DNA of 64,000 nt from Stentor roeselii (taxonomy: Eukaryota; Ciliophora; Heterotrichea; Heterotrichida; Stentoridae). Below, one piece after another: positions 1 to 64,000 of the stretch; position 1 is the stretch's first letter; each line of letters begins with the position of its first letter. The stretch covers positions 62,001 through 126,000 of the forward strand of contig RSEH01000078.1 of assembly GCA_006503475.1 (NCBI GenBank), in the 5' to 3' direction. The notes under the pieces were generated by a model. The model was not told the DNA's origin, did no database searches, and saw only the letters and a list, made by a program, of their open reading frames with translations. The position numbers were made by a program, and so were the translations under genes.

Positions 1-575
1 AGTTAATTCAAAGTGTCCTTCGAAATATTCGACATATCAGCCGGAAGCTGCTGATGAAAGCTTTTGTCACTTGGGTTTACGTTACACCTAAAAACAACAA
101 AAAACTTAAAACTTCTAAAGTTTTCGAAAAACCTCCGAAATGCATTTCAAGTCCTGTACCTTTTAAAACTTTTCGCAATGAAGGGTCTCCTCGAGATGTT
201 AGTTTAAGACTTTATAACAAGGCACAAGAAATAGAAAATCATAAAAATGAAATGAGAAAATCGCTTATTCCTGATTATTCTTTTACACCTAAACTTTCAA
301 ACGGTAATCAAAAGTGGCTTACTTCGAAAAGTAGAAAAGAATTTAAAGGAAATTCTGAAGAAGTTGCTATTGTTAGTGGAAGTAAAGTTTTAGGTTTTAG
401 TCAGATTGAAAGTGAGTTTAAAGGTCTTTCAACGTCGAAAATTCCTGGATTGCCTTTAGGAAAAACGAGAGTTGTGACTAGTAGACTTGACAGAAGAAGT
501 GATATTATTTCAGCAATCTTTGAAAGACCTGAGAACTTGAAGGGACATCATAAGTCTTCAAGTAAATTTTTGTGA
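1..575 (+). CDS. Hypothetical basic protein with YSFTP motif, 5'-truncated by window edge
   Basis: The frame is open from base 3, so the first ATG at 54 is probably internal and the gene begins before the window. It ends with TGA at 573-575. The visible part is basic and has no named domain. It is a clear paralogue of the minus-strand gene at 27406-28032. Both share a block with an L-F/Y-x-K-A-x-E-x-E helix, RKSL..DYSFTPK, a PKWL/QKWL element and an EE(V/I)AIVSG tail. They also share an upstream AF..W helical segment (LMKAFVTW here, KCKAFYLW there). The W-containing helix faintly resembles centrin-binding helices, but that is only a guess. Function unknown. Confidence 0.8.
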   Translation, partial: LIQSVLRNIRHISRKLLMKAFVTWVYVTPKNNKKLKTSKVFEKPPKCISSPVPFKTFRNEGSPRDVSLRLYNKAQEIENHKNEMRKSLIPDYSFTPKLSNGNQKWLTSKSRKEFKGNSEEVAIVSGSKVLGFSQIESEFKGLSTSKIPGLPLGKTRVVTSRLDRRSDIISAIFERPENLKGHHKSSSKFL

Positions 576-652
576 AATCTCTTTGTTTATAGATAACTCA
601 TTTATTAAGGAAAATATTTTACTGAAAAATTATCTTTTTTTCGTTCTTTTCA

Positions 653-1306
653 TTAAATTAAAGCACTTTTAGATCTTTTTGGTAAAGTCTTCTGTTTTTC
701 CGCAACCTTTAGAGACATAAGTTCTTTAAAAACTTGAAAAACTGTAAAAAAACATAAAATTTTAGCCCACATTAAAGAACTAGTCGAAGGTTTTACCTTT
801 GCAATGATTTTCTCGTGTTTTAAGCCTAAATTTCTAAGTTTTCTGACAGAAACATCATGTTGGATGATCCTTTTAGTTTCTTTTGCTATTTTAATTTGAA
901 ATTCCTTTGCAGATCTTTTTCTATTCATAGAAATCATGGGCTTGACCTTGTACTGAGAAGGTATTCGACTTAAAATTGAGATATGTGAAGGACTTTTATT
1001 TCTTCTTATCGCGAATTTTTCCTCCGGAGTGTTGGAAAATCTCGGAAGTGAGGAAAAAGAATGAGAAATAAGGAGATTTGGACTAGTCGGCGCATATTTT
1101 CCTGGCCCGAGCTTGTTTCTGATCATTACCTTCTCTATTTGGGACCCTACACAGTTCAACATTCGACTTTTTTTTAGTTTTTTTGTTTCTTCTGAGTGGT
1201 CCTCGTCGATTTCATGAATGTTTAAAAGACCGTAAATGCTTTTCGCTTCTCGGAAGATTTTAGGCTTGAATCGTTGGAATAAGGATTTTTTTTGTTGTGG
1301 GTCCAT
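653..1306 (-). CDS. Hypothetical protein with a PGP-type (SHIPPO-like) motif
   Basis: A 217-residue basic protein from an ATG at 1306 to TAA at 653-655. Near residue 68 it carries LGPGKYAPTSP followed about ten residues later by HSFSSLPRF. That matches the spacing of a sperm-tail PG-rich (SHIPPO) repeat, in which PGPGxY precedes an F-containing strand. Only one convincing copy is present. The C-terminal third is rich in Lys, Arg and hydrophobics. It is convergent with the first gene (77 bp between stops) and lies 46 bp downstream of the synthetase gene on the same strand. A microtubule-associated ciliary role is plausible from the motif but not shown. Confidence 0.65.
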   Translation of the reverse strand: MDPQQKKSLFQRFKPKIFREAKSIYGLLNIHEIDEDHSEETKKLKKSRMLNCVGSQIEKVMIRNKLGPGKYAPTSPNLLISHSFSSLPRFSNTPEEKFAIRRNKSPSHISILSRIPSQYKVKPMISMNRKRSAKEFQIKIAKETKRIIQHDVSVRKLRNLGLKHEKIIAKVKPSTSSLMWAKILCFFTVFQVFKELMSLKVAEKQKTLPKRSKSALI

Positions 1307-1352
1307 GTTTGTTAGAATAGAATTAAGGTAAGAGTGAGTGATTTCTAGTTAT

Positions 1353-2810
1353 CTACCTGTTAAACCTACAGATTGGGTTGTCTCTGATATAGTTTAGTTC
1401 TGCTTTTGAACCGAATAGGTCTCTGATGTTATCCAGTCCATACTGAATCATAGTGGGTCTTTCAAGACTAAGTCCCCAAGCAATAACACTAACATCCTGA
1501 GGCAATCCCATAGGTTTCAACATTTCAGGTCTAAAAATTCCTGAATTTCCAATTTCCGTCCATTTCTTCAACAATGGATGATACCCAAAGATTTCCAAGC
1601 TAGGTTCAGTATAAGGATTATACGCAGGTTTGAACTTAATATTAGTAATTCCCATTTTCCTGAAAAACTCCTGCAAAACTCCAATTAAATCTCCAAGTCC
1701 AAGTCCTCGATCCGCAATAAGTCCTTCAATTTGATGAAATTCAGCCAAATGAGTGGCATCTAAATTTTCATTCCTAAAAACCCTATCAATAGAAAAGTAC
1801 TTCTTCGGCTCAAACCCGCTCTGTGCAAGTTTATAAAGCATTCGAGAAGAAACAGCAGTTGTATGAGTCCTCAAGATATTCTTTTCACTTTCCTCAAGAG
1901 ACCAGTTGTAAAGCCAGCCCAGGCTTGCCTCATCGCCTTGTTCATGCATTTTTTTCACTCTTTCGACGTAGGCCTTGTCGCTGTTTGACGCTGAGGCCGG
2001 GGTTTTAATGAAAAAAGTGTCGTGAGCGTCACGAGCGGGATGTGATTGAGGCTGAAATAATGAGTCGAAGTTCCAAAATGAACTTTCGATGAAGTTGTTT
2101 GTTGGCATCTCTTCGAAGCCCATTTCAAGAAGAATTCGTCGAAGCTGAGCCCTGACTTTAAGTAATGGGTGAAGATGACCTCCTGAAGGGTCCTTGCCTA
2201 AGGCTTCGAAGTTGTACTTTTTGAAATCGGCTGTTTTCCAGTCTCCTGATTTGAGAAGGTCGTATGTGATGTCGGCTTCTCCTTTTGATCGGACTTCTCG
2301 GAAGTCTGGACCTTTTGATACTTTGCAGTAACCTCTTTTTGACTTTTCTATTAGTTTTCTTTTGACTAGCTGCTCTATTTCTTTGGATTCTTCTCCTTTT
2401 GATACTGATTTTAATGTGGATTGAACCTTGTCATCGATGTTTTCAGTGGAAACGGAAAGAGTTTTGGTTTCTTTGTCTATTGAAATCCACTTATTTTTCA
2501 TCGCCTGTGCGAATCCGATTTTTCCAATCGAAGGCAAGTCCGAGTTGAGTTTTTCCTGGGTGACTTTCGGGTTGCTATGCACATAATGAAAGACCTGGGC
2601 TTCTGGAGATCCTTTCTCAAGATACTCAAGACCTTCTTTAGTCAAGACCGTCTCTTCCATTTTGAGGTTTTGAGTCTCGACATACCCTTCGAGTCCAAGA
2701 CTAGTCAAAATTCCGATGAGTTCCGTATGGTCGAAGTTTTTCGATCGAGCATAGAGTAAAGAGTTCTCAATGTCATTATGCGAAAGGTCTTTCAGCAGTT
2801 CTGCCTCCAT
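1353..2810 (-). CDS. FARSA: Phenylalanyl-tRNA synthetase alpha subunit, cytosolic
   Basis: Catalytic alpha chain of the alpha2-beta2 enzyme that charges tRNA-Phe in the cytosol. At 485 residues it is close to the usual eukaryotic length of about 500. The N-terminal 160 residues are the winged-helix DNA-binding-fold region typical of eukaryotic/archaeal alpha chains. The class II core follows, with motif 1 around HPLLKVRAQLRRILLEMGF (214-232), motif 2 as FRNENLDATHLAEFHQIEG (345-363) and motif 3 as GLSLERPTMIQYG near 447-459. All are intact, so the enzyme should be active. The start is the ATG at 2810; the stop is TAG at 1353-1355. It lies 19 bp downstream of the MIF4G gene on the same strand. 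Confidence 0.96.
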   Translation of the reverse strand: MEAELLKDLSHNDIENSLLYARSKNFDHTELIGILTSLGLEGYVETQNLKMEETVLTKEGLEYLEKGSPEAQVFHYVHSNPKVTQEKLNSDLPSIGKIGFAQAMKNKWISIDKETKTLSVSTENIDDKVQSTLKSVSKGEESKEIEQLVKRKLIEKSKRGYCKVSKGPDFREVRSKGEADITYDLLKSGDWKTADFKKYNFEALGKDPSGGHLHPLLKVRAQLRRILLEMGFEEMPTNNFIESSFWNFDSLFQPQSHPARDAHDTFFIKTPASASNSDKAYVERVKKMHEQGDEASLGWLYNWSLEESEKNILRTHTTAVSSRMLYKLAQSGFEPKKYFSIDRVFRNENLDATHLAEFHQIEGLIADRGLGLGDLIGVLQEFFRKMGITNIKFKPAYNPYTEPSLEIFGYHPLLKKWTEIGNSGIFRPEMLKPMGLPQDVSVIAWGLSLERPTMIQYGLDNIRDLFGSKAELNYIRDNPICRFNR

Positions 2811-2829
2811 TTATAAAGCTTAAGGTTAT

Positions 2830-3720
2830 TTAGTTCACTTGATTTTTAAAGTCTTTGTCGAAAGACTCGAGAATGTCCTGATTGAAGATTACTGTTAACA
2901 TGAAACGGATTCGTGATGGAAGACTTTGAGTGTTTTCAAGCACGGATATGCGGGAAAGTACTTCTTTAAAGTTGCTTTTTAGACGATAGATCATTTTTCC
3001 TGAGATTTTTATGAGGTTCACTGCTGCTTCGATTGAATCTTCATCTTTTGAACTGGAAAGTAAAGTTTTAAGACAGGTGGATATCGTTGTTTTCGGGATT
3101 ATGTGATGTTTGAACAGTTCTGCAACAAAAGCCATGTTTCCCATGATTCTTTTTTTCAGTATCCCTTCAAACTCTAATCCTTTTCCAAGTTCTTCAAACA
3201 TATTTTGACTCATCAGAAGAAGTTCTGATCGAAAACAATTCTTTTTCCCGTCCTCAGGATTTTTGAACTTTTCAATAAAAAATTCACATAAATCAGCCCA
3301 AAGAGTAAGAATCTTTGTTTCAAGACAGGCTTTTTGGAAGATTTTTTCCACTAAAACCTTTAAATTTCCCTCATTTTCAATTGAAATCAAGTAAAGCTGT
3401 TCTTGCAACTTGATGCGATTTGAAGGTGCAAGTTTATTTAAAAGAGACAAAATTCTACTACTAGTGTTTTCCGATTTATTTTCTAAAGTTTTAGTCCATT
3501 CTTTCGCCTTAAGAAGTAAAGTGGGGTCATAAGTTGGTCTAATAATTCCAGGGTTATGTTTAGGTGATGCTGATGCTTGACTTCTAATAATCCCCCTTCT
3601 CCAGATCCTCACAACAGGTAAAGTTTTAACAAAGCTAAAATCTTCATTTCCCAATTTCAAAATTTCCCAGTTCTGATAAATAATTTTCCCTGCAAGACTG
3701 CCACTTTCCAAGTGTTCCAT
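2830..3720 (-). CDS. MIF4G-domain protein, eIF4G-like
   Basis: A 296-residue protein. After a short N-terminal region ending in a basic RIWRRG segment comes an MIF4G (HEAT-type) domain. It opens with ILSLLNKLAPSNRIKLQEQL (about 87-106), the usual LNKLTPxNFxxL signature, and continues with helices matching the F..KA..E......YA.LC pattern (IFQKACLETKILTLWADLC). In eIF4G this domain binds eIF4A. The protein is far shorter than full eIF4G, so it may be a core eIF4G-like factor or another MIF4G regulator such as a PAIP1 type. The first ATG lies inside a perfect inverted repeat shared with the divergent neighbour, with only 8 bp between the two start codons. Confidence 0.8.
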   Translation of the reverse strand: MEHLESGSLAGKIIYQNWEILKLGNEDFSFVKTLPVVRIWRRGIIRSQASASPKHNPGIIRPTYDPTLLLKAKEWTKTLENKSENTSSRILSLLNKLAPSNRIKLQEQLYLISIENEGNLKVLVEKIFQKACLETKILTLWADLCEFFIEKFKNPEDGKKNCFRSELLLMSQNMFEELGKGLEFEGILKKRIMGNMAFVAELFKHHIIPKTTISTCLKTLLSSSKDEDSIEAAVNLIKISGKMIYRLKSNFKEVLSRISVLENTQSLPSRIRFMLTVIFNQDILESFDKDFKNQVN

Positions 3721-3740
3721 AATTTAATATGGAAAGTGGC
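3700..3740. repeat. 11-bp inverted repeat spanning two divergent start codons
   Basis: GCCACTTTCCA at 3700-3710 is the exact reverse complement of TGGAAAGTGGC at 3730-3740, with a 19-base spacer. The right arm overlaps the ATG at 3729. The left arm lies inside the first codons of the minus-strand gene, whose ATG is at 3718-3720. As a result both proteins begin with Glu-Ser-Gly-containing peptides encoded by the same palindrome. Confidence 0.9.
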
Positions 3741-6239
3741 CTTTCTGCTGAGTTTTTCTCTTTTGTCGAAACCCAAGAAGAAGAGAGTCGTTTGTTTCTG
3801 ACATCAAATAAATCAGAAGACCTGAGCAGTTTAGTTTCAATGGCCATGCAAGAAGAAATTTCAGTAGAAAAACAGTCGAACCATGAAAAAACCTTGCTTT
3901 TTGGAATGGCTCAGTCAGGGCCTGTTGAGATTCATCTTCAGTCGATGAGATATGATGAAATTTGTGCGGTTTCGAAAAGTCTTAAAGCTTTGCCTGAATT
4001 TAAACTGGAAAATTTGGTAAGTCGACGATTTGATTACAGTCTTGTTGAAGAAACATGGTTTTTGGCAAGTTATGTTGTGAATGAAAGGAGAAGTCGACTT
4101 AGTAATATTGTTGCTGCTCTTGAAACTTTCGCTCCTGGAAGACATGTTCCTGTTGAAAGTATTCTTATTGTTTTGGTCAAGGCCATTGAACTTGCTAGTC
4201 AGATTTTTGTCCAGGTTAAAGCGATTGGAGCGATTTATATGGAAAATATATACTTTTGTAATGTGAAAAATGAGTTTCAGGTACTTTTTGAGGTTTTTAC
4301 TGTTGAGTTCTTGCAGAAGAGGTTGAAGTGGGAAAGTATTTATCCGGAAAGGCTGGGGTTTTCTTTTAAAGCGTTTTTTTGGAGTATGGGAGTCATGGCT
4401 TACTCGTGTTTGACTGGTCTAACCACAAAAAATCTTCCAAATTTCGCCTGCATGTCGCTGCCCGAGATAGAAACTCTAATCGAAAAACTCGAATTCATCC
4501 CCGGCCTGACCCATTTAATGAAGAGTTTTTTCGATGGTTCAATAATAGACTTCGATTCAATAATAAAAACCAAGTCATTCCAGACCTGGTCATTCATTCT
4601 AAGCTGTTCATCCAAAGGTCCAGAAAAAATGTGTCCTCATGCATTTTACTCACTTTTTTTCTTCACCAGCAAAAAAGTGATTTACCAGAACCTTCCCTTT
4701 CTCTGCACTTCAGAAGAATTCGTCGAAGAGCTAAACAACGAAATATATAAAAAACATTCAATTCACGATAAAATAATTCAACATCTAACTGAATTTCCTG
4801 ACTTGAATGAAGGAATGTTGGAATTTTCTTTGAACTTTTTGATAAAAATCAAGGCAATTTCTCCTGTTTCTATTCGAAAATCGTGTTTACAGCTGATTTA
4901 TAGAATTATCAAGTTAAAAATCAATCTAGATGATATTAACATGAGGAAATTGCTGATTAAAACACTTGTTTGTCTATTGAATGACAGTACTTTGACTGTT
5001 CAGCTGCTTTTTCAAAATGCAGGGATTTTGTATTGTTTGTATGAGAATTTTCCGAGTGACTCTTCTTCGCTTTTTCCTTTTCTTTCGTCTTTAGGAACTA
5101 AGTCTATTGAACATATCAAGTTTTTTCGTAACAGTAAAAAGTACCAAGACCCGAATGAAACTATGATTTATATTCAGAAGATTCCTATACACTTTAAACT
5201 GCAGATGACTTTTGATATCTTGCAGGAAATGGATGACTTGATGAAAACTTGGGCACCTGCCTTGATTTTTGATAGCAAAAAAATCAACTCTATGCATTTG
5301 GCTGTTACTATTTTGTATGAACTGCTTCAAGCTGCAAAAGAGGCAAAAATCGCGAATCAACTAGGTAAATGTTTTAAAAACATTTTAAGCTATAAAGTCT
5401 CTCCAGTGATGGTTCAATGTTTGAGCTGCAACAAGCAGGTATGTGTAAGTTGCGCTCAATATCACATGGACCTAACACACAAGGTATCCTTTCTAACTCA
5501 CTCAAAGATAGAAAATTCCACCTGTCAAGACGAGAGCCAGAGTCCAAACATGGTGCATCCAACTCGCAGTTCTCTTCCATCATGCGAAGAGATCTATTTC
5601 GAGACTCCAGCGAATGAAAACCAGTCTTATTCCTGGAAAGTTCGAGAAATCATGATGCCGAAGTCACAAACATCAGGAACTTTATTTTATGGAGAAATTT
5701 ACTTTGCTAAATGTGAAAGTGAAGACATTCAAATAGTCCTTCACGGGTCGAAAATTGAATATGATAATAATATTCCTGGAATCGTGAAAAATAATGCTTT
5801 TTATTGCAATGGACCTCGACTAGGCGCCAGTGATACTCTTGGAATAGGAATTACTGGAGATTTTAAAGTGTTCTTCACTTATAACGGGTTTAATTTAGGA
5901 AGGTACATCGAGTTCATTGCGAAAACAATCGTCATTGAAGTGAAAATCGTGTCTTTTTTACCTCCGATTATTAACGGAAATTGTCCATCTTTGTATAACA
6001 TGCAAGCTTTTACCTTTTTGGAAAAGGAAAGATTGAATGACTATAAATGTATTGCGAATATTTTTGTAGTTCTTGTGCTTTTGAGGAAGAAAATCATGAA
6101 AAAATGCATCACTTCTTCTTCGAATCTTTATTCTGTTGTTGATGACTTGAAAAAAATTCTTGATTTCAATGTTTTGAAGAATCGGTTGAAAAAAGACTCA
6201 AGTCATCAAAGTCTAGGACAAGGATGTAAACCATTTTAG
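3729..6239 (+). CDS. Large protein: degenerate kinase-like region, zinc finger and SPRY domain
   Basis: 836 residues. Residues about 100-290 show a kinase C-lobe-like pattern (LSNIVAALETF, VLVKAIELASQIF, FFWSMGVMAYSCLTGL), but no HRD or DFG catalytic motifs can be seen, so this is at best a pseudokinase. A long helical, armadillo-like middle follows. Near residue 560 is a small Cys/His cluster (CLSCNKQVCVSCAQYHMDLTHK) resembling a B-box or ZZ-type zinc finger. A SPRY-like domain then runs from about 650 to 770, with the hallmark DTLGIGITGDFKVFFTYNGFNLG. SPRY domains bind peptides and often mark ubiquitin-ligase adaptors. The N-terminal domain call is inferred from the sequence pattern only. 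It starts 8 bp from the divergent MIF4G gene. Confidence 0.7.
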   Translation: MESGLSAEFFSFVETQEEESRLFLTSNKSEDLSSLVSMAMQEEISVEKQSNHEKTLLFGMAQSGPVEIHLQSMRYDEICAVSKSLKALPEFKLENLVSRRFDYSLVEETWFLASYVVNERRSRLSNIVAALETFAPGRHVPVESILIVLVKAIELASQIFVQVKAIGAIYMENIYFCNVKNEFQVLFEVFTVEFLQKRLKWESIYPERLGFSFKAFFWSMGVMAYSCLTGLTTKNLPNFACMSLPEIETLIEKLEFIPGLTHLMKSFFDGSIIDFDSIIKTKSFQTWSFILSCSSKGPEKMCPHAFYSLFFFTSKKVIYQNLPFLCTSEEFVEELNNEIYKKHSIHDKIIQHLTEFPDLNEGMLEFSLNFLIKIKAISPVSIRKSCLQLIYRIIKLKINLDDINMRKLLIKTLVCLLNDSTLTVQLLFQNAGILYCLYENFPSDSSSLFPFLSSLGTKSIEHIKFFRNSKKYQDPNETMIYIQKIPIHFKLQMTFDILQEMDDLMKTWAPALIFDSKKINSMHLAVTILYELLQAAKEAKIANQLGKCFKNILSYKVSPVMVQCLSCNKQVCVSCAQYHMDLTHKVSFLTHSKIENSTCQDESQSPNMVHPTRSSLPSCEEIYFETPANENQSYSWKVREIMMPKSQTSGTLFYGEIYFAKCESEDIQIVLHGSKIEYDNNIPGIVKNNAFYCNGPRLGASDTLGIGITGDFKVFFTYNGFNLGRYIEFIAKTIVIEVKIVSFLPPIINGNCPSLYNMQAFTFLEKERLNDYKCIANIFVVLVLLRKKIMKKCITSSSNLYSVVDDLKKILDFNVLKNRLKKDSSHQSLGQGCKPF

Positions 6240-6427
6240 AAACTAATTATTGGTAAAATAACAGGAAATTAATCCCAACCTTCATTTTCAAGAGAATACC
6301 CAGGGTGAATAATGGTATTCTTACCATTTAAGCAGATAGTCTAAACAAAAGACCCGTTCATCTCAATCCTAGATTTTCCGAATCTTTCATATATTTCAAC
6401 TTTCTTCTAACAAATAATTATTTCTGA

Positions 6428-7927
6428 ATGTAAAAATCAGTTAGGTCATCCGTCTTGGAAGCGACCAAAGACTCCACCCAACGTCCATTAAACACAATAG
6501 GAAACTACAGTCTCGGGAAAACAATAGGAGAAGGAACCTTCGGGAAAGTAAAACTCGGTATCCACATGCAGACCCAAGAAAGGGTAGCGATAAAGATCCT
6601 AGAAAAAGACCGAATCTGTGACGTATCAGACATCGAGCGAGTATCACGTGAGATCCATATACTTAAATTAATTCGTCATCCTGATATTATCCAGTTATAT
6701 GAAGTAAGCCCTACACAGATCATAGAAACTCCAAAGAAACTTTATCTTATCATGGAATACGCCAGTGGAGGAGAACTCTTTGAATATATCGTCAAACATA
6801 AAAAAATCAGGGAAAAAGAAGCTTGCAAGTTCTTTCAACAACTTGTTGCAGGGGTCGAGTATATCAGTAAACTTAATGTCGTTCATAGGGACTTGAAACC
6901 GGAAAATTTACTGCTTGATCATAAAATGAATATCAAAATTGTTGACTTTGGACTTAGTAATACTTATAAAACTGGAGAAACTTTAAAGACTGCTTGTGGA
7001 AGTCCTTGCTATGCGGCACCTGAAATGATTGCTGGGAAAAAGTATGAAGGGTTGAAAGCTGATTTGTGGAGTTGTGGGGTTATTTTGTTTGCTATGGTTT
7101 GTGGGTATTTGCCTTTTGAAGACTCGAATACGAATACTTTGTATAAGAAAATACTTGCTGGAGACTATCAATTCCCAAAGTTCATATCACCCGAGGCCAA
7201 AGAATTAATAAAAGGCGTCCTAAACACAAACCCTGACTGCCGTTTCGGAATCGATCAAATCCGAAGCCACCCATGGTTTTCCCTAATAAAAGAAGAGATC
7301 CAGCCAGGTATCCTAATCGGTTACGACCACATAATGGTTGACCTTGAAATATTAAAGCAACTTCAAAGTTACGGGTACAACTTAGACTACACTAAAAAGT
7401 GTTTAGAAGCCAACAAGCACAACGACGTAACAACCGCTTATTACCTCCTTCTAAAAAAATACATCCAAAGCGGCGGGGTTTCAGTCGCCGACTACGGCTA
7501 CCGCCCAGACCCGCCCCTTCTTCTTCCTCAATCCCCTCAAGAGACTTACACTCCAATAATCCCAGTTCGCCGAAAGATGCTAAAAGGCTCTCGAAGGACT
7601 GGCTCCATGGCCTCTACTTACAAAGACTCAGATCTCAGCTTTCGCCTCACTCAAGACTTGAAGTCCACTCGAAACACTTCTCAAAAGGTGCCAAAACATC
7701 GAAAGTCCTCTGAATCTCCTCCGACTAAACCGAAACGAGAAGCGAATTCTGGACTTCGACTGTTGTTTAAAAAGTCGTCAACACCCAGACCGCCGAGCCT
7801 TCAACGCCCCGGCGCGAAGCACCGGGGAAAGACTCCAGGAATGAAGGACTTGGAACTGGCTCCGATAGCGAGACACAGTCCGAAGATATCTCAAGAAGGA
7901 AAAATGAGATTTAAGCCGTATTATTAG
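6428..7927 (+). CDS. AMPK/SNF1-type serine/threonine kinase, start codon split by a 15-nt intron
   Basis: The spliced product is 494 residues, beginning M-S-S-V-L-E-A-T-K. A-T (6428-6429) joins G (6445) after removal of the intron at 6430-6444. No other in-frame ATG precedes the kinase domain. The domain (about 20-275) has GEGTFGKV, the VAIKIL lysine, HRDLKPEN, DFGLSN and an AMPK-type activation loop (LKTACGSPCYAAPE). It is followed by a UBA-like helical domain (about 295-345) typical of the SNF1/MARK branch. The remaining C-terminus is basic, Ser/Thr/Pro-rich and probably unstructured. A role as a CaMK-group, AMPK-like regulatory kinase follows from the family. All catalytic residues are intact. 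Confidence 0.9.
6430..6444 (+). other. 15-nt intron inside the initiation codon
   Basis: GTAAAAATCAGTTAG, with A at position 10 and terminal TAG. In unspliced RNA the reading is ATG-TAA, an immediate stop. Splicing gives ATG TCA TCC GTC TTG GAA and opens the kinase frame. Confidence 0.85.
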
Positions 7928-8010
7928 ATTGTATTTAGATGAATAAGGTTTTTTTGAAGATTTTTAATGAAATTTGTGATTGGTTTTAAAAGAAGAGTTA
8001 ATTATTGAAG

Positions 8011-8475
8011 CTAGAGTTTTATTTTGGAGTATTTTAAACGCTTGAGAAGTGAGATTGACTCTTTTTGCTTTGAGGAACATATAAAATCGTGGAAGTTCAT
8101 ATTGTGTGATGTTGTTATGTTCAAGTCTACTCCTGTTCCCAGGTCTGCTATTATTTCAACTGCGTCGAGGTTGCCTTTTGATAGTGCCAAAAATATTGGA
8201 GGACAGCCTGAATTATCTAAAGCGTTTACATTTGCATCACGTTCTAGTAAATATAAAATCACTTGTTTTCCACCATATTCTGCAGCAATGTGCAAAGCAG
8301 TTCTTCCCATAAAAGAAGGCATGTGATAGTTCACATTGAATTTACCTGGGATCAAATCAGTAACTGCTTCTAAATCATTTCTTTTAATTGCAGCATAAAG
8401 TTCGAACTGGAATTTTTTGCTGTTGGCTCTGATGATGGATGACTTTTCATCAATCCGACTTTCGCAGCATCCCAT
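8011..8475 (-). CDS. Small ankyrin-repeat protein, predicted N-myristoylated/palmitoylated
   Basis: The start chosen is the ATG at 8475, giving M-G-C-C-E-S. This is an excellent N-myristoylation signal with two adjacent cysteines for palmitoylation. An upstream in-frame ATG at 8532 would bury that signal. The 154-residue product has three ankyrin-like units from about residue 25 to 125, with GRTALHIAAEYGGKQVILYLLERDANVNALDNSG the clearest stretch (split across two repeats). Ankyrin repeats mediate protein binding; the lipid signal suggests membrane attachment. It is divergent from the next gene, which also begins M-G, with 100 bp between starts. Confidence 0.85.
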   Translation of the reverse strand: MGCCESRIDEKSSIIRANSKKFQFELYAAIKRNDLEAVTDLIPGKFNVNYHMPSFMGRTALHIAAEYGGKQVILYLLERDANVNALDNSGCPPIFLALSKGNLDAVEIIADLGTGVDLNITTSHNMNFHDFICSSKQKESISLLKRLKYSKIKL

Positions 8476-8575
8476 AATAAAAATATATCCACCTTTAATA
8501 ATTAGTAAGCTTTTAATCAATTTACGCCTCAAAAGACAAATTTAATACTTTTGCCAAATATACTTTGACATTATA

Positions 8576-9025
8576 ATGGGAGAATACTTAAGTAAAACTT
8601 GCTGCACTGACAAAGGTACTTTAGTGACTTACGAAAATATCACTTCTCGAATTAATTCACCTGTCAACTTCGAGTTCCAAAGAATAATTCTTGAAATTCC
8701 TGACAATAAACAAAAAGTGCTTGAACAGTTGGATGAATGTCAAACTCCTGACTCGAAACCGAAGATGATAAGGAGAACTATTTCAGGAATCACTGAAATT
8801 AAAACAGATAGCAACTTTACAAGGGGACTTAAGAGAAGCTTGACACTCAAGGGCAAGGAAAATTTTTTGAGGAAGGCGAAGAGGAGACTGTCGTCTATTA
8901 GGTTTGATAGTGATGAAACTCCTAGGGTTAAGGCTGAAGAAAATGCTTTCAGGGGAAGGGTCAGTGAATTTGATGACTGGCATATTGATATTCCTGATGG
9001 AGATATTGATTGTGATTTGGAATAA
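8576..9025 (+). CDS. Hypothetical small protein with possible N-terminal acylation signal
   Basis: 149 residues beginning M-G-E-Y-L-S-K-T-C-C, compatible with N-myristoylation and nearby palmitoylation. The rest is charged, with a basic middle (RGLKRSLTLKGKENFLRKAKRR) and an acidic C-terminus ending in DGDIDCDLE. No recognised domain. It is divergent from the acylated ankyrin gene, so the pair may share a promoter and a membrane location. That is inference from signals only. Confidence 0.65.
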   Translation: MGEYLSKTCCTDKGTLVTYENITSRINSPVNFEFQRIILEIPDNKQKVLEQLDECQTPDSKPKMIRRTISGITEIKTDSNFTRGLKRSLTLKGKENFLRKAKRRLSSIRFDSDETPRVKAEENAFRGRVSEFDDWHIDIPDGDIDCDLE

Positions 9026-9430
9026 TGTATGTTATTGAATTAATAACTTTGGATATTTATGGTTTTTTGGTGGCTTGGAGATTTTTATTTAAGGGTATTA
9101 AGATATTGATAAAAAGGAAGGTAATTTAAGAAATATTTAAAATTTAAGTCTTGTTGAGGTTCTTATGTATGGATATTTAATTACCTAGATAGATTGCATA
9201 CTTCGAAAAAACTCATCAAATTAAATTTCAAAGTCTTACTTACATGAAGAAAAATTTACTTGCTGATATATAATTTATTATAAATTATACCAAATAAATA
9301 TCCTAAAAACCTATAATAGTGAAAATCCCTTAATTAAACCCTTTCTCTATACACTTAAAAATACTCCAAAAATTTTTCGTATCCTACAACTAATTAAACA
9401 AAATATTCTACTTCCATGGCCTTCTAAGAA
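9026..9430. other. Intergenic region between convergent genes
   Basis: 405 bases with no supported gene. The left half is G/T-rich and the right half A/C-rich on the plus strand, switching near 9175. No tRNA, repeat or conserved motif was recognised. Confidence 0.6.
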
Positions 9431-10369
9431 TTAAGTTAAATTTAATAAAAGAATAAAGCAAACAGCTAACGAAACCAAAAAATACTTGATAAGAACATCC
9501 TTAGAAGCTTGCTCGAAGCTTTCATTATAAACAGCCAGGCTAATATTCGCACTCTTAATAGCCTGAACTTCTTTTTTTAAACTCTCATTTTCACTAATCA
9601 GCAAATTTTTCTTCCTTTTTAATTCCTGAAGTTTGGCAGTTTTGGAAGATTTCTGATAATACTCGCTGATTGAATCATCTTCAGTCTCAGCATTTGATGA
9701 GCAGTATTTGTCAAGTCTTACACTAGTTTTCGGTGCAAATGAAGGAATAAAAAGCCCTTCGGAGTCGTTTTTTTTGATTAAGATTTTTGGTTGGGGGCTT
9801 GGGGAAATTTTGGGGATTTTGATGATATTGTCAGTGAGTGATGAAATCAACTTGCTAAGTCTGTCGGACTCTTCATTTAAAGCTTTTTGTTGAGCCTTTA
9901 AAGTATTTAGTTCCTGGTCTAATTTGGGCGATTTCTGTTTTTCTTTAGCAGAACGATCCTCCAGGTCTGATTTTGTTTTTTTCAAAGAGATGATAGATAG
10001 TTTTAGTTCTTCTGATTGTTTGTAAAGCATGTCTTTTTGTTGCAAAGCATGTGTTGTTGACCCGTGTTTACTTTCAATCCTTCTTTTGATCGACTCTAGT
10101 TCACAAACATAATCATCGACCTTCCTTTCATTGTTTCGCAAGTAGTCTTTAAACCTCTCTTGAGTTGATACTTGATTACTTTTCGAATCAGAGCGTTTTT
10201 TGGAAAGATCTGTAATCAGACTGAGGACTTGAGACTTGAAAAAATAGTCTTTTTTACACTCTGCAGATATTTTCAAGGTGTTAGCTATTTCTTTCTGTTT
10301 AAGGTAGATGTTTTCATTCAGATCTTGCAGCTCCTTCTTCATCTCACTCACCGATTCATGCCCCTCCAT
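9431..10369 (-). CDS. Coiled-coil protein with C-terminal membrane anchor
   Basis: 312 residues. Residues 1-180 and 245-285 are heptad-like, Lys/Glu/Leu-rich coiled coil. A short Pro/Ser linker (ISPSPQPKI) separates them. The last about 20 residues (KYFLVSLAVCFILLLNLT) are hydrophobic and end the protein, fitting a tail-anchored membrane protein in the ER or outer mitochondrial membrane. The ATG at 10369 uses the last base of the upstream gene's TAA. A second Met at residue 10 is an alternative start. No family recognised. It could be a golgin/tether-like protein, but nothing specific shows this. Confidence 0.7.
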   Translation of the reverse strand: MEGHESVSEMKKELQDLNENIYLKQKEIANTLKISAECKKDYFFKSQVLSLITDLSKKRSDSKSNQVSTQERFKDYLRNNERKVDDYVCELESIKRRIESKHGSTTHALQQKDMLYKQSEELKLSIISLKKTKSDLEDRSAKEKQKSPKLDQELNTLKAQQKALNEESDRLSKLISSLTDNIIKIPKISPSPQPKILIKKNDSEGLFIPSFAPKTSVRLDKYCSSNAETEDDSISEYYQKSSKTAKLQELKRKKNLLISENESLKKEVQAIKSANISLAVYNESFEQASKDVLIKYFLVSLAVCFILLLNLT

Positions 10370-11244
10370 TATATAAACATTTTCTTATACCTAAAAAAAA
10401 CTATGAAAAGAAAAACAAGGCCGACAGGAATCAACTTTTTCAATCTTCTGAAAGTTTCTAACATCAGAGGTCTTCGAACAATTAGAACTTTTGGAAGATT
10501 TGAGTCGATTTTCAAACTTTGTTTCACAGTTTCACGAAATTTGTTCAACCAGAATGGAACCTCGTCTTGAGTCACTTTTGTGGATTGGACTGGAGATTTT
10601 ATTGAAGTGTAGTTTTTGGATAAGGCTTTTAGGAAAGTCTCTCCGGTCTCGGTGGAATGTTGATTTGATGAATGGATTTTATAGGATGATAAAATTTCTT
10701 CGTTGTTTGAGGACTGGCTTATGTGTTTTTCTATTATTGTCGTGTTTTTTATTATTTCGTAGGAGGTTGAGTATAGAGTGTAGCTTGGAAGGTGTCTTAA
10801 GCGAAGCAGAACTTGGGTTTTTATGAGAGTTATTTGAGATGTCAACTTGTTTTTTAAGAACCTGGCTGTTTTTTCTTTGATTTTTAAAGGGTTTGAATGT
10901 TTTGATTGATCTTGAAGGATGGATTTTTGTTTAAGGTTTAGAAAATCTTCGTAAAATTCAGGATTTTTTAAGGGTTTTAGGGTTTCTTGATATTTTTTAA
11001 TGTCGCTGGGTATAAGGGAGAGATTTTCTTGAATTGATAAGCGGCTTCTTTTGATCCTTTGTAGGACTATCAAAAGAGTGCATTTCATTGACGATCTGAC
11101 ATGAAATAACAAACTTTTAAACAGTGGTATTGGGGTTATAGACAGATTTAGACTTGAAAATGACTTATATAGCAGTAGATCTACTTTAAATTTTAAGAGA
11201 TAACATATTCTCTTAGTTGCACTTTGTTTTAGATTTGTTTCCAT
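10369..11244 (-). CDS. Hypothetical basic helical protein with C-terminal hydrophobic segment
   Basis: 291 residues, strongly basic, with many Leu-rich amphipathic segments. It ends in LIPVGLVFLFIVFFRYKKMFI, a plausible tail anchor with a short basic lumenal end. Its TAA stop (10371-10369) overlaps the ATG of the following gene as TAATG. The downstream frame is -1 relative to this one, so the two could be one protein if a frameshift or a one-base assembly error exists. Each half, however, ends in its own membrane segment, which favours two genes. Function unknown. Confidence 0.6.
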   Translation of the reverse strand: METNLKQSATKRICYLLKFKVDLLLYKSFSSLNLSITPIPLFKSLLFHVRSSMKCTLLIVLQRIKRSRLSIQENLSLIPSDIKKYQETLKPLKNPEFYEDFLNLKQKSILQDQSKHSNPLKIKEKTARFLKNKLTSQITLIKTQVLLRLRHLPSYTLYSTSYEIIKNTTIIEKHISQSSNNEEILSSYKIHSSNQHSTETGETFLKALSKNYTSIKSPVQSTKVTQDEVPFWLNKFRETVKQSLKIDSNLPKVLIVRRPLMLETFRRLKKLIPVGLVFLFIVFFRYKKMFI

Positions 11245-11362
11245 TGAGAATATTATTATATACTAATAATAATGATTAAACTTAAGGTTCTTTCACTAGT
11301 AACTCGAAAATGCTTGCATATTGTGATATTGAATAAATTTATAACTAAAATTAAGTCTATAA

Positions 11363-12178
11363 ATGGATAATATAGATTTTATTATAGTTAACTCTGTCTC
11401 AAATCTATTCAGTGCGTTATGTAGCTTGATTTTCATAATACTAGTTGTTTTTTCAAAGAATTTAAACTGCAACTTTTATATGAGATTGGTCACAGTCTTA
11501 CAGTTCTATACTATGGGAAAAGGCCTAATAGATCCTATTCCTTTAAGATTAATTTTACCAAATCATGATTCTATTTGCTATATCCAATTATTTTTCAGTA
11601 ACTTTTTCTTGAATGGTTGGTTGCTATGGATTAATCTAATATCATTTTATATATATAAAAGAATGTTTTTGAATCAATCAATAGATTGCATTAATATAAA
11701 AAAAACATTCTTTATATTGAACCTAATCAGTATCTCTTTATCAATTCCTGAGACTATATTAGATAAACTTAAAAGCTCTAATTTATATTGTGATTATGAA
11801 ACTAAATGTAAATTATTCGAGTTTTTAGTTTTCAGATTTCTGGCCACATATTTTTTTGTTTTTTTAACCTTTATCATCAATTTATTTCTGTTTTACAGAA
11901 TATCTATGAAATCTAAAAAAATTTTGAATAAAGTGAATGATCCTTTACTATCAAGGTTAAGAATCTACCCTTATATTTTTGTTTTTGCATTTATTCCAAA
12001 GTTTATTATGAGAATATTAGAACTATATCGAATGTCTTCATCATTATTTTACATAATATGCTATAGTCTCACAAATTTATCAGGTTTTTTTAACTTGATC
12101 GTCCTTGGAATAACAAAGGAGTTTAAAAAAGCATTATTCTTCAAAATAGGAAAAGAGATTCCCTTGATTGACCTATAA
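11363..12178 (+). CDS. Seven-transmembrane receptor-like protein
   Basis: 271 residues with seven hydrophobic segments: about 10-32, 40-60, 70-98, 110-130, 150-178, 198-220 and 226-250. There is a Cys at the start of segment 3 (ICYIQLF) and paired Cys in the following extracellular loop (CDYETKC), as in many G-protein-coupled receptors. The last segment reads LTNLSGFFNLIVLGIT, like the TM7 of the cAMP-receptor/class E group (LQGFxNxxVYG). No long N- or C-terminal tails. The gene is more AT-rich in codon choice than its neighbours. A GPCR-like assignment rests on topology and TM7 pattern; ligand unknown. Confidence 0.7.
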   Translation: MDNIDFIIVNSVSNLFSALCSLIFIILVVFSKNLNCNFYMRLVTVLQFYTMGKGLIDPIPLRLILPNHDSICYIQLFFSNFFLNGWLLWINLISFYIYKRMFLNQSIDCINIKKTFFILNLISISLSIPETILDKLKSSNLYCDYETKCKLFEFLVFRFLATYFFVFLTFIINLFLFYRISMKSKKILNKVNDPLLSRLRIYPYIFVFAFIPKFIMRILELYRMSSSLFYIICYSLTNLSGFFNLIVLGITKEFKKALFFKIGKEIPLIDL

Positions 12179-12453
12179 AGTTAAATCTTATTTAGTAAAT
12201 CTTTGATAACTGTGTGTTGAACATACTTGTTCTTCTTTTAAAATCCTTTCAATCTGCATATTTTTCTTAATTGTAATCTAAGAGTAAAGAATTGGTTCTT
12301 GCTATAGATAATTCATGTTCTGTGTCGTTAGTGTCTTCAAGTTAGGTAATGTAGATTACTCTCTTGATATAATATGCTGATCCAATCGCTTCAACTACTT
12401 ATCTGCAATAGATTAATATAAAACTTCCATCCTATTTTACTTTTTGATAAAAC

Positions 12454-12963
12454 ATGCAAACTTCCCTCATTTCAAACGCTTTACAACAGGTAGAAACCCA
12501 AGTGAATCAAATCTTAACCTCCCTTCTCTCATACGAAGAATCCAAGCTTCACTCCCACGACGAGCAAATCCAATCCCTAGACCATGATCTCTCTGAGCTA
12601 GATTCCAAAATCTCAAAACTAAAATCAGAACTTGAATCCTACTCCCAAAAATCTGAATCACCCAATTCCGACCAAATTCATCTTCTCTCAAGACTAGTCT
12701 CTCACTACGAGTCAAATCTGGGTCTTAAAATCATCAAAATATCTCCATTCACATTCGACTTTATTTTTTCTCACATAACCGAGTACCCAAGCGAGAACCG
12801 AGTACGGCTTCATAAGTCTTCATCTTCCCTCTACACAGTTTCCGAATGTATTCCTAGCCTTCCAGACCTTTCCCTGCATGTGTCAAGTCTGAACAGTAGT
12901 AAAAACATTTCAACTTTCATAAAATCTCTGCGTCGTTCATTTAAATCATTTTATTCTTCCTAA
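12454..12963 (+). CDS. SPC25: Kinetochore protein Spc25, Ndc80 complex subunit
   Basis: 169 residues with the expected two-part layout. Residues about 15-65 form coiled coil (DEQIQSLDHDLSELDSKISK). A small globular RWD-type domain follows, beginning LGLKIIKISPFTFDFIF. This parallels the metazoan LGLEIRKI....LQFIFTNI and ends with an ISTFIKSLRRSF element equivalent to FSAFLANVRKAF. Spc25 pairs with Spc24 to dock the Ndc80 complex onto the inner kinetochore. It is shorter than the human protein (224), mainly in the coil. Its stop codon directly abuts the stop of the convergent EIPR1 gene. Confidence 0.8.
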   Translation: MQTSLISNALQQVETQVNQILTSLLSYEESKLHSHDEQIQSLDHDLSELDSKISKLKSELESYSQKSESPNSDQIHLLSRLVSHYESNLGLKIIKISPFTFDFIFSHITEYPSENRVRLHKSSSSLYTVSECIPSLPDLSLHVSSLNSSKNISTFIKSLRRSFKSFYSS

Positions 12964-13943
12964 CTACAGTAAAATCTTGTATTTCTCTTCACTTGGCACT
13001 GCTGAAACTAAGACTTTACCGTCGTAGCTCACGCTTGCGAAATGCCAGGCTTCTCCTGATAACCAGGTACAAGCGTAAACTGAGTCTTCGAAGTTGTCAA
13101 CGCGTGATACTAGCTGGTCACTTTCTTTTTCGAAGAAAGTCTCGTCGCATGGAGCTGAACTTGCGGAAACTACTCGGTGAAGGGCTACTGAATTGTCGGA
13201 ACTTGATGAAAGAACTAGCTGGTCGTGGAATGAGTTGAATTTTACTTGGAATACGAAGTGAGAGTGAATGTCTATTGTTTTTAAACAGGATTGTTTTCGC
13301 ATATCCCAGAATTTTATCAGGTAGTCTTTACTACAGCTCGCGATATGATAAGGATAATTTGGGTTAAAATCCAAGTCTAAGACTTTATCGCCATGTGCCG
13401 GTGAAATCAAGTACCTAGTAGACTTCTCCCTAGTATCATGGATGACTAGATCATTCCCAGAAGCCAAGGCCAATAAAAACTTGTGATTAGGGTCAACTTT
13501 TACTGCAGAAAATTCATTTCCTAAGTGAATTGATGTAGAGGCAAGCGAATTAGGATCGATTTGAAATACTTCTGAGCAAGTTGTAAAGTAAATTTTTTCA
13601 TCCCAACAAAGACTTGTAGGTCTTGAGGCTGTTTGAACAGTAAACTTATTGCTCCAATCTTGTCCATAAGTCCCAATAGAAACATCAGTTTTACTAGCAA
13701 GTGCAATATCACGAGAAATCGGATTATTTCCAGTTAAAAGCCAAACCTCTTCTTGCATATCAAAGCTTTGAATGATATCAATTGACAAGTTATCATCATC
13801 ATACTTTAAAACCTGCAACTTATTCAAAGAATTGAGACTTTGAGTTCCAAGAACCAGTTCATTATCAGGTCCAGCAATGAGCGTTCTGCACTATTTACCA
13901 TTACCCTGTACTCCTCCGAGATCCTCAAAGAAATTTCTTGCAT
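12964..13943 (-). CDS. EIPR1: EARP/GARP-interacting WD-repeat protein EIPR1 (TSSC1)
   Basis: A WD40 propeller that binds EARP/GARP tethering complexes in endosomal recycling and dense-core vesicle traffic. Recognised from the N-terminal LVLGTQSLNS element, LDFNPNYPYHIASCSKDYLIKFWDMR, and the C-terminal EDSVYACTW..ASVSYDGKVL..VPSEEKYKILL, all close to animal EIPR1. Exon 1 is ATG at 13943 to 13905 (M-Q-E-I-S-L-R-I-S-E-E-Y-R). A 14-nt gap with GT..AG ends (13891-13904) must be removed, because an in-frame TAG lies just before exon 2 at 13890. A 14-nt intron is one base shorter than the others seen here; a missing base in the assembly is the alternative. Confidence 0.88.
13891..13904 (-). other. 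Candidate 14-nt intron in EIPR1
   Basis: GTAATGGTAAATAG on the minus strand: GT start, AG end and A at position 10, as in the 15-nt introns, but one base short. Removing it joins the ATG exon to the conserved propeller frame. Confidence 0.55.
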
Positions 13944-13956
13944 ATTATAAGATTAA

Positions 13957-14730
13957 TCATTTAGACTTCTTTAACAATCCCTCTCTTCTAGCAACAGCAG
14001 GGTCTCGACACAAAGGCAGCTGTTTGACATAACTTGCCCTAAATGTCGTTCCAAACTGATTCGGGTTATAAACAGTCGGTATATAAGCGTCAGGCTCTCT
14101 TTTATTGTAAACCACGAGATAGTCATTCACTGCTCCAGTGTACTCTCTTTGAGAAGTACTCATCAAAGGAGCTTCAAAAAAACCTTTGATCTCGTCAACT
14201 GACTTCTGAATTTTACAGTTATTGCCTTGACTTGCTTTCATTGAAAAGTCTTGTGAATAAGAGGATTTTGAATGGAACTTCATTTTAGTCTCGTGAATTG
14301 GGTGCACTGGTCGCTTGTTGTGTGTAAATGAAACTGGACCCCAGTTTGGGTAGTCTCGGGAATATTGGGAATTTCCTTTGAATTTGAATGTTGGCTGAGG
14401 AGTTGAGGACCTTTCTGGGTTTTTAACTTCGGAAGATTTTGCAGTGAATTCTTTTTTGTAGGTCGTTTTTAAGTCCATCTTCGTTTTGGTTGATTTGTAT
14501 GATGATGATACTCGGTGAGGAATTGTCGATACTGAAGGCTTGGAATAGGATCGCTTGTAACTGCTTTTGAAACAGGTTTTGAAGACTCGAGGCTTTGAGG
14601 ATGATGGGCAGATGTGCTGCCCACAGGTACACATGAAACAAATGCAACGGTTTAGAGAATGGTAGGACTCTGGGATTAGGTCGACTTCTAAGGATGAGAC
14701 TGGACAAGTATTATCATTTTGTGTAGTCAT
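13957..14730 (-). CDS. SAXO-family axonemal microtubule stabiliser
   Basis: 257 residues. The N-terminal Cys signature CICFMCTCGQHICP (29-42) is diagnostic of SAXO/FAM154 proteins. Irregular Mn-type modules follow, each with an S-x-Y/F-x-x-(D/E)(Y/F) core (SSYKSTKTKMDLKTTYKKEF, GNSQYSRDYPNW, SSYSQDF, TSQREYTG) and a C-terminal NPNQFGTTFRASYVK. SAXO proteins bind along ciliary and centriolar microtubules and stabilise them. It lies 13 bp upstream of EIPR1 on the same strand and is divergent from the gene at 14986. Confidence 0.88.
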   Translation of the reverse strand: MTTQNDNTCPVSSLEVDLIPESYHSLNRCICFMCTCGQHICPSSSKPRVFKTCFKSSYKRSYSKPSVSTIPHRVSSSYKSTKTKMDLKTTYKKEFTAKSSEVKNPERSSTPQPTFKFKGNSQYSRDYPNWGPVSFTHNKRPVHPIHETKMKFHSKSSYSQDFSMKASQGNNCKIQKSVDEIKGFFEAPLMSTSQREYTGAVNDYLVVYNKREPDAYIPTVYNPNQFGTTFRASYVKQLPLCRDPAVARREGLLKKSK

Positions 14731-14985
14731 TTCTTATAGGAATTTAATCAGTTATAAAATATTTCTCTTTCGATTCTATGAAAAAATGAAAAAAACCTCC
14801 TAAAAACAAAAAATTCAAACTAAAAAATCCTTCATCACCCATAAAACCCTAAAATCCATCATAAACAAACAATTCCAAAAACATCTTATTAATCATCCAA
14901 ACTTACAACTCCTCAATTCCCCTAAAACCAAAATATTTTCATCTTTTCACTCACAAATTCCCTAATAAATAATCCACCTTTCCAG

Positions 14986-15621
14986 ATGCAAAAAATCGAA
15001 AAACTCTCAACCTTGATCCGAGAACCATCAGAAAAACCTAAAAACACTGGCCCTAGATATCTTCCAACACTCGCAACAAATATTCGAGGTGAGGTCAAAG
15101 TGAAAAAGCCGAACACCAGAGGAAAACTTTCATCGCTTTCTAATAAAAATTCAAAGTTGCGTCGATACCCCGGCCTCGAAGACAGTCATGCGAAAATCCT
15201 TGAAAACAAGTCGAAACTTAACTTTTCATTGAAAAACTACTCAATCAACAAAACAGGTCGCTCAGTTTTTAGTATTTATGCAGGAATTCCTTATCTTAAA
15301 GAACTCAGATATGCGCGAAAACAGGATTCTAGTCTTTATACCTCACCCAAGAAATTTCATAGTGATACTATTAATCTTAGCAGGAATGTCAAGAGCTTTA
15401 ATGGAACTTTGTATGATAAGGAGGAAAGTGTGAAGATTAAAATAAGGAAAATCGATCATGAGATTAAATTTCTGGAAAGCAAGTTAGAAGAATTTATGAT
15501 TAGCTGCCAATTAGCGGGGGCTTTAATCGGTTACATAGACGATGTCGACGAAATAACCATAAAAAACGTGGTAAAGATCCAAAAGTGGTTCAGAAAAAAG
15601 CTAGAAGTCCCAAAGAAATAA
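14986..15621 (+). CDS. Hypothetical basic protein with C-terminal IQ-like helix
   Basis: 211 residues, highly basic at the N-terminus (RGEVKVKKPNTRGKLSSL). The C-terminal quarter is helical with a coiled segment (KIRKIDHEIKFLESKLEEF) and ends in ITIKNVVKIQKWFRKKL. That resembles an incomplete IQ calmodulin-binding motif. No family recognised. It sits between a SAXO gene and a CDPK gene, 60 bp upstream of the latter on the same strand. Confidence 0.65.
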   Translation: MQKIEKLSTLIREPSEKPKNTGPRYLPTLATNIRGEVKVKKPNTRGKLSSLSNKNSKLRRYPGLEDSHAKILENKSKLNFSLKNYSINKTGRSVFSIYAGIPYLKELRYARKQDSSLYTSPKKFHSDTINLSRNVKSFNGTLYDKEESVKIKIRKIDHEIKFLESKLEEFMISCQLAGALIGYIDDVDEITIKNVVKIQKWFRKKLEVPKK

Positions 15622-15681
15622 CTGTATAAACTTTTCTCGTTGATTCCATAATTCATAAAGTTGTAAACAGCTAATATCATA

Positions 15682-17085
15682 ATGGACCTGATAATCACTC
15701 AAGGCTCTTTCGTATTTGAAAGAGAGGGTAAATTGCGAGACACTTACCAAATCGGCAACAAAATCGGAGAAGGTTCTTATTCAAGTGTGAGACGAATAAA
15801 GCATCGACAAACGAATGAAAAACGAGCAGTGAAGACAATCCACAAAAAATACATCAGTAACGAGCTTGAAAGACAAGCAGTGATGACTGAAGTTTCGCTT
15901 TTGAAGAGTGTTGACCATCCGAACATCATCAGGTTGCATGAATTTTACCAGGATGAGAAAAATTATTATATTATCACTGAGTATTGTTCTGGAGGGGAAC
16001 TATTTGAAAGAGTCATTCGACTTAGAAGCCTCTCTGAAAATCAGGCTGCTACTTATATGCAACAAATTTTTTCTGTACTTGTTTATTTGCATGATCGTAA
16101 TATTGTTCATCGAGACTTGAAACCTGAAAATTTGATGATGAGTAGTAATGGACATGATGCTAGGCTTAAACTTATTGATTTTGGGTCTGCTTATGTTAGT
16201 CCTAAGGGCTCGTTCATGACCGAAGAAGTTGGTACAGCCTACTACATGGCTCCAGAAGTTCTAAAACATCAATACAACGAAAAATGTGATTTATGGGGTG
16301 CAGGTGTAATCCTCTACATCCTTCTCTGCGGTTTTCCTCCCTTTTCCGGTAACAGCGACAGAGAAATTCTCCAAAAAGTATCAATCGGGCGAGTATCATT
16401 CCCTTCACCCGAATGGGATTCAGTGAGTTTCGAAGCAAAAGACCTAATCCAGCAGCTTCTAACCCAAAACGTGTCTCACCGTCCTTCCGCAAGAGAAGCA
16501 CTTTGCCACACCTGGCTAAGCAACGCGAGTCGTTTAATCCTCGACTCTCAATACGCGAGTCCTCTTCTGACAAACCTTCAAAACTTCAGAAGTCATCAAA
16601 AACTAAAAAAAGCGATTTTGGGTTTCATCAGTGCTCAACTGACGACGACTTTAGAAAGAGAAGAACTGACAAATCTTTTTAAGTCACTTGATGTTGATTT
16701 GAATGGAAGTTTAAGTAAAAGAGAATTGAAGAGAGGGTTTGTTAAGGTCTTTGGCGATCAGATTGAAGACGTTGATGGAGAAATTGAAGGGATTATGAAA
16801 AATGTGGATTTGAATAAATCTGGAGAAATTGATTATTCTGAGTTTATTTCAGCAGTTATTGATAGGCAACAACTACTCTCAAGACAAAGGCTTGATTTGG
16901 CTTTTGAGTCTTTTGACTTGGATAGAAGCGGAACTATTGATGCTCATGAACTCAAAGCGGTACTTGGAAGGTATCATAGGTATGATGATGGATTTTGGAT
17001 TGAACTTATACAGGAATGTGATTTGAATGGAGATGGAGTTATTGATATCTCGGAGTTTACTAGGATGATGCTTAACTCTCTGTAG
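15682..17085 (+). CDS. Calcium-dependent protein kinase (CDPK) with four EF-hands
   Basis: 467 residues. The kinase domain (about 22-282) has GEGSYSSV, the AVKTI lysine, HRDLKPEN, DFGSA and GTAYYMAPE. A junction segment follows, then four EF-hands with loops DVDLNGSLSKRE, DLNKSGEIDYSE, DLDRSGTIDAHE and DLNGDGVIDISE. Each has acidic position 1 and Glu at position 12. This is the plant/alveolate CDPK architecture, activated when Ca2+ binding releases the junction from the catalytic cleft. The N-terminus MDLIITQ has no Gly2, so it is not predicted to be myristoylated. No frame breaks. Confidence 0.95.
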   Translation: MDLIITQGSFVFEREGKLRDTYQIGNKIGEGSYSSVRRIKHRQTNEKRAVKTIHKKYISNELERQAVMTEVSLLKSVDHPNIIRLHEFYQDEKNYYIITEYCSGGELFERVIRLRSLSENQAATYMQQIFSVLVYLHDRNIVHRDLKPENLMMSSNGHDARLKLIDFGSAYVSPKGSFMTEEVGTAYYMAPEVLKHQYNEKCDLWGAGVILYILLCGFPPFSGNSDREILQKVSIGRVSFPSPEWDSVSFEAKDLIQQLLTQNVSHRPSAREALCHTWLSNASRLILDSQYASPLLTNLQNFRSHQKLKKAILGFISAQLTTTLEREELTNLFKSLDVDLNGSLSKRELKRGFVKVFGDQIEDVDGEIEGIMKNVDLNKSGEIDYSEFISAVIDRQQLLSRQRLDLAFESFDLDRSGTIDAHELKAVLGRYHRYDDGFWIELIQECDLNGDGVIDISEFTRMMLNSL

Positions 17086-17326
17086 ATTTTTAAGATTTAT
17101 GGATTGTTTATGGGGAAGTAGGGAAGGGCTTGTCATTTTTTATAAGCACCTTCAAGCTAACTAAGAGATTAATAAAACCAACCCTAATCCTTACCTTCAA
17201 AAACCTCAAAAAAATCCTTAAACATTCTAAACCTTCTCCCATTTTCCTAAAATCCATCCACAATTACCCCTTTAAAAAATACCCTTAACCAAGCCTTCTT
17301 AACCAAAAATATTAATTGAATATAAC

Positions 17327-17968
17327 ATGAACCCAAGTCAATTTCCCCAAATAGTAGTAAACTTTACCTAGTTCAACCTAACCCTAGAAGACATCGAAAA
17401 CAACTTAAAAAAATCCTCAAATTCCGACCCCTTCGAAAACCTCGACGAATTTCTAAAAAAAGCTAAAAAAAGCGATTCTTCTGCCTTTGTTTCAGTTCAC
17501 TTTTCAGCACCTTCTCCAAAGCAAATCCCGAAAGAACTTCCAGAACTGGCCGATGCGAGTTGGAACTTGAATTTCGATTCAAATTTTTTATCTCCTTGCA
17601 AGTCTCCAGCAAAGCGAAGATCATCGAATTCTTCAAATTTTCGCTTTGGGTTGTTTCCACTGGAGTCAATAGAAGAGAACATAAATGAAGACTTGTTGAT
17701 CAGCGGTGAGTTTAAATCAACTTTCAATCAAACATCTCAGCAGATAAGTCCAGGTAGCGACCAGACTCAATGTTTATACTCGCAAGAGAAAAAGGTGAAG
17801 TCAATAGAGAACCCTTCAACCCGTACTCGAATAAACAGTAAACAAAAGAAGTTCCGTTCACCTTATTCAGAAGGAATTTCGCCTAACCGTCTTCCATCAA
17901 TAAAAAAATCAGACCAAACAATGAAAATTCTTAAAAGTTTCACCTTGTCCAAGAAAAGGAAAAATTAG
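17327..17968 (+). CDS. Hypothetical Ser-rich protein, one 15-nt intron
   Basis: ATG at 17327. The intron at 17357-17371 contains the only in-frame stop; after its removal the product is 208 residues. The sequence is Ser/Lys/Asn-rich and apparently unstructured: an acidic N-terminal helix (LTLEDIENNLKK), a central SPCKSPAKRRSSNSSNF segment and a basic C-terminus (SFTLSKKRKN). Proline-directed sites suggest phosphorylation. No domain recognised. A small membrane-protein gene follows after 19 bp. Confidence 0.75.
17357..17371 (+). other. 15-nt intron
   Basis: GTAAACTTTACCTAG carries an in-frame TAG at its end. Removing exactly 15 bases joins two coding-like segments in frame. GTAAA and TTTAC within it are perfect inverted repeats. 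Confidence 0.85.
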
Positions 17969-17987
17969 TATGTAACTCTTAATAAAG

Positions 17988-18188
17988 ATGAATAGAATGA
18001 CTAAAGTGAATCATAATCATCTAGTCGTTGGGCTCTCGATTTATCTTTTGACTTCTGCTTTTATCACTTGGTCTAATGAAAAGATTTTAGTTGAAAGTAT
18101 CAATGCAGAGCTTCAGCTAAGAGCGAAAAAGATTCATGAAAAACTCATCGAGGACTATGAAAAAGTGATGCAAGGCAATAATAAATAA
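17988..18188 (+). CDS. Small single-pass membrane protein
   Basis: 66 residues: a short basic N-terminus, one hydrophobic span (LVVGLSIYLLTSAFITW, about 12-28), then an amphipathic charged helix (ESINAELQLRAKKIHEKLIEDYEKVM). Size and layout resemble small mitochondrial inner-membrane or respiratory-complex accessory subunits, but no family is recognised. Its stop directly abuts the stop of the convergent M16C gene. Confidence 0.6.
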   Translation: MNRMTKVNHNHLVVGLSIYLLTSAFITWSNEKILVESINAELQLRAKKIHEKLIEDYEKVMQGNNK

Positions 18189-21155
18189 TTACTTATTCGA
18201 TATTATTTCGATTGGTGACTGAACCATCCACCCCGCATCTTTTAACTCGACTTTGCTGATGTTTTCATCTCCGAAGACCACCTTCGAGCTGAGTCCTTTT
18301 TTCAAAGGGTCAAGAAGGTACTTCTCACTCACTTTCAGTACTTCTTCTCTCGTCACTGCCACAAGACTCTTACGGAAATCATTGAAAGTTTCTAAATTAA
18401 TCCCTGAATGAAAATTACCAAATAAAAAATCATCAAGTCCTTTTTCATTAACAGCTTCAGGTTTATCAAGTTTCGCGAAAATCTTGATTTTCGCTATTTT
18501 CAGGTCTTTTTCACTGAAATTTCCTCCAGCTACTTTAAGAATGCATTTTTCAAAAGAGTTAAAAGCAGCGAGTCCTGCCCTGTCCTGACAAGACAAGACC
18601 AGAGTACCTTTTGAAAAATCAGCTTCAGCTGATACAAAATCCGCACTTTTTCCAATCATTTCTTCAGTCATGACGGAGTTTAAAACTTCAGCAAGGACTT
18701 TAAGAGCAGGGAAGTCAGAGCATGTAAAGTGACACCCGATGAAAGCCTCAGCGACGAAGAAGACTTGCACAGGGAGTGTGAAGTAAACTTGATAGACAAA
18801 AGGACTGAAAACTGGAACTTCAACTTTAACCCGAGGAGCTTTGAAGTCATTTAAATGAAGTTTTAACGAATTTTCCAGGTACTCAAGTCTTTCATTAATC
18901 AATTTTTGAGAAGCAGCTGAAGAAGTATGCACCAGGACCTCAAGAGCTGACCTGTTAAGTATAAAAGAATGGATTTTCGCTAGTCTTGAAGAAATGTCGT
19001 TGTAGATTTTTGATGACCTTGAAAGTGAACTGATGAGAGAAGCTGCTAAGGTGGTATCGTGCTTTAATACACTTAGAGTTTCATAGGAGTTACTCGCTGC
19101 TGTTAATGAAGAAGCTGCCAGGCTTCTACATAAGAACTCTCCTGAATCAATGATGGAGCCAGTCCGATTTCTCACGTCTTGCTGGATTAGATTAGTAATG
19201 TGCTGGGTTTCGTTGAAGTTCGTTTGGATAAAGGCTTCTTCCAGGATTTCAAAGGCGTAGTCCAGGTGTCTATCTAAAAAAGCGATTTTGAAGAGAAAGG
19301 ACTCTTGCACCTCGTCAAGTGAAGCAAGTGACGAAGTCGAGATGTAAGAAGTTGAAAGGCCTGCTACTGTGAACTGGTCTTTGTATAAGGAGAAGTCCTT
19401 AACCGACCTCTTTGAGCTTCCCAGGTGGTTGATAAGAGTTCGATAAAGAGGCAGCAACTCACGAAGGTCCTCTGGCAGGTCAGAAACGTCAGATTTGAAC
19501 CGAATGTAAGTCACTTCATTCGTCGGCTCAACCAAGTACCTGACCTTCAATCCTCCTACAACACAATCAAATCGAGTCATTTTTTCTGTTCTTTCAATTT
19601 CCAGGTCTTCTAGACTTAAACCTGGAAGAACTTCATCATTTTCCACCTGCTGTTCAATTAAAATCAATCCTTGTCTTTCTTGCTCTAATTTTTCCTCGGT
19701 CTCGGAAGTAAGTAAAAGTTGAAATGATGTGATTTTCTCGTACTCGACTTTTTCACTTTCCTTTAAAAAGTCCTTGTCGGCTGTTGCGAGGATTTGGACT
19801 GAATGGGTGTTGTTGAGGAAGGACTGTTGGATTAAAGATTCTAGAACTGGCTCGTCTTGTGCTAGAAGAGATCTTAAAGATTTTAAGTGATTTGGAAGGT
19901 TTAATGGTGATAATGGCGAAGAAGTGTGCAGGGTGTAGGGAATCATTGAAGAAATCAGTTGAAGGCCGTAGTTTTCTTTTATTTCTCGGTGTTGGATTTC
20001 AAGGTGGTGCATTGCGGAAAGAATTTTTGATTTTGGAATTCCTTCTTTTACTAGTTTTTCTAAAGTTTTTTTTAAAATCAAGGCAATTTCTTGGTCCTTC
20101 GTCGGATTCACCCCGTCAAAGCCAAAAGTGAAAGAAGTTTGCTTTGTTGTCAGGTCAAACCCAGAAAAAGGTAAAAATGATCGACAAAGTCCAGATTTGA
20201 TAAAACTTTCTTCTAATAAACATCCAGGATCATCAAACATCAAAACCTGCAAAACACTAAACAAAAAGTTGTTAAATTCACTTTTATCAACAGTATCCAA
20301 AAGAAAACTTTTCACCATTTTGCAAGGTCTTTCTTTATCAAATCCCCAATACTCCTGAGGAATCTTGATATAAACCTGAGGCTTATCATTTTTAAGTTTC
20401 GACAATTTAACTGAAGTATCAACTTTCGAACTCTGAAAATATTTCAAAACACTTTCTTGAATTTGATCAGTGACTTTATCAGGGTTCAAATTTCCATAAA
20501 GAAAAACAGTGAGATTTGAAGGATGGTAAAACTTGCGATGTGTTGAAAGGAGTTCACTGTAGCTCAGTTCAACTATCTGTGAAGGACTTGGCTGAAAAGA
20601 ATAACAAGTCCCAGGGTACATCTCTTCCATCAACCGTGTCAAAAGCACCTGGTTTCCATCAAGAAGTCTTGATTTTGTCTCTTCAAAGAAAAGTCCAGAG
20701 TACTGAAGATGTGAAGATGAAGAGTCCACTCGCCAGGCGTTGAGAAGGAAATCGTGGTAGTCAAGTCGAGGGAAAAAACAAGCATCAAGGTGGATTGAAA
20801 GAAGGTTTTCAAAGTCTTTTGAATTAGACGTGCAGAATGGGTACATTGAAAAGTCAGAACCGGTCCAACTTGAACTGTAGGAGAGCAAAGAACGTGTTTT
20901 CATCAGGGATAAAGGGTTGTGGACAGGGTATTTATTGGAACCTGAAAATATCAGCTTTTCTAGAATTGGGAAAACTCCTGAACTTGAGGATGGAGGTGTT
21001 CGGAATAGCAAACCGCAGAGATTTAATGAGTCTGAAGAGGGAAGATGAATTAATCTGGTGCCGAAGATTGGATGCTCGAATAATTCACCGTGGATCTTGG
21101 AGGATGGACTTGAAACCTTCTGTTTGAGTACCCAGGAATGGCACCTTTTCAGCAT
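18189..21155 (-). CDS. Presequence protease-like M16C protein, zinc ligands lost
   Basis: 988 residues, the usual length of PreP/Cym1/PITRM1, which degrade targeting peptides in mitochondria. Similarity is continuous, for example SGSNKYPVHNPL, GSDFSMYPFCTSNSKDFENLLSIHLDACFFPRL (split over blocks), KFYHPSNLTVFLYGN and a C-terminal EKGLDDFLFGN. The inverted zinc motif HxxEH, normally V-P-H-I-L-E-H, reads V-F-P-I-L-E-K at 61-67. Both histidines are replaced (Pro63, Lys67), while Glu66 and the distal Glu159 remain. It is therefore predicted to lack zinc-peptidase activity and may be a structural or regulatory pseudoenzyme. The N-terminus is short and basic, compatible with import. No frame disruption is seen. 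Confidence 0.9.
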   Translation of the reverse strand: MLKRCHSWVLKQKVSSPSSKIHGELFEHPIFGTRLIHLPSSDSLNLCGLLFRTPPSSSSGVFPILEKLIFSGSNKYPVHNPLSLMKTRSLLSYSSSWTGSDFSMYPFCTSNSKDFENLLSIHLDACFFPRLDYHDFLLNAWRVDSSSSHLQYSGLFFEETKSRLLDGNQVLLTRLMEEMYPGTCYSFQPSPSQIVELSYSELLSTHRKFYHPSNLTVFLYGNLNPDKVTDQIQESVLKYFQSSKVDTSVKLSKLKNDKPQVYIKIPQEYWGFDKERPCKMVKSFLLDTVDKSEFNNFLFSVLQVLMFDDPGCLLEESFIKSGLCRSFLPFSGFDLTTKQTSFTFGFDGVNPTKDQEIALILKKTLEKLVKEGIPKSKILSAMHHLEIQHREIKENYGLQLISSMIPYTLHTSSPLSPLNLPNHLKSLRSLLAQDEPVLESLIQQSFLNNTHSVQILATADKDFLKESEKVEYEKITSFQLLLTSETEEKLEQERQGLILIEQQVENDEVLPGLSLEDLEIERTEKMTRFDCVVGGLKVRYLVEPTNEVTYIRFKSDVSDLPEDLRELLPLYRTLINHLGSSKRSVKDFSLYKDQFTVAGLSTSYISTSSLASLDEVQESFLFKIAFLDRHLDYAFEILEEAFIQTNFNETQHITNLIQQDVRNRTGSIIDSGEFLCRSLAASSLTAASNSYETLSVLKHDTTLAASLISSLSRSSKIYNDISSRLAKIHSFILNRSALEVLVHTSSAASQKLINERLEYLENSLKLHLNDFKAPRVKVEVPVFSPFVYQVYFTLPVQVFFVAEAFIGCHFTCSDFPALKVLAEVLNSVMTEEMIGKSADFVSAEADFSKGTLVLSCQDRAGLAAFNSFEKCILKVAGGNFSEKDLKIAKIKIFAKLDKPEAVNEKGLDDFLFGNFHSGINLETFNDFRKSLVAVTREEVLKVSEKYLLDPLKKGLSSKVVFGDENISKVELKDAGWMVQSPIEIISNK

Positions 21156-21205
21156 GGGTTAATTATTAGCTTTCATGTTTGATCAGTAGTACATTTTAAT
21201 TAAAC

Positions 21206-22186
21206 ATGTTTATCTTGTTTATTGTTCATATTGTGGTAAGTAAGAACAACTGCCCGCTTTATAGATGTAGTCCGGATTATTTGTTTCTGTCAGAGATTAC
21301 TTGTGCTTTTTTCGACGACTCTCGATATACTCCAGGTTATTACATCCAGTCCTGTCCCGACCCATCCTTCCCGGTATGCAATTTCACCCAAAACCAAAAC
21401 TCAACCTGCATATCTCGAAACTCTTCATCACCATCATCCGCTTCAAAGCCAGCAGGTTCAAAGTGCAAATCCGATTCCGACTGCCTTTCACAATCATGTC
21501 TCTCTCATATATGTTCAGGTAAACCCTCAGGTTCAAAATGCAAATCCAACCAAAACTGCAACCCAGGTCTTTTCTGCTCATCAAACATTTGCATCGGCCT
21601 AAAAGCCGAAGGGTCTTCATGCAAGTTTGATTTCGAATGTTCCTCATCAAGTGGCTGTTTAAATCGAAAGTGCACAAAGTACAGATCTTTAAAATCAGGA
21701 GACTCAATCGAGACTTGTGATGAATTCGGTGAAAGTTTCTTTTGCGAAACAGGAAAATGTGAGAAAAACAAATGCACTGCAGTGAAAAAGAACAAAAGTC
21801 TTCCTGAGATTTGCTTGAAAGACGAAGACTGTCCTTCAGTCTGTGAATGTGGAAAAAACAGAAACGCGAACAGGTTTTGTCGCTTGGAAGCTGGAGACGC
21901 AGCTTATTCTGAGTACCTCTCACTGAATCAGGAGTTCCTGGCAAGTGGGCGAAATATTTTATGTAATAGTGAAATAAAGACCCGCTTCGAGTGCGCTGCG
22001 GACTGGTGGGATTTAGGAAAGGCTCTAAGAATGAAGGAATTATCTTATTTCGTGCATAATTACGCTGTTATAGTTGAATTCGACGAATGTGTGCATGACT
22101 TGTTCATCCCTGACTATCCAATAGAAGAGCTTATGATGTTAAATCATGCTATTCTCATAACTTTTACCCTTATCACCTTTATTTAA
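21206..22186 (+). CDS. Secreted or GPI-anchored Cys-rich protein
   Basis: 326 residues with an N-terminal hydrophobic signal (MFILFIVHIVV), about 35 cysteines and Asn-X-Ser/Thr sites. Three to four repeats of the type G-S-K-C-K-S-(D/N)-x-x-C-x-x-x-x-C(x)-C lie at about 80-155, as in many ciliate surface proteins. The C-terminus ends in a second hydrophobic stretch (LNHAILITFTLITFI), fitting a GPI-anchor signal. A cell-surface or secreted role is inferred from the signals. It is divergent from the M16C gene, with 50 bp between starts. Confidence 0.8.
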   Translation: MFILFIVHIVVSKNNCPLYRCSPDYLFLSEITCAFFDDSRYTPGYYIQSCPDPSFPVCNFTQNQNSTCISRNSSSPSSASKPAGSKCKSDSDCLSQSCLSHICSGKPSGSKCKSNQNCNPGLFCSSNICIGLKAEGSSCKFDFECSSSSGCLNRKCTKYRSLKSGDSIETCDEFGESFFCETGKCEKNKCTAVKKNKSLPEICLKDEDCPSVCECGKNRNANRFCRLEAGDAAYSEYLSLNQEFLASGRNILCNSEIKTRFECAADWWDLGKALRMKELSYFVHNYAVIVEFDECVHDLFIPDYPIEELMMLNHAILITFTLITFI

Positions 22187-22198
22187 CCTTTACAATCA

Positions 22199-23317
22199 TT
22201 AGCTAGTTAATTGACTCACGTTAAAACTTTTATTGACCTGACCCGCAGGGGCAGTGGCTGAAACTTTTCCATCTTTCAACATAGTCGAGTCATAAAAGTA
22301 CCCGATGAACATATTTTGAACTGACGGGTCTTTCAAGTCGATTTTCTCAATTTCGTCTTTCCAGTCATTCGAAACTTGATTGGCATCAAAGTTATCCTGA
22401 CCTTTAGGAACATAAGGCGATTCTAAAGACTTTTGCAAGATTCTACTCCAGTCAACATCTTTCAGCCACGCATGATTTTTTACCTCTTGAGGACCATTAA
22501 AGCCCAGTCGATTCTGAGGCTTTCTTTGAAGAAGTTTATTGGTGAAGTCAAGTGCTTCTAAGCTCCAACCATCGGGCATGTCAGTTTTTTTTAGTTGAAT
22601 TTGCTTTGCAAGTATTGCGTCTCTGATATCTTTTCTAGTTTTTCCTACATAAGGCCTTCTTCCTAGCATGAACTCGTAAACAATGACGCCTATTGCGAAG
22701 TAATCAGCTGCGATTGTATGGTTTTGCCTGCAGATGACTTCTGGAGCCATGTAACCCGGAGTTCCTGAGGTTTCGTGACCGTTTTCAGCTTGCCAGACCC
22801 TTGCGATGCCGAAGTCAGTCAATCGGACGAAGCCTTTGCTGTCTAAGACAAGGTTTTCAGGTTTTATGTCACGATGAATGATGTTGTTGACGTGTAAGTA
22901 CTCTAGGGCACAAAATAGAGAAGAGATAAAGAATTTTGTTTGTTCTTCCGAAAATTTTCGCATTTTTCCGAGGTGGTAACGAAGATCACCTCCTGGCATC
23001 AGGTCCATCACAAGGTAAAGGTTTTCTCTGCATTGGAAAGCGTATTGCATGTTTACTATGAAGGGATGCTTTATCATTGCTAGTAGTCTTCGCTCGTTCA
23101 TTACTGACTGGACACTTCTTTTTGAAATGATTCTGGCTTTTAACATTTCTTTCATTGCGTATTGCTCTTTATTTTTTTTCATTATGACTTTCCACACCTT
23201 TCCGAAACCTCCTTTCCCGATTGGGTAAAGGAAGGTAAACTGCTGACGACTTAGAACTAGGTAAGACTTACCAATTGTTGGGTCGTAGTTGTCTTGCTTC
23301 AATGTGCAGTTTCCCAT
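22199..23317 (-). CDS. AGC-group protein kinase, N-myristoylation signal (YANK/STK32-like)
   Basis: 372 residues starting M-G-N-C-T-L-K, a strong myristoylation/palmitoylation signal. The kinase domain (about 26-285) has GKGGFGKV, AMKEM lysine, HRDIKPEN, DFGIAR and GTPGYMAPE. The short AGC-type tail after the catalytic domain lacks an obvious hydrophobic F-x-x-F/Y motif. The lipid signal and the HPFIVNMQYAFQ segment are as in YANK/STK32 kinases and their many ciliate relatives. Membrane-associated signalling is inferred. Its stop lies 12 bp from that of the convergent Cys-rich gene. Confidence 0.92.
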   Translation of the reverse strand: MGNCTLKQDNYDPTIGKSYLVLSRQQFTFLYPIGKGGFGKVWKVIMKKNKEQYAMKEMLKARIISKRSVQSVMNERRLLAMIKHPFIVNMQYAFQCRENLYLVMDLMPGGDLRYHLGKMRKFSEEQTKFFISSLFCALEYLHVNNIIHRDIKPENLVLDSKGFVRLTDFGIARVWQAENGHETSGTPGYMAPEVICRQNHTIAADYFAIGVIVYEFMLGRRPYVGKTRKDIRDAILAKQIQLKKTDMPDGWSLEALDFTNKLLQRKPQNRLGFNGPQEVKNHAWLKDVDWSRILQKSLESPYVPKGQDNFDANQVSNDWKDEIEKIDLKDPSVQNMFIGYFYDSTMLKDGKVSATAPAGQVNKSFNVSQLTS

Positions 23318-23414
23318 ATTTAAATAGAAGTCAGTGGGTTTTTCGGTACTTTGGGAATGATGTACGATTAAAGACGATTATTTTTATATTTTTAAGTCAA
23401 ACTGAGAGATAATC

Positions 23415-24086
23415 CTAAATAATCCAACCATCTTGTGTATAAACTCCATTCTCATCTAAGTACTTCAGAATATATTTTGAGGGTATCGAAATAGTGTCAA
23501 AGATTTCAAACATTCCTGAATAAGACTTATGCATTCCTATCACTTCTCCAGAACCATTCACAAGAGGACCTCCTGAATACCCAGGTCCTCCTCGACATGA
23601 GGCCCTGAAACAAGGGAACTTAACCTGAGAGACCATCGTATAATTATAGTCTAAAAAGTACCCTGGTTCAAAAATCGTGACTCCGAAAGGGTTCACTGAA
23701 AATAAAGTAACTTCAGACCCGAGTTTTACTTCTTTTGTTGAAAAGTTTAAGAAAGGAGTTGAGTCTAAAGAATCTGCCTTTACAACAATTAAGTGATTTT
23801 CTTCACTTTTGTCAATCAGGTCGACTTCATAAGCTGCACCATTGTAAACCAAGACACAGTCGTCGAGTTTGTTCCCTAAGTCAGAGTAAAAGTGATATGC
23901 ACTTATTCCGTATCCTTGGTTGTTTATAAAAAATCCTCCACAATAGGTTGAGGATGACTGGCTTTTAAGTAAAAAAATTGATGGCATCACTATTTTGCAT
24001 ACTGATTTCTTGTCTTCTTCGCAAAGTACTTTTTGAAAGATTGGAAGAAAAAGCCTGGTATAAGCCATTATTAAAAAAGACATCAT
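23415..24086 (-). CDS. Trypsin-fold (HtrA-like) serine protease homologue with doubtful triad
   Basis: 223 residues with an N-terminal hydrophobic stretch that could be a signal peptide. The chymotrypsin fold is indicated by GISAYHFYSD (His65) and GGPGYSGGPLVNGSGEVIG (Ser171 in GxSGGP). Where the catalytic Asp is expected in a D-L-A-x-L-K-type strand, the sequence reads EENHLIVVKAD, giving His98 at the Asp position. Either the acid residue comes from elsewhere, such as the nearby Glu96/97 or Asp105, or the enzyme is inactive. No PDZ domain follows. It lies 97 bp upstream of the AGC kinase on the same strand. Confidence 0.75.
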   Translation of the reverse strand: MMSFLIMAYTRLFLPIFQKVLCEEDKKSVCKIVMPSIFLLKSQSSSTYCGGFFINNQGYGISAYHFYSDLGNKLDDCVLVYNGAAYEVDLIDKSEENHLIVVKADSLDSTPFLNFSTKEVKLGSEVTLFSVNPFGVTIFEPGYFLDYNYTMVSQVKFPCFRASCRGGPGYSGGPLVNGSGEVIGMHKSYSGMFEIFDTISIPSKYILKYLDENGVYTQDGWII

Positions 24087-24130
24087 CTCTAAATTCCATC
24101 ATATTTCGATACCTTTAATAATCCTCTACA

Positions 24131-25462
24131 ATGGGATCAAAAAATTCAAAAGAAAGAGAAAAAATCAACCGTCTTTCCCTCAGGTTCGACGAAGTTCCCC
24201 CCGAACAAGAGTCGACCTGCCCGATATGCGGTAGGACTTTTTCCGGTCCTGAATCAGAATACCTTGCAAACAAACACTACAAAAAATGTGCATTAAAAGA
24301 AAGCAACAAACCAATAAATCATCCGCCATCGGAAAACTTCGGGAAACTAAGTCAACTTCGAAGTAACTTCGACTCAATAAAAGTAAGCTGGATGAAAGGC
24401 TTCGAAAAAATTCACATTTCCCGACAAGACTTTTTTTGGGACTCGATGCAAAAAGTACTTGCAATGTCGACTCAACAGTTGCGGTCTGAGTTTCAAATTG
24501 AGTTTCTTGGGGAAAAGTCTCAAGATGCAGGAGGACTGACGAAAGAATGGCTTAATTTGTTGATTGTTGAACTACTTTCGGATAATTTTAATGTTTTTCG
24601 TGTGGCGCAGTCAGGTGACCGAAGATATAAAATTACTCAAAATCAACTGGATCCTGAGTTTTATGTGTTGTCTGGAAGGATTATTGGAAAGGCTTTACTT
24701 GAAAATATTCCTATTAATTGTCCTTTGAGTTTTGTGGTATTGAAGTATGTTTTAGATTGGCCTGTGGTTCATGAGGATATCAAGTTTATTGATAATGATG
24801 TCTATAAAGCGATCGAATATATTAAGAATAATTCGATAGAAGGAGTGTTTTATGAAACTTTCTCTGTTTCTGATGAAAATGGGAAAATTTATGAACTTGT
24901 TCCTGATGGCCAGTTCATGCAAGTGACAGATGAAAACAAAGAAATATATATCAGCCTCCGACTTGAATACGAACTAAACTCATCAATCCTAAACGCAATA
25001 AATTGGCTAAAAGACGGAATATTCGCAGTTTTTCCAAAAGAATTCATCAGAGACCTGACCCCAGAAGAGCTAGATCTGATAATATGTGGAAACCCGACAG
25101 TCAACATTCATGAATGGCGGTCATTCACCGAGTATCGAGGAGAGTTCAACGAAAGACATAAAGTGGTCAAATGGTTTTGGGACTCTCTCGCAGAATTAAC
25201 TCAAGAAGACCTGCGAGCACTGCTGATGTTCGTCACTGGAACAGACAGAGTCCCAGTAGGCGGTTTTCAAAACTTAAAAACAACAAGAGGCGAGCCTGCC
25301 CGGTTTACATTAGAACCTTATCCTTACTCAAAAGCAGTCCTTCCCAGAGCTCACACTTGTTTTAACAGGATGGACCTTCCACTGTTCCGAAGTAAAGAAG
25401 AGCTTAAAAGAGCTTTGATAGAAGTGATAAAAAATCATACTTTTGGATTCGGACTGGAGTAA
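24131..25462 (+). CDS. Compact HECT-domain E3 ubiquitin ligase with N-terminal zinc finger
   Basis: 443 residues. M-G-S-K-N-S-K-E fits N-myristoylation. Residues about 28-55 are a C2HC-type finger (CPICGRTF....NKHYKKC). The HECT domain fills about 90-443, with FQIEFLGEKSQDAGGLTKEW at its start and the catalytic cysteine in PRAHTCFNRMDLP (Cys410). The acidic/aromatic tail ends in HTFGFGLE. HECT ligases form a ubiquitin thioester before transfer. This one is unusually short because almost no substrate-binding region precedes the HECT domain. It is intact and divergent from the protease homologue (44 bp between starts). Confidence 0.94.
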   Translation: MGSKNSKEREKINRLSLRFDEVPPEQESTCPICGRTFSGPESEYLANKHYKKCALKESNKPINHPPSENFGKLSQLRSNFDSIKVSWMKGFEKIHISRQDFFWDSMQKVLAMSTQQLRSEFQIEFLGEKSQDAGGLTKEWLNLLIVELLSDNFNVFRVAQSGDRRYKITQNQLDPEFYVLSGRIIGKALLENIPINCPLSFVVLKYVLDWPVVHEDIKFIDNDVYKAIEYIKNNSIEGVFYETFSVSDENGKIYELVPDGQFMQVTDENKEIYISLRLEYELNSSILNAINWLKDGIFAVFPKEFIRDLTPEELDLIICGNPTVNIHEWRSFTEYRGEFNERHKVVKWFWDSLAELTQEDLRALLMFVTGTDRVPVGGFQNLKTTRGEPARFTLEPYPYSKAVLPRAHTCFNRMDLPLFRSKEELKRALIEVIKNHTFGFGLE

Positions 25463-25583
25463 TAATGAAATATTCAGTTTATTTGAATTAACAGATAGAT
25501 CTAATCATTTCTTAACTTACCAAGATTTACTTTCATTTAATCTTCTTCTTCACTGTCAAATGTTTATTATAATAATTCGTTCA

Positions 25584-26534
25584 ATGGACAAAATAAAGCA
25601 TCATGAACCTTTCCCTGGACCAGGGGATTACAACATCGCTTCGCCCTTCGGAAGAGGGCCAAAGCCCATCATCACCTCAAGAAAGACTCCAAAGTCAATT
25701 GAAAATTTTCCAGGGCCTTGTGAATATTCACCGAAAATCCTTGATAAGTCGGTTAAGTACTCTTTTCGCAAACAAAGCGACCATAGTTCACTTATTGTCT
25801 ATCCTGGGCCTGCTTCTTATACACCAAATGATATCAAACCCAAATCACCTGCAACGGTCATCGGCCGAGCACTCAGAAGTCCCAAAAATCATGAAACTTC
25901 TCCTGGACCAGGGTGTTATAACTTGAAGAGTTCGTTTGGAAGTCATGAGTTTTCATTTAATCGCGCTTCGCGCGATTTGCTTAAAAATGACTCTGGACCT
26001 GGGCCTGCAGACTACTCACCAAGGTCAAGTTTCACTTTAGGAAATTCAGCTGTTCTGATTCCCAGAAGACCAGCAACAGCAAAGCATCAAACTCCAGGTC
26101 CCGGCGCTTACGAGACGATAAACTATTCACAAACATCCCCAAAGTGGACTTTCACAAAAGACACAAAAGACCCAGGACCTATCGGCAAGTCTCCAAAGCA
26201 AAGAAAGCGCGTTTTAACTAAAAAGAAGAGAAACATGGTATCCGAAAGCACTGTTTTTACAACTCACGAGCTTTTCGACACCCCTAAAAAGTATAAAAAA
26301 AGGACAAATTCACATGAAAAAAAATGGAAAATCACCGATTTCAGTCCAAAAGCGCTTCCTAAAAAGAACAGCAGCATGATTTTTTCTGGAAAAAAAAGAA
26401 AAATCGTGATTGACAAAAACATCGAAAATTCTCATCACAGAGAAAAAGTTTTCAGCTTCAAAAAAACGAAAAAATTTAAAATAATAAAATTTGCTGGAAA
26501 TCATGAAGGAGTGACTGGCGAGGTCTCGACCTGA
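25584..26534 (+). CDS. SHIPPO (sperm-tail PG-rich) repeat protein, ODF3/STPG-like
   Basis: The start chosen is ATG 25584 (M-D-K-I-K-H-H-E). The frame is open further upstream, but only a non-ATG codon or the ATG at 25560 would extend it, and 25560 adds a run of Ile. The 316-residue product has at least six PG repeats: FPGPGDY, FPGPCEY, YPGPASY, SPGPGCY, GPGPADY and TPGPGAY, plus DPGPIG. A Lys-rich C-terminal third follows (TKKKRNM, KKRKIVIDKN). SHIPPO proteins line ciliary microtubules, some inside doublets. It follows the HECT gene by 121 bp. Confidence 0.88.
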   Translation: MDKIKHHEPFPGPGDYNIASPFGRGPKPIITSRKTPKSIENFPGPCEYSPKILDKSVKYSFRKQSDHSSLIVYPGPASYTPNDIKPKSPATVIGRALRSPKNHETSPGPGCYNLKSSFGSHEFSFNRASRDLLKNDSGPGPADYSPRSSFTLGNSAVLIPRRPATAKHQTPGPGAYETINYSQTSPKWTFTKDTKDPGPIGKSPKQRKRVLTKKKRNMVSESTVFTTHELFDTPKKYKKRTNSHEKKWKITDFSPKALPKKNSSMIFSGKKRKIVIDKNIENSHHREKVFSFKKTKKFKIIKFAGNHEGVTGEVST

Positions 26535-26567
26535 TTGTATTTAGAGAATTAATTCGCTAATTAAACT

Positions 26568-27314
26568 TTACTGTGCTTTTGTATTGTAACAGTCAGACTT
26601 CAGGTATCTCTTTCTTGCCGGCAGGAACTTTGTTGAAGACTTCTGTGAAAACACTTTCGAATGCAGCCCTGCTTTGAAAAAAACGTTTTGATCAAAAGAC
26701 TTTTTTATTACTGGAAACTTTTCTGCTTTAAACTCATGAAAAACTCCAATTTTAGTTAAACTTCTAGTCTTTTTCAGCTTTTCAAGTCGATATCGCTGGT
26801 CAATAACCCTTCTTTCAGAGATTTCTTTACAAATTTCTTGGAATCTGAAGTTTTCGTATAAATAAAGAGGAATGTCTGGAATAGTGAATTTTTTTCTTGA
26901 ATTTTTTGTAGAAAATTGTTTGTTTTCGAAGGTTTTTTTAGAGTTTTTTGGAGTTTCTTGATTTAAGTCTGGATGTGTTTCGGGAATCGCCATTTCTAGC
27001 TGCCGTCTTCTGATCACTGGAACTGGTTTTTTCAAGAACTTTCGATATTCTTTGAAGTAGTTTTGCTCTGGCTCTGGGTATTTGTAAGAACTTTGAAGGT
27101 CGTAGGTTTTGAATTGGGATTTTGGGATCGGAGAGTTCAGAAAATTCAAACTGTTTTCGCTTGAGGTACTTGACCTGGAGACCTTTGATCTTCTTGATGA
27201 TAAGGATCTTAGGTCCGATGGGTTCACTGTTGATTCTATCATTTTTTGAAAGGCGTATCCTTTTCGATGAATCCTATAAACAGGTGTTTGCTTAAAAACA
27301 TTCGAGTCAATCAT
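26568..27314 (-). CDS. Hypothetical basic protein
   Basis: 248 residues, Lys/Arg/Ser-rich, with short conserved-looking elements such as YRIHRKGYAFQKM near the N-terminus and a helical EICKEISERRVIDQRYRLEKLKK segment near 165-188. No domain was recognised. Neighbours on both sides are ciliary or microtubule-type genes (SHIPPO protein, XMAP215-type protein). Its 3' end lies 33 bp from the SHIPPO gene's 3' end. Confidence 0.65.
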   Translation of the reverse strand: MIDSNVFKQTPVYRIHRKGYAFQKMIESTVNPSDLRSLSSRRSKVSRSSTSSENSLNFLNSPIPKSQFKTYDLQSSYKYPEPEQNYFKEYRKFLKKPVPVIRRRQLEMAIPETHPDLNQETPKNSKKTFENKQFSTKNSRKKFTIPDIPLYLYENFRFQEICKEISERRVIDQRYRLEKLKKTRSLTKIGVFHEFKAEKFPVIKKSFDQNVFFKAGLHSKVFSQKSSTKFLPARKRYLKSDCYNTKAQ

Positions 27315-27405
27315 TAAATAATATCTTATATCCGTTCAAACCCTTAAAACTCCAATAAATGAAAAAATCCTTAAAATCCATTCAACCCAAAAAGCGATAC
27401 ATGAA

Positions 27406-28032
27406 TTAATCATTAAAAAAATTTTCTTTCGAAACATCTTCAACAAATCCAGGAACAACCCCAGGCCTATCTTTCTTATTAGCAACAACCCTAAGCCCCT
27501 TTCTCTGAGGCACTTCTTTATTGCTTTGAACAAAAATTTTATTCTCGATGATTCCCTTGAGATTAGGAGTATAACTTGTGAATTGCAAAATATTATTACC
27601 TGACACGATCGCAATTTCTTCGTTTTTCTTTTGGATCTCAGTTCTGGTCCTGCTTTGAAGCCACTTCGGCGTGCCGAGTGAGATTTTAGGTGTAAAAGAA
27701 TAGTCGACTTCTAACGATTTTCTTATTTTTTCTTTTTTTAGTTCCAGTTCTTCTGCTTTTTTAAAAAGTCTTTCGCCGATATCAACGGGGGAGTCGACAG
27801 AAGCAGGCCGTACAGACCTAGGTCGTTTAATCCTGCTATCCGATGCTTCTTTTAGTATTTTCGAATGATGGGGGGACAAGTTGATCGAGATATGTTTCGG
27901 AATTCGTGAATGTCTAGTTTTCGCTTTAGATTTAATTGTTTTCCACAAATAAAACGCTTTACATTTCCTTTTTCTCCAAAACCCCCTGAGCAAGGCAAGG
28001 AGATATTTAAGACATAGTTCTTTAAACTTCAT
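27406..28032 (-). CDS. Hypothetical basic protein with YSFTP motif, paralogue of the first gene
   Basis: 208 residues, ATG at 28032. It shares with the gene at the left window edge a block at about 95-165: L-F-K-K-A-E-E-L-E, RKSLEVDYSFTPKI, PKWLQSRTRTE and NEEIAIVSGNNIL. Both also have an N-terminal helical segment with an aromatic-Trp pair (KCKAFYLWKTI). Complete here, so it gives the family's full length. Family unknown to me; the two copies are about 27 kb apart in opposite orientation. It lies 40 bp downstream of the XMAP215-type gene. Confidence 0.75.
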   Translation of the reverse strand: MKFKELCLKYLLALLRGFWRKRKCKAFYLWKTIKSKAKTRHSRIPKHISINLSPHHSKILKEASDSRIKRPRSVRPASVDSPVDIGERLFKKAEELELKKEKIRKSLEVDYSFTPKISLGTPKWLQSRTRTEIQKKNEEIAIVSGNNILQFTSYTPNLKGIIENKIFVQSNKEVPQRKGLRVVANKKDRPGVVPGFVEDVSKENFFND

Positions 28033-28072
28033 ATTAACGATTATTTCATCTTTAAGACTATCATAATTCTAC

Positions 28073-31000
28073 TCATTTACCCTTTGTAAAGTCCAAATTT
28101 CCTTCTCCAGCAAGTCCAAGTCGTTGTTTAATCATCGCGATTCGATTTTGCATTTCAGAAGGATTAAAACTGCTATTTTGAGGCTTTTTCGTGCGAAACT
28201 CTCGAACATCTGCAATGATTTTTTCCTTAAAAGCTCCAGGATAGATCGAAAGGATTTCATAAGGGTCGATTTCAGGGTGGTTTTCCATGAAATTCGAAAG
28301 TTCACGAACACCCATGCTGTAAGTCTCAGAAGAAGCCAGCATGTCCAACAGTTCTTTGTAGTTATCAGGGGAAAACGAAGACATCGTCTTGATTGTCACT
28401 GAAGACGACACTGAAGGCGCTACAGTCGCGTTGGCTTTCAAGCAGATTTCAATCCACTCTGAAAACAACCCGTTGTCATCAACTTGCTGGGTAAAAAAAT
28501 GGTACTCCTGCAAAATGTCTTCTCCAAAGGTCTTTACTAGTTCATTTACAATCGTTTTAATTGCTTTTGTACCCATTTCTTCAGTAGGCTCCAGGGAAAG
28601 ATAAGAAAACATCGCTGAAAATAACTGGGGGACCTTTAAAGATGTTCTTGAAGTGCTGATGTTTCTAGCAACTTTTAAAACACATTTGATTAACACGCTG
28701 TTCATTTTACCTGACGAGTGAAACTTGTAAATTTGCATAAGTTTCAAAATACTACTGAGCATCGAGTTGATTTCAACGATTTCTAGCAATTTCAAAACAC
28801 TTTGATTGACGATTTTAGTGAAACCTTCAGTTTCACCTTCACTTTGCTGGCCTTCATCAAAAGACAAGACTTTCAGTAGTTCTTCCAACAAATGAAAAGA
28901 ATCAACAGGTCCAAGTTGTTTAGTCCAAGTTTCACAAGCACAGAGTTTAAAGACCAACCTGAAAAAAAGTGAAGGATATTCAGGAACTTCCTTAGAAATA
29001 AGCGAAACTCTGCTAAACATGCAAACAACAGCGAAACAAACAGTTTTTGCATGAAATTTTATCTCAAGTTTGGAAGACTCAGGACTTTCCAAAACGTTTT
29101 CAAAGGACTCAAAAGTTGCCAGCTGTGAATTAGGGTCTAAGTTGAGAAGACCTGCGAGAAGCAGTGAAAAGTCAGACCTTTTTGTATCAGGCAACTCGAG
29201 TTCTTCGACGATGACTTCTGAAGATGAGACCTTCTCTTCACTCGGGTCGAGTTTTGGAGAAGGGACCCGGGCTGACCTCGGAGGTCGTTCATTTGAAGGA
29301 TCTCTTGATTTAGGTGTAAATCTTTCTCCAGAAGCGACTCGTCCAAGAGTTTCACGAGGACTGAGCTGTTTTCTATCAGAATCAGCGAGTTTTCCTAAGT
29401 CTTTTTCAATACTAAAGATTTTTTCAGCTACTTTTCCCATGTCTACTTTTCCTTTAACGGTACTTTTCACGACTTTCAAGCTTTTATCAGTGACTCCGTC
29501 GGAAAGCTGGTTTTTTGGGTGGAACTTTTTGCTTTCTCCTAATTTTAAAGTGCTTGAAAGACCGGCTTTGCTGTCTTCGGCGAATTTTGGAGTTTCGACT
29601 TTGCCTTTGATGATCGGGTCGATGCTTTTTCTGGGTTCAGGTTTTTTGTCGATGCTTTTCTTGACACTTAAGTTTTTCTTGTTTTCCTCGGGTTTTTCGG
29701 TTTTTTCTTTTACTTTAAATCGCTGTTCTAGAATACCTTTTGCTTTTTCTGGAAGGTCACCGATTAAACCCCAGGTTTTATCACCGCAAAATTTGAAGAT
29801 CTCTGCCATTGTGTTTACTGCTGCTGCTCTTACGTTGTTGTCTGCGGAGTTTACTTGCTTTGAGATCACTTTTACGTCTTTTGGTTGAAAAACTGACTCA
29901 CCGAAGTCTTTGATTAGACTTCCCACTTCTTCTATGCACTCGACTTTGCTTCGGGCGTTTTTCGAGTTAAGGCCATTTAAGACAATAGCAAATACCTTAT
30001 CAGGTGAAAAAATCTTACAAAAGGAATGTATAATATTTCTAATAAGCACTCGAAAAACCACATTATTCTGTCCAGACTTATCACACAAAACCGGCAAAAT
30101 CAAGTTCGCTTCCGTATCAGTAACATTATATTCAAGACTTTCCAGTTTGGTAACAATAAGTAAGTCAAGTTCAAGTACCGCCTTATAAATCTGAGTATTG
30201 CTGCTAATAATCAATTCAATCCAGGACCATTTAAAGACCAAGTCAAAGTAATCCAAAAGGTTCAAATCTCCCGATTCAATAATGCTAGTCAAATGACCAG
30301 CGGCTTCAGCCTGTTTCTTAAAGTCCTCATTAAACAGCAAGTTTCCAAGGTCAGGAGAACACGCAGCACGAATCTGTTCTTTCAACTTGTCAAGATAATC
30401 CGGGCGAATCTCTTCCACGCTCCACTTGTAACGAGAGTCAAAGTCCAGACGTTTTTCCTTCTCGCCAACGTTCGTGATTCGAATGTCCAGTGCTTCTTTT
30501 TTGTTTCTTGATGTTTTTACCTCGTGATCGGCAACTATCTTCGTTGTTCCTGCACGTTTTATTGGCTTCTTGTCTTTATTTCCTGATGAAGGAATTGAAA
30601 CGGGCTCTGATGGTTTTTTTTCGTTTTTTTCAGGCTCTTGACGGTATTTCTCGAATATCGGCTTTAAGGTGTTTAGAACTGCTGGCTTCATGTCTTGTAA
30701 AAATGAGGAAAATGTCTCGAAACCTGATAGGTTTTGAACTTCTGAGAATAAATTTTCTGCAGCGTTTCGGATGTTTGCGGTTCGGTCTTGAAGACATTGT
30801 AAGATACCTGGAGCTAACTGTTTTAGGTCGGATTTTGGAAAGGAGTCTTTGTGGGCTAGAAGCCAGTTTAATAGCTCGGTTCGAAGCTCTGCATTGTCTT
30901 GGACTAAGGGGGGACCTGCGTTGTTTATTATTGAGTCTGGACCTGTTTCTTGTGCCCACCTATCAATAGCAACTAATGCATCTTGCCTCAACAAGCTTTG

Positions 31001-34000
31001 CTTATCTCCAAGATTCGCAAGTAGTCCAGGAACAATACTCCTGCTATAAAATCCAATCTCCTGTCCCATACTTTCAACCAACTTGCAGACCAAAGTAAGA
31101 GTTGACCTTACAATAGACTTATTGGAATCTTCTAATTTTGCCTTAAGCGACTTAAACATATCCTCAAGTCCAGTAATCAAAACCCTTTTACCATTTTTCT
31201 CTAAAATCCCTTCAATATCATCAAGTCCCTCTTTCCTGACTTTCCAGTTCCCATCAGTGAGTTTGGCGAGTATCTCATCAGTAACAAGTGCAGAAATATT
31301 CACTCTAGGAATAGAAGCTTCCAGAAGTTTTTTCGGGTCGTACTTAACTTCTTCTTCTTCGCCTCTCACTTGTCGAAAGCTGGTTTTTGTCAGTTTTTCA
31401 GTCCTGTTCAGTTCTTCTTGAATACTTTTCAAAGTTGCTTCTTTTATGTCTTTTAACTGAGGAATAAGTGCTTCGCCAATAAAACTATAAATCGTGCATA
31501 AAAGACTTGTAGAGCCTTTTTTTATCACTGGATTCGCCTGACCCAAGCCTGCTTTACACAGATCGAGCAGGTCTTTCATTACAAGCCGGTGAAGACCGAA
31601 CTCAACAAGGATACGGCTGAGGATTGTGCAACATTCAGCGAAAAGTTTAGGCTTTGAGCAGTCTGAAGTCGATTTCAAGATGTGGGTCACTATGAACTTC
31701 GGAGTTGCTGACTCTGAAAAGGTCAAAAGGCACAGAATGTATGGCTCGGTTAGTTTTCCGTCGGCGAGTTTCTCGATTGCTGCTGGGGATAACACCACGT
31801 AACAGGATTTTCGGTTTATTTCAGTCACTTCTCCTATGAAGGTTAGCAGGTCGAGGGCCGACTTGTTTACTGCCATGTTGTTTTCTTTGAAGTCTTTTAA
31901 ACAGGTCTTTACCAGACGAAATACATTTTCATGCATATCAGGTAGCAAATTCTTTGACGACTTAACCCAATCAAACAACCTCTGCAAGCCATCCTGTTTA
32001 TCCTTCCAACTCGTTTCTTTTAACTTTTCAATAGTCCCATTCGGCAATCTCTCAGCCAGCACAGATTCCGCATCTTCCGGAGTGACTAAAGCATTAAAAT
32101 CCTCATCATCAGGATTTTTTTTCTTTTTCACCACATTTTTTTTATCATTTTTCGTTTTATCCTCAACTTTTTTTTCATTCACAATTTTCTGAACTTTTTC
32201 TTCTTCTTTAACTTCAACCTTAAAATTTTTCTCAACTTTTTCAGGTTCCATTTTTTTTTCTTCAGTTTGATCCTCATTAGCAAGTTCTTGCAACTTTTTC
32301 ATCTTAGGCTGAGGAAAGTCTTTAATAACTGAATTTATTTGTTCAGGAAATCTTTTTCTAAGCAGATAAAGAAGTTTAAAACTTTCATTTCTGATACTCG
32401 CAGTACTATCATCCGTGATTTTTTTAACCATCTGCGCAATTTCCTTTGCAGGTCTCGCAAGTTGTTCATTCGGTTGACTTTCAGCGACTTTCTGAAGCCA
32501 AAGCAACAAGTTGGTCTTTTGCGCATTTGCCTTGTCTTCAAGAGCCTCTTCCAGTTCAATCAAAAGACTATCCAAAGAAAGTGAAAAGAGAAGATTATCA
32601 AGTCCTGTAAAGACTTCTTGAACAATCAAAGTTTTTTTTTCCTTAAGTTTTCCTAAAAAGACTGAAAAAAACTGCCGACTGTGAATTTCAAAAGACTTTC
32701 TCAGACCTTTCGAGAGAAGACCGACTAGTTTCAAAGCTTGAACCATGACATTCACATTGTTGTCATTGATGAGTTTCTTGCAGAGATCGACTAAAGCTCC
32801 TGGATTTTTATCTGCAAGTTTCGGGTAATTCGCTTCCAAGCAAACCAAATCAAGAGCAGCTTTTTTATCAGCCCATTTTTCCATTTCCAGCACTTTATCC
32901 ACCCAGTCTTGATTAAACTTAGCGAAAATATCTCTGGGCTCAGCCAATTCAAACACATCTAAACTTGTGACCTTTTCCTTTCCTTTACACTTTAAAAACC
33001 TTGCAGGACTAGGAGTGTCTTTAATTTCTTCAAAAGCTTTTTGCAGTTCAACTTGAACAGGTTTCTTAAGATTCTGCAAAGAAGCTAAAACGAGTTCTCG
33101 GACCCATCGATAAAGTTCTTTTAAAAATCCAAGAGATTCAGTACGAAGACCTGCGTTGGACCCAGCAGCGAATTTTTCAATGAAAGGAAGAAAAGTTTTG
33201 AACTGAACAACCCTGACTCCAAATTGACTGATCAAAGAAGTACTGAAAGAAACTCCTGCTGTTTGGACCTTCGGCACCTTGTTCTCAAGACAAGCAGTGA
33301 CCCCCTGGGTGAAGCTTTGGACATCAGCAGGTTGAATCTCGTAAAAATCCAAAAGTAAAGTCAATGAGCAAGTCCTTAAATTCTGCTTTGTGCTAGTTAA
33401 GACCTTTTCAATAATCACTTTCACAAAATCTTCAGTTTGCATTAAAAGCATCTCTGGAGCTTTTTCTAAAAAAGTCTTAAAAATATCTAAAGACTTTTCC
33501 TGAACTGACGGGTGCGCATCTGATAGAAGCTTGGGTAAAAAAGTACTGAAAGACCGGAAGGCTGAAGGTTCTGTTTTTATCTGAAGAAAAATATCATCTG
33601 CTGCTTTTGATCGAGTTTTCCATGATTTTGACTCGAGACGCTTTTCAATTGGGCCTGAGTCTTCTTCGCCAGCTTCTTCGGGGGTCTCGTCTGGGTCTGG
33701 CACGTCTGAAGCCGCTTTGGATGAAAAGGGCCTTTCGTTGCGAGGCGCTCCTGATGGGAATTCTTCGAAGTTGCAACGTTTCGAACCCCCGAGCGGCCGG
33801 TCTTCGCGAGAAACTGCGCCTGATGGGTACTCGTCGAAGTTGCAACGGTTTGAACCTCCCAAAGGTCTCTCGTTTCGTGATGAGGGTGGATCTGATGGGA
33901 ACTCTTCAAAGTTGCAACGCTTTGTTCCTCCTAATGGACGGTCTTCTCGCGGGTTTATTGAAGGCTCTGATGGAAAGTCTTCGAAGTCGCAACGCTTCGT

Positions 34001-34030
34001 ACCTCCTAAGGGTCGATCTTCTCCTTGCAT
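28073..34030 (-). CDS. XMAP215/ch-TOG/Dis1-family microtubule polymerase
   Basis: 1985 residues, matching the roughly 2000-residue length of animal ch-TOG. Five TOG (HEAT-array) domains are visible: about 128-350 (ESKSWKTRSKAADDIF), 370-590, 660-900 (LKETSWKDKQDGLQRLFDW), 935-1180 (LTDGNWKVRKEGLDDIEGIL) and 1235-1490. They are joined by Lys-rich linkers (about 595-655, 1175-1215, 1490-1620), and a C-terminal helical domain follows (about 1640-1960). TOG domains bind tubulin and drive microtubule growth; the linkers bind the lattice. Unusual is the N-terminus before TOG1, which holds four tandem copies of a R-P-L-G-G...R-C-N-F-E-E-F-P-S motif not known to me in the family. The frame is uninterrupted. 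Confidence 0.92.
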   Translation of the reverse strand: MQGEDRPLGGTKRCDFEDFPSEPSINPREDRPLGGTKRCNFEEFPSDPPSSRNERPLGGSNRCNFDEYPSGAVSREDRPLGGSKRCNFEEFPSGAPRNERPFSSKAASDVPDPDETPEEAGEEDSGPIEKRLESKSWKTRSKAADDIFLQIKTEPSAFRSFSTFLPKLLSDAHPSVQEKSLDIFKTFLEKAPEMLLMQTEDFVKVIIEKVLTSTKQNLRTCSLTLLLDFYEIQPADVQSFTQGVTACLENKVPKVQTAGVSFSTSLISQFGVRVVQFKTFLPFIEKFAAGSNAGLRTESLGFLKELYRWVRELVLASLQNLKKPVQVELQKAFEEIKDTPSPARFLKCKGKEKVTSLDVFELAEPRDIFAKFNQDWVDKVLEMEKWADKKAALDLVCLEANYPKLADKNPGALVDLCKKLINDNNVNVMVQALKLVGLLSKGLRKSFEIHSRQFFSVFLGKLKEKKTLIVQEVFTGLDNLLFSLSLDSLLIELEEALEDKANAQKTNLLLWLQKVAESQPNEQLARPAKEIAQMVKKITDDSTASIRNESFKLLYLLRKRFPEQINSVIKDFPQPKMKKLQELANEDQTEEKKMEPEKVEKNFKVEVKEEEKVQKIVNEKKVEDKTKNDKKNVVKKKKNPDDEDFNALVTPEDAESVLAERLPNGTIEKLKETSWKDKQDGLQRLFDWVKSSKNLLPDMHENVFRLVKTCLKDFKENNMAVNKSALDLLTFIGEVTEINRKSCYVVLSPAAIEKLADGKLTEPYILCLLTFSESATPKFIVTHILKSTSDCSKPKLFAECCTILSRILVEFGLHRLVMKDLLDLCKAGLGQANPVIKKGSTSLLCTIYSFIGEALIPQLKDIKEATLKSIQEELNRTEKLTKTSFRQVRGEEEEVKYDPKKLLEASIPRVNISALVTDEILAKLTDGNWKVRKEGLDDIEGILEKNGKRVLITGLEDMFKSLKAKLEDSNKSIVRSTLTLVCKLVESMGQEIGFYSRSIVPGLLANLGDKQSLLRQDALVAIDRWAQETGPDSIINNAGPPLVQDNAELRTELLNWLLAHKDSFPKSDLKQLAPGILQCLQDRTANIRNAAENLFSEVQNLSGFETFSSFLQDMKPAVLNTLKPIFEKYRQEPEKNEKKPSEPVSIPSSGNKDKKPIKRAGTTKIVADHEVKTSRNKKEALDIRITNVGEKEKRLDFDSRYKWSVEEIRPDYLDKLKEQIRAACSPDLGNLLFNEDFKKQAEAAGHLTSIIESGDLNLLDYFDLVFKWSWIELIISSNTQIYKAVLELDLLIVTKLESLEYNVTDTEANLILPVLCDKSGQNNVVFRVLIRNIIHSFCKIFSPDKVFAIVLNGLNSKNARSKVECIEEVGSLIKDFGESVFQPKDVKVISKQVNSADNNVRAAAVNTMAEIFKFCGDKTWGLIGDLPEKAKGILEQRFKVKEKTEKPEENKKNLSVKKSIDKKPEPRKSIDPIIKGKVETPKFAEDSKAGLSSTLKLGESKKFHPKNQLSDGVTDKSLKVVKSTVKGKVDMGKVAEKIFSIEKDLGKLADSDRKQLSPRETLGRVASGERFTPKSRDPSNERPPRSARVPSPKLDPSEEKVSSSEVIVEELELPDTKRSDFSLLLAGLLNLDPNSQLATFESFENVLESPESSKLEIKFHAKTVCFAVVCMFSRVSLISKEVPEYPSLFFRLVFKLCACETWTKQLGPVDSFHLLEELLKVLSFDEGQQSEGETEGFTKIVNQSVLKLLEIVEINSMLSSILKLMQIYKFHSSGKMNSVLIKCVLKVARNISTSRTSLKVPQLFSAMFSYLSLEPTEEMGTKAIKTIVNELVKTFGEDILQEYHFFTQQVDDNGLFSEWIEICLKANATVAPSVSSSVTIKTMSSFSPDNYKELLDMLASSETYSMGVRELSNFMENHPEIDPYEILSIYPGAFKEKIIADVREFRTKKPQNSSFNPSEMQNRIAMIKQRLGLAGEGNLDFTKGK
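33720..34021 (-). repeat. Tandem 23-25-residue coding repeat at N-terminus of the TOG protein
   Basis: Four copies begin at residues 4, 29, 53 and 76. The consensus is (E/N)(D/E)RPLGG(T/S)(K/N)RC(N/D)F(E/D)(E/D)(F/Y)PS, followed by a variable Pro/Ser/Arg spacer. A fifth, decayed start (NERPFSSK) is at residue 98. The repeat is also visible at DNA level, but with many synonymous differences. Confidence 0.92.
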
Positions 34031-37000
34031 TTAATATTGATGATTAAATTTTCAGAGTTTGGGAATTTTGAAGGGTTTGGAAATTTTAGGGATTTGGATT
34101 TTAGATTTTTTTTTTGGAATTTGTAGGATTTTTTGGAAGTTTAGGATGATTTGGGATGAATTTAAGGTTTAGAGATGGGTTTAGGATTTTAAGATTTTTT
34201 TGGTTTTTTGATTGGAATTTAATTATTTTGATATTTGATTAGTGATTATTCCTGTTAAACAATTTATTTCAATTACAGAATTTGTATCTTGCAACTGAAA
34301 TTTCTGGAATTATCCTTTCAAATATTGCAGTTTAGTCAAATTTTAAACTATGTCATAATTTTGGCAGGCGGTAAGTGATTGATTTAATATCTGTATCAAA
34401 CAAGGTTTGCTTTGATTTGAATCCAGGCTCTTTTTGACTTTTAAATCTAAACGATTATAAATTATTTTTAAAATTTCTTTTATGAATCAATATTCTATTG
34501 GATTACATGAATTTTTTGCATTCTTTTATGTTTATAAATCAATGCTTCTTTAATATATGGATACTCATGAATCATAATTATATAAATAGCAGCTCTATAT
34601 ACTTCATCCCTGCAGATCCTTATTAAATGATGCCAGAGGATATTTGTATTCATGAATATAAAATAATTATTCATACTAAAACAAGCTGCACTAGGAAGTA
34701 CTTTTTTATACGAGTATTTACTGTTAGTATTGCTAAGAGTCTTCTAAATTTTTGCCTTCACTGAAAAATTAGAGTAATTGATCATTTAATATTGGCTTTT
34801 AATTAGTTGGTAAAATTCAATGAAGTGGATGGACCATGATGAAAAATTCAAGAATTTCAGGTTTTCAAGAGACTTGAACAAAATATTTCCAGTCATTGAG
34901 TTTGATGATTATTAAAAATTAGCATATTATTTTTGTGAATGGCTCCAGTAAAGTTTCAGAAAAGTAAATAAATTTTTGGATAACTGGGTAATTTTTCATA
35001 GTTTTCTTTATTTCATTCGGAAAATACTAGAATAATTTCTATTTTTTATGGTTTTTAAGCTTTTCAAAAGACTCAATTTAAAATAAAAAACACATAAAAT
35101 TTTAAAAAATTTCAGAAAATCTAGGTCTTAATGTTTTTATTTGTTCTTTGATAGAATAATAACTTCATTTACTCATTTATATACTTGAACTATCTTTTAT
35201 GAATTAGAAACTTATCGAATCAGAAAATTTATTTTAAAAGACTTTGATCAGCATTGAAATCGTTTTCTTTCGCAAGTATAATTATTAATTCTTTTGATAA
35301 ATTACTAGCTCATCTCAATTATATTCCTAAGAGTTATAAGCATAAAACCTTATTATAGATTTGTTTCAAAACTATAATTGAGCAAATTTTCTATGTTTTT
35401 CTTCAAGATTACATATAAAATCCATTTATTCATGTCTTTCAAACAAATCGCTTTCCTACCTTACTGAAAATGATTTTATTCCCTAAAGTTTACTAATTGA
35501 ATGAATTTGTTTTCAGGCCTTCAATTAAAATACTAAGTAGCTACTGAGGTTGATTTTTAGGCATATTTGTCCTTAGATCAAGTAACTAGTTATTCCAATT
35601 GAGAGTAATCGCACTTTTCAAAAGTAGAGATTTGAAAATTTGGTTAACCGTAATTCAATATAGAGTAATCAGTAATTCAGGTGCTTAATACTGCGAGTCA
35701 AGTTCATTTCAAATAATTAAATCTTGAAATAATTTCAAAATTTGAATTTTAACGAAATCAGTCCTTTAGGTGAATATTTCAAGCCTTATCTTGCTTACCC
35801 AGAGCTCATCAAAATTATTTATTGCTTGAAAAAGTTGCAAGAAACAATCCTTCATCACTTGAGATAGCCAATCCTGTGAATTAATTTAAAAATAATGGAA
35901 GTAGTTAAACTTTCATACTAATCCAATATCTAAGTAAAGGGAAAAGTTTCATGAGGGATAATTTATGAGTATCTATCTCTAAATTATTTAATGAAACCCA
36001 ATTACGATTCAAATAAGTAAAATCATTCAATAACCTTTTTTCAATATTTAAATGATGATCACCCTTTGAATGTTTAACTTATAAATTAACATGTTACTTC
36101 ATTATGTTTTAATTCCCAAGTGATAAAACTGACGTTCACACATTTTCTGGTTGAATTAGTTTACCAGCAGCAGAGTATTCAATATTTATTCTTAAATTTG
36201 CTATTCAAAAGTAAGATTGTTGTTAAGATTGGTTTAGTTATTCCTTTATCGCATTATTCCTAGAATTAACTCCATCAATAACTTTAAACTGCAAGATTCA
36301 TCGATAAAAACTATTTTATTATTAAATCTTTAAGGCTTTCCTTAAAACATTGATGCTTGATTTTTCATGTTCGCTTTATCTTAGAGTTTATTTATTTAAA
36401 GTCTAGATACAAACCCTTTAAAATAAATGCTAACCTTGAAGTAAATATTGTTTAACATATAAAAAAAGTCATTTAAACCTTTGGTTTTCCATTAAAAACC
36501 TCATCAATTTAACTCTAAGTAATAAAAAAGCAGTCTTGTTAAAAATTTCAGAAAGAATTTCTAATAATTTCTTATCCAAATTATTTTCGAACAAGATAAT
36601 TACAGAATTCTTCTAAATTCTTTTACTGAAGGAAAAAAATATATTTTTCAAGTCAAAGAGAAATAGGGCACTGCTCACTTTGAAACAGTAAAAGGCTAAA
36701 ATTTATAGAGTTGCTCAATTAACCTTAAAAAATCAGAGATGCTTTAGTCTAGGTTCAATAATCAGAAATGCATCTTCAAAAAGAGCTCGCAATTTATAGT
36801 TCAATATTTTCCAAACACAGAAAAAATTAGGCAAAATAATATAATATAATATATTCAAGCACTTCTTTTCTAAGATCATAAATTAACATTTTTAAATCAA
36901 TTCTGTAAAAAATATTATGCGCATGTACAAATAATTAAATTCATTTAGATAAAGAAAGAATTTTAATTTATAAAAAAGTGGCATTCACTAAAATTTGTGG

Positions 37001-37475
37001 TTTCAAGAAGTTACTTTTAAAAGTATATAAAATTAGATAAGATGCTTTAAATTAATAAATTTATAATTTGAAATTAATATCAAAAACTTTCACTATGATA
37101 AAACCCTAAAAATAAAGAACCTTCAAAAGTGGTTATACTTAGTTGAGTAAATTAATAAATTTAAATCAAACCTTTTTAATAAGTATAAAATTTAGTTTAA
37201 AAACAATCAACATTCCTGAAAGTAATGAAATAAAGACCTTCCATTCCAAACAACTTCAAAACAATATCAAACATTAAAATTCACCGATTTTCCCAGCCTT
37301 CCCAAAAAATTCCAGAACCTGCATAAACCCTCTCCAACCCCTTCAAAAAAAAAAATCCATTCTCCCAACAACCAACTTCCAAAAAGTCCTTAAAATAATA
37401 AAATCGCTAGAATCCACGACTTATCTTTTGCACAAACAAATCAAAATATAATTTAATACGTAACGCCAATATAAT
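34031..37475. other. 3.4-kb gene-poor region
   Basis: No supported gene, tRNA or repeat was found. The first about 200 bases are G/T-rich and the last about 300 A/C-rich on the plus strand, as in the upstream flanks of other genes here. The interior is AT-rich without strong strand skew and dense in stops in all frames. It separates two divergent genes (XMAP215-type and RING). Confidence 0.7.
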
Positions 37476-38312
37476 ATGTCAAATCTCCACAGGTCTTTAT
37501 CAGGTCTAACCCTTCGCACTCCAAACCAAGACATTCACCTGTCAGCCTTATTCACCATATCCGAGTACTTCATCTCCACCCTCGACATAGACTACATCGG
37601 AAGCCTGAGCAATTTCCAAGACTTTAAACTATTAAACCTGTCAAATCACATAACAGGCCACATCCAAGAACTAGACGATAACAAGCTAGACCTTCAATTC
37701 TCTCAATCATCCTTCAGCCAGCTAATCTGTTCATCAAAGGAAGACTTCTTTTCCTCAATCTTCGTGATAGTTCCAAGAGCAAACCCTTTTTTACCATCAT
37801 CAAAATTCAAATTTTCTCATATCCTTCTCAGATTTTCATTTGAAGAACTTCTTGGAAGTCGCTCTGAAGACCTGGTGATTCACATCGACAACATCAAAAA
37901 TTCAATTAAAAAAATTCAGCTTAAAAACGCTCAGTTGTTTAAAAATATTTCTAATCTTGAAGCTGAAAAATTAAAACTGACTGAAGAAAAAAGTCAAAAT
38001 GAAGCTCTTAACTCTGTTCTTTTAAATGAATTTTCAGCGATTCGACAGAAAATTGTTAAACTTTACAAAGAATTTGAAAGACTTCAAAGGGAAGAAGAAA
38101 AATGTGGCGTCGGGCTTAGGTGTGTCTTGTGTGAAAACAATTTAAAGTCGGTGGTTTTCTTGCCTTGTGGACATTTGATTGTTTGTGAAGAGTGCTTGAC
38201 TCAGAACTTGAAGACTGAGCCGAATGTTGTACTTGAGAGAAGAAGAAAGTGTCTTTATTGTCATAGTTGTAAACTCAAAGTAAAGGAAACTCGTCTCGTT
38301 CTTTTTAAATAA
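37476..38312 (+). CDS. Protein with coiled coil and C-terminal RING finger
   Basis: 278 residues. The N-terminal 135 residues are an unrecognised mixed domain. A coiled coil (about 140-215; NLEAEKLKLTEEKSQNEAL) comes next. A C-terminal RING of the IAP/MULAN type closes the protein: CVLCENNLKSVVFLPCGHLIVCEECL, then C-x-x-C in CLYCHSCKLKV. The spacing between the second and final Cys pairs is longer than usual because of an insert (NLKTEPNVVLERRR). Probable E3 ubiquitin ligase by family. Its stop lies 10 bp from the convergent B-box gene's stop. Confidence 0.85.
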   Translation: MSNLHRSLSGLTLRTPNQDIHLSALFTISEYFISTLDIDYIGSLSNFQDFKLLNLSNHITGHIQELDDNKLDLQFSQSSFSQLICSSKEDFFSSIFVIVPRANPFLPSSKFKFSHILLRFSFEELLGSRSEDLVIHIDNIKNSIKKIQLKNAQLFKNISNLEAEKLKLTEEKSQNEALNSVLLNEFSAIRQKIVKLYKEFERLQREEEKCGVGLRCVLCENNLKSVVFLPCGHLIVCEECLTQNLKTEPNVVLERRRKCLYCHSCKLKVKETRLVLFK

Positions 38313-38322
38313 ATACTTAAAA

Positions 38323-39297
38323 CTAGGATTTAATGAAATAATGACGGCCTCCTGAATTCCTGGAACAATTTGAATTGACTGAATCTGGGTCTAGGCTGAG
38401 GTTGCAGTACTCGCAGATCATTTTGTATTTTGATAACTCGGATGAGAACTTTTCTGTCAATTTCGCCCATTCTGAGAGTTCTTTTTGAGTCTGAGGATCA
38501 ACTTTTCCGTAGTTATCGTTTTCGTGAATTAACTTGAAGATGATCTCGTCTTTTGTCTTTAAAAGGCTTTTGAAAGCAGGGTATTGCATCACGTTTTCTC
38601 GGATTTCAATCAACTCTTTTGGAAGGGTTTCTGGGTCGATGTTGACTTCTGTTCGGAAAGGCTTTGCGAGGATCAGGTCTGTTGTGTCTCTGATTTCGGA
38701 GAATTTTAAGAGGAAGCCTTGAATGTCGGAATTCGCTGATTGGATCGCGTTTATTATGTAGTTTATTCTGTCGAGATCTGCTTGGAGTTCGCCGATGTCG
38801 TATTCTAATAATGCGACTTTGGTACCAAAGTCAGAATTAAGTCTTTCATTCATAGCAGAAAATTCACTTTTCATATCCTTTTCAATAGTCCCTTTAGCAT
38901 CTCTAACTTCATCTAACTTCACAGTAAGTCTCTTAATCTGAGCAGAAATCTGATCACGTTTCGGAAAGATAGAAGAGTTCAAAACCTGATAAGCCGAAGT
39001 GAATCTTTTTCTATAAGCCTCTTCAATTTTCAATATCTTCGTAGGAGTATTCGTATAAGGAACATTTGTCAAACACTCTTCACAAAGAACTTCTTCATGT
39101 ATTTCACAGAAAAATTTGACTTCTTTATGGTGGCGGAAACACGAATTCCCTGAAAGCTCTGGTATTCGAGGGTCTTGAACAGGAGAACTAGGTTCACTTG
39201 AGTTTTTCGATTTTCCAGATTTCGCTGATTTTGGACTTGAACTCGATTTTCTTTTAGGTTTTTTTCCTGTTTTTTTCTTAGAAGGTGCGTCACTCAT
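38323..39297 (-). CDS. B-box zinc finger and coiled-coil protein
   Basis: 324 residues. A Lys/Ser-rich disordered N-terminus (KKKTGKKPKRKSSSSPKS) precedes a B-box type 2 finger (about 52-85; CFRHHKEVKFFCEIHEEVLCEECL). Long coiled coil follows (about 90-250). The Cys/His-containing end (MICEYCNLSL...GGRHYFIKS) could hold another metal site. There is no RING upstream, so this is a TRIM-like protein lacking the ligase module. The neighbouring convergent gene carries a RING, but an interaction is only speculation. Confidence 0.83.
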   Translation of the reverse strand: MSDAPSKKKTGKKPKRKSSSSPKSAKSGKSKNSSEPSSPVQDPRIPELSGNSCFRHHKEVKFFCEIHEEVLCEECLTNVPYTNTPTKILKIEEAYRKRFTSAYQVLNSSIFPKRDQISAQIKRLTVKLDEVRDAKGTIEKDMKSEFSAMNERLNSDFGTKVALLEYDIGELQADLDRINYIINAIQSANSDIQGFLLKFSEIRDTTDLILAKPFRTEVNIDPETLPKELIEIRENVMQYPAFKSLLKTKDEIIFKLIHENDNYGKVDPQTQKELSEWAKLTEKFSSELSKYKMICEYCNLSLDPDSVNSNCSRNSGGRHYFIKS

Positions 39298-39378
39298 ATT
39301 TAAGATTATTGAAAAGTTTCAGCCGGGTAAGGAACTCGGATTTGATCAGGGTGTTGGAAAGTTACACGATATAATAAT

Positions 39379-40002
39379 ATGGAAGAGATTATAGGGTATA
39401 TACCTCCTGTAACTAAGTACATCGCTGGGAGTGCCTTATTGATCACAGTTCTTTGCACTCTTCACTTCATAGAAGAAGCTGATTTATTCTTTGATGTTGA
39501 TCAAATCTTAGAAAAACATGAAATTTGGCGAGTTTTTACCTCATTTTTGTACTTCGGGACTTTTAGTTTCTCGACTTTTCTACATTTGCTTACTTTATTT
39601 CATCACACAAAGACACTGGAAGTAATGATATTTCACGGTCAGATCTCAGAATTCATCTGGTTTCTTTTTATCTGCTGGTCGATGAATCTCCTGATCGCTC
39701 CTTATTTTAACTTGATTTTCCTCTCTGAAAGTCTTTTCATGTGCATCATGTACCTGCTTTCAAAGAGGAATCGAGAAGGTCGCATCGCATTGTTAGGTCT
39801 TCCTATTGTAATCCCTAATTCTTTTTTACCTTATCTTTTCCTGGCTTTCGGTATAGAAAAAGAGAAGTTGGTCGGTATGGCGATTGCACATTTCTACTAC
39901 TTTTGTGAAGACATTGTTCCTAATCTCCCAACAAGTAAAAACTTTAGAATATTGAAGCCACCGCAATTTGTGAAGAAGTTTGCAAGACTTTTAGAAGGTT
40001 AA
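39379..40002 (+). CDS. Derlin, ER-associated degradation rhomboid pseudoprotease
   Basis: 207 residues with four to six hydrophobic segments. The Derlin-specific WR motif is present in HEIWRVFTSFLYFG (about 47-60), preceded by LFFDVDQIL as in animal and yeast Derlins. As expected for Derlins, the rhomboid catalytic Ser/His pair is absent. Derlins thin the ER membrane and help retrotranslocate misfolded proteins to the p97 system. The length is slightly short, with no clear SHP box (p97-binding) at the C-terminus. It is divergent from the B-box gene, 81 bp between starts. Confidence 0.92.
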   Translation: MEEIIGYIPPVTKYIAGSALLITVLCTLHFIEEADLFFDVDQILEKHEIWRVFTSFLYFGTFSFSTFLHLLTLFHHTKTLEVMIFHGQISEFIWFLFICWSMNLLIAPYFNLIFLSESLFMCIMYLLSKRNREGRIALLGLPIVIPNSFLPYLFLAFGIEKEKLVGMAIAHFYYFCEDIVPNLPTSKNFRILKPPQFVKKFARLLEG

Positions 40003-40713
40003 TATTTTTGAATATTTATGGAATGGAACTTGTGTATTTTTGATTTTTTTTTTAGTAGGCTTTAGCATGATTTTAAAAAATTTCTTATATTTTGTCAAAT
40101 GGTGAGTTGGATCATAAAATTGGGTTTATATGAAAAGAAGGAAATTTCTGCGAAATTTAGTTCAAAGGAATATTTTTGAAGGTGAAGTATCTAGTTTTAA
40201 TCAGTGCAGTGATTGACTTTTTTATATGCTAGAAATTTAAAGAAAACACTGAAAATCAATAATTTTATAAATGAAAACATCGGGTTTATTATTCCTTAAC
40301 AACAACACAAAACACCTTCTTTGCTATTCTCAACAATTAACACGAAAGTTATCCTGACAAAACCAAGTAAAACTATTCACTACCCAGCCCATTTTTCCTA
40401 AAATTCAAATTCCAAGTCATTTTATTTCCCCTCTCTCATAAAAAATTCAACAAACCCTTCAGAACCCCATTTCTAATCCAATTTTTCAAAAGTCCCCATC
40501 CAGCTTATTTATACTGAAAACAATGAATAAGCTTCTTTTTCCTCTAATTTCTCTCTCCAAGTTAAACCCAATCTTATTTCCCGATCCCCCCTGCATTCCA
40601 CACTTTCCTCTAAAACCTAATCAATGAAACTTCAAGATTTCTCCTCAAATATTTGAAAATAATCCATCTTCAATCCAAAATTATGCTCCACTAAAAATGA
40701 CTTGAAAATATAA
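40003..40713. other. Intergenic region, 0.7 kb
   Basis: No supported gene. The plus strand is G/T-rich to about 40250 and A/C-rich, G-poor from about 40290 to the next ATG. This is the same switch seen between other gene ends and starts. Confidence 0.6.
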
Positions 40714-41400
40714 ATGTCTGTATCGCTTTCATCATACGAGCAAATCTTTTTTCCCTCATCAGACCTGCCGCTAAGGCAAACAACAAGAAAACTACCAGCG
40801 ATGACTCGAAGTTGTCACAAAAGCACTTTAGTTCTTGACTTAGACGAGACTTTGATTCACTCTTCGTCAATTCCAATTGAAAACCCAGACGATGTGGTTT
40901 TTCTCAATTCAGGAGGTCAAAAAAAGCCTTTGTTTGTCAAGTACCGACCTGGTTTATTCGAATTTTTGAATCGGGTATCTCTGAAATTTGAATTAGTGAT
41001 CTTCACAGCTTCGACCAGAGACTACGCCGAGCAAGTAATTAACAAATTTGACTGTCAGAGACGACTGCTCAAGTATCGCTTTTATCGAGAGGACTGCACT
41101 GATCACTCTGGACAGTATGTTAAAGATTTGGGAAAACTTGGCAGGGATCTTAGCAAAGTTATCATTTTAGATAATTCAATCACTGCGTTTTTGTATCAAC
41201 TCAATAACGGGATACCCATTGCCAGCTGGTTTAATGACCCTAATGACAGAGAACTTGAAAAAGCTTGTTTTTTGTTGGAACAACTTGAAAAACTTGAGGA
41301 TGTTAGACCTGCTTTAAATTCAATGTTTAATCTACCGAAGCTCTTGGAAGAGTTCAAGAAAAGTATTCAAGATAAAAAAATCAATGTTTGTAGTAATTAA
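40714..41400 (+). CDS. CTD-type small phosphatase (SCP/FCP-like, HAD family)
   Basis: 228 residues. The HAD phosphatase motif DLDETLIH is at 42-49 (D42 nucleophile, D44, T46), followed by the family's KYRPGLFEFLNRV, ELVIFTAS and VIILDNS motifs. These are hallmarks of SCP1/NIF-type phosphatases that dephosphorylate RNA polymerase II CTD, SMADs or membrane substrates. The N-terminal 33 residues carry no recognised signal. All catalytic motifs are intact. Substrate cannot be told from sequence. Confidence 0.93.
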   Translation: MSVSLSSYEQIFFPSSDLPLRQTTRKLPAMTRSCHKSTLVLDLDETLIHSSSIPIENPDDVVFLNSGGQKKPLFVKYRPGLFEFLNRVSLKFELVIFTASTRDYAEQVINKFDCQRRLLKYRFYREDCTDHSGQYVKDLGKLGRDLSKVIILDNSITAFLYQLNNGIPIASWFNDPNDRELEKACFLLEQLEKLEDVRPALNSMFNLPKLLEEFKKSIQDKKINVCSN

Positions 41401-41924
41401 TGTATTTTTTTTGGTGGATTTTTTAAAGGGTTTAGAAGATTTCTGGAATAGGTTTTGGATATTGTGGCTTAGGATTTAAATTTGGGGGATTTTTGGAAGA
41501 AAAAATGACGATTTTTGATTTTTTTTAGATGGTTTTAGAAATTTTTTTTTAAGAATGAGGGAAATCGATAGTGGTATTTATTTTTGTTTGATTTAGATTT
41601 TGGTTGTTTTATAGTTGATTTCTTGATCACATGAGGACTATATTTGATTCTTTTACAATCAAAAATTTACTAAATGTTAGAATTGTTTAAGCATTATTCC
41701 ACTTAAAATGGAATTGGTTTTTATATTGTCAGAGAGTTGACTAAATATTAATTTATGTTTTGTAACAAGCTCAGACTGAAAATCTTCATCCTAATACTAG
41801 TAATCTTCATCTTTCCCTTCACACTCTAACTTTTTCAGTTATTTCTGACAAGATTTGTTTTCAATTCCAAAATTCACTTACCCGGGTGATTCTTGCAAAT
41901 TCATCCAGAAAATTAAAATTTTAC
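41401..41924. other. Intergenic region
   Basis: 524 bases without a supported gene. The first 200 are strongly G/T-rich, then AT-rich; no RNA gene or repeat was recognised. Confidence 0.55.
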
Positions 41925-42163
41925 TTACATAGACAGTAAAAGTGAAGAGATTTCCAAGTACTTCTTTCTAAAAATCCTAATAATCCTATCCCAAGCTGCT
42001 TTCCTCGATATCTGGTCTTCATTCAAAAAATCCATCTCATTACCTAAAAGTTTGAGCTTAAGCCCTTCCCCAACAACTCTTCACCTTCAAATGTACGAGC
42101 GCTATGATATGCAAGTCTAAAGAGATCACATATTAAACACCCAGACTGTCGCTTTCTTTCCAT
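41925..42163 (-). CDS. Possible small gene with an internal frame change
   Basis: From the ATG at 42163, 39 coding-like codons run to a TAG at 42044 (M-E-R-K-R-Q-S-G-C-L-I-C-D-L-F-R...FEGEELLGKG). In the -1 frame an overlapping coding-like stretch continues (GLKLKLLGNEMDFLNEDQIS...) to TAA at 41925. No 15-nt GT..AG intron would join them; a one-base assembly error, a frameshift or decay are possible. The ATG is only 2 bases past the stop of the Zwilch-like gene. Function unknown. Confidence 0.4.
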
Positions 42164-42165
42164 AT

Positions 42166-43551
42166 TTAAAGCAAATTATTATCCCTAAAAGTAAAAACTT
42201 CCTCAACACAAACAAACCATTTCTCATCAATCCACAAATACCGAGTAATAACTTCTCTATCCTCATCAACTTCTCTTGAAACCGCTTCCCAGCTATCAAG
42301 TTTAAAAGATTTTAAATTAGGGACTTCAAAATTTTCCTTTATTTCATGAGTCAAAAGTAAGAAACCGTCACTTTCTTGATAAAAGTAAAGAACTGGAGTC
42401 ATCATTTTACTGATTGTTCTTACTTTAATACCTGCACTGTTCAGTAAAATGGACATTTGAAGGATTTTGTAAAGTTTGTTGAGGTTTATTATGGATTTGT
42501 TCATGTCTCGGAAATTGTCTCTTGTTAGGAATAAGAGTTGATCTGCTGAACATACCTTGCCTGAGACTAAAAAGTAGTGAAAGTCGGATTTTAGTTTGAA
42601 AATTCCTAATTCTATGCAGGTGTCTACTATGTTTTCGGAAAAGTCTTCACAGAGTGCCAAGATACTGTGTCTGACGTTTTCATCTTCTGATTTTAAATGC
42701 TTTAGTCGAAGAAGGTTTGAACCTAGTCGAGTGTTGTTTCCTTCAGCGACCCATGGATAGTGTCTTTTGTCTCTTATAAAAGAAATAACCTTGAGATAAC
42801 TTTCCTTCATTTCAATGTAATCCTTGCTAAGCTTCAATACTTCCCACAGCTTATCCGTAAAATCTAGGGTAGACCTGGCAATAAATCCAGTAACAGCGGC
42901 AACTTTTTCCTCCCTAATCCTGTTGTCTGTAAGGAAACAATTGAAATCTCCACTTATATTCTGCTCAAGATTGAATTCTTTATTCAAAAACTGTTCAAGT
43001 CTTGTCAAACAATTCGTACTATTATAAAAGTTTTTTCCATCCTCTCTAAAATGATTGATGATTTCAAGGTCGTTATAAAACGACTCAAAAATATTATCCT
43101 CGCCGATTCCTCCTTGAGCAGTGATGATGCAAGACTTACAGAACTTATCAGGTTCAGACAAAAGAGAGACAGGATTTTCCCATTTCAAGCGAAATCTACA
43201 GAGAAAAGGTTCATTGATGATCATGCGGTAATCAGCAGTGACTTCAATGTCATCTGCGGATTCAAATGCAGGAGTAGACTCGCAAGCATAGATTCTGAAA
43301 AGACGCTTTTTTTTGGAATCTTTGATAAAGCCCAGATATTTCAAAGGACTCGGGTAGATTGTTTGAGTCACTTCTTCTACTTCGAACATTGCTGATGGTG
43401 AATCGATTTGAAGAAGCTTGATCACTGATGTCAATGGAAGACTTGATAAGGATGTACTTGAAGGACTTTGAAGGTTTAGACTTGGCTCATTTTCAAACAA
43501 ATAGCTGAGAGGCTGAACTGGGTGATCTTTTAAATTCACTGGATATATCAT
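42166..43551 (-). CDS. Zwilch-like kinetochore (RZZ complex) protein
   Basis: 461 residues. Central and C-terminal segments resemble animal Zwilch: RSTLDFTDKLWEVLKL followed by YPWVAEGNNTRLGSNLLRLKH (human RSDLDFAEQLW... PWLHSGSNSLLSKLI), then ELGIFKLKSDFHYFLVSG, LYKILQMSILLNSAGIKV and a VLYFYQES strand. Zwilch, with Rod and Zw10, forms the outer kinetochore corona that recruits dynein and Mad1/Mad2. The N-terminal third is more diverged. The assignment is from remembered motifs, without a profile search. If right, both Ndc80 (Spc25) and RZZ components lie in this window. Confidence 0.65.
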   Translation of the reverse strand: MIYPVNLKDHPVQPLSYLFENEPSLNLQSPSSTSLSSLPLTSVIKLLQIDSPSAMFEVEEVTQTIYPSPLKYLGFIKDSKKKRLFRIYACESTPAFESADDIEVTADYRMIINEPFLCRFRLKWENPVSLLSEPDKFCKSCIITAQGGIGEDNIFESFYNDLEIINHFREDGKNFYNSTNCLTRLEQFLNKEFNLEQNISGDFNCFLTDNRIREEKVAAVTGFIARSTLDFTDKLWEVLKLSKDYIEMKESYLKVISFIRDKRHYPWVAEGNNTRLGSNLLRLKHLKSEDENVRHSILALCEDFSENIVDTCIELGIFKLKSDFHYFLVSGKVCSADQLLFLTRDNFRDMNKSIINLNKLYKILQMSILLNSAGIKVRTISKMMTPVLYFYQESDGFLLLTHEIKENFEVPNLKSFKLDSWEAVSREVDEDREVITRYLWIDEKWFVCVEEVFTFRDNNLL

Positions 43552-43881
43552 TTGTTAGAGTTAAGATACGGGAACTTCCATTGTCAGAGTGATTTTTATA
43601 CATTGCCTACACCGATCTTCATATGATCAAATATCTATTCGCTCAAAAAATGCATAAAAATTGACAGAAAATCATTACCTTGTCACAGTATCCAAACCAA
43701 TCTTCCAAAATTACATAATAAGCAATAAATCAAATCCATCAAACATTTACATCCCAAAACCCTTCTATAAAAAACCCCATAAATCCCCTCCCCAAACTAA
43801 AAAGTTCCTTCAAATCCTTCAAACCCCATTCCAAGCCAACCTTCAGAAGTTAAATGAAAACCACTCATTTTATTAATAAAA
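43552..43881. other. Intergenic region between divergent genes
   Basis: 330 bases upstream of both the Zwilch-like and p32 genes. The right half is A/C-rich and G-poor, ending in ATTAATAAAA before the ATG. No gene is supported. Confidence 0.6.
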
Positions 43882-44559
43882 ATGTTCCGATCTCTAAAGT
43901 CCTTGATCCGTCCTTTGTCCCAACTATCGATGCCCAGATCACGAGGGTTTTCATCGTTGATCAACAAGCGACTTTTTAAGGCTTTAGAAAAGGAGTTCGA
44001 GTTCGAAGAGTCTCAATACAAAGTAGACGAGTCAGTGGCTCCCTTCTTACAAGAGTCCGGTTTCGAGATAACCGATTTAGAAGGTTCAACTCAAGTTTCC
44101 TTAAAGAAAATCGTGCACGGCAATGAAGTTTTCATTACTTTCAACGCTCGTTCGCCCTATGAAGATTCTGAACAACAAGAAGGAGAACAAGAAGGTGAAG
44201 AAGAACAAGCTCAAGATAATTCAACTGACTTTCAGGTCTCTATAAAGAAAGTAGGGAAAAAAGAAGGTCTTCTTTATGAATGTGTCAGCAACCAAAGCGA
44301 AATTCATGTCAGTAACATCATGTTTTCTGAGAATGTTGAAAGTGCTGAACGAATCTCGAGTTATAACTCGAATGGTGAGTATAGAGGACCTGATTTTACT
44401 ACTTTAGATGAGAAACTTCAAACGGCTTTTGTGGAATACTTGAAAACTCATGGAGTTAATGAAGATCTTGCGGTTTTTGTTGAGACTTATAGCGTTGACA
44501 AGGAACATAGACTTTACATGGAATGGCTGGGAAAGATGAAAAACTTCATTAGTAATTAG
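43882..44559 (+). CDS. Mitochondrial p32/C1QBP/MAM33-family protein
   Basis: 225 residues. A basic, Ser-rich N-terminal presequence (MFRSLKSLIRPLSQLSMPRSRGFSS) fits mitochondrial matrix import. The MAM33 domain follows, with an acidic insert (EQQEGEQEGEEEQAQ). The family's C-terminal signature is clear: YRGPDFTTLDEKLQTAF, then a variable-length helix and YMEWLGKMKNFI. These proteins form acidic trimers that support mitochondrial translation and RNA metabolism. Intact. Convergent with the next gene, 16 bp between stops once that gene's intron is considered. Confidence 0.9.
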   Translation: MFRSLKSLIRPLSQLSMPRSRGFSSLINKRLFKALEKEFEFEESQYKVDESVAPFLQESGFEITDLEGSTQVSLKKIVHGNEVFITFNARSPYEDSEQQEGEQEGEEEQAQDNSTDFQVSIKKVGKKEGLLYECVSNQSEIHVSNIMFSENVESAERISSYNSNGEYRGPDFTTLDEKLQTAFVEYLKTHGVNEDLAVFVETYSVDKEHRLYMEWLGKMKNFISN

Positions 44560-44575
44560 ATATGTTCATTAACAA

Positions 44576-46525
44576 CTAGTAAGGGTAAAAATAAGCTGTT
44601 GGGTAATCATTGTCAGTGACTTCTAAAATATCGTCGATGTAATCATGAATGTTCTTTGGAAGTGGTAAAAGCTTTGGAGTTGAACCTCTTGTATCATTTG
44701 AGTACATATTCAAAGAAAGACTCGCATCAAAAAGATAAGAACGGCTAAAACTTTTCTTTGATTTTTGAATCTCATTTTCCCATTTTCTATGTAAATTTTA
44801 CAAAAAACAAAGAGCTGTCAATTTCGTGTATCTTCTTCTTAAAAGTGTTTTCAGTTTAATTATTCTCGTCCTAAGAGCGACTGACCTCCTAAACGAAAAA
44901 TGTTTAATACCCTCAAAAGATTCAAGCTTCTGATAGAAATGAATCCGATTCAATAACTTTTTAAAAATCCCTAAAAAATCCCAGCAATTTTCTCGATAAA
45001 CTTCAAACAAATAAAACGATTTAATTTCATCAAAAGATTGATTCAACTGTGAACTTGTAAGTCTTTTAATGACCTTAACAATATTCGTAAGTCCAGTCTG
45101 CATCATTCGAGTAGAAACTCTTGGCTTCGCTTGACTTGAATAATCAGAACACATCGAAAAGTTCAAGTTTTTTGAGAAATTCGAACTTTTCTGAGCTGAG
45201 TTCCTGGAATTAGAGATCCGCGTGAATCGAGAGGAGTATTCAGGGGTGCTTGCAAAACTTGACTCTGCATTTCGCGTCAACCATCGAAAAGAGTCAGGCG
45301 TGCTTCTTAAACTTGATTCAGTGCGACATTGCTTTGCGAAGCCTTTGATCAATAGAAATGCTAGAAAGCGTTTATTGAAAATTTTCGTGTTCATTATTCG
45401 TAAAAAGCTGTAAATCAGTTTTATTTCGTTGTAGTTTAATGTGCGAGGCTTTTGATATGCGAAAATACTTTCAAAAGCGTGGAAAAGTAAGTTGTTTTCG
45501 CATTTGTGCTTTACGAAACTGAGGACTTGTGATAGGAATTTGAAGTACTCGACGTCTCTTCGCGCGGAAACGAGACGATAGACCATCTCGATGTAGGTCT
45601 TTCTTATCATGCTCTCGCATATTGAACGAAAAGCTTCTGCCTTGTTTTTCAGTTCCAGTCTTTTGTGATAGGTTAGAACTTCGAATAGTTTGTAAAAGGC
45701 TTTTTTCTTTACGAGGAAGTAGTTTCGGTTTAAAACACATAAACGGATTAGACCTTTTTGGTGGAATCTTGAAAGATCTGGACGCTTTGGAAGGTTTTTT
45801 ACTTTTTGATCGATTTTTAATGTTCGAGGGATCTCGACTTTTACTTCTTTCATGAGACTCTTCTGGGCAAATTTGATGTAAGGTAGGTTATGCTTAGGCT
45901 TGTTCAAAAAGCTAAAAACTCGAATAACAACCTCAGCTGGTTTCCTCAAAAATACATTCTTCATAACAACTTTCATCATTTTACTTAAAAATTTTTCACT
46001 TTTTCCAGGTGCTTTAATCATAAGAAAACAGTTTTTCACATTCATCACAGAATTTTTATAAAAAATCATGAAAACTTTAGTAATAGTTTCAATTTTCCTA
46101 ACTCGAACAAGTCTAACTTTCGGAAATTCTTTACAAAAGTTTAAAATTCTTCGTTTCAACATCTCTTCTTTTTGATTAATAAGAAAATTTTGTATTCTTG
46201 CAAGGACAGCTTTTTTTTCCCTTGAAATTTTTCGTTTGTTTGAATTTTTGACGGCTTTTGACAGAGATTCTTTATAAAGTGACCTCATTAGATAAAAAGC
46301 AAACTTCGAGTACCTCGAGCCTGAGTTTTTATAAGCTTTTCGTATTGCTAGGCAAAAAATCACACTTTTAAGTGACAGGTCTTCTGTTGACTTGAGACTT
46401 GAAATGATTTGAGTGCTTTCTTCTGAGGTGATGCTGAATGATGCGTTTTGGATAAACTCGCTGAACGAGGTTTCTGAACTCACGCAAACTGCTGGACATT
46501 TGAAAGGATTTTTCGATTTTTTCAT
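44576..46525 (-). CDS. Large basic helical protein with spliced C-terminal exon
   Basis: The main exon (46525-44802) encodes a strongly basic, helix-rich protein with many Lys/Arg, Phe and Leu. It looks somewhat like centrin-binding Sfi1-type repeats, but without a clear period. A Ser/Arg-rich linker lies near residues 400-450 (SSLRSTPDSFRWLTRNAESS). Unspliced, it would stop at 44798. Removing the 15-nt intron at 44787-44801 continues the frame for about 69 further residues (K-W-E-N-E-I-Q-K...NIHDYIDDILEV...YFYPY) to TAG at 44576. The final product is about 644 residues. Function unknown; a cytoskeletal scaffold is only a guess. Confidence 0.75.
44787..44801 (-). other. 15-nt intron
   Basis: GTAAAATTTACATAG on the minus strand. 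It contains the TAA that would otherwise end the upstream exon; its removal opens a coding-like second exon in frame. Like the intron at 17357, it holds the inverted repeat GTAAA/TTTAC. Confidence 0.88.
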
Positions 46526-47650
46526 TAATTTATTTAGGAATGATTTAAATCGTATGAAAGTGTCAATTCATTTGGAATGGGGTTTTATTGGGAACTGGAT
46601 TAAGGTTTTGAGAGGTTTGAAGTAAAACTGGAATTGGGGAATTTTGGATGAGTTTTGAGAAGGTTGGAGGTTTTAGGGCTTTTTCTGGTTTTTGATTTGG
46701 GGGTTGTTAGATTTTGAGATTGGTTTAAATTTAGAATTTTTATTGCTTTTGATTGAGGATTGATGATTTGGATTAGACAGTGAGGATATGGGTTGAGTTA
46801 GGGTGATATCATTTGATCTTAATTATGAAATTCTTTAAGAATAACTCACTTTTAAATTTTAAGGATTTCTAGAGTGGTTTAAATGTATAAAAATAATTTT
46901 TATAGTTAGATTTAAATCGATGCTTTGGAATGATTTTAAATCTTAGAGAGAGAATGATTAATATTATCTATGTTTCAGTAATCTTATTACTAAAATTATT
47001 TTATCTTCTAAGCCTTAACTTTCTAATATGTCCAAAAAAATGCCTTAATCTAGAGTAAGTATCTATTTAAAATTTTCCATCTTCCTTAAAGAATTTTATT
47101 AATCAACTCAGATTACAATCTTTATTAGAAGTTTAGATTTAATAGAAATTTATTATATTAATACTTGAAATACTCTTAATTATATTTCCTCTTCTTAAAT
47201 TCACTTAATCTATTGAAACTAACCTCTAACCAGTGATATCTTTAATAATCACCTCATTGAATAAAGTTCTTTTTTCTTGCACTTATCTTTTTTCCTTCTA
47301 TTTCTTTACTTAAATTCTCTTTCTTTTGGGCTTATTTTTCTGAGACTGCGCTCTTGAATCTACTCTTCATATGCTTTATCACTTTGATCTCCCTTCTGAA
47401 AAATTTAATTGCGCAGCCGACCCTATAAAATACAAAATAGTGAATTCATAACTTTTGATTAATTGACTATATGTTGAGATACTAAAACTCATGAAATGCT
47501 TTAAAATATTATGATATGGATTTTAGTTTATTAATTATATAGGTGAAATAGATTAGGAAAATTAGGTATTATTACAAGATAATATATTAGGAAATTTGTA
47601 AAGATGAGGAATAAGAAATATATCATTTCTATGAAGTCAAATTTACGAAT

Positions 47651-47855
47651 ATGGAACGAGAACAATTTGTGGCTATAGATCTATCAAGATGCTACTGTGG
47701 TATGATTTAAAAAATGGATAAATATTGATTCAGTTGGTATAACAGAAGTAAGCACATCAAATAACTATGCTATATTATATGTTTATAGAAATACAAAAAC
47801 ATAAATTCCGACATTCGGCGGATATTATAGCTTCAAATATGAATATTTATATTAA
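47651..47855 (+). pseudogene. Possible decayed coding fragment
   Basis: A short frame from ATG 47651 (MEREQFVAIDLSRCYCGM) ends after 19 codons. In a second frame, 47706-47855 reads coding-like, interrupted by one TAA at 47802 (VGITEVSTSNNYAILYVYRN, then IPTFGGYYSFKYEYLY). The composition is more protein-like than the surroundings and the GGYYSF element suggests a beta-propeller-type repeat. This is a weak call that a search could easily overturn. Confidence 0.25.
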
Positions 47856-48504
47856 CTAAAGTTTTATTAATCATTTTGGTAGTTTAAGCTCATCGCTTAA
47901 GGCTCACTTCCAAACCATGTGACTGAAGGTTGAATCTGAAACTCCACAGATACCATTAGTTAGAATCATAAGATTGACAATAAATGATTATTGTGTATTT
48001 CTTCTCTGCATATAGAAAACTTTGATCTCTGGATTAAACAGCCTCTGCCATATGTATTTTTTGAAACTACCTCTTTCGGATTCTCTTATTTAGCGAAGAA
48101 ATAGTCATTTAATAATCTCTTTATCAGAGTATCTGTGCCGATGCAACTACTGCATGAGCATGCTTCGACCTATCAGAAAGATAATTGGTAGATTTACGTT
48201 TTCTCCTTTTCATTCAATCAATTCGATCATTTTTTTCTATAAATTTGAATAATTCAAATATCTCACTTTCAGGCTATATTCGGTTAATTTCTTTCAATTA
48301 AGCTACCTTGTGTAATTCAATTGCTTATGAAATCAATGATTTAATGGTCTTTTCTTTGCCAATTGCTTCTCGTTCGAGTAAATGTGGTTAGAGATTTTTT
48401 AAGCTATTTCAAAGACTTTCTTTTTCTTTCTCTATTACCCAAGCTTTTTTTCCTTTGATTTGTTTTACCTAAACTCACTATCTCCTTTGATTTTAAATTG
48501 TCCC

Positions 48505-48789
48505 TCATAAGGTGCATTTAGAATGTGCATTTCGTTTGGGTCTTGTTGATTTAGGCTCTTTTAATAGATCCGGGTTCTTAACTTTAACATCAATAAAATC
48601 TCTTGGGTTTAGGGTTTGATTTTTCCAATTAAGTCCTTGTAGAATCGTGGTAGAAGTTACTGTGTTTTCTTTCGGCTTTCTTGTTTTCCTTACACTAACT
48701 TCAGATGTCACGTTTTTATATTTACCTTTGCCAACCTTTCGCTCCTTATTAGTTAAATTATCAATTATTAAATAAATTTGAGATGAATA
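48505..48789 (-). pseudogene. Coding-like fragment without ATG
   Basis: 95 codons open between a TGA and the TGA at 48505. They read as a basic, protein-like sequence (NKERKVGKGKYKNVTSEVSV, LQGLNWKNQTLNPRDFIDVK, STRPKRNAHSKCTL). No in-frame ATG and no 15-nt intron supplying one was found. It may be a remnant of a host gene or an exon whose partner is lost. Family unknown. Confidence 0.3.
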
Positions 48790-50676
48790 TCAAGGAGCTA
48801 AAAGTATGATTATATGTTAAAATAAAAATTATTAAACTTTAAGTGATGAAGATTATCAAAGTACTAAAGATTTAATCTTTCAAGACATTAATCAATGTTT
48901 ATATAGCATAAAGAATTATGTTCTAAATTAAGAGTCAAATTTTAAATCAACTTCTGAGAGCTGATGAACAGTTTAGGTAGATTTGATATTTAGTAGAGCA
49001 AAATAGCATAATTAGAAAATTTTTGGATTTCTTAAAATAAATTATTAAGTTACTAGGTAGTGAATTTTGAAAAATTGGATAAAGTAGGCAAACTTGTAAA
49101 TGGAAAACTTTCTTCTGGTGATGCTCACTTCAGGCATCTCCTATTATAATATTGAAATTACATTCAACGCAATAATATTAGTTAGCTTATATTTAAAAAT
49201 TTACCTAAAACAGTTTATGTTTGTCTAAAAATGTCTATTGCTATTAGAAGAGCAAAAAACTTCGGATTGTTGTCATTTTATTTATAATCGCATTTCCAAC
49301 ATAATTGAAAGGTAATTATATTTAAAGTTGAATAAATGATACTCATTTCACTATTAGAGCTAATAAAATTTAGTTTAAAACAATTGAATTTTTATATATT
49401 TTAAAAAATTTGAAATTTCTATGATAAGCACTTTTGGGTGCGTCAAGTTGGGTTTATTCCAGTAATTGCACAATTATTAACTACTTAAAGTAATATTTGT
49501 GAGTTCTAATTTATGGTTTTTGATTACAATACAAGGGAATATAGTTTGTTTTTTATTTCAGAATTGAAAATCGAATTCTGAGGGTGGGGGTGACAGGTAT
49601 TGACTCCAGAAACAAATTAATGACATTTTATAACTAGTGACTAAGTACTGCTTCACTATTCCATATCTACTCTAATTCTCCCAGTCAATACTAATTAATT
49701 CGAATAGCATTTGTGAAGGATGCTTAGTTTAGATAATAAGTAACCATGAAAAATTATAGATTAAAGAGTAAAACCGATCATTGATTTTATGGATATTTTT
49801 CTCATCAACAATTGCATTAAGTGGAAAATTTATTATTTTTACTCAGGTAATCCATTTAGATTTCTTTCTTCAATAGTAATCTTAAAATTTTAAACAAGTT
49901 CTGAATGTTTATTCTCTATTAGTTTAAGTGTTTTTTTAATATTTTTACAATAATTAATTAGGATTATTTTTAACTTCTTTTGAATCTTCTTTTCCTCATT
50001 TCTTTGTACTTTTTTCTCTACAGAAAAAATAATTTGAAATGAATTTTTATGAATTGATTTTCAAATATTTACATTTTCTTCAATGTCATAATTTGTATTT
50101 TAACCTAACCAAATTCACTGAACAGGAAAAAGAAGTTTGGAAAAGATTTTTAGAGAGATTATATAATTAAACAGAAATAATTTTTTTTATTTTATTGGCT
50201 GTATTATTCTTAAGCCTTTGTTAAAAAAAGTTTCAAAAGTGCTAGTATTTTGATTGTGTGATTTTAATCAACTAGTTCTATGAAGGTTAATGATTCGAAA
50301 TTTATAGTAAATTGAAACTTGATTCAATTTACAAATTTACTTTAACAATCAATTTGCAAATCTCCTAATGATTAAAGTTGGATTATTGAAATTTTTAAGC
50401 AATTAGGTTTCAAATTAGTCGAGGATTGGATGAAAATTCCACCTTGGTAACCTACAATAATAAAATACGCACACTACTCAAGAGTGTATTAAAATGACTA
50501 AAATTCAAAAAATCGGTTTATGTTTGTAAACCACTTGGAAATAATATTTAGATGAATTTCATTCTAAATCCTCTATTATTTGAATCATCTTTTATAATTT
50601 TGTTAAATACATTAATATTAAATCCTATATTTTTCCTCTTTCAGAAGATTCTTCTCAATCCTGATCCAAATTATTA

Positions 50677-50946
50677 ATGAAAAACTCAACCCACACCAAA
50701 ACAATCAAAACTCAAAAATTCAAACCCTTCTTAATATTAACAAATGAAGTAACTAGATCCGAATTTAATACAATTCAAGCCGATATACCAAAGAGTCCAC
50801 TGCCAATTTCCATTCCACAAAATCAACCACATCAAATTTCAGTGAATCAAAACCTAAAGACTCTTCAAGTATCTAAAAAATTTCCAAAGCTAAAAATCTC
50901 CAAACCTTCCAAGAAAACCCAGTATTTTCAATGTTCTTTCCCATAA
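50677..50946 (+). CDS. Possible small hypothetical gene
   Basis: ATG 50677 to TAA 50946, 89 residues, rich in Lys, Pro, Gln, Ser and Thr (TKTIKTQKFKPFLILTNEV, PLPISIPQNQPHQISVNQN). Codon use is A/C-rich, as in real genes next to promoters here. After the TAA the same frame continues for 21 sense codons (ILNETLSLLQIKINPKRK) before another TAA at 51010. The stop may therefore be recent or read through, or the match may be chance. No intron removes it. Confidence 0.35.
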   Translation: MKNSTHTKTIKTQKFKPFLILTNEVTRSEFNTIQADIPKSPLPISIPQNQPHQISVNQNLKTLQVSKKFPKLKISKPSKKTQYFQCSFP

Positions 50947-51440
50947 AAGCAAATTATCCTCAACGAAACCCTGAGCCTTCTTCAAATAAAAATCAATCCA
51001 AAGCGCAAGTAAAATTTATCGCTGATAACATTATACCTTAGGAAGTCACCTTAATAATAACAGAGAAAGTAGTTCTAATCCAGTCTAAATCATAAATTTC
51101 CATAATTCGAATCCTTTGCCGTAATTAGCATGGCCGAAATCCAAACTCCTCTGGTTTGAATGACAAAATTATTGTAACTTTCGGTGAAAGTCAAGAAGCA
51201 AAGAAATGATAGTCGATTTGATCAAGGAGGGATCAACTTGGCTTGTGTCAGCCGCTGGCTGCTGAAGATGAGCAGGAATTTTGATATAGTTAAGAAAAGC
51301 CACGGATGAAAATCAGACAAGGTTTAAGTGTCGGCTTATGAGAAAAATACATTTGATTAGGAATTTTCGGTGATGGTAAGAAACAATTTCTGCGAAGTGT
51401 TAGGATTAACCTAAACTATCGAAGGGACTACCAGCCATTA
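50947..51440. other. Non-coding stretch of higher complexity
   Basis: 494 bases, of which 51040-51440 are less AT-rich than the gene-poor region to the left. They include a small perfect hairpin, CAGCC-GCT-GGCTG, at 51249-51261. No frame is open for long on either strand. It could hold a structured RNA, but no snRNA, SRP or RNase P signature was recognised. Confidence 0.35.
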
Positions 51441-51887
51441 TCATATAGCCGGGCCCCAACCTTCAGGAAACTTCCGAGATTCTCCTACCTCTTTCAGAAC
51501 CGTAGATTCATTCTGAGTCAAGATAATGTCTTCATCCTTCCTCTTTTCTGCTAATCTTTTTCCTAAAAGGTTCAAAATGCATTTCTTCTGTCCTTTCCCC
51601 TTCGAAACATTAGAAGCTTTTTCATGCATCTGGAGATGAATGAAATACTGGCTCATCTGTCGGAAGCAAGCGCCACAATCAGGAAATTCACAAACATACG
51701 GTTTTTCCCCTGTATGAGTGAATTGATGATCTATATAATTTTGCTTGGAAGATAATGATTTTCCACAGACTTCACAATTGAACTTCCGGATACCGAGATG
51801 AGAAGCTTCTACATGTCTTTTCAAGTTGAATGCGCTACAGTAAGACTTTTTGCAGCCTTCGTAGGTACAAGCAAACATATTTTGCAT
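51441..51887 (-). CDS. C2H2 zinc-finger protein, three fingers
   Basis: 148 residues from ATG 51887 (a second Met at residue 4 is possible). There are three tandem C2H2 fingers: CTYEGCKKSYCSAFNLKRHVEASH (two blocks), CEVCGKSLSSKQNYIDHQFTH, and CEFPDCGACFRQMSQYFIHLQMH. The canonical linker HTGEKPYVCEF lies between fingers 2 and 3. A basic tail then gives way to an acidic one. This is the standard DNA-binding arrangement, as in TFIIIA-like and Kruppel-like factors, and three fingers suffice for sequence-specific binding. It sits beside the gene-poor region and is the only clear transcription-factor-type gene in the window. Confidence 0.88.
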   Translation of the reverse strand: MQNMFACTYEGCKKSYCSAFNLKRHVEASHLGIRKFNCEVCGKSLSSKQNYIDHQFTHTGEKPYVCEFPDCGACFRQMSQYFIHLQMHEKASNVSKGKGQKKCILNLLGKRLAEKRKDEDIILTQNESTVLKEVGESRKFPEGWGPAI

Positions 51888-52379
51888 TTATTGGACTGAA
51901 AAGTTGTGGTAATGAGGAGCAGTTGATATTCAATCAATTTCCCTTAGGTTTTAAGATTAAATTAACCGAGAAATTTAGATACTGTTCAAGAGATAGTGAT
52001 CAGCATGAAATCAACACAAATCTCTTGAATAAATTTGTGGTTTCTGACATTTGAAAATCTTTTAAAAATTCAAGATTTTTTACATAAAAATTATCATCCT
52101 TCCTTAGAGCTGGAGGCCAATCTAGCACTCGAAATTAGAGATAAAAGATAATCACTTTTTAAAGGTTGATCTACTTTTGAGTGATTGATGCTAGTAAACT
52201 TAATTAGAAAAGTCAGCTAATATTGCTTAATATTTGAAAAATGCAAAGTTTTATTATATAATCATCCTTATTCATAATTTGGAAAACAGATAATCAGCAA
52301 ACCAACCCGATAAACCTCCTCCAAACTCCAACAACCCGCTCCAAATCCCAATAAAAATCCCTTCGTTGAATCCTTAGAA
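51888..52379. other. Intergenic region between divergent genes
   Basis: 492 bases separating the C2H2 and LRRC56 starts. The last about 90 bases are A/C-rich and G-poor. A short open frame near 51890-52054 has no ATG of its own and was not accepted as a gene. Confidence 0.55.
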
Positions 52380-53342
52380 ATGGAAGAAAAGATAAAAGTC
52401 CGTCCATGTACCAGAGGAGGTGAGCGTCGAAAGTCTTCAGATTTCAGTGAAATCCTATCTCCAGAAGAAGAACTTCTAAACTACTCAGGTCTTTCAAGTC
52501 CAGACTTTTCCACGCTGTCTAAACTCGAGTTAAAAATAAACAGCGAAGAAATGAGTCTACACAAATTCGGTTCAATATGCCCCAACCTCAGCGAGCTGAA
52601 GTTAAGTGGTTCAAACATTCCCTCAATACGCGAGCTGGGCACCGACTGGTCAAATCTTGAGGTGCTGTGGTTGGTCCGTTCAAATCTGAACGAAATCGAC
52701 GGTATTTCAGCTTTTCCTAAATTAAAAGAGCTTTTCTGCGCTTTTAACAATATTTCCAGCCTTTCTGGACTGATGTTCCACGACAGTCTTCAGATCCTTG
52801 ACCTAGAAGGTAATAAAATAGCAGATTTTTCTGAAGTAGAGACTTTACAGTTCTGTTACGCGCTTGTTTCAGTTAATTTTGAAGGGAATCCTCTGAGTTT
52901 TGATGAGGATTATAGGGGAAGGGTTTTCAAGGCTTTGAGTGGTTTGAAGCTGTTGGATGATCTGCCTGTTGATGCCTCAGTTGATGGAAAAGTGGACCAG
53001 CAGGAAATTGATATTATTAACAACTCGGTAAGGGAGTCAAGTGTTGTGAGGAACAAGTCACAGATGAGCACTCGTCCTAGTAGTGCAAAAAATGTCTTTC
53101 AGGATGAAGCGAGCTTGCTTACTGAACAGGTTTTCACGGGAAATCCACTTAAAGCTATGAGGTTTCGCAGGAAAAAATTGTTTGAAGGAGGAGGAAATGA
53201 TGATTTTATGGAACTTGTTAGGGAGTTCAAAGTTGAAGCTATTAAAGTTCCTAGGAAAAAATCGGCTAGACCGAAAGTGATCAAGGAAAATAATATTATG
53301 ATACGGTCTGTGGGAAAAGAGGGGTTTTATGAAACTAGGTAA
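52380..53342 (+). CDS. LRRC56: LRRC56/ODA8, dynein arm assembly and transport factor
   Basis: 320 residues. The leucine-rich repeats (about 45-200) carry the family's own wording: CPNLSELKLSGSNIPSIRELG, NLEVLWLVRSNLNEIDGI, LKELFCAFNNISSLSGL and LQILDLEGNKIADFSEVETL. They correspond closely to human LRRC56 (LPNLDQLKLNGSHLGSLRDLG...VLWLARCGL...LKELYASYNNISDL). The LRR cap and a basic disordered C-terminus follow (PRKKSARPKVIKENN). In Chlamydomonas, ODA8 helps mature and deliver outer dynein arms through IFT. Intact. Confidence 0.9.
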   Translation: MEEKIKVRPCTRGGERRKSSDFSEILSPEEELLNYSGLSSPDFSTLSKLELKINSEEMSLHKFGSICPNLSELKLSGSNIPSIRELGTDWSNLEVLWLVRSNLNEIDGISAFPKLKELFCAFNNISSLSGLMFHDSLQILDLEGNKIADFSEVETLQFCYALVSVNFEGNPLSFDEDYRGRVFKALSGLKLLDDLPVDASVDGKVDQQEIDIINNSVRESSVVRNKSQMSTRPSSAKNVFQDEASLLTEQVFTGNPLKAMRFRRKKLFEGGGNDDFMELVREFKVEAIKVPRKKSARPKVIKENNIMIRSVGKEGFYETR

Positions 53343-54033
53343 TAGGTTATGTATGGATATTAAAGATTTGTGAGAGGTTTTTGGAATGATTTTTTATTTT
53401 GAAGGTTGATTTTTTGGATGTGGAAACTTTACAGGTTCAGATAATTCATAATTGGGTTAATCAGGAATCATGTTCAAGTTTATTGTTTCTTCTGAAGGAA
53501 CTTAATTCAAGTATACCTCGAAAAACTAATAATCAGGCCTTTAGTTTATTTTAATATTAAGTGATTGAGATATGTATTAGATAAGAAGCTTTATAAGAAA
53601 TTTATTGATCACTCAACCAGTCAGATTCTTATCTCAAAATAATTTCTCATGATGATTCAAATTCAATGTGAAAATCATCTAATTTAAATTCATTGCTAAC
53701 AAAGTCAGAGAAAGTCTGCAAGTTTCTTAAGTAAATTTGAAGAGTTCCCTTATAATCATCTTTCATTTCATGAATCTATTCACTCATTCCTTAAAAGTTG
53801 AAAATCTTCAAGAATATCATTAGATATGAATCACTTCATTTGAATTCCAGAAAATGTTCTGCTGAAGAAATAGAAAGTCTTTGGCAGCTGATTAAATCGA
53901 AGAAAAGATTTAGAAACTAAAAGAACCAATACACTTATTCCATTGCCCAAGGCAAAATAACTTATGCACCCAAATCAAGTATTAAACTATTCATAAGTAA
54001 TCAAATAAATGATAATGCAAAATTTAATAAATC
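53343..54033. other. Intergenic region, 0.7 kb
   Basis: 691 bases downstream of LRRC56 and upstream of the next plus-strand gene. G/T-rich for the first about 120 bases, then AT-rich. No gene or RNA recognised. Confidence 0.55.
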
Positions 54034-54516
54034 ATGAGTGAAGAACTTGAACAATACCTTCTAAAATCCAAAGCAAAAAGAGACAAGTTAAAAAAAATAG
54101 CAGAAAAATTTGAAAGTCGTTCAAAAAAGCACAACCTTGAAACCTTCCCCAATATAACCCCAAAGCGATTCAAGAAGTACGAAGAGAGCGTCTCACGAAA
54201 TCTAATACAAATATTTATCGGAGACCCTAAAAAAAAGTACCGTTCAGCATCCCAACCGAAAAAAAGAGGACTTGCTTCAATCTACAACATTCCCAAGCAA
54301 ACCGCATCAAAAACCCTGAAGCTTCCTCCAATGAAGCGAAACTATTTCAAGGACAACCCATCTCAACCCACTGAAAACCCCTCTCTACCCTCCCACAATA
54401 CAAGCAACGAAACATCCCCTTCACTAAACTTTTCGTTGCCTTCAAAGCCATTCAAACTTCATTATTTCAACCCTTCCCTGCTAACCCCAGTTCTAAAGCA
54501 AAAGTACCTAAACTAA
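54034..54516 (+). CDS. Hypothetical basic, Pro/Ser-rich protein
   Basis: 160 residues. The N-terminus is a charged helix (EQYLLKSKAKRDKLKKIAEKF), and the C-terminal half is Pro/Ser/Asn-rich and probably unstructured (NPSQPTENPSLPSHNTSN). No domain recognised. Its TAA (54514-54516) overlaps the TAG of the convergent TRM/CEP350-like gene by two bases, the tightest 3' junction in the window. Confidence 0.65.
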   Translation: MSEELEQYLLKSKAKRDKLKKIAEKFESRSKKHNLETFPNITPKRFKKYEESVSRNLIQIFIGDPKKKYRSASQPKKRGLASIYNIPKQTASKTLKLPPMKRNYFKDNPSQPTENPSLPSHNTSNETSPSLNFSLPSKPFKLHYFNPSLLTPVLKQKYLN

Positions 54517-57467
54517 TACAAACCCGTTTTATATATGATTTCAATTACCATCTCTATTTCAGACTCCAGTATCAAGTCAGCCACATCTAAAGTACTCTGA
54601 GTTTCTTCCTTTTCATAGCGAGTCCAAAGCTCTTCATTTTCATCTACTTCTGAAGACATGATCTTGACAGCGTCGACGTCTCTTTGCCGAGCGACCTGAT
54701 TTTCAGAGCCGACGAATCCAACAGGCCCAGCGCGGATTTCATTGAACTTGACAAGGCGATCAACGATGAAATGAACAACTTGCTCAGGAGTCCTGACCCT
54801 GACCCTTTTATACTTGGTCAGTGCCCAAGGCAGGTCTTCTTTCACGATCAAGACCTCGAGACAGTCGTTGATGCAGTCGAATACCAAAGAATTGAAAATT
54901 TCTAAATACTTGTCATCCGTTTGTAAGTCATCTTTAAAAGCTTCTATATTCAACATCGCGTATTTTTCATCTGGAAAAAAACCTGCACCGATTTCAGTCT
55001 CTTGAATTTCAGATAAAACTATCAAAGGGTCTCTTTCTAAAGGCTTCAGCAATTCACCGATTATCAGACCCTGAGTCTTCGAGAAGACTTTTTGAATGAC
55101 TTCAAAAAGCATATCTTCATTTAAAAGTAACTTCCGATTTACTAGTTCTTCTTCGATTTCATTCTTTAACAGTACCTGAATAATTTCTTCAGATAAAACT
55201 TCTAAAAATCCTGCATCAACTTTAAAAGCCTCTTCAAAAACCTCAGAAAAAATCATCTCTTGCAGTTCAGAAATAACAGAATCGATGATCAAACAACTGT
55301 AATCAATACTGTTCGGCATCGCGACTTCATCAACCCAGAAAATATTTCCATAAACATTTAAAGATTCTTGATTTTCAGGAAAATCTGCAGGTACCGGCTC
55401 TGGGTCTTTCTGGAAGACTGAAAGATTTAAACTACTTGATTTCGGAAATTCACAAAAAGTTTTAATCAGCTCTGGAGACACTGGCCGTGCGGGTTGGGAC
55501 TCAGGAGATTTTTGGTTGAGAAGAAAAAGTTTATTTGAGCATTTTTCCAGGTTTTTGTAGAATTTTTCTTCGTGGTTGGGAAGTTTGAAATTTGATGGGT
55601 TTGAAGAAAGGTCTGGAAGTTTTGATTCAAGTTTTAAAGGTTCTAAGTCGATTTTGTGGACTTCTGGGAAAGTTGATAGGTTTTCTTCGGTTTTCACTGC
55701 GAAGGAGTCTTCTGAGATCACAGTGTTGGCTAGGGCTTCTTTTACTGCTTTGATGTTGTCGTCGAACATGGAGTAGATAGCTTCGTACTTGTTATTCAAG
55801 ATTTTTTTAAACATTTCAACGATTTCACCTTCAGGGTAACTTTTTTCAGTTTCACTTTTCAGTTTTTTCTCGTCATTTAAAGATTTTTCATCATTTTCTA
55901 GTTTTTTCTGTTTTTTTCCTTCGAGATTTTCAAGATTTTCGATTTCTTTGAAGCTTTTTTCAACTTCTTCTAAGTTTTTCTGCTCGATTTGAATCATGCG
56001 ACTTAATTCATTGAGGCCTAGAGGAGGATTAAGTGAAGATGGTTTGTTTTTTGAGTGATTTTCGCAGGGTTTCGGGGCCTGAAGGTCGCTTTTATCAACA
56101 ACTTCTTCTAAAAGTTCTGGAAATTCTTGTTCAAAGCTAAGAAAATCAGGTTTTTGCATTTCTTCAATAATCTGCTGAAATTCCTCATTTTCACTTTCAC
56201 TGTCAAACTCGAAACTTCCATCATATTCAAAACTTGACTTTTCCAGTTGAATATGCTTTAAAATTTTCTGTCTTGTTAGGAAGCCTTTTACCCAAGATTG
56301 GATTTTAACAGCGGCTTTTTCTTTTTTTATGGTTTCTAGACGTTGAAAGTCGCTTTTCTTCAAAATTTTTACCTTTCTTGGAGGAGACTTCACGTTTTCA
56401 TTGAAAATGTTAGTTGTTGAGTAGTTTGAAGAGTTTTTACTTAGAGATTTTTCCACAGGTGGACTGAGAAAGTTGCAGTTGGTCGAAGGGACGAAGCTGC
56501 TCTGGTGCTCTGAGGTTTTTATCAAGTCACCTTCAAAAGAGTCGTTTTTATGGCAAAAGCTGTGCTCAAGCCACTTTTCCTGAACTTTTTTCGATTTTTT
56601 CTTCCCCTTCACAGGAGTTTTTTTCGCTTCATTTCCTTTATCACGGATTTTTTTTACCTTTTTAGTTTTTTTTTCCACAGGGGATTTCAACCTTTCTACT
56701 TTAAACTTTTGAGCTGAATTCGAATTTCTTTCAGTATTTTCAACTTTTTTCACTTTTTTTCCAGGAGTATCATCAGTTATAAAAACAGGAGTTTTAGATT
56801 TTTTCCTTTTTTTCACGATAAACTGAACAGATTTATTTTCACTTCTATGATGTTTTATTTGTTTTTCATATTTTAAGACTTTTGGCTGATCCGAAGTTCT
56901 CTGAATGATTTCTTTTTCAATTTTTTTAAGTTCTTTGCTTTTCACCTTCTTGAGTTCGACTAGTTTTCTAATGATCTTGCTGGGAGTATGCGCTTCAGTC
57001 TTCCTCCTGTCTTCAGTCATTGAAACCGGACAGGGTATATCAATTCTATGAATGACTTTCTTCTGTTTCCTCAAATGAGGAGCACTGGAATTGTTATCTC
57101 TCGACAAAGCTTTCGAAATCTCTGGCTTTACCAATTTTGACGACTTTTTCGGCAAAGGCGGCTTCGAGTCATTGACTTTCACTAAAATTTTCGATTTACT
57201 TTCGCACTTTCGGTGAATTTTCTCTACTTTTGAATCGATTTGGTCAGGTACTGATTTTCTTCTCACTTTTTTAAAGGAAGGCTTCGATGAATGACGGATG
57301 AAATTATCTTCCGCGTTTGCCGAGTCGCTGCTGAGTCTTCTGCTGAGGATGGGTACTGAAGGTGGTCTTTTTAACCCGTGGTTCTTTAAAAGTTCAGCCG
57401 GGTCTGGAATATTGAGACTTGCCTGTTGTTTTGACCTGTTTTTTCCTTTCTCATTCTCTTCATTCAT
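54513..57467 (-). CDS. TRM/CEP350-like protein with IQ motif and DUF4378-type C-terminus
   Basis: 984 residues. The first 350 are Lys/Ser-rich and disordered. An IQ motif lies near 380-400 (KAAVKIQSWVKGFLTRQKIL). Glu/Lys coiled segments follow (about 470-560). The last about 270 residues form a helical domain resembling the C-terminal module of plant TRM/LONGIFOLIA (DUF4378) and animal CEP350: FDCINDCLEVL, then WALTKYKRVR, and near the end LWTRYEKEETQSTLDVADLILESEIEMVIEII. Those proteins recruit TON1/FOP and organise centrosomal or cortical microtubules, so a basal-body role is plausible. It is divergent from Tectonic by 32 bp. Confidence 0.6.
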   Translation of the reverse strand: MNEENEKGKNRSKQQASLNIPDPAELLKNHGLKRPPSVPILSRRLSSDSANAEDNFIRHSSKPSFKKVRRKSVPDQIDSKVEKIHRKCESKSKILVKVNDSKPPLPKKSSKLVKPEISKALSRDNNSSAPHLRKQKKVIHRIDIPCPVSMTEDRRKTEAHTPSKIIRKLVELKKVKSKELKKIEKEIIQRTSDQPKVLKYEKQIKHHRSENKSVQFIVKKRKKSKTPVFITDDTPGKKVKKVENTERNSNSAQKFKVERLKSPVEKKTKKVKKIRDKGNEAKKTPVKGKKKSKKVQEKWLEHSFCHKNDSFEGDLIKTSEHQSSFVPSTNCNFLSPPVEKSLSKNSSNYSTTNIFNENVKSPPRKVKILKKSDFQRLETIKKEKAAVKIQSWVKGFLTRQKILKHIQLEKSSFEYDGSFEFDSESENEEFQQIIEEMQKPDFLSFEQEFPELLEEVVDKSDLQAPKPCENHSKNKPSSLNPPLGLNELSRMIQIEQKNLEEVEKSFKEIENLENLEGKKQKKLENDEKSLNDEKKLKSETEKSYPEGEIVEMFKKILNNKYEAIYSMFDDNIKAVKEALANTVISEDSFAVKTEENLSTFPEVHKIDLEPLKLESKLPDLSSNPSNFKLPNHEEKFYKNLEKCSNKLFLLNQKSPESQPARPVSPELIKTFCEFPKSSSLNLSVFQKDPEPVPADFPENQESLNVYGNIFWVDEVAMPNSIDYSCLIIDSVISELQEMIFSEVFEEAFKVDAGFLEVLSEEIIQVLLKNEIEEELVNRKLLLNEDMLFEVIQKVFSKTQGLIIGELLKPLERDPLIVLSEIQETEIGAGFFPDEKYAMLNIEAFKDDLQTDDKYLEIFNSLVFDCINDCLEVLIVKEDLPWALTKYKRVRVRTPEQVVHFIVDRLVKFNEIRAGPVGFVGSENQVARQRDVDAVKIMSSEVDENEELWTRYEKEETQSTLDVADLILESEIEMVIEIIYKTGLY

Positions 57468-57499
57468 TACTATAAAATATTGACTATTTATTCTTATAA

Positions 57500-59029
57500 A
57501 TGAACTTTTTTTTCATTCTTGGCTTTTTGCAAGTTGACTCTGCAGAAACAAACAACTTTCAAAAATACGATGATCCAGGTACTTGCATATGTGACTTAAC
57601 TAAAGACTCTTGTGATGAGTTCTGCTGCTGTGACTCAGATTGTAACAATGGAATCACTTGGGATGAATGCGCGGCTGAAAGATATTCAACTTATGGAGAA
57701 AAGTACTGCACTGACTCTAGACAAGTCTTTAAAGTCAACAAGCGACGAGGGTTGGAAGAGGTTTCTGGAGGTTCTGAGAAATGTGTGAAAGTTGATAATT
57801 CTGCGAAAATTGATGGATTTCATTCTATTGTTGGAAGTGTTTCTAGTGATAAGGTTAATACCAGGTTGGAAGACTCGAGTACTTATGATGATTTGTTTAT
57901 GGAAAAAGTGGAGGTTAAGAGTAAAGATTATCAGCTGGGTGACGGCGTCTTTCAGTTAAATGCTTCTTTTCCTGACCCTTCTGGAAGATGTGTCTTGGGA
58001 AAAGTTGCGTTTTTCTTGGATTACAACGGGACTTGTGTGTGGACTGGTAACTTATCAGAGATCTGTACTAGTGTATTAGCTGTGGACTCTGACTACGACT
58101 CTAAAACCTTCACGAAAAGGAACTACTTGACTGGCGTTGAAGAAACTGCTGATTCTTCACCGAAGACTAGTTACACTTCAAATAAATGCTTAAATGCAGT
58201 TGTTGAAACAAGATTCATTGTACAAGTCGGCTCAGGGCTGAAGTCTGTCGATGCTACAAAGCTGAAAGTTCATTATATTCTAACTGATATCACCAGTTCT
58301 TCCCTTGTATCAGTCCCACAAGCGACTCATGTGAAATTCGTGACTTCCACTAGCTTTAAATCACTTTCAGGAAACCCGGGGTACTTAAAAGACAAACCTC
58401 TTCTAGTCAAGACAGGGAGTAAAGAAGGTTATTTGCATATGACAGGCAAGGACTCAACAGGAGAATGTTCTTCTTCTCCAGTGATGGACGATGAAAGTGT
58501 CAAGTTCGGAAATGACCTGGTCTGGACATGTTCTAAGACCTTGACTTACAATGAATTGAAAAGTTTCTGTGAAACTTCAGTGAAAGACTTGCTGATTTTC
58601 AAACCTGTTCTAGACCTGGATAAAATCGGCAAGTGGGGCAGCAGTGAGACAACTGATGACTGGATTTCAATTACTTCACCTTCATCAAAGTCAGGTTCTT
58701 TCTCAGGCAGTACATGCAGCCTAAGTTCTTCACTAGTCCTGAACATTTACTACACAAACATCGGGTCCTTCAGCAACCCTCAATTAAAAGTAGTCTACGC
58801 AACTCGTTCCTTCAAACAACACGACTGGAGATTTACCAGTTCAGACCCTTCAAAATCCCAAATCTTTCTATTTTCTTCTTTCATAAACTTCATTCCTTAC
58901 AACTCCAAGTCAGATCCTTACCATTCATCTCCTCGACTCGACACAATAATGCCTCAAAACGTGTTAGACCCTGTTCGTACCTCGTCTTTTTCAGTCTTTT
59001 TTGCTGTTCCTTTCTTATTATTTAACTAA
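57500..59029 (+). CDS. Tectonic, ciliary transition-zone protein
   Basis: 509 residues with an N-terminal signal sequence (MNFFFILGFLQVDSA). The Tectonic-specific Cys cluster comes next: CICDLTKDSCDEFCCCDSDC at about 29-48. The long beta-rich DUF1619 region covers about 120-480. It ends in a hydrophobic tail (SFSVFFAVPFLLFN), which could be a membrane anchor or GPI signal. Tectonics belong to the MKS/B9 complex that gates the ciliary membrane. The length is slightly below the animal proteins (about 590-700). Intact. Its stop directly abuts that of mitochondrial uL24. Confidence 0.88.
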   Translation: MNFFFILGFLQVDSAETNNFQKYDDPGTCICDLTKDSCDEFCCCDSDCNNGITWDECAAERYSTYGEKYCTDSRQVFKVNKRRGLEEVSGGSEKCVKVDNSAKIDGFHSIVGSVSSDKVNTRLEDSSTYDDLFMEKVEVKSKDYQLGDGVFQLNASFPDPSGRCVLGKVAFFLDYNGTCVWTGNLSEICTSVLAVDSDYDSKTFTKRNYLTGVEETADSSPKTSYTSNKCLNAVVETRFIVQVGSGLKSVDATKLKVHYILTDITSSSLVSVPQATHVKFVTSTSFKSLSGNPGYLKDKPLLVKTGSKEGYLHMTGKDSTGECSSSPVMDDESVKFGNDLVWTCSKTLTYNELKSFCETSVKDLLIFKPVLDLDKIGKWGSSETTDDWISITSPSSKSGSFSGSTCSLSSSLVLNIYYTNIGSFSNPQLKVVYATRSFKQHDWRFTSSDPSKSQIFLFSSFINFIPYNSKSDPYHSSPRLDTIMPQNVLDPVRTSSFSVFFAVPFLLFN

Positions 59030-59632
59030 CTACTCAGGGAAGACCAGCCACTTTGCCTCAGCTTCTCGTTCTTGCACCCATTTCTCAAATTCCGCCTTAA
59101 TACTTTCCTTGTCAAGGCCGAAGTAAGTTTGTTTGAGCGCGATTTCTGATGGAGTGTCTTTAGGACCGAGTTCTGAATGAAGGTTACTGTAGTCTTTGTG
59201 TCTTTCCGCGTAGGTTAACTTCGGGAAGGTGGGCTTTGGAATAAGAGACCCGCTTTTTTTAGAGATTCGGACTTTTGAACCGTCTTCTAAGTACCCGTCG
59301 CGTGTTCGGGTGGGCTTGCTGAGTGAATTTTACTTGGACTCGGGGTCGACTAGACTCACTTTAGACACGTGGATTGGGAACTCTTTCTTTATTCTTCCTT
59401 TGTCAAGACCCTCTAGTAAACGCTGGTGCTTGATTTTCTAGATTGAGGTTACCATATTCACACCTTCAACCACTACTGTGTTGGATTTTCGGTTTACTCG
59501 GAGAATTGTACCTTCTTTTCCTTTGCTTGTACCTGAAAGTATCTGCACACGGTCACCGCGAACTACTCGCCAGTCTTTTATGGGAACTTGATTTGATAAA
59601 ATTGAGAAATACCGAGAGAGGGTTGAAAGCAT
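59030..59632 (-). CDS. MRPL24: Mitochondrial large-subunit ribosomal protein uL24m, two 15-nt introns
   Basis: Starts at ATG 59632 (MLSTLSRYFSILSN, a mitochondrial-type presequence). The KOW domain has WRVVRGDRVQILSGTSKGKEG and TILRVNRKSNTVVVEGVNM. Removing the introns at 59438-59452 and 59319-59333 continues the frame with KHQRLLEG, VSLVDPES, NKPTRTRDG, GSLIPKPTFP and GPKDT. These match the KLVDPxxxKPT, IIPKPxFP and GPKDTS elements of animal MRPL24. It ends in KWLVFPE at TAG 59030-59032. The product is about 190 residues and is placed near the peptide exit tunnel by family. Confidence 0.93.
59319..59333 (-). other. 15-nt intron (second intron of uL24m)
   Basis: GTAAAATTCACTCAG on the minus strand; it ends CAG rather than TAG and has A at position 10. 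It removes an in-frame TAA and restores the V-D-P-E-S-N-K-P-T motif. Confidence 0.88.
59438..59452 (-). other. 15-nt intron (first intron of uL24m)
   Basis: GTAACCTCAATCTAG on the minus strand, with A at position 10. It carries the TAG that would otherwise truncate the protein after the KOW domain. Confidence 0.9.
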
Positions 59633-60335
59633 TTTTAAGGAAATCAAGATAATTAAGGATTTTATATTTTAAGGTTTGGAGAGATAAGGGGTATGGATTA
59701 TTGTTTGGAGATGAAGATTAAGTGATTTTTTTCCAGACAGGGTTAGAAATTAGTACTTGATTATTTAGGTGGCTTTCAATAGCTTGATGATTGCATGCTG
59801 ATGAGAAGATTTGATTCTTTTGATTATGAAATTATTCGGGTTTTGGGCAATGGCCCATTAATGGAAATGGAATTTGAACTCTAAAGTCTCCTCAAAGCAA
59901 AACTAATTAATATAAGGTTTTAAGTATTTGGATATTTTATATCAACCTCTAAATAATTTGATTATCTGACAGAAGTAAAAAGTATCAAAACATCAAAACC
60001 GAATAATTTTTTATCATAGCGAAAAATTACACAATTAAATCAATAAATCTTCTCACAGTCAAGTCAATATCAAATTTCCTTTTAGATGTTAAACTTATCA
60101 AACTCCTTCAACCCACCCTCTCAAGAAACCGCAAGTTATCCCAAATATCCATGACAGCTTAATATCACAAACACACACAAAAAAATTACATCAAAAATGT
60201 TCATATTTGATACAATTCTAATACACTATAAATTTAAATTTCTCAAAACATCACACCTTAAAATCTTCCCAAATCGATGCAAAAAAAAACTAAAAGTCTC
60301 AAATTTTCTTGTTTAAATTCTTTCCTGTCCCATCC
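59633..60335. other. Intergenic region, 0.7 kb
   Basis: 703 bases between divergent genes. G-rich near the uL24m start (to about 59830) and A/C-rich from about 60060. Apart from AT-rich runs, nothing recognised. Confidence 0.55.
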
Positions 60336-60512
60336 ATGTCATCCTTAATTTTTCAAAAATCCAAAAAAATCTTAAGCGCTTTCTTAATTCGTCCTCATCT
60401 CATTTTTTCTGATTCCCAAGGCTTTTTTCAATCAATTTTTCCGAAATTTTCGATGAAAAGCGAGATTTGGGAAAAGGAAAAAAATTCTGAGATTTTTCTA
60501 CTTTCCTCATAA
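60336..60512 (+). CDS. Possible small hypothetical gene
   Basis: 58 residues from ATG 60336: Ser/Ile/Phe/Lys-rich, starting MSSLIFQKSKKILSAFLIRP, with a charged C-terminus. The upstream flank is A/C-rich, as before real genes here. It has no recognised similarity and could be chance; the frame is also open upstream without an ATG. Confidence 0.3.
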   Translation: MSSLIFQKSKKILSAFLIRPHLIFSDSQGFFQSIFPKFSMKSEIWEKEKNSEIFLLSS

Positions 60513-60678
60513 GATAAAGATCTGTAAATGTTTATGGATCCTGAGAAGAAATTTCTGTTTCTTTAGAGGAAGGCTTTGAAACTAGTTCTTGTAAGTGTCT
60601 TTTTTGGTCTTGAGATAAACATATTCAATATGGAATTCTATCAAAATAGTCTGTAACGGATAATTTATAATTAAATAA

Positions 60679-61353
60679 ATGAAACTATTGAAGTCGGTTG
60701 ATCCAGAGTGCTTTGAGAACCAGACTCTAAAAAATGTGAATTGTCGGAAAGTTAAAGCAGAAACCAAAATAAGAAGCCAGTTTATATCCAAGGGATCACG
60801 GAAATTCCCCAAAAAAGAGTACATCAGATGCAAGCTTATTCGAGGCCACAAACGAGTTCTTCGTCAAATAATGGGAAAAGAAGGCAATCTTCATGAGCTT
60901 CTAGAAAACAGCAACTTCCCTAAAAGCAAAGAATACTACTTGGACATGCTAATCGAGTCTTTTGCGAGAAATAGAGAAACATTCACTGAAATAATCCCAG
61001 TTGAAATGGGTCCAGTCAACGAAATCATGAAGAGAAAAAAGATGAAGACTGACCATCTAAAGAGAAGCTTCAATGCAGAGTTCTGCAAAGATTATTTGAT
61101 GAAGCCTGAGACTAGAGAAAGCTACTTTTATTACATTGAGTTTCTTTTCAGTGATTTTGACTGCGAAAAGTTCATTAAACGGTTTGGTTTCAAATGCTGT
61201 ACATCTGCTAGTCATAGTATGGAGTGCTATATGAAGTGGCTCCTCTTGAAGAAGTACTGCAGTACAATTGTACTGGAAGATATCAGCGTCTCCCCTTTTC
61301 AATCTGATGAGCAGGTCTTACCGTTACCAAGTCTATTAGAGTTACAAGGTTAA
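60679..61353 (+). CDS. Hypothetical helical protein, DNA- or RNA-binding type unclear
   Basis: 224 residues. The N-terminal 70 are very basic (NVNCRKVKAETKIRSQFISK; KFPKKEYIRCKLIRGHKRVLRQIM). The middle and C-terminus are helical, with several Cys (FGFKCCTSASHSMECYMKWLLLKKYC). No domain recognised. The basic start might contact nucleic acid, but nothing specific shows that. Neighbours are a possible small gene and an AMPK-like kinase on the opposite strand (110 bp between stops). Confidence 0.65.
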   Translation: MKLLKSVDPECFENQTLKNVNCRKVKAETKIRSQFISKGSRKFPKKEYIRCKLIRGHKRVLRQIMGKEGNLHELLENSNFPKSKEYYLDMLIESFARNRETFTEIIPVEMGPVNEIMKRKKMKTDHLKRSFNAEFCKDYLMKPETRESYFYYIEFLFSDFDCEKFIKRFGFKCCTSASHSMECYMKWLLLKKYCSTIVLEDISVSPFQSDEQVLPLPSLLELQG

Positions 61354-61463
61354 TCAATTATTAATCCATTAGGAAAATAAAGATGTAGATAGAATATTAA
61401 AGGGCCTTCAAAAAGTAGAAGGATTTAAAGAGGAAATTTTATGGAAAATATTTAAGATGCGAA

Positions 61464-62909
61464 CTATTTAAGATTAATTAGATTGTACAGAGCGTAGGAA
61501 TGGTTAAGACTTTTGATTTCTAAAGAGTTAACCATATGTTGTCTTGGATACCCAAACGACTCCATCATTAAAACAGTATCATTATTGATCCTGAAAGTTT
61601 CCTCTTCAGCAGTCTCACCAAAAACCTGAGAACAATCATCAAACCACCTATGTCTTAAAATCCTATCAATAGGAATACGTCGATTAGGAACAATGACGAG
61701 CATACTCCTAATCAAATGCTTTAAATTGACACTAAGAAAATCAGGCAAATCATATTTCCCAACTAAAATCGCCTTATGCAAATCCTGCAAATTATTCGCC
61801 TTAAACGGTACAGTTCCACAAGCCATGCAATACAAAAGTACTCCGAGACTCCAGATATCCGACCAAAACCCTTCATACCCTTTATCCAAAACGATTTCTG
61901 GAGCAAGATAAGCAGGAGTTCCACATTGATCCGTAATGATTTCGCCCTTATGAACAAGTTTACTTACTCCAAAATCACATATTTTTACGTGATTTAAACT
62001 TTTATCCAGTAAAACATTGTCAAGTTTGATATCCCGATGTAAAATCCCATGTTTATGAATGAAACTCACCCCAAGGACGATTTGATAAAATATTTTTTTA
62101 CATTTTTCTTCATACATCCTTCCATTTTGCTTAAGAAAAGTCAACAAATCACCTCCTTGAACATATTCCATAACAATCAAAAAATTTTCAGAAGTTTCAA
62201 AAACTTCTAAAATTTTTACTATGTACTTTGAATTCAACTTTTTCAAAATGTAGACTTCTCGAAAGATCTTTCTTCTTGAGTACTCGTTTTCAAGATGAGA
62301 ACGGTCAATCGCTTTAATCGCGACTTTTTTACCTGTTAAGACTGAAAAACCTAGAAGGACCTTTCCGAAGGCGCCTTGGCCGAGAAGCCGGTCGATTGAG
62401 TAGAACCTGTCATCTGTTATCGGCTCGTTTAGCGATGTCTTAAATGATTCTTTTATCAAACTGACTAGATTTTCTTTTTCTTTTGAAAATTTAGTTAACA
62501 GGCTGGTCTCGCTTGACTTTCGCATTAGGCTACGCTCTGAGGATGTCGCTTTTAATGAAGAAGTTTTAGGAGAAAATAAACGTTTTGGGACTTGACGGAT
62601 TAGTAGAGATGAATTTTCTAGGGGAGAGTCTTTTAGATTGCTTTGGAATTGGAATTTTGGACTTAGGCCTTTTGATGATTCGAGGTTTGATCTGGGAGAA
62701 GAGAACTTGAAGATTGAAGGCCTTGTTCTTGGAGAAGAGTCCAAATTTCTTGACGTTTTCCCAGCCGCTGGGCTGTTTTTTTCACTTTTTGATATGGGAC
62801 TGATTAGGTTTTTTGGTATTTTTATAGAACCTGCAATGATTTCACGTTTGTTCTTCCATGGATGAAACTTTGAATTTGAAGGGTCTTCGCTTGCTCGTTT
62901 TTGATGCAT
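61464..62909 (-). CDS. CaMK-group (AMPK/MARK-like) serine/threonine kinase with long N-terminal extension
   Basis: 481 residues. Residues 1-165 are Ser/Pro/Lys-rich and disordered, with many SP/TP sites. The kinase domain (about 170-425) has GQGAFGKV, VAIKAI, HRDIKLDN, CDFGVSK and CGTPAYLAPE, all intact. After it, a short helical region (MMESFGYPRQHMVNSLEIKS LNHSYALYNLI) resembles the UBA-like domain that follows the kinase in the AMPK/MARK branch. It is a second member of this group in the window, the other being at 6428. Divergent from RTF2, 29 bp between starts. Confidence 0.9.
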   Translation of the reverse strand: MHQKRASEDPSNSKFHPWKNKREIIAGSIKIPKNLISPISKSEKNSPAAGKTSRNLDSSPRTRPSIFKFSSPRSNLESSKGLSPKFQFQSNLKDSPLENSSLLIRQVPKRLFSPKTSSLKATSSERSLMRKSSETSLLTKFSKEKENLVSLIKESFKTSLNEPITDDRFYSIDRLLGQGAFGKVLLGFSVLTGKKVAIKAIDRSHLENEYSRRKIFREVYILKKLNSKYIVKILEVFETSENFLIVMEYVQGGDLLTFLKQNGRMYEEKCKKIFYQIVLGVSFIHKHGILHRDIKLDNVLLDKSLNHVKICDFGVSKLVHKGEIITDQCGTPAYLAPEIVLDKGYEGFWSDIWSLGVLLYCMACGTVPFKANNLQDLHKAILVGKYDLPDFLSVNLKHLIRSMLVIVPNRRIPIDRILRHRWFDDCSQVFGETAEEETFRINNDTVLMMESFGYPRQHMVNSLEIKSLNHSYALYNLINLK

Positions 62910-62938
62910 TACTTCAATATGGACAGAATTATATTAGA

Positions 62939-63655
62939 ATGGGTAACGATGGAGGTTCAATTGCAAGACGAAGAGATTTAGCTCGTCCTAAAAAGATTAA
63001 AACTCGTGTCAGTTGTGCCGCTGTGGCCCGTGCAAAGTCCAAATTATGCGCATTGACTCAAGAACCCCTTGACCCTCCAGTGGTATCTTGTAAGCTCGGA
63101 TACCTCTACAACAAAGAAGCTCTTTTAAACTGCATCTTAAAAAACAAGCTACCCTCAGAATTCTGTCACATCAAATCAATCAGAAATGTCCAGGACGTGA
63201 AACTAGAAAAAAGCGGAAATTCAATCATATGTCCAGTCACCAGAATTGAAATGAACGGAGTCAACCCTTTCAAACTAATGTGGGACTGCGGGTGTCTTTT
63301 ATCAGGCAAGGCTCTTGAAGAAATCCCTTCTCAATCTTGTCTCGCTTGTGGAAAAGAGATTGGCCAAGTTGTTACCATCGGGCAAACAAAAGAAGAGCAG
63401 AAAAGACTGAGAAAAAGCTGGGGAATTAAAGTTTCTAAGAAAGAAGGAAAATCGGAAAAGAGGCAAAATTTAGAAAAAATTGAAGGACAAGAAAGTGGAA
63501 AAGAAATTAGGAAAAAGATAAAGATACTAGATGATGATGAAATTGAAAGAAATATTGAAAATTCAAAAAAAAGTGAAGTTTTTCAAAGTTTGTTTAAAAA
63601 AGAAGAATATAGCGAAACTTTTTGTTGTAGGAATTTGAGGGCTGGTCTTAGATAA
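62939..63655 (+). CDS. RTF2: Replication termination factor 2 (RTF2) homologue
   Basis: The start chosen is ATG 62939, giving M-G-N-D-G-G-S-I-A-R-R-R-D-L, the invariant beginning of RTF2 proteins. The frame opens 81 bases further up, but that would overlap the divergent kinase's start. In the 238-residue product a degenerate U-box/RING-like zinc domain comprises CALTQEPLDPPVVSCKLGYLYNKEALL, HIKSIRNVQDVKL, ICPVTRIEMNGVNPF and CGCLLSGKALEE....CLACGKEI. The C-terminus is Lys-rich. RTF2 stabilises stalled replication forks and is removed by proteasome shuttles in animals. Intact. Confidence 0.93.
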   Translation: MGNDGGSIARRRDLARPKKIKTRVSCAAVARAKSKLCALTQEPLDPPVVSCKLGYLYNKEALLNCILKNKLPSEFCHIKSIRNVQDVKLEKSGNSIICPVTRIEMNGVNPFKLMWDCGCLLSGKALEEIPSQSCLACGKEIGQVVTIGQTKEEQKRLRKSWGIKVSKKEGKSEKRQNLEKIEGQESGKEIRKKIKILDDDEIERNIENSKKSEVFQSLFKKEEYSETFCCRNLRAGLR

Positions 63656-63768
63656 TAAATTTTGATGTGAATTGATTAAATGAGAGTTTAATATAATTAT
63701 GAAAGAAACAGGTTGTTTTTTTTTTTTAAGATTATTTTATTTGAAGAAGATTTATTCATAAGTATAAA

Positions 63769-64000
63769 ATGGACTTATCTTGCATATATTGGGAAAAAGT
63801 AGATAGTTTATTACCTAACGAGTCCTTAACAACAGCAGCAATTTTCAACAATCTATTCGGTTTTCACTTCATGCATGAAGACCACATCACAAAGATAGAG
63901 CGATCAAGAAACAATCTAAGACATTCCCTTCCGCTATCCCTTATACATCCAGATCTTCTCCTATTCACAACCCCATTAGAAGAAGTATGTTCATCAATAA
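63769..64000 (+). CDS. Unknown protein, 3'-truncated by window edge
   Basis: ATG 63769 opens a frame that is uninterrupted to the window end (77 codons): MDLSCIYWEKVDSLLPNEsl-type start, then NNLFGFHFMHEDHITKIERS and a Pro/Leu-rich stretch. No domain can be named from this fragment. Codon use is coding-like and A/C-rich, as at other gene starts here. Confidence 0.6.
   Translation, partial: MDLSCIYWEKVDSLLPNESLTTAAIFNNLFGFHFMHEDHITKIERSRNNLRHSLPLSLIHPDLLLFTTPLEEVCSSI

Follow-up and report, generated by a model that had tools for sequence, protein, structure and literature searches.

The window, a 64,000-nucleotide stretch of a Stentor roeselii contig (C503), belongs to a gene-dense nuclear genome. 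It contains, among other genes, an open reading frame (ORF) of 836 amino acids at 3729-6239, a kinase ORF that starts at 6455 by TTG or at 6566 by ATG, and an ORF at 28073-34030 with Pfam TOG domains. Across these genes the sign of the GC skew flips at intervals of a few hundred bases. A two-state HMM, run blind to the block list of the preliminary description of this DNA, placed switches at 4418/4419, 4789/4790, 5454/5455, 5680/5681, 6188/6189, 6842/6843, 7118/7119 and 9196/9197. The blocks, spacers and centres (a centre being where G-rich sequence gives way to C-rich sequence) are as follows (window coordinates; no strand is assigned to any feature).

3894..4418: left, G-rich arm of an intragenic footprint in the 836-aa ORF 3729-6239 (HMM; skew +0.36 over 3940-4430)
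4418..4419: intragenic centre, a G-to-C switch (z = 5.2; C503:66418)
4419..4789: right, C-rich arm of the footprint centred at 4418/4419 (HMM; skew -0.30 over 4430-4790)
4790..5454: weakly G-rich block, left of the intragenic switch 5454/5455 (HMM; skew +0.06 over 4800-5340)
5455..5680: C-rich block (HMM)
5681..6188: G-rich block whose right edge is close to the 3' end of ORF 3729-6239 (HMM; skew +0.18 over 5690-6230)
6189..6842: C-rich block taking in the spacer beyond 6239 and the first part of the kinase ORF (HMM; ORF limits)
6843..7118: G-rich block within the kinase ORF (HMM; 36 G and 9 C in 7021-7140)
7119..7904: C-rich block, remainder of the kinase ORF (HMM; skew -0.25 over 7150-7620)
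8823..9196: G-rich left arm of a spacer-centred footprint (HMM; skew +0.54 over 8810-9170)
9026..9430: AT-rich spacer between convergent ORFs (+ -), strong centre at 9175 (z = 7.1; C503:71175; gap 149..256)
9197..9605: C-rich right arm of the footprint of spacer 9026..9430 (HMM)
14731..14985: spacer between divergent ORFs (- +), strong centre at 14764 (z = 7.5; C503:76764)
17086..18188: gap between convergent ORFs, strong centre at 17133 (z = 7.9; C503:79133)
30955..30956: intragenic centre in the TOG-domain ORF 28073-34030 (z = 5.2; C503:92955)
40003..40713: spacer between tandem ORFs (+ +), strong centre at 40247 (z = 7.1; C503:102247; gap 244..467)

The reversal of GC skew at the sub-kilobase scale is genuine and strong. 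At 400 bp the variance of G-C exceeds that expected of independent bases by a factor of 6.4, and on contig C503 the two-state HMM gains 1154 nats over a one-state model. Comparison of third-position autocorrelation in 147 ORFs with 40 synonymous shuffles gave z = 25.2 at 3-33 bp and z = -12.8 at 453-501 bp. The alternation thus passes the codon-shuffle comparison proposed in the preliminary description, and the claim made there that the switches cut through reading frames and alter the choice of synonymous codons is upheld (z = 25 against the shuffles). No comparable negative lobe is present in a 50-kb stretch of E. coli. Skew power at the same scale is found in eight contigs, and the interiors of 20 long ORFs alternate similarly. 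The number of base pairs per switch varies among the pieces from 833 to 2000.

All ten blocks listed in the preliminary description have the GC-skew sign given there, three of them with weak skew (+0.06 for 4800-5340, -0.09 for 5350-5650 and -0.10 for 6360-6640), and its four hand counts are exact (36 G and 9 C in 7021-7140; 9 G and 15 C in 7381-7440; 10 G and 21 C in 16441-16500; 6 G and 19 C in 31021-31080). The accompanying AT skew was described correctly for the five G-rich blocks, where T exceeds A in each, and for four of the five C-rich blocks, where A exceeds T. The C-rich block described at 3100-3700 shrinks to 3580-3893 in the HMM, and the flip in the TOG gene reported near 30957 corresponds to the centre at 30955. 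Tandem repeats in the window amount to nine short rows, none of which resembles the skew pattern. The tRNA and Rfam scans of the window gave zero matches, and tiny introns of the form GTA..TAG show no clear excess at any length from 11 to 30.

The analysed sample was 299 kb, or 0.67% of 44.4 Mb, and genes were taken to be plain, intronless ORFs. ORFs shorter than 100 aa were excluded from the gap, centre and regression tests, from the composition measured at ORF edges and from the footprint fits; those shorter than 120 aa from the counts of coding-strand state and of switches in ORFs; and those shorter than 150 aa from the synonymous shuffles, the third-moment test and some tests of site composition. 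Gaps longer than 900 bp were left out of the counts of D and those longer than 1000 bp out of the spacer regression; the counts of D also omit gaps within 800 bp of the end of a piece. Centres were kept at z of at least 3.2.

The skew is blind to gene strand. In total, 50.5% of ORF bases are in the G-rich state on their own coding strand, and 129 of the 183 HMM switches fall inside ORFs, the expected number being 131.1. The sign does not follow the gene strand, as it would in transcription-coupled skew, and divergent, convergent and tandem spacers behave alike. A description of the pattern as ignoring genes holds for gene strand and fails for location, since sharp G-to-C switches favour spacers. 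Gene orientation does not explain the skew, whereas spacer position explains part of it.

Two-sided maxima, the centres, lie in non-ORF DNA in 60 of 126 cases, compared with 16 of 87 minima and a baseline of 32% (these are the extrema exceeding 1 on both sides; there were 150 and 131 before that filter). The remaining 66 centres are inside ORFs and have no AT dip. The spacers favoured by centres are AT-rich and at least 60 bp long. A first gap test, limited to gaps of at most 300 bp (medians 21-62 bp), showed weak effects; the gap size classes and the 60-bp limit were fixed after the strongest centres had proved to lie in larger gaps. With these classes, 68 of the 83 gaps that measure 60-900 bp have D above zero, whatever the orientation of the flanking genes; for gaps under 60 bp the figure is 26 of 49, and the effect is weak in divergent gaps of 400-900 bp (4 of 7). 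Regression on 85 spacers gave an R2 of 0.052, the maximum in 200 random placements being 0.0087, and each spacer class exceeds its own null maximum, the divergent class only just (0.0130 versus 0.0122). Spacers account for about 11% of the explainable skew, estimated at an R2 of 0.467. The median spacing of centres is 1501 bp (113 spacings).

The preliminary description had proposed a full cycle of 0.9-1 kb. Such a fixed cycle is not borne out over 299 kb of the same genome, where the autocorrelation has a negative lobe at 340-760 bp and is 0.001 at 940 bp. Small positive values occur over the 299 kb at 2.0-2.3 kb (up to 0.018, z about 2), in the window alone at 900-940 bp (+0.035, about 2 s.e.), in the first 50 kb of the window at 1000 bp (+0.073) and in the interiors of the 20 long ORFs at 801-903 bp (z = +3.3). 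Strict periodicity was rejected as unsupported over 299 kb, despite the weak positive values in the window and the long-ORF interiors. HMM block lengths are spread widely (CV 0.87). The impression of a period probably comes from pairs of centres about 1 kb apart, whose arms alternate.

The autocorrelation is fitted best by randomly placed odd, or mirror-image, footprints, G-rich on the left and C-rich on the right, with a fitted mean arm of about 350 bp (chi 74 over 98 lags, versus 224 and 496 for block models). The random-telegraph and alternating-renewal block models were rejected on their worse fit. The G-to-C switch is sharp, the normalised third moment of the skew steps being -0.31 +- 0.07; the intragenic value taken alone is -0.31 +- 0.16, about 2 s.e. 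Blocks longer than 1 kb have a skew of 0.2-0.35 over just the 300-400 bp next to the G-to-C end; beyond that it is mostly 0.02-0.1, rising to 0.15-0.19 at the opposite end. Because the HMM inflates skew at both ends of a block, the fall-off is judged by how far the G-to-C end exceeds the opposite one. The alternation is best explained if strand-asymmetric mutation has acted around many fixed centres, each leaving a local mirror-image footprint that overlaps with others. For E. coli the third moments, which are given without errors, are +0.035, -0.012 and -0.164 at 150, 200 and 300 bp.

At fourfold sites the strand running 5' to 3' toward a spacer is depleted in C and A and enriched in T and G. 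Within 200 bp of the spacer it contains C at 0.10-0.12, T at 0.39-0.41, G at 0.18-0.19 and A at 0.30-0.32; the values are 0.155-0.178, 0.32-0.37, 0.12-0.15 and 0.35-0.38, respectively, at 600-900 bp, and 0.142, 0.354, 0.132 and 0.373 beyond 1.2 kb. This profile is not circular, because distances were counted from ORF edges, and the asymmetry is strong at synonymous sites. From the measured composition we infer that changes on the spacer-ward strand, which are unpolarised, were mainly C to T and A to G. The GC content of fourfold sites shows no trend near spacers (0.27-0.32), and there is thus no sign at the centres of GC-biased gene conversion, a usual, although not universal, trait of meiotic double-strand-break hotspots.

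The sign of the footprints, their tract length and their indifference to gene direction match those of resected double-strand breaks, as described for human meiotic hotspots (PMC7615360). Composition around the centres is asymmetric in mirror image, with C and A depleted on the strand that would become the 3' tail, and the tract is finite and of the order of resection, with high skew within 300-400 bp and a fitted arm of 350 bp. Judging from their sign, shape and place, we tentatively read the footprints as traces of breaks, probably meiotic ones, that recur at fixed sites. The centres would then be sites of recurrent double-strand breaks, most likely made by Spo11 in meiosis, in nucleosome-poor spacers and at some genic positions. 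Resection of the 5' strand at the break would leave the 3'-ended strand exposed to damage or miscopying, and the resulting changes would be inherited. Genes for a candidate meiotic break protein and for strand-exchange proteins are present. DMC1 and RAD51 score above their equivalog cut-offs, and there is a candidate Spo11/TopoVI-A-like protein, whose best solved matches are archaeal topoisomerase VI A subunits, with SPO11 ranking third. In the flanks of human meiotic hotspots, C>N and A>N changes are described on the forward strand, which to the left of the break is the one exposed as single-stranded DNA; the central 100 bp have no asymmetry, off-centre peaks lie at 700-800 bp and the resection tract is given as 1-2 kb per side (PMC7615360). 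The Stentor footprints share with these hotspots the mirror-image asymmetry about a centre, its sign and its limited tract. They differ in that the human signal consists of new and rare variants within 2 kb of PRDM9 sites, whereas here it is standing base composition, known from sequence, centred on spacers and with shorter arms of a few hundred bases (PMC7615360).

Pervasive short non-coding transcription, for example bidirectional transcription in the germline at meiosis, that starts anywhere and stops at AT-rich spacers would, close to every spacer, run on balance toward it and enrich the non-template strand in G and T. It would give the same sign on both sides of a spacer with no need of a promoter and regardless of gene strand, and the length scale would equal that of the transcripts; gene 3' ends, where the coding strand is G-rich, by themselves fit ordinary transcription-coupled asymmetry. 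However, antisense transcription would be required at 5' ends and at divergent spacers, which share the sign, and the intragenic centres would require terminators within genes; transcription outward from spacers would be expected to yield the opposite sign. This account is unlikely.

Programmed genome rearrangement, in which the centres would be germline-only inserts (IES), breakage sites or joints between germline pieces and the composition a signal or a relic, is a rather improbable source. In its favour, inserts could sit in spacers and genes alike, and the nanochromosomes of Halteria and Oxytricha carry subtelomeric composition biases. Damage caused by excision in the somatic nucleus is not inherited, which counts against it. 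The subtelomeric biases described for Halteria, whose nanochromosomes are GC-skewed in the coding-strand 3' subtelomere in forward and reverse orientation alike (PMC7858049), and for Oxytricha, where the bias is complementary at the two ends (PMC3558436), resemble the present pattern in being local and alike at both ends, and the Halteria skew has the same sign as the skew next to spacers here. Both are described at chromosome ends, and the Oxytricha bias extends roughly 50 bp; the footprints here are internal to contigs, hundreds of bases long and reach into coding sequence (PMC3558436, PMC7858049). A search for the PiggyBac-like family PF13843, the only transposase family searched, gave no match, and neither did a search for an APOBEC-like family; the control genomes were likewise matchless in both, so the two negatives are no evidence of absence. 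Neighbouring-base context, considered as the mark of a single deaminase, is confounded.

Bacterial leading/lagging GC skew acts on the scale of the chromosome and has few switches. It resembles the present pattern in changing sign at a defined point, here on a scale of hundreds of bases. Each sizeable spacer might be an efficient origin, with the skew reflecting leading and lagging strands; the geometry is origin-like, the switch being sharp in spacers and weaker in genes. Fork direction should, however, persist to the next origin, and skew should last from origin to mid-replicon; even in blocks of 1-6 kb it has dropped by 300-400 bp from the centre and partly recovers at the far end. Origins spaced like the centres would also be far denser than in any replicon map known to us. 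Origins at this density are improbable. Among the causes suggested in the preliminary description, strand-biased damage or repair survives as a class, replication, in the form of dense origins, is disfavoured by the fall-off of skew, and for nucleosome arrays the skew spectrum has no peak at their spacing of 150-300 bp.

Selection on DNA or mRNA, acting through codon ramps, nucleosome positioning or other signals at gene starts and ends, would fit the coding strands of ORFs of 450-2500 bp, which on average are C-rich at the 5' end and G-rich at the 3' end. This average gene-end skew (about 0.1-0.2) is below the block skew (about 0.3), the interiors of the 20 long ORFs also alternate, and no clear effect is seen at gene ends next to gaps under 60 bp, on which ground explanations by gene strand, codon ramps and gene ends were rejected; selection is very unlikely to be the source. 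The C-rich strand near gene starts recalls the CG skew at plant and fungal transcription starts; unlike the latter as described, it is mirrored at 3' ends, not seen at gaps under 60 bp and also intragenic (PMC3411245 and works cited there). An artefact of statistics or assembly, for which no support was found beyond the variable density of switches, can practically be dismissed in view of the recurrence in eight contigs, the synonymous shuffles, the random-placement nulls and the E. coli control.

This local, strand-blind, mirror-image composition on a sub-kilobase scale differs from the usual patterns left by replication or transcription. Should a process other than breakage be the cause, the footprints would remain a strong lead, as markers of fixed sites, some 1.5 kb apart, at which mutation is strand-asymmetric. 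On the reading as double-strand breaks, it is possible, though a still more tentative proposition, that germline break positions have been stable for so long that asymmetric mutagenesis sets local composition and synonymous codons wherever the genome was sampled, so that a hotspot map with tract lengths could be read, centre by centre, from one genome sequence. No break-site map was found for this lineage. If breaks are the cause, one assembled genome would show at fine scale where germline breaks fall and how long their tracts are, and to what extent recombination-linked mutation can shape codons.

The alternation of G-rich and C-rich blocks along the DNA is real. The four hand counts of G and C in the preliminary description were exact on recount, and the ten blocks that it listed all have the skew sign assigned to them (10/10), three of them weakly. 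The sample analyzed comprised 299 kb of the 44.4 Mb, 522-contig source genome: all of contig C503 (169 kb), whose positions 62001-126000 form the window, 70 kb of contig C50, and 10 kb from the start of each of six further contigs. ORFs were called with the standard code and all three stops (the 147 ORFs with 150 aa or more end 82 times in TAA, 46 in TAG and 19 in TGA). On C503, a reverse-complement-symmetric two-state HMM gained 1154 nats, with G-state frequencies of A 0.289, C 0.139, G 0.211 and T 0.361. The skew ignores gene strand, as had been claimed: on their coding strand, 50.5% of ORF bases are in the G-rich HMM state, and 129 of 183 switches lie inside ORFs, 131.1 being expected. Third codon positions bear the signal: relative to 40 synonymous shuffles, the z score of their autocorrelation is 25.2 at lags of 3-33 bp and -12.8 at lags of 453-501 bp; positions one and two carry it more weakly. 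The negative lobe was absent from a 50-kb control stretch of E. coli. Switch density is uneven among pieces, the extremes being one switch per 833 bp and one per 2000 bp.

A Pfam scan of eight window ORFs gave matches that include phenylalanyl-tRNA synthetase, TOG domains, a Tectonic domain and two protein kinases, one of which has EF hands. Of all tetranucleotides in the 299 kb, GATC is the most strongly depleted (observed/expected 0.67, order-2 model). Other features are the following:

Window 34046-34154: clustered short tandem repeats with G- and T-rich units, just outside the TOG ORF (28073-34030, minus strand) on its start-codon side
Window 46798-51440: about 4.6 kb without a stop-to-stop frame above 94 aa; the rest of the contig is gene-dense
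Window 51441-51887, minus strand: adjoining 148-aa frame, C2H2 zinc-finger-like spacing by eye
C50 37724-40030 (piece L022 and first bases of L023): 768-aa ORF, Piwi/Argonaute-like by eye
C503 8640-13904 (pieces L001-L002): 1754-aa ORF, cysteine-rich near the N terminus, ciliate surface protein-like by eye
Piece L016, 1982-4207 and 4283-6478, minus strand: adjoining ORFs, near-identical around a C-to-G switch at 0.16 of the ORF in both; an apparent tandem duplicate with its skew profile kept

The fixed period of 0.9-1 kb that had been proposed is not supported. Over 299 kb the autocorrelation falls to -0.067 at a lag of 460 bp, where 60 simulations of a telegraph null give 0.016 +- 0.008, and at 940 bp it stands at 0.001; the window alone has a weak positive value, 0.035 at 900-940 bp. 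Randomly placed odd footprints, with fitted arms of mean 350 bp, gave the smallest misfit (chi 74 over 98 lags), followed by alternating gamma blocks (224) and a random telegraph (496), values that serve only for ranking because the lags are correlated. When only the interiors of long ORFs (20, each 2.1 kb or more) are taken, the negative lobe remains (z = -6.3 at 501-603 bp) and the autocorrelation at 801-903 bp is positive (z = +3.3), so long genes may have some regularity of spacing.

The two kinds of switch differ. Those from G-rich on the left to C-rich on the right are the sharper (normalised third moment of skew steps -0.31 +- 0.07 at 200 bp). Around 141 of them the ORF fraction has a low of 0.44 and GC one of 0.31; around 140 C-to-G switches the ORF fraction is 0.78-0.80. 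With a matched filter, non-ORF DNA holds 60 of 126 two-sided G-to-C centres versus 16 of 87 C-to-G points (baseline 0.324). Blocks longer than 1 kb are skewed most strongly, by about 0.2-0.35, in the 300-400 bp next to their G-to-C end; farther in, values are mostly 0.02-0.1, and at the opposite end they are 0.15-0.19. HMM segmentation inflates both ends, and the informative part is the excess at the G-to-C end. Each unit thus resembles a mirror-image footprint of local extent.

Many centres lie in spacers. Subtracting the GC skew right of a gap's midpoint from that on its left gives a positive difference in 68 of 83 gaps of 60-900 bp (tandem 43/51, convergent 11/13, divergent 14/19) and in 26 of 49 gaps below 60 bp. 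A regression on the 85 spacers that measure 60-1000 bp gave about -0.06 G-C per base 100-300 bp to the right, an effect gone by about 800 bp, with an R2 of 0.052 (maximum of 200 random placements 0.0087); 53 gaps below 60 bp stayed within their own null (0.0085 versus 0.0121). As the explainable part is about 0.467, spacers of one common strength cover about one-ninth of it. By distance to a spacer midpoint, the 63 intragenic centres include 11 at under 200 bp (expectation 4.0), not one between 200 and 400 bp (8.6) and 26 at more than 1.6 kb (18.4).

Arm composition was counted independently of the skew itself, from ORF edges at fourfold sites on the strand toward the spacer. C is 0.103-0.117 and G 0.181-0.186 within 200 bp, 0.155-0.178 and 0.121-0.146 at 600-900 bp, and 0.142 and 0.132 beyond 1.2 kb. 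Near spacers T rises and A falls in parallel, and fourfold GC stays at 0.27-0.32 without trend. This unpolarised composition fits C>T plus A>G on one strand. C is as low as 0.061 at the strongest local skew, and neighbour-context analysis gave no clean deaminase signature.

Loss of the whole uracil-DNA glycosylase family as the cause is ruled out, because the genome has one match to it. A double-strand break followed by 5'-3' resection would leave the 3'-ended strand single, that is, the forward strand left of the break and the reverse strand right of it. Damage to the exposed strand, or its erroneous copying, would produce an excess of G and T on the left and of C and A on the right, which agrees with the composition measured here. 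The same arrangement of strand asymmetry about breaks is reported for human meiotic hotspots (PMC7615360). One ORF of the source genome has TP6A_N and TOP6A-Spo11 Toprim domains; among solved structures, archaeal topoisomerase VI A subunits compare best and meiosis-specific SPO11 is third of five. DMC1 and RAD51 genes score above their equivalog cut-offs. These predicted genes speak only to meiotic breaks being feasible, not to the origin of the pattern. Biased gene conversion left no sign in fourfold GC, which weighs against a meiotic-break cause.

Searches of an open-access library, which leaves out most subscription papers, listed no description of genome-wide mirror-image skew at protist spacers. 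The nearest cases among them are the asymmetry at human hotspots, the subtelomeric composition biases of Halteria (PMC7858049) and Oxytricha (PMC3558436), and promoter skew in a fungus (PMC3411245). For Stentor roeselii, the pattern may reflect mutagenesis that is local and strand-asymmetric, and its likeliest cause would be recurrent germline breaks, a tentative reading to which we give somewhat less than an even chance.
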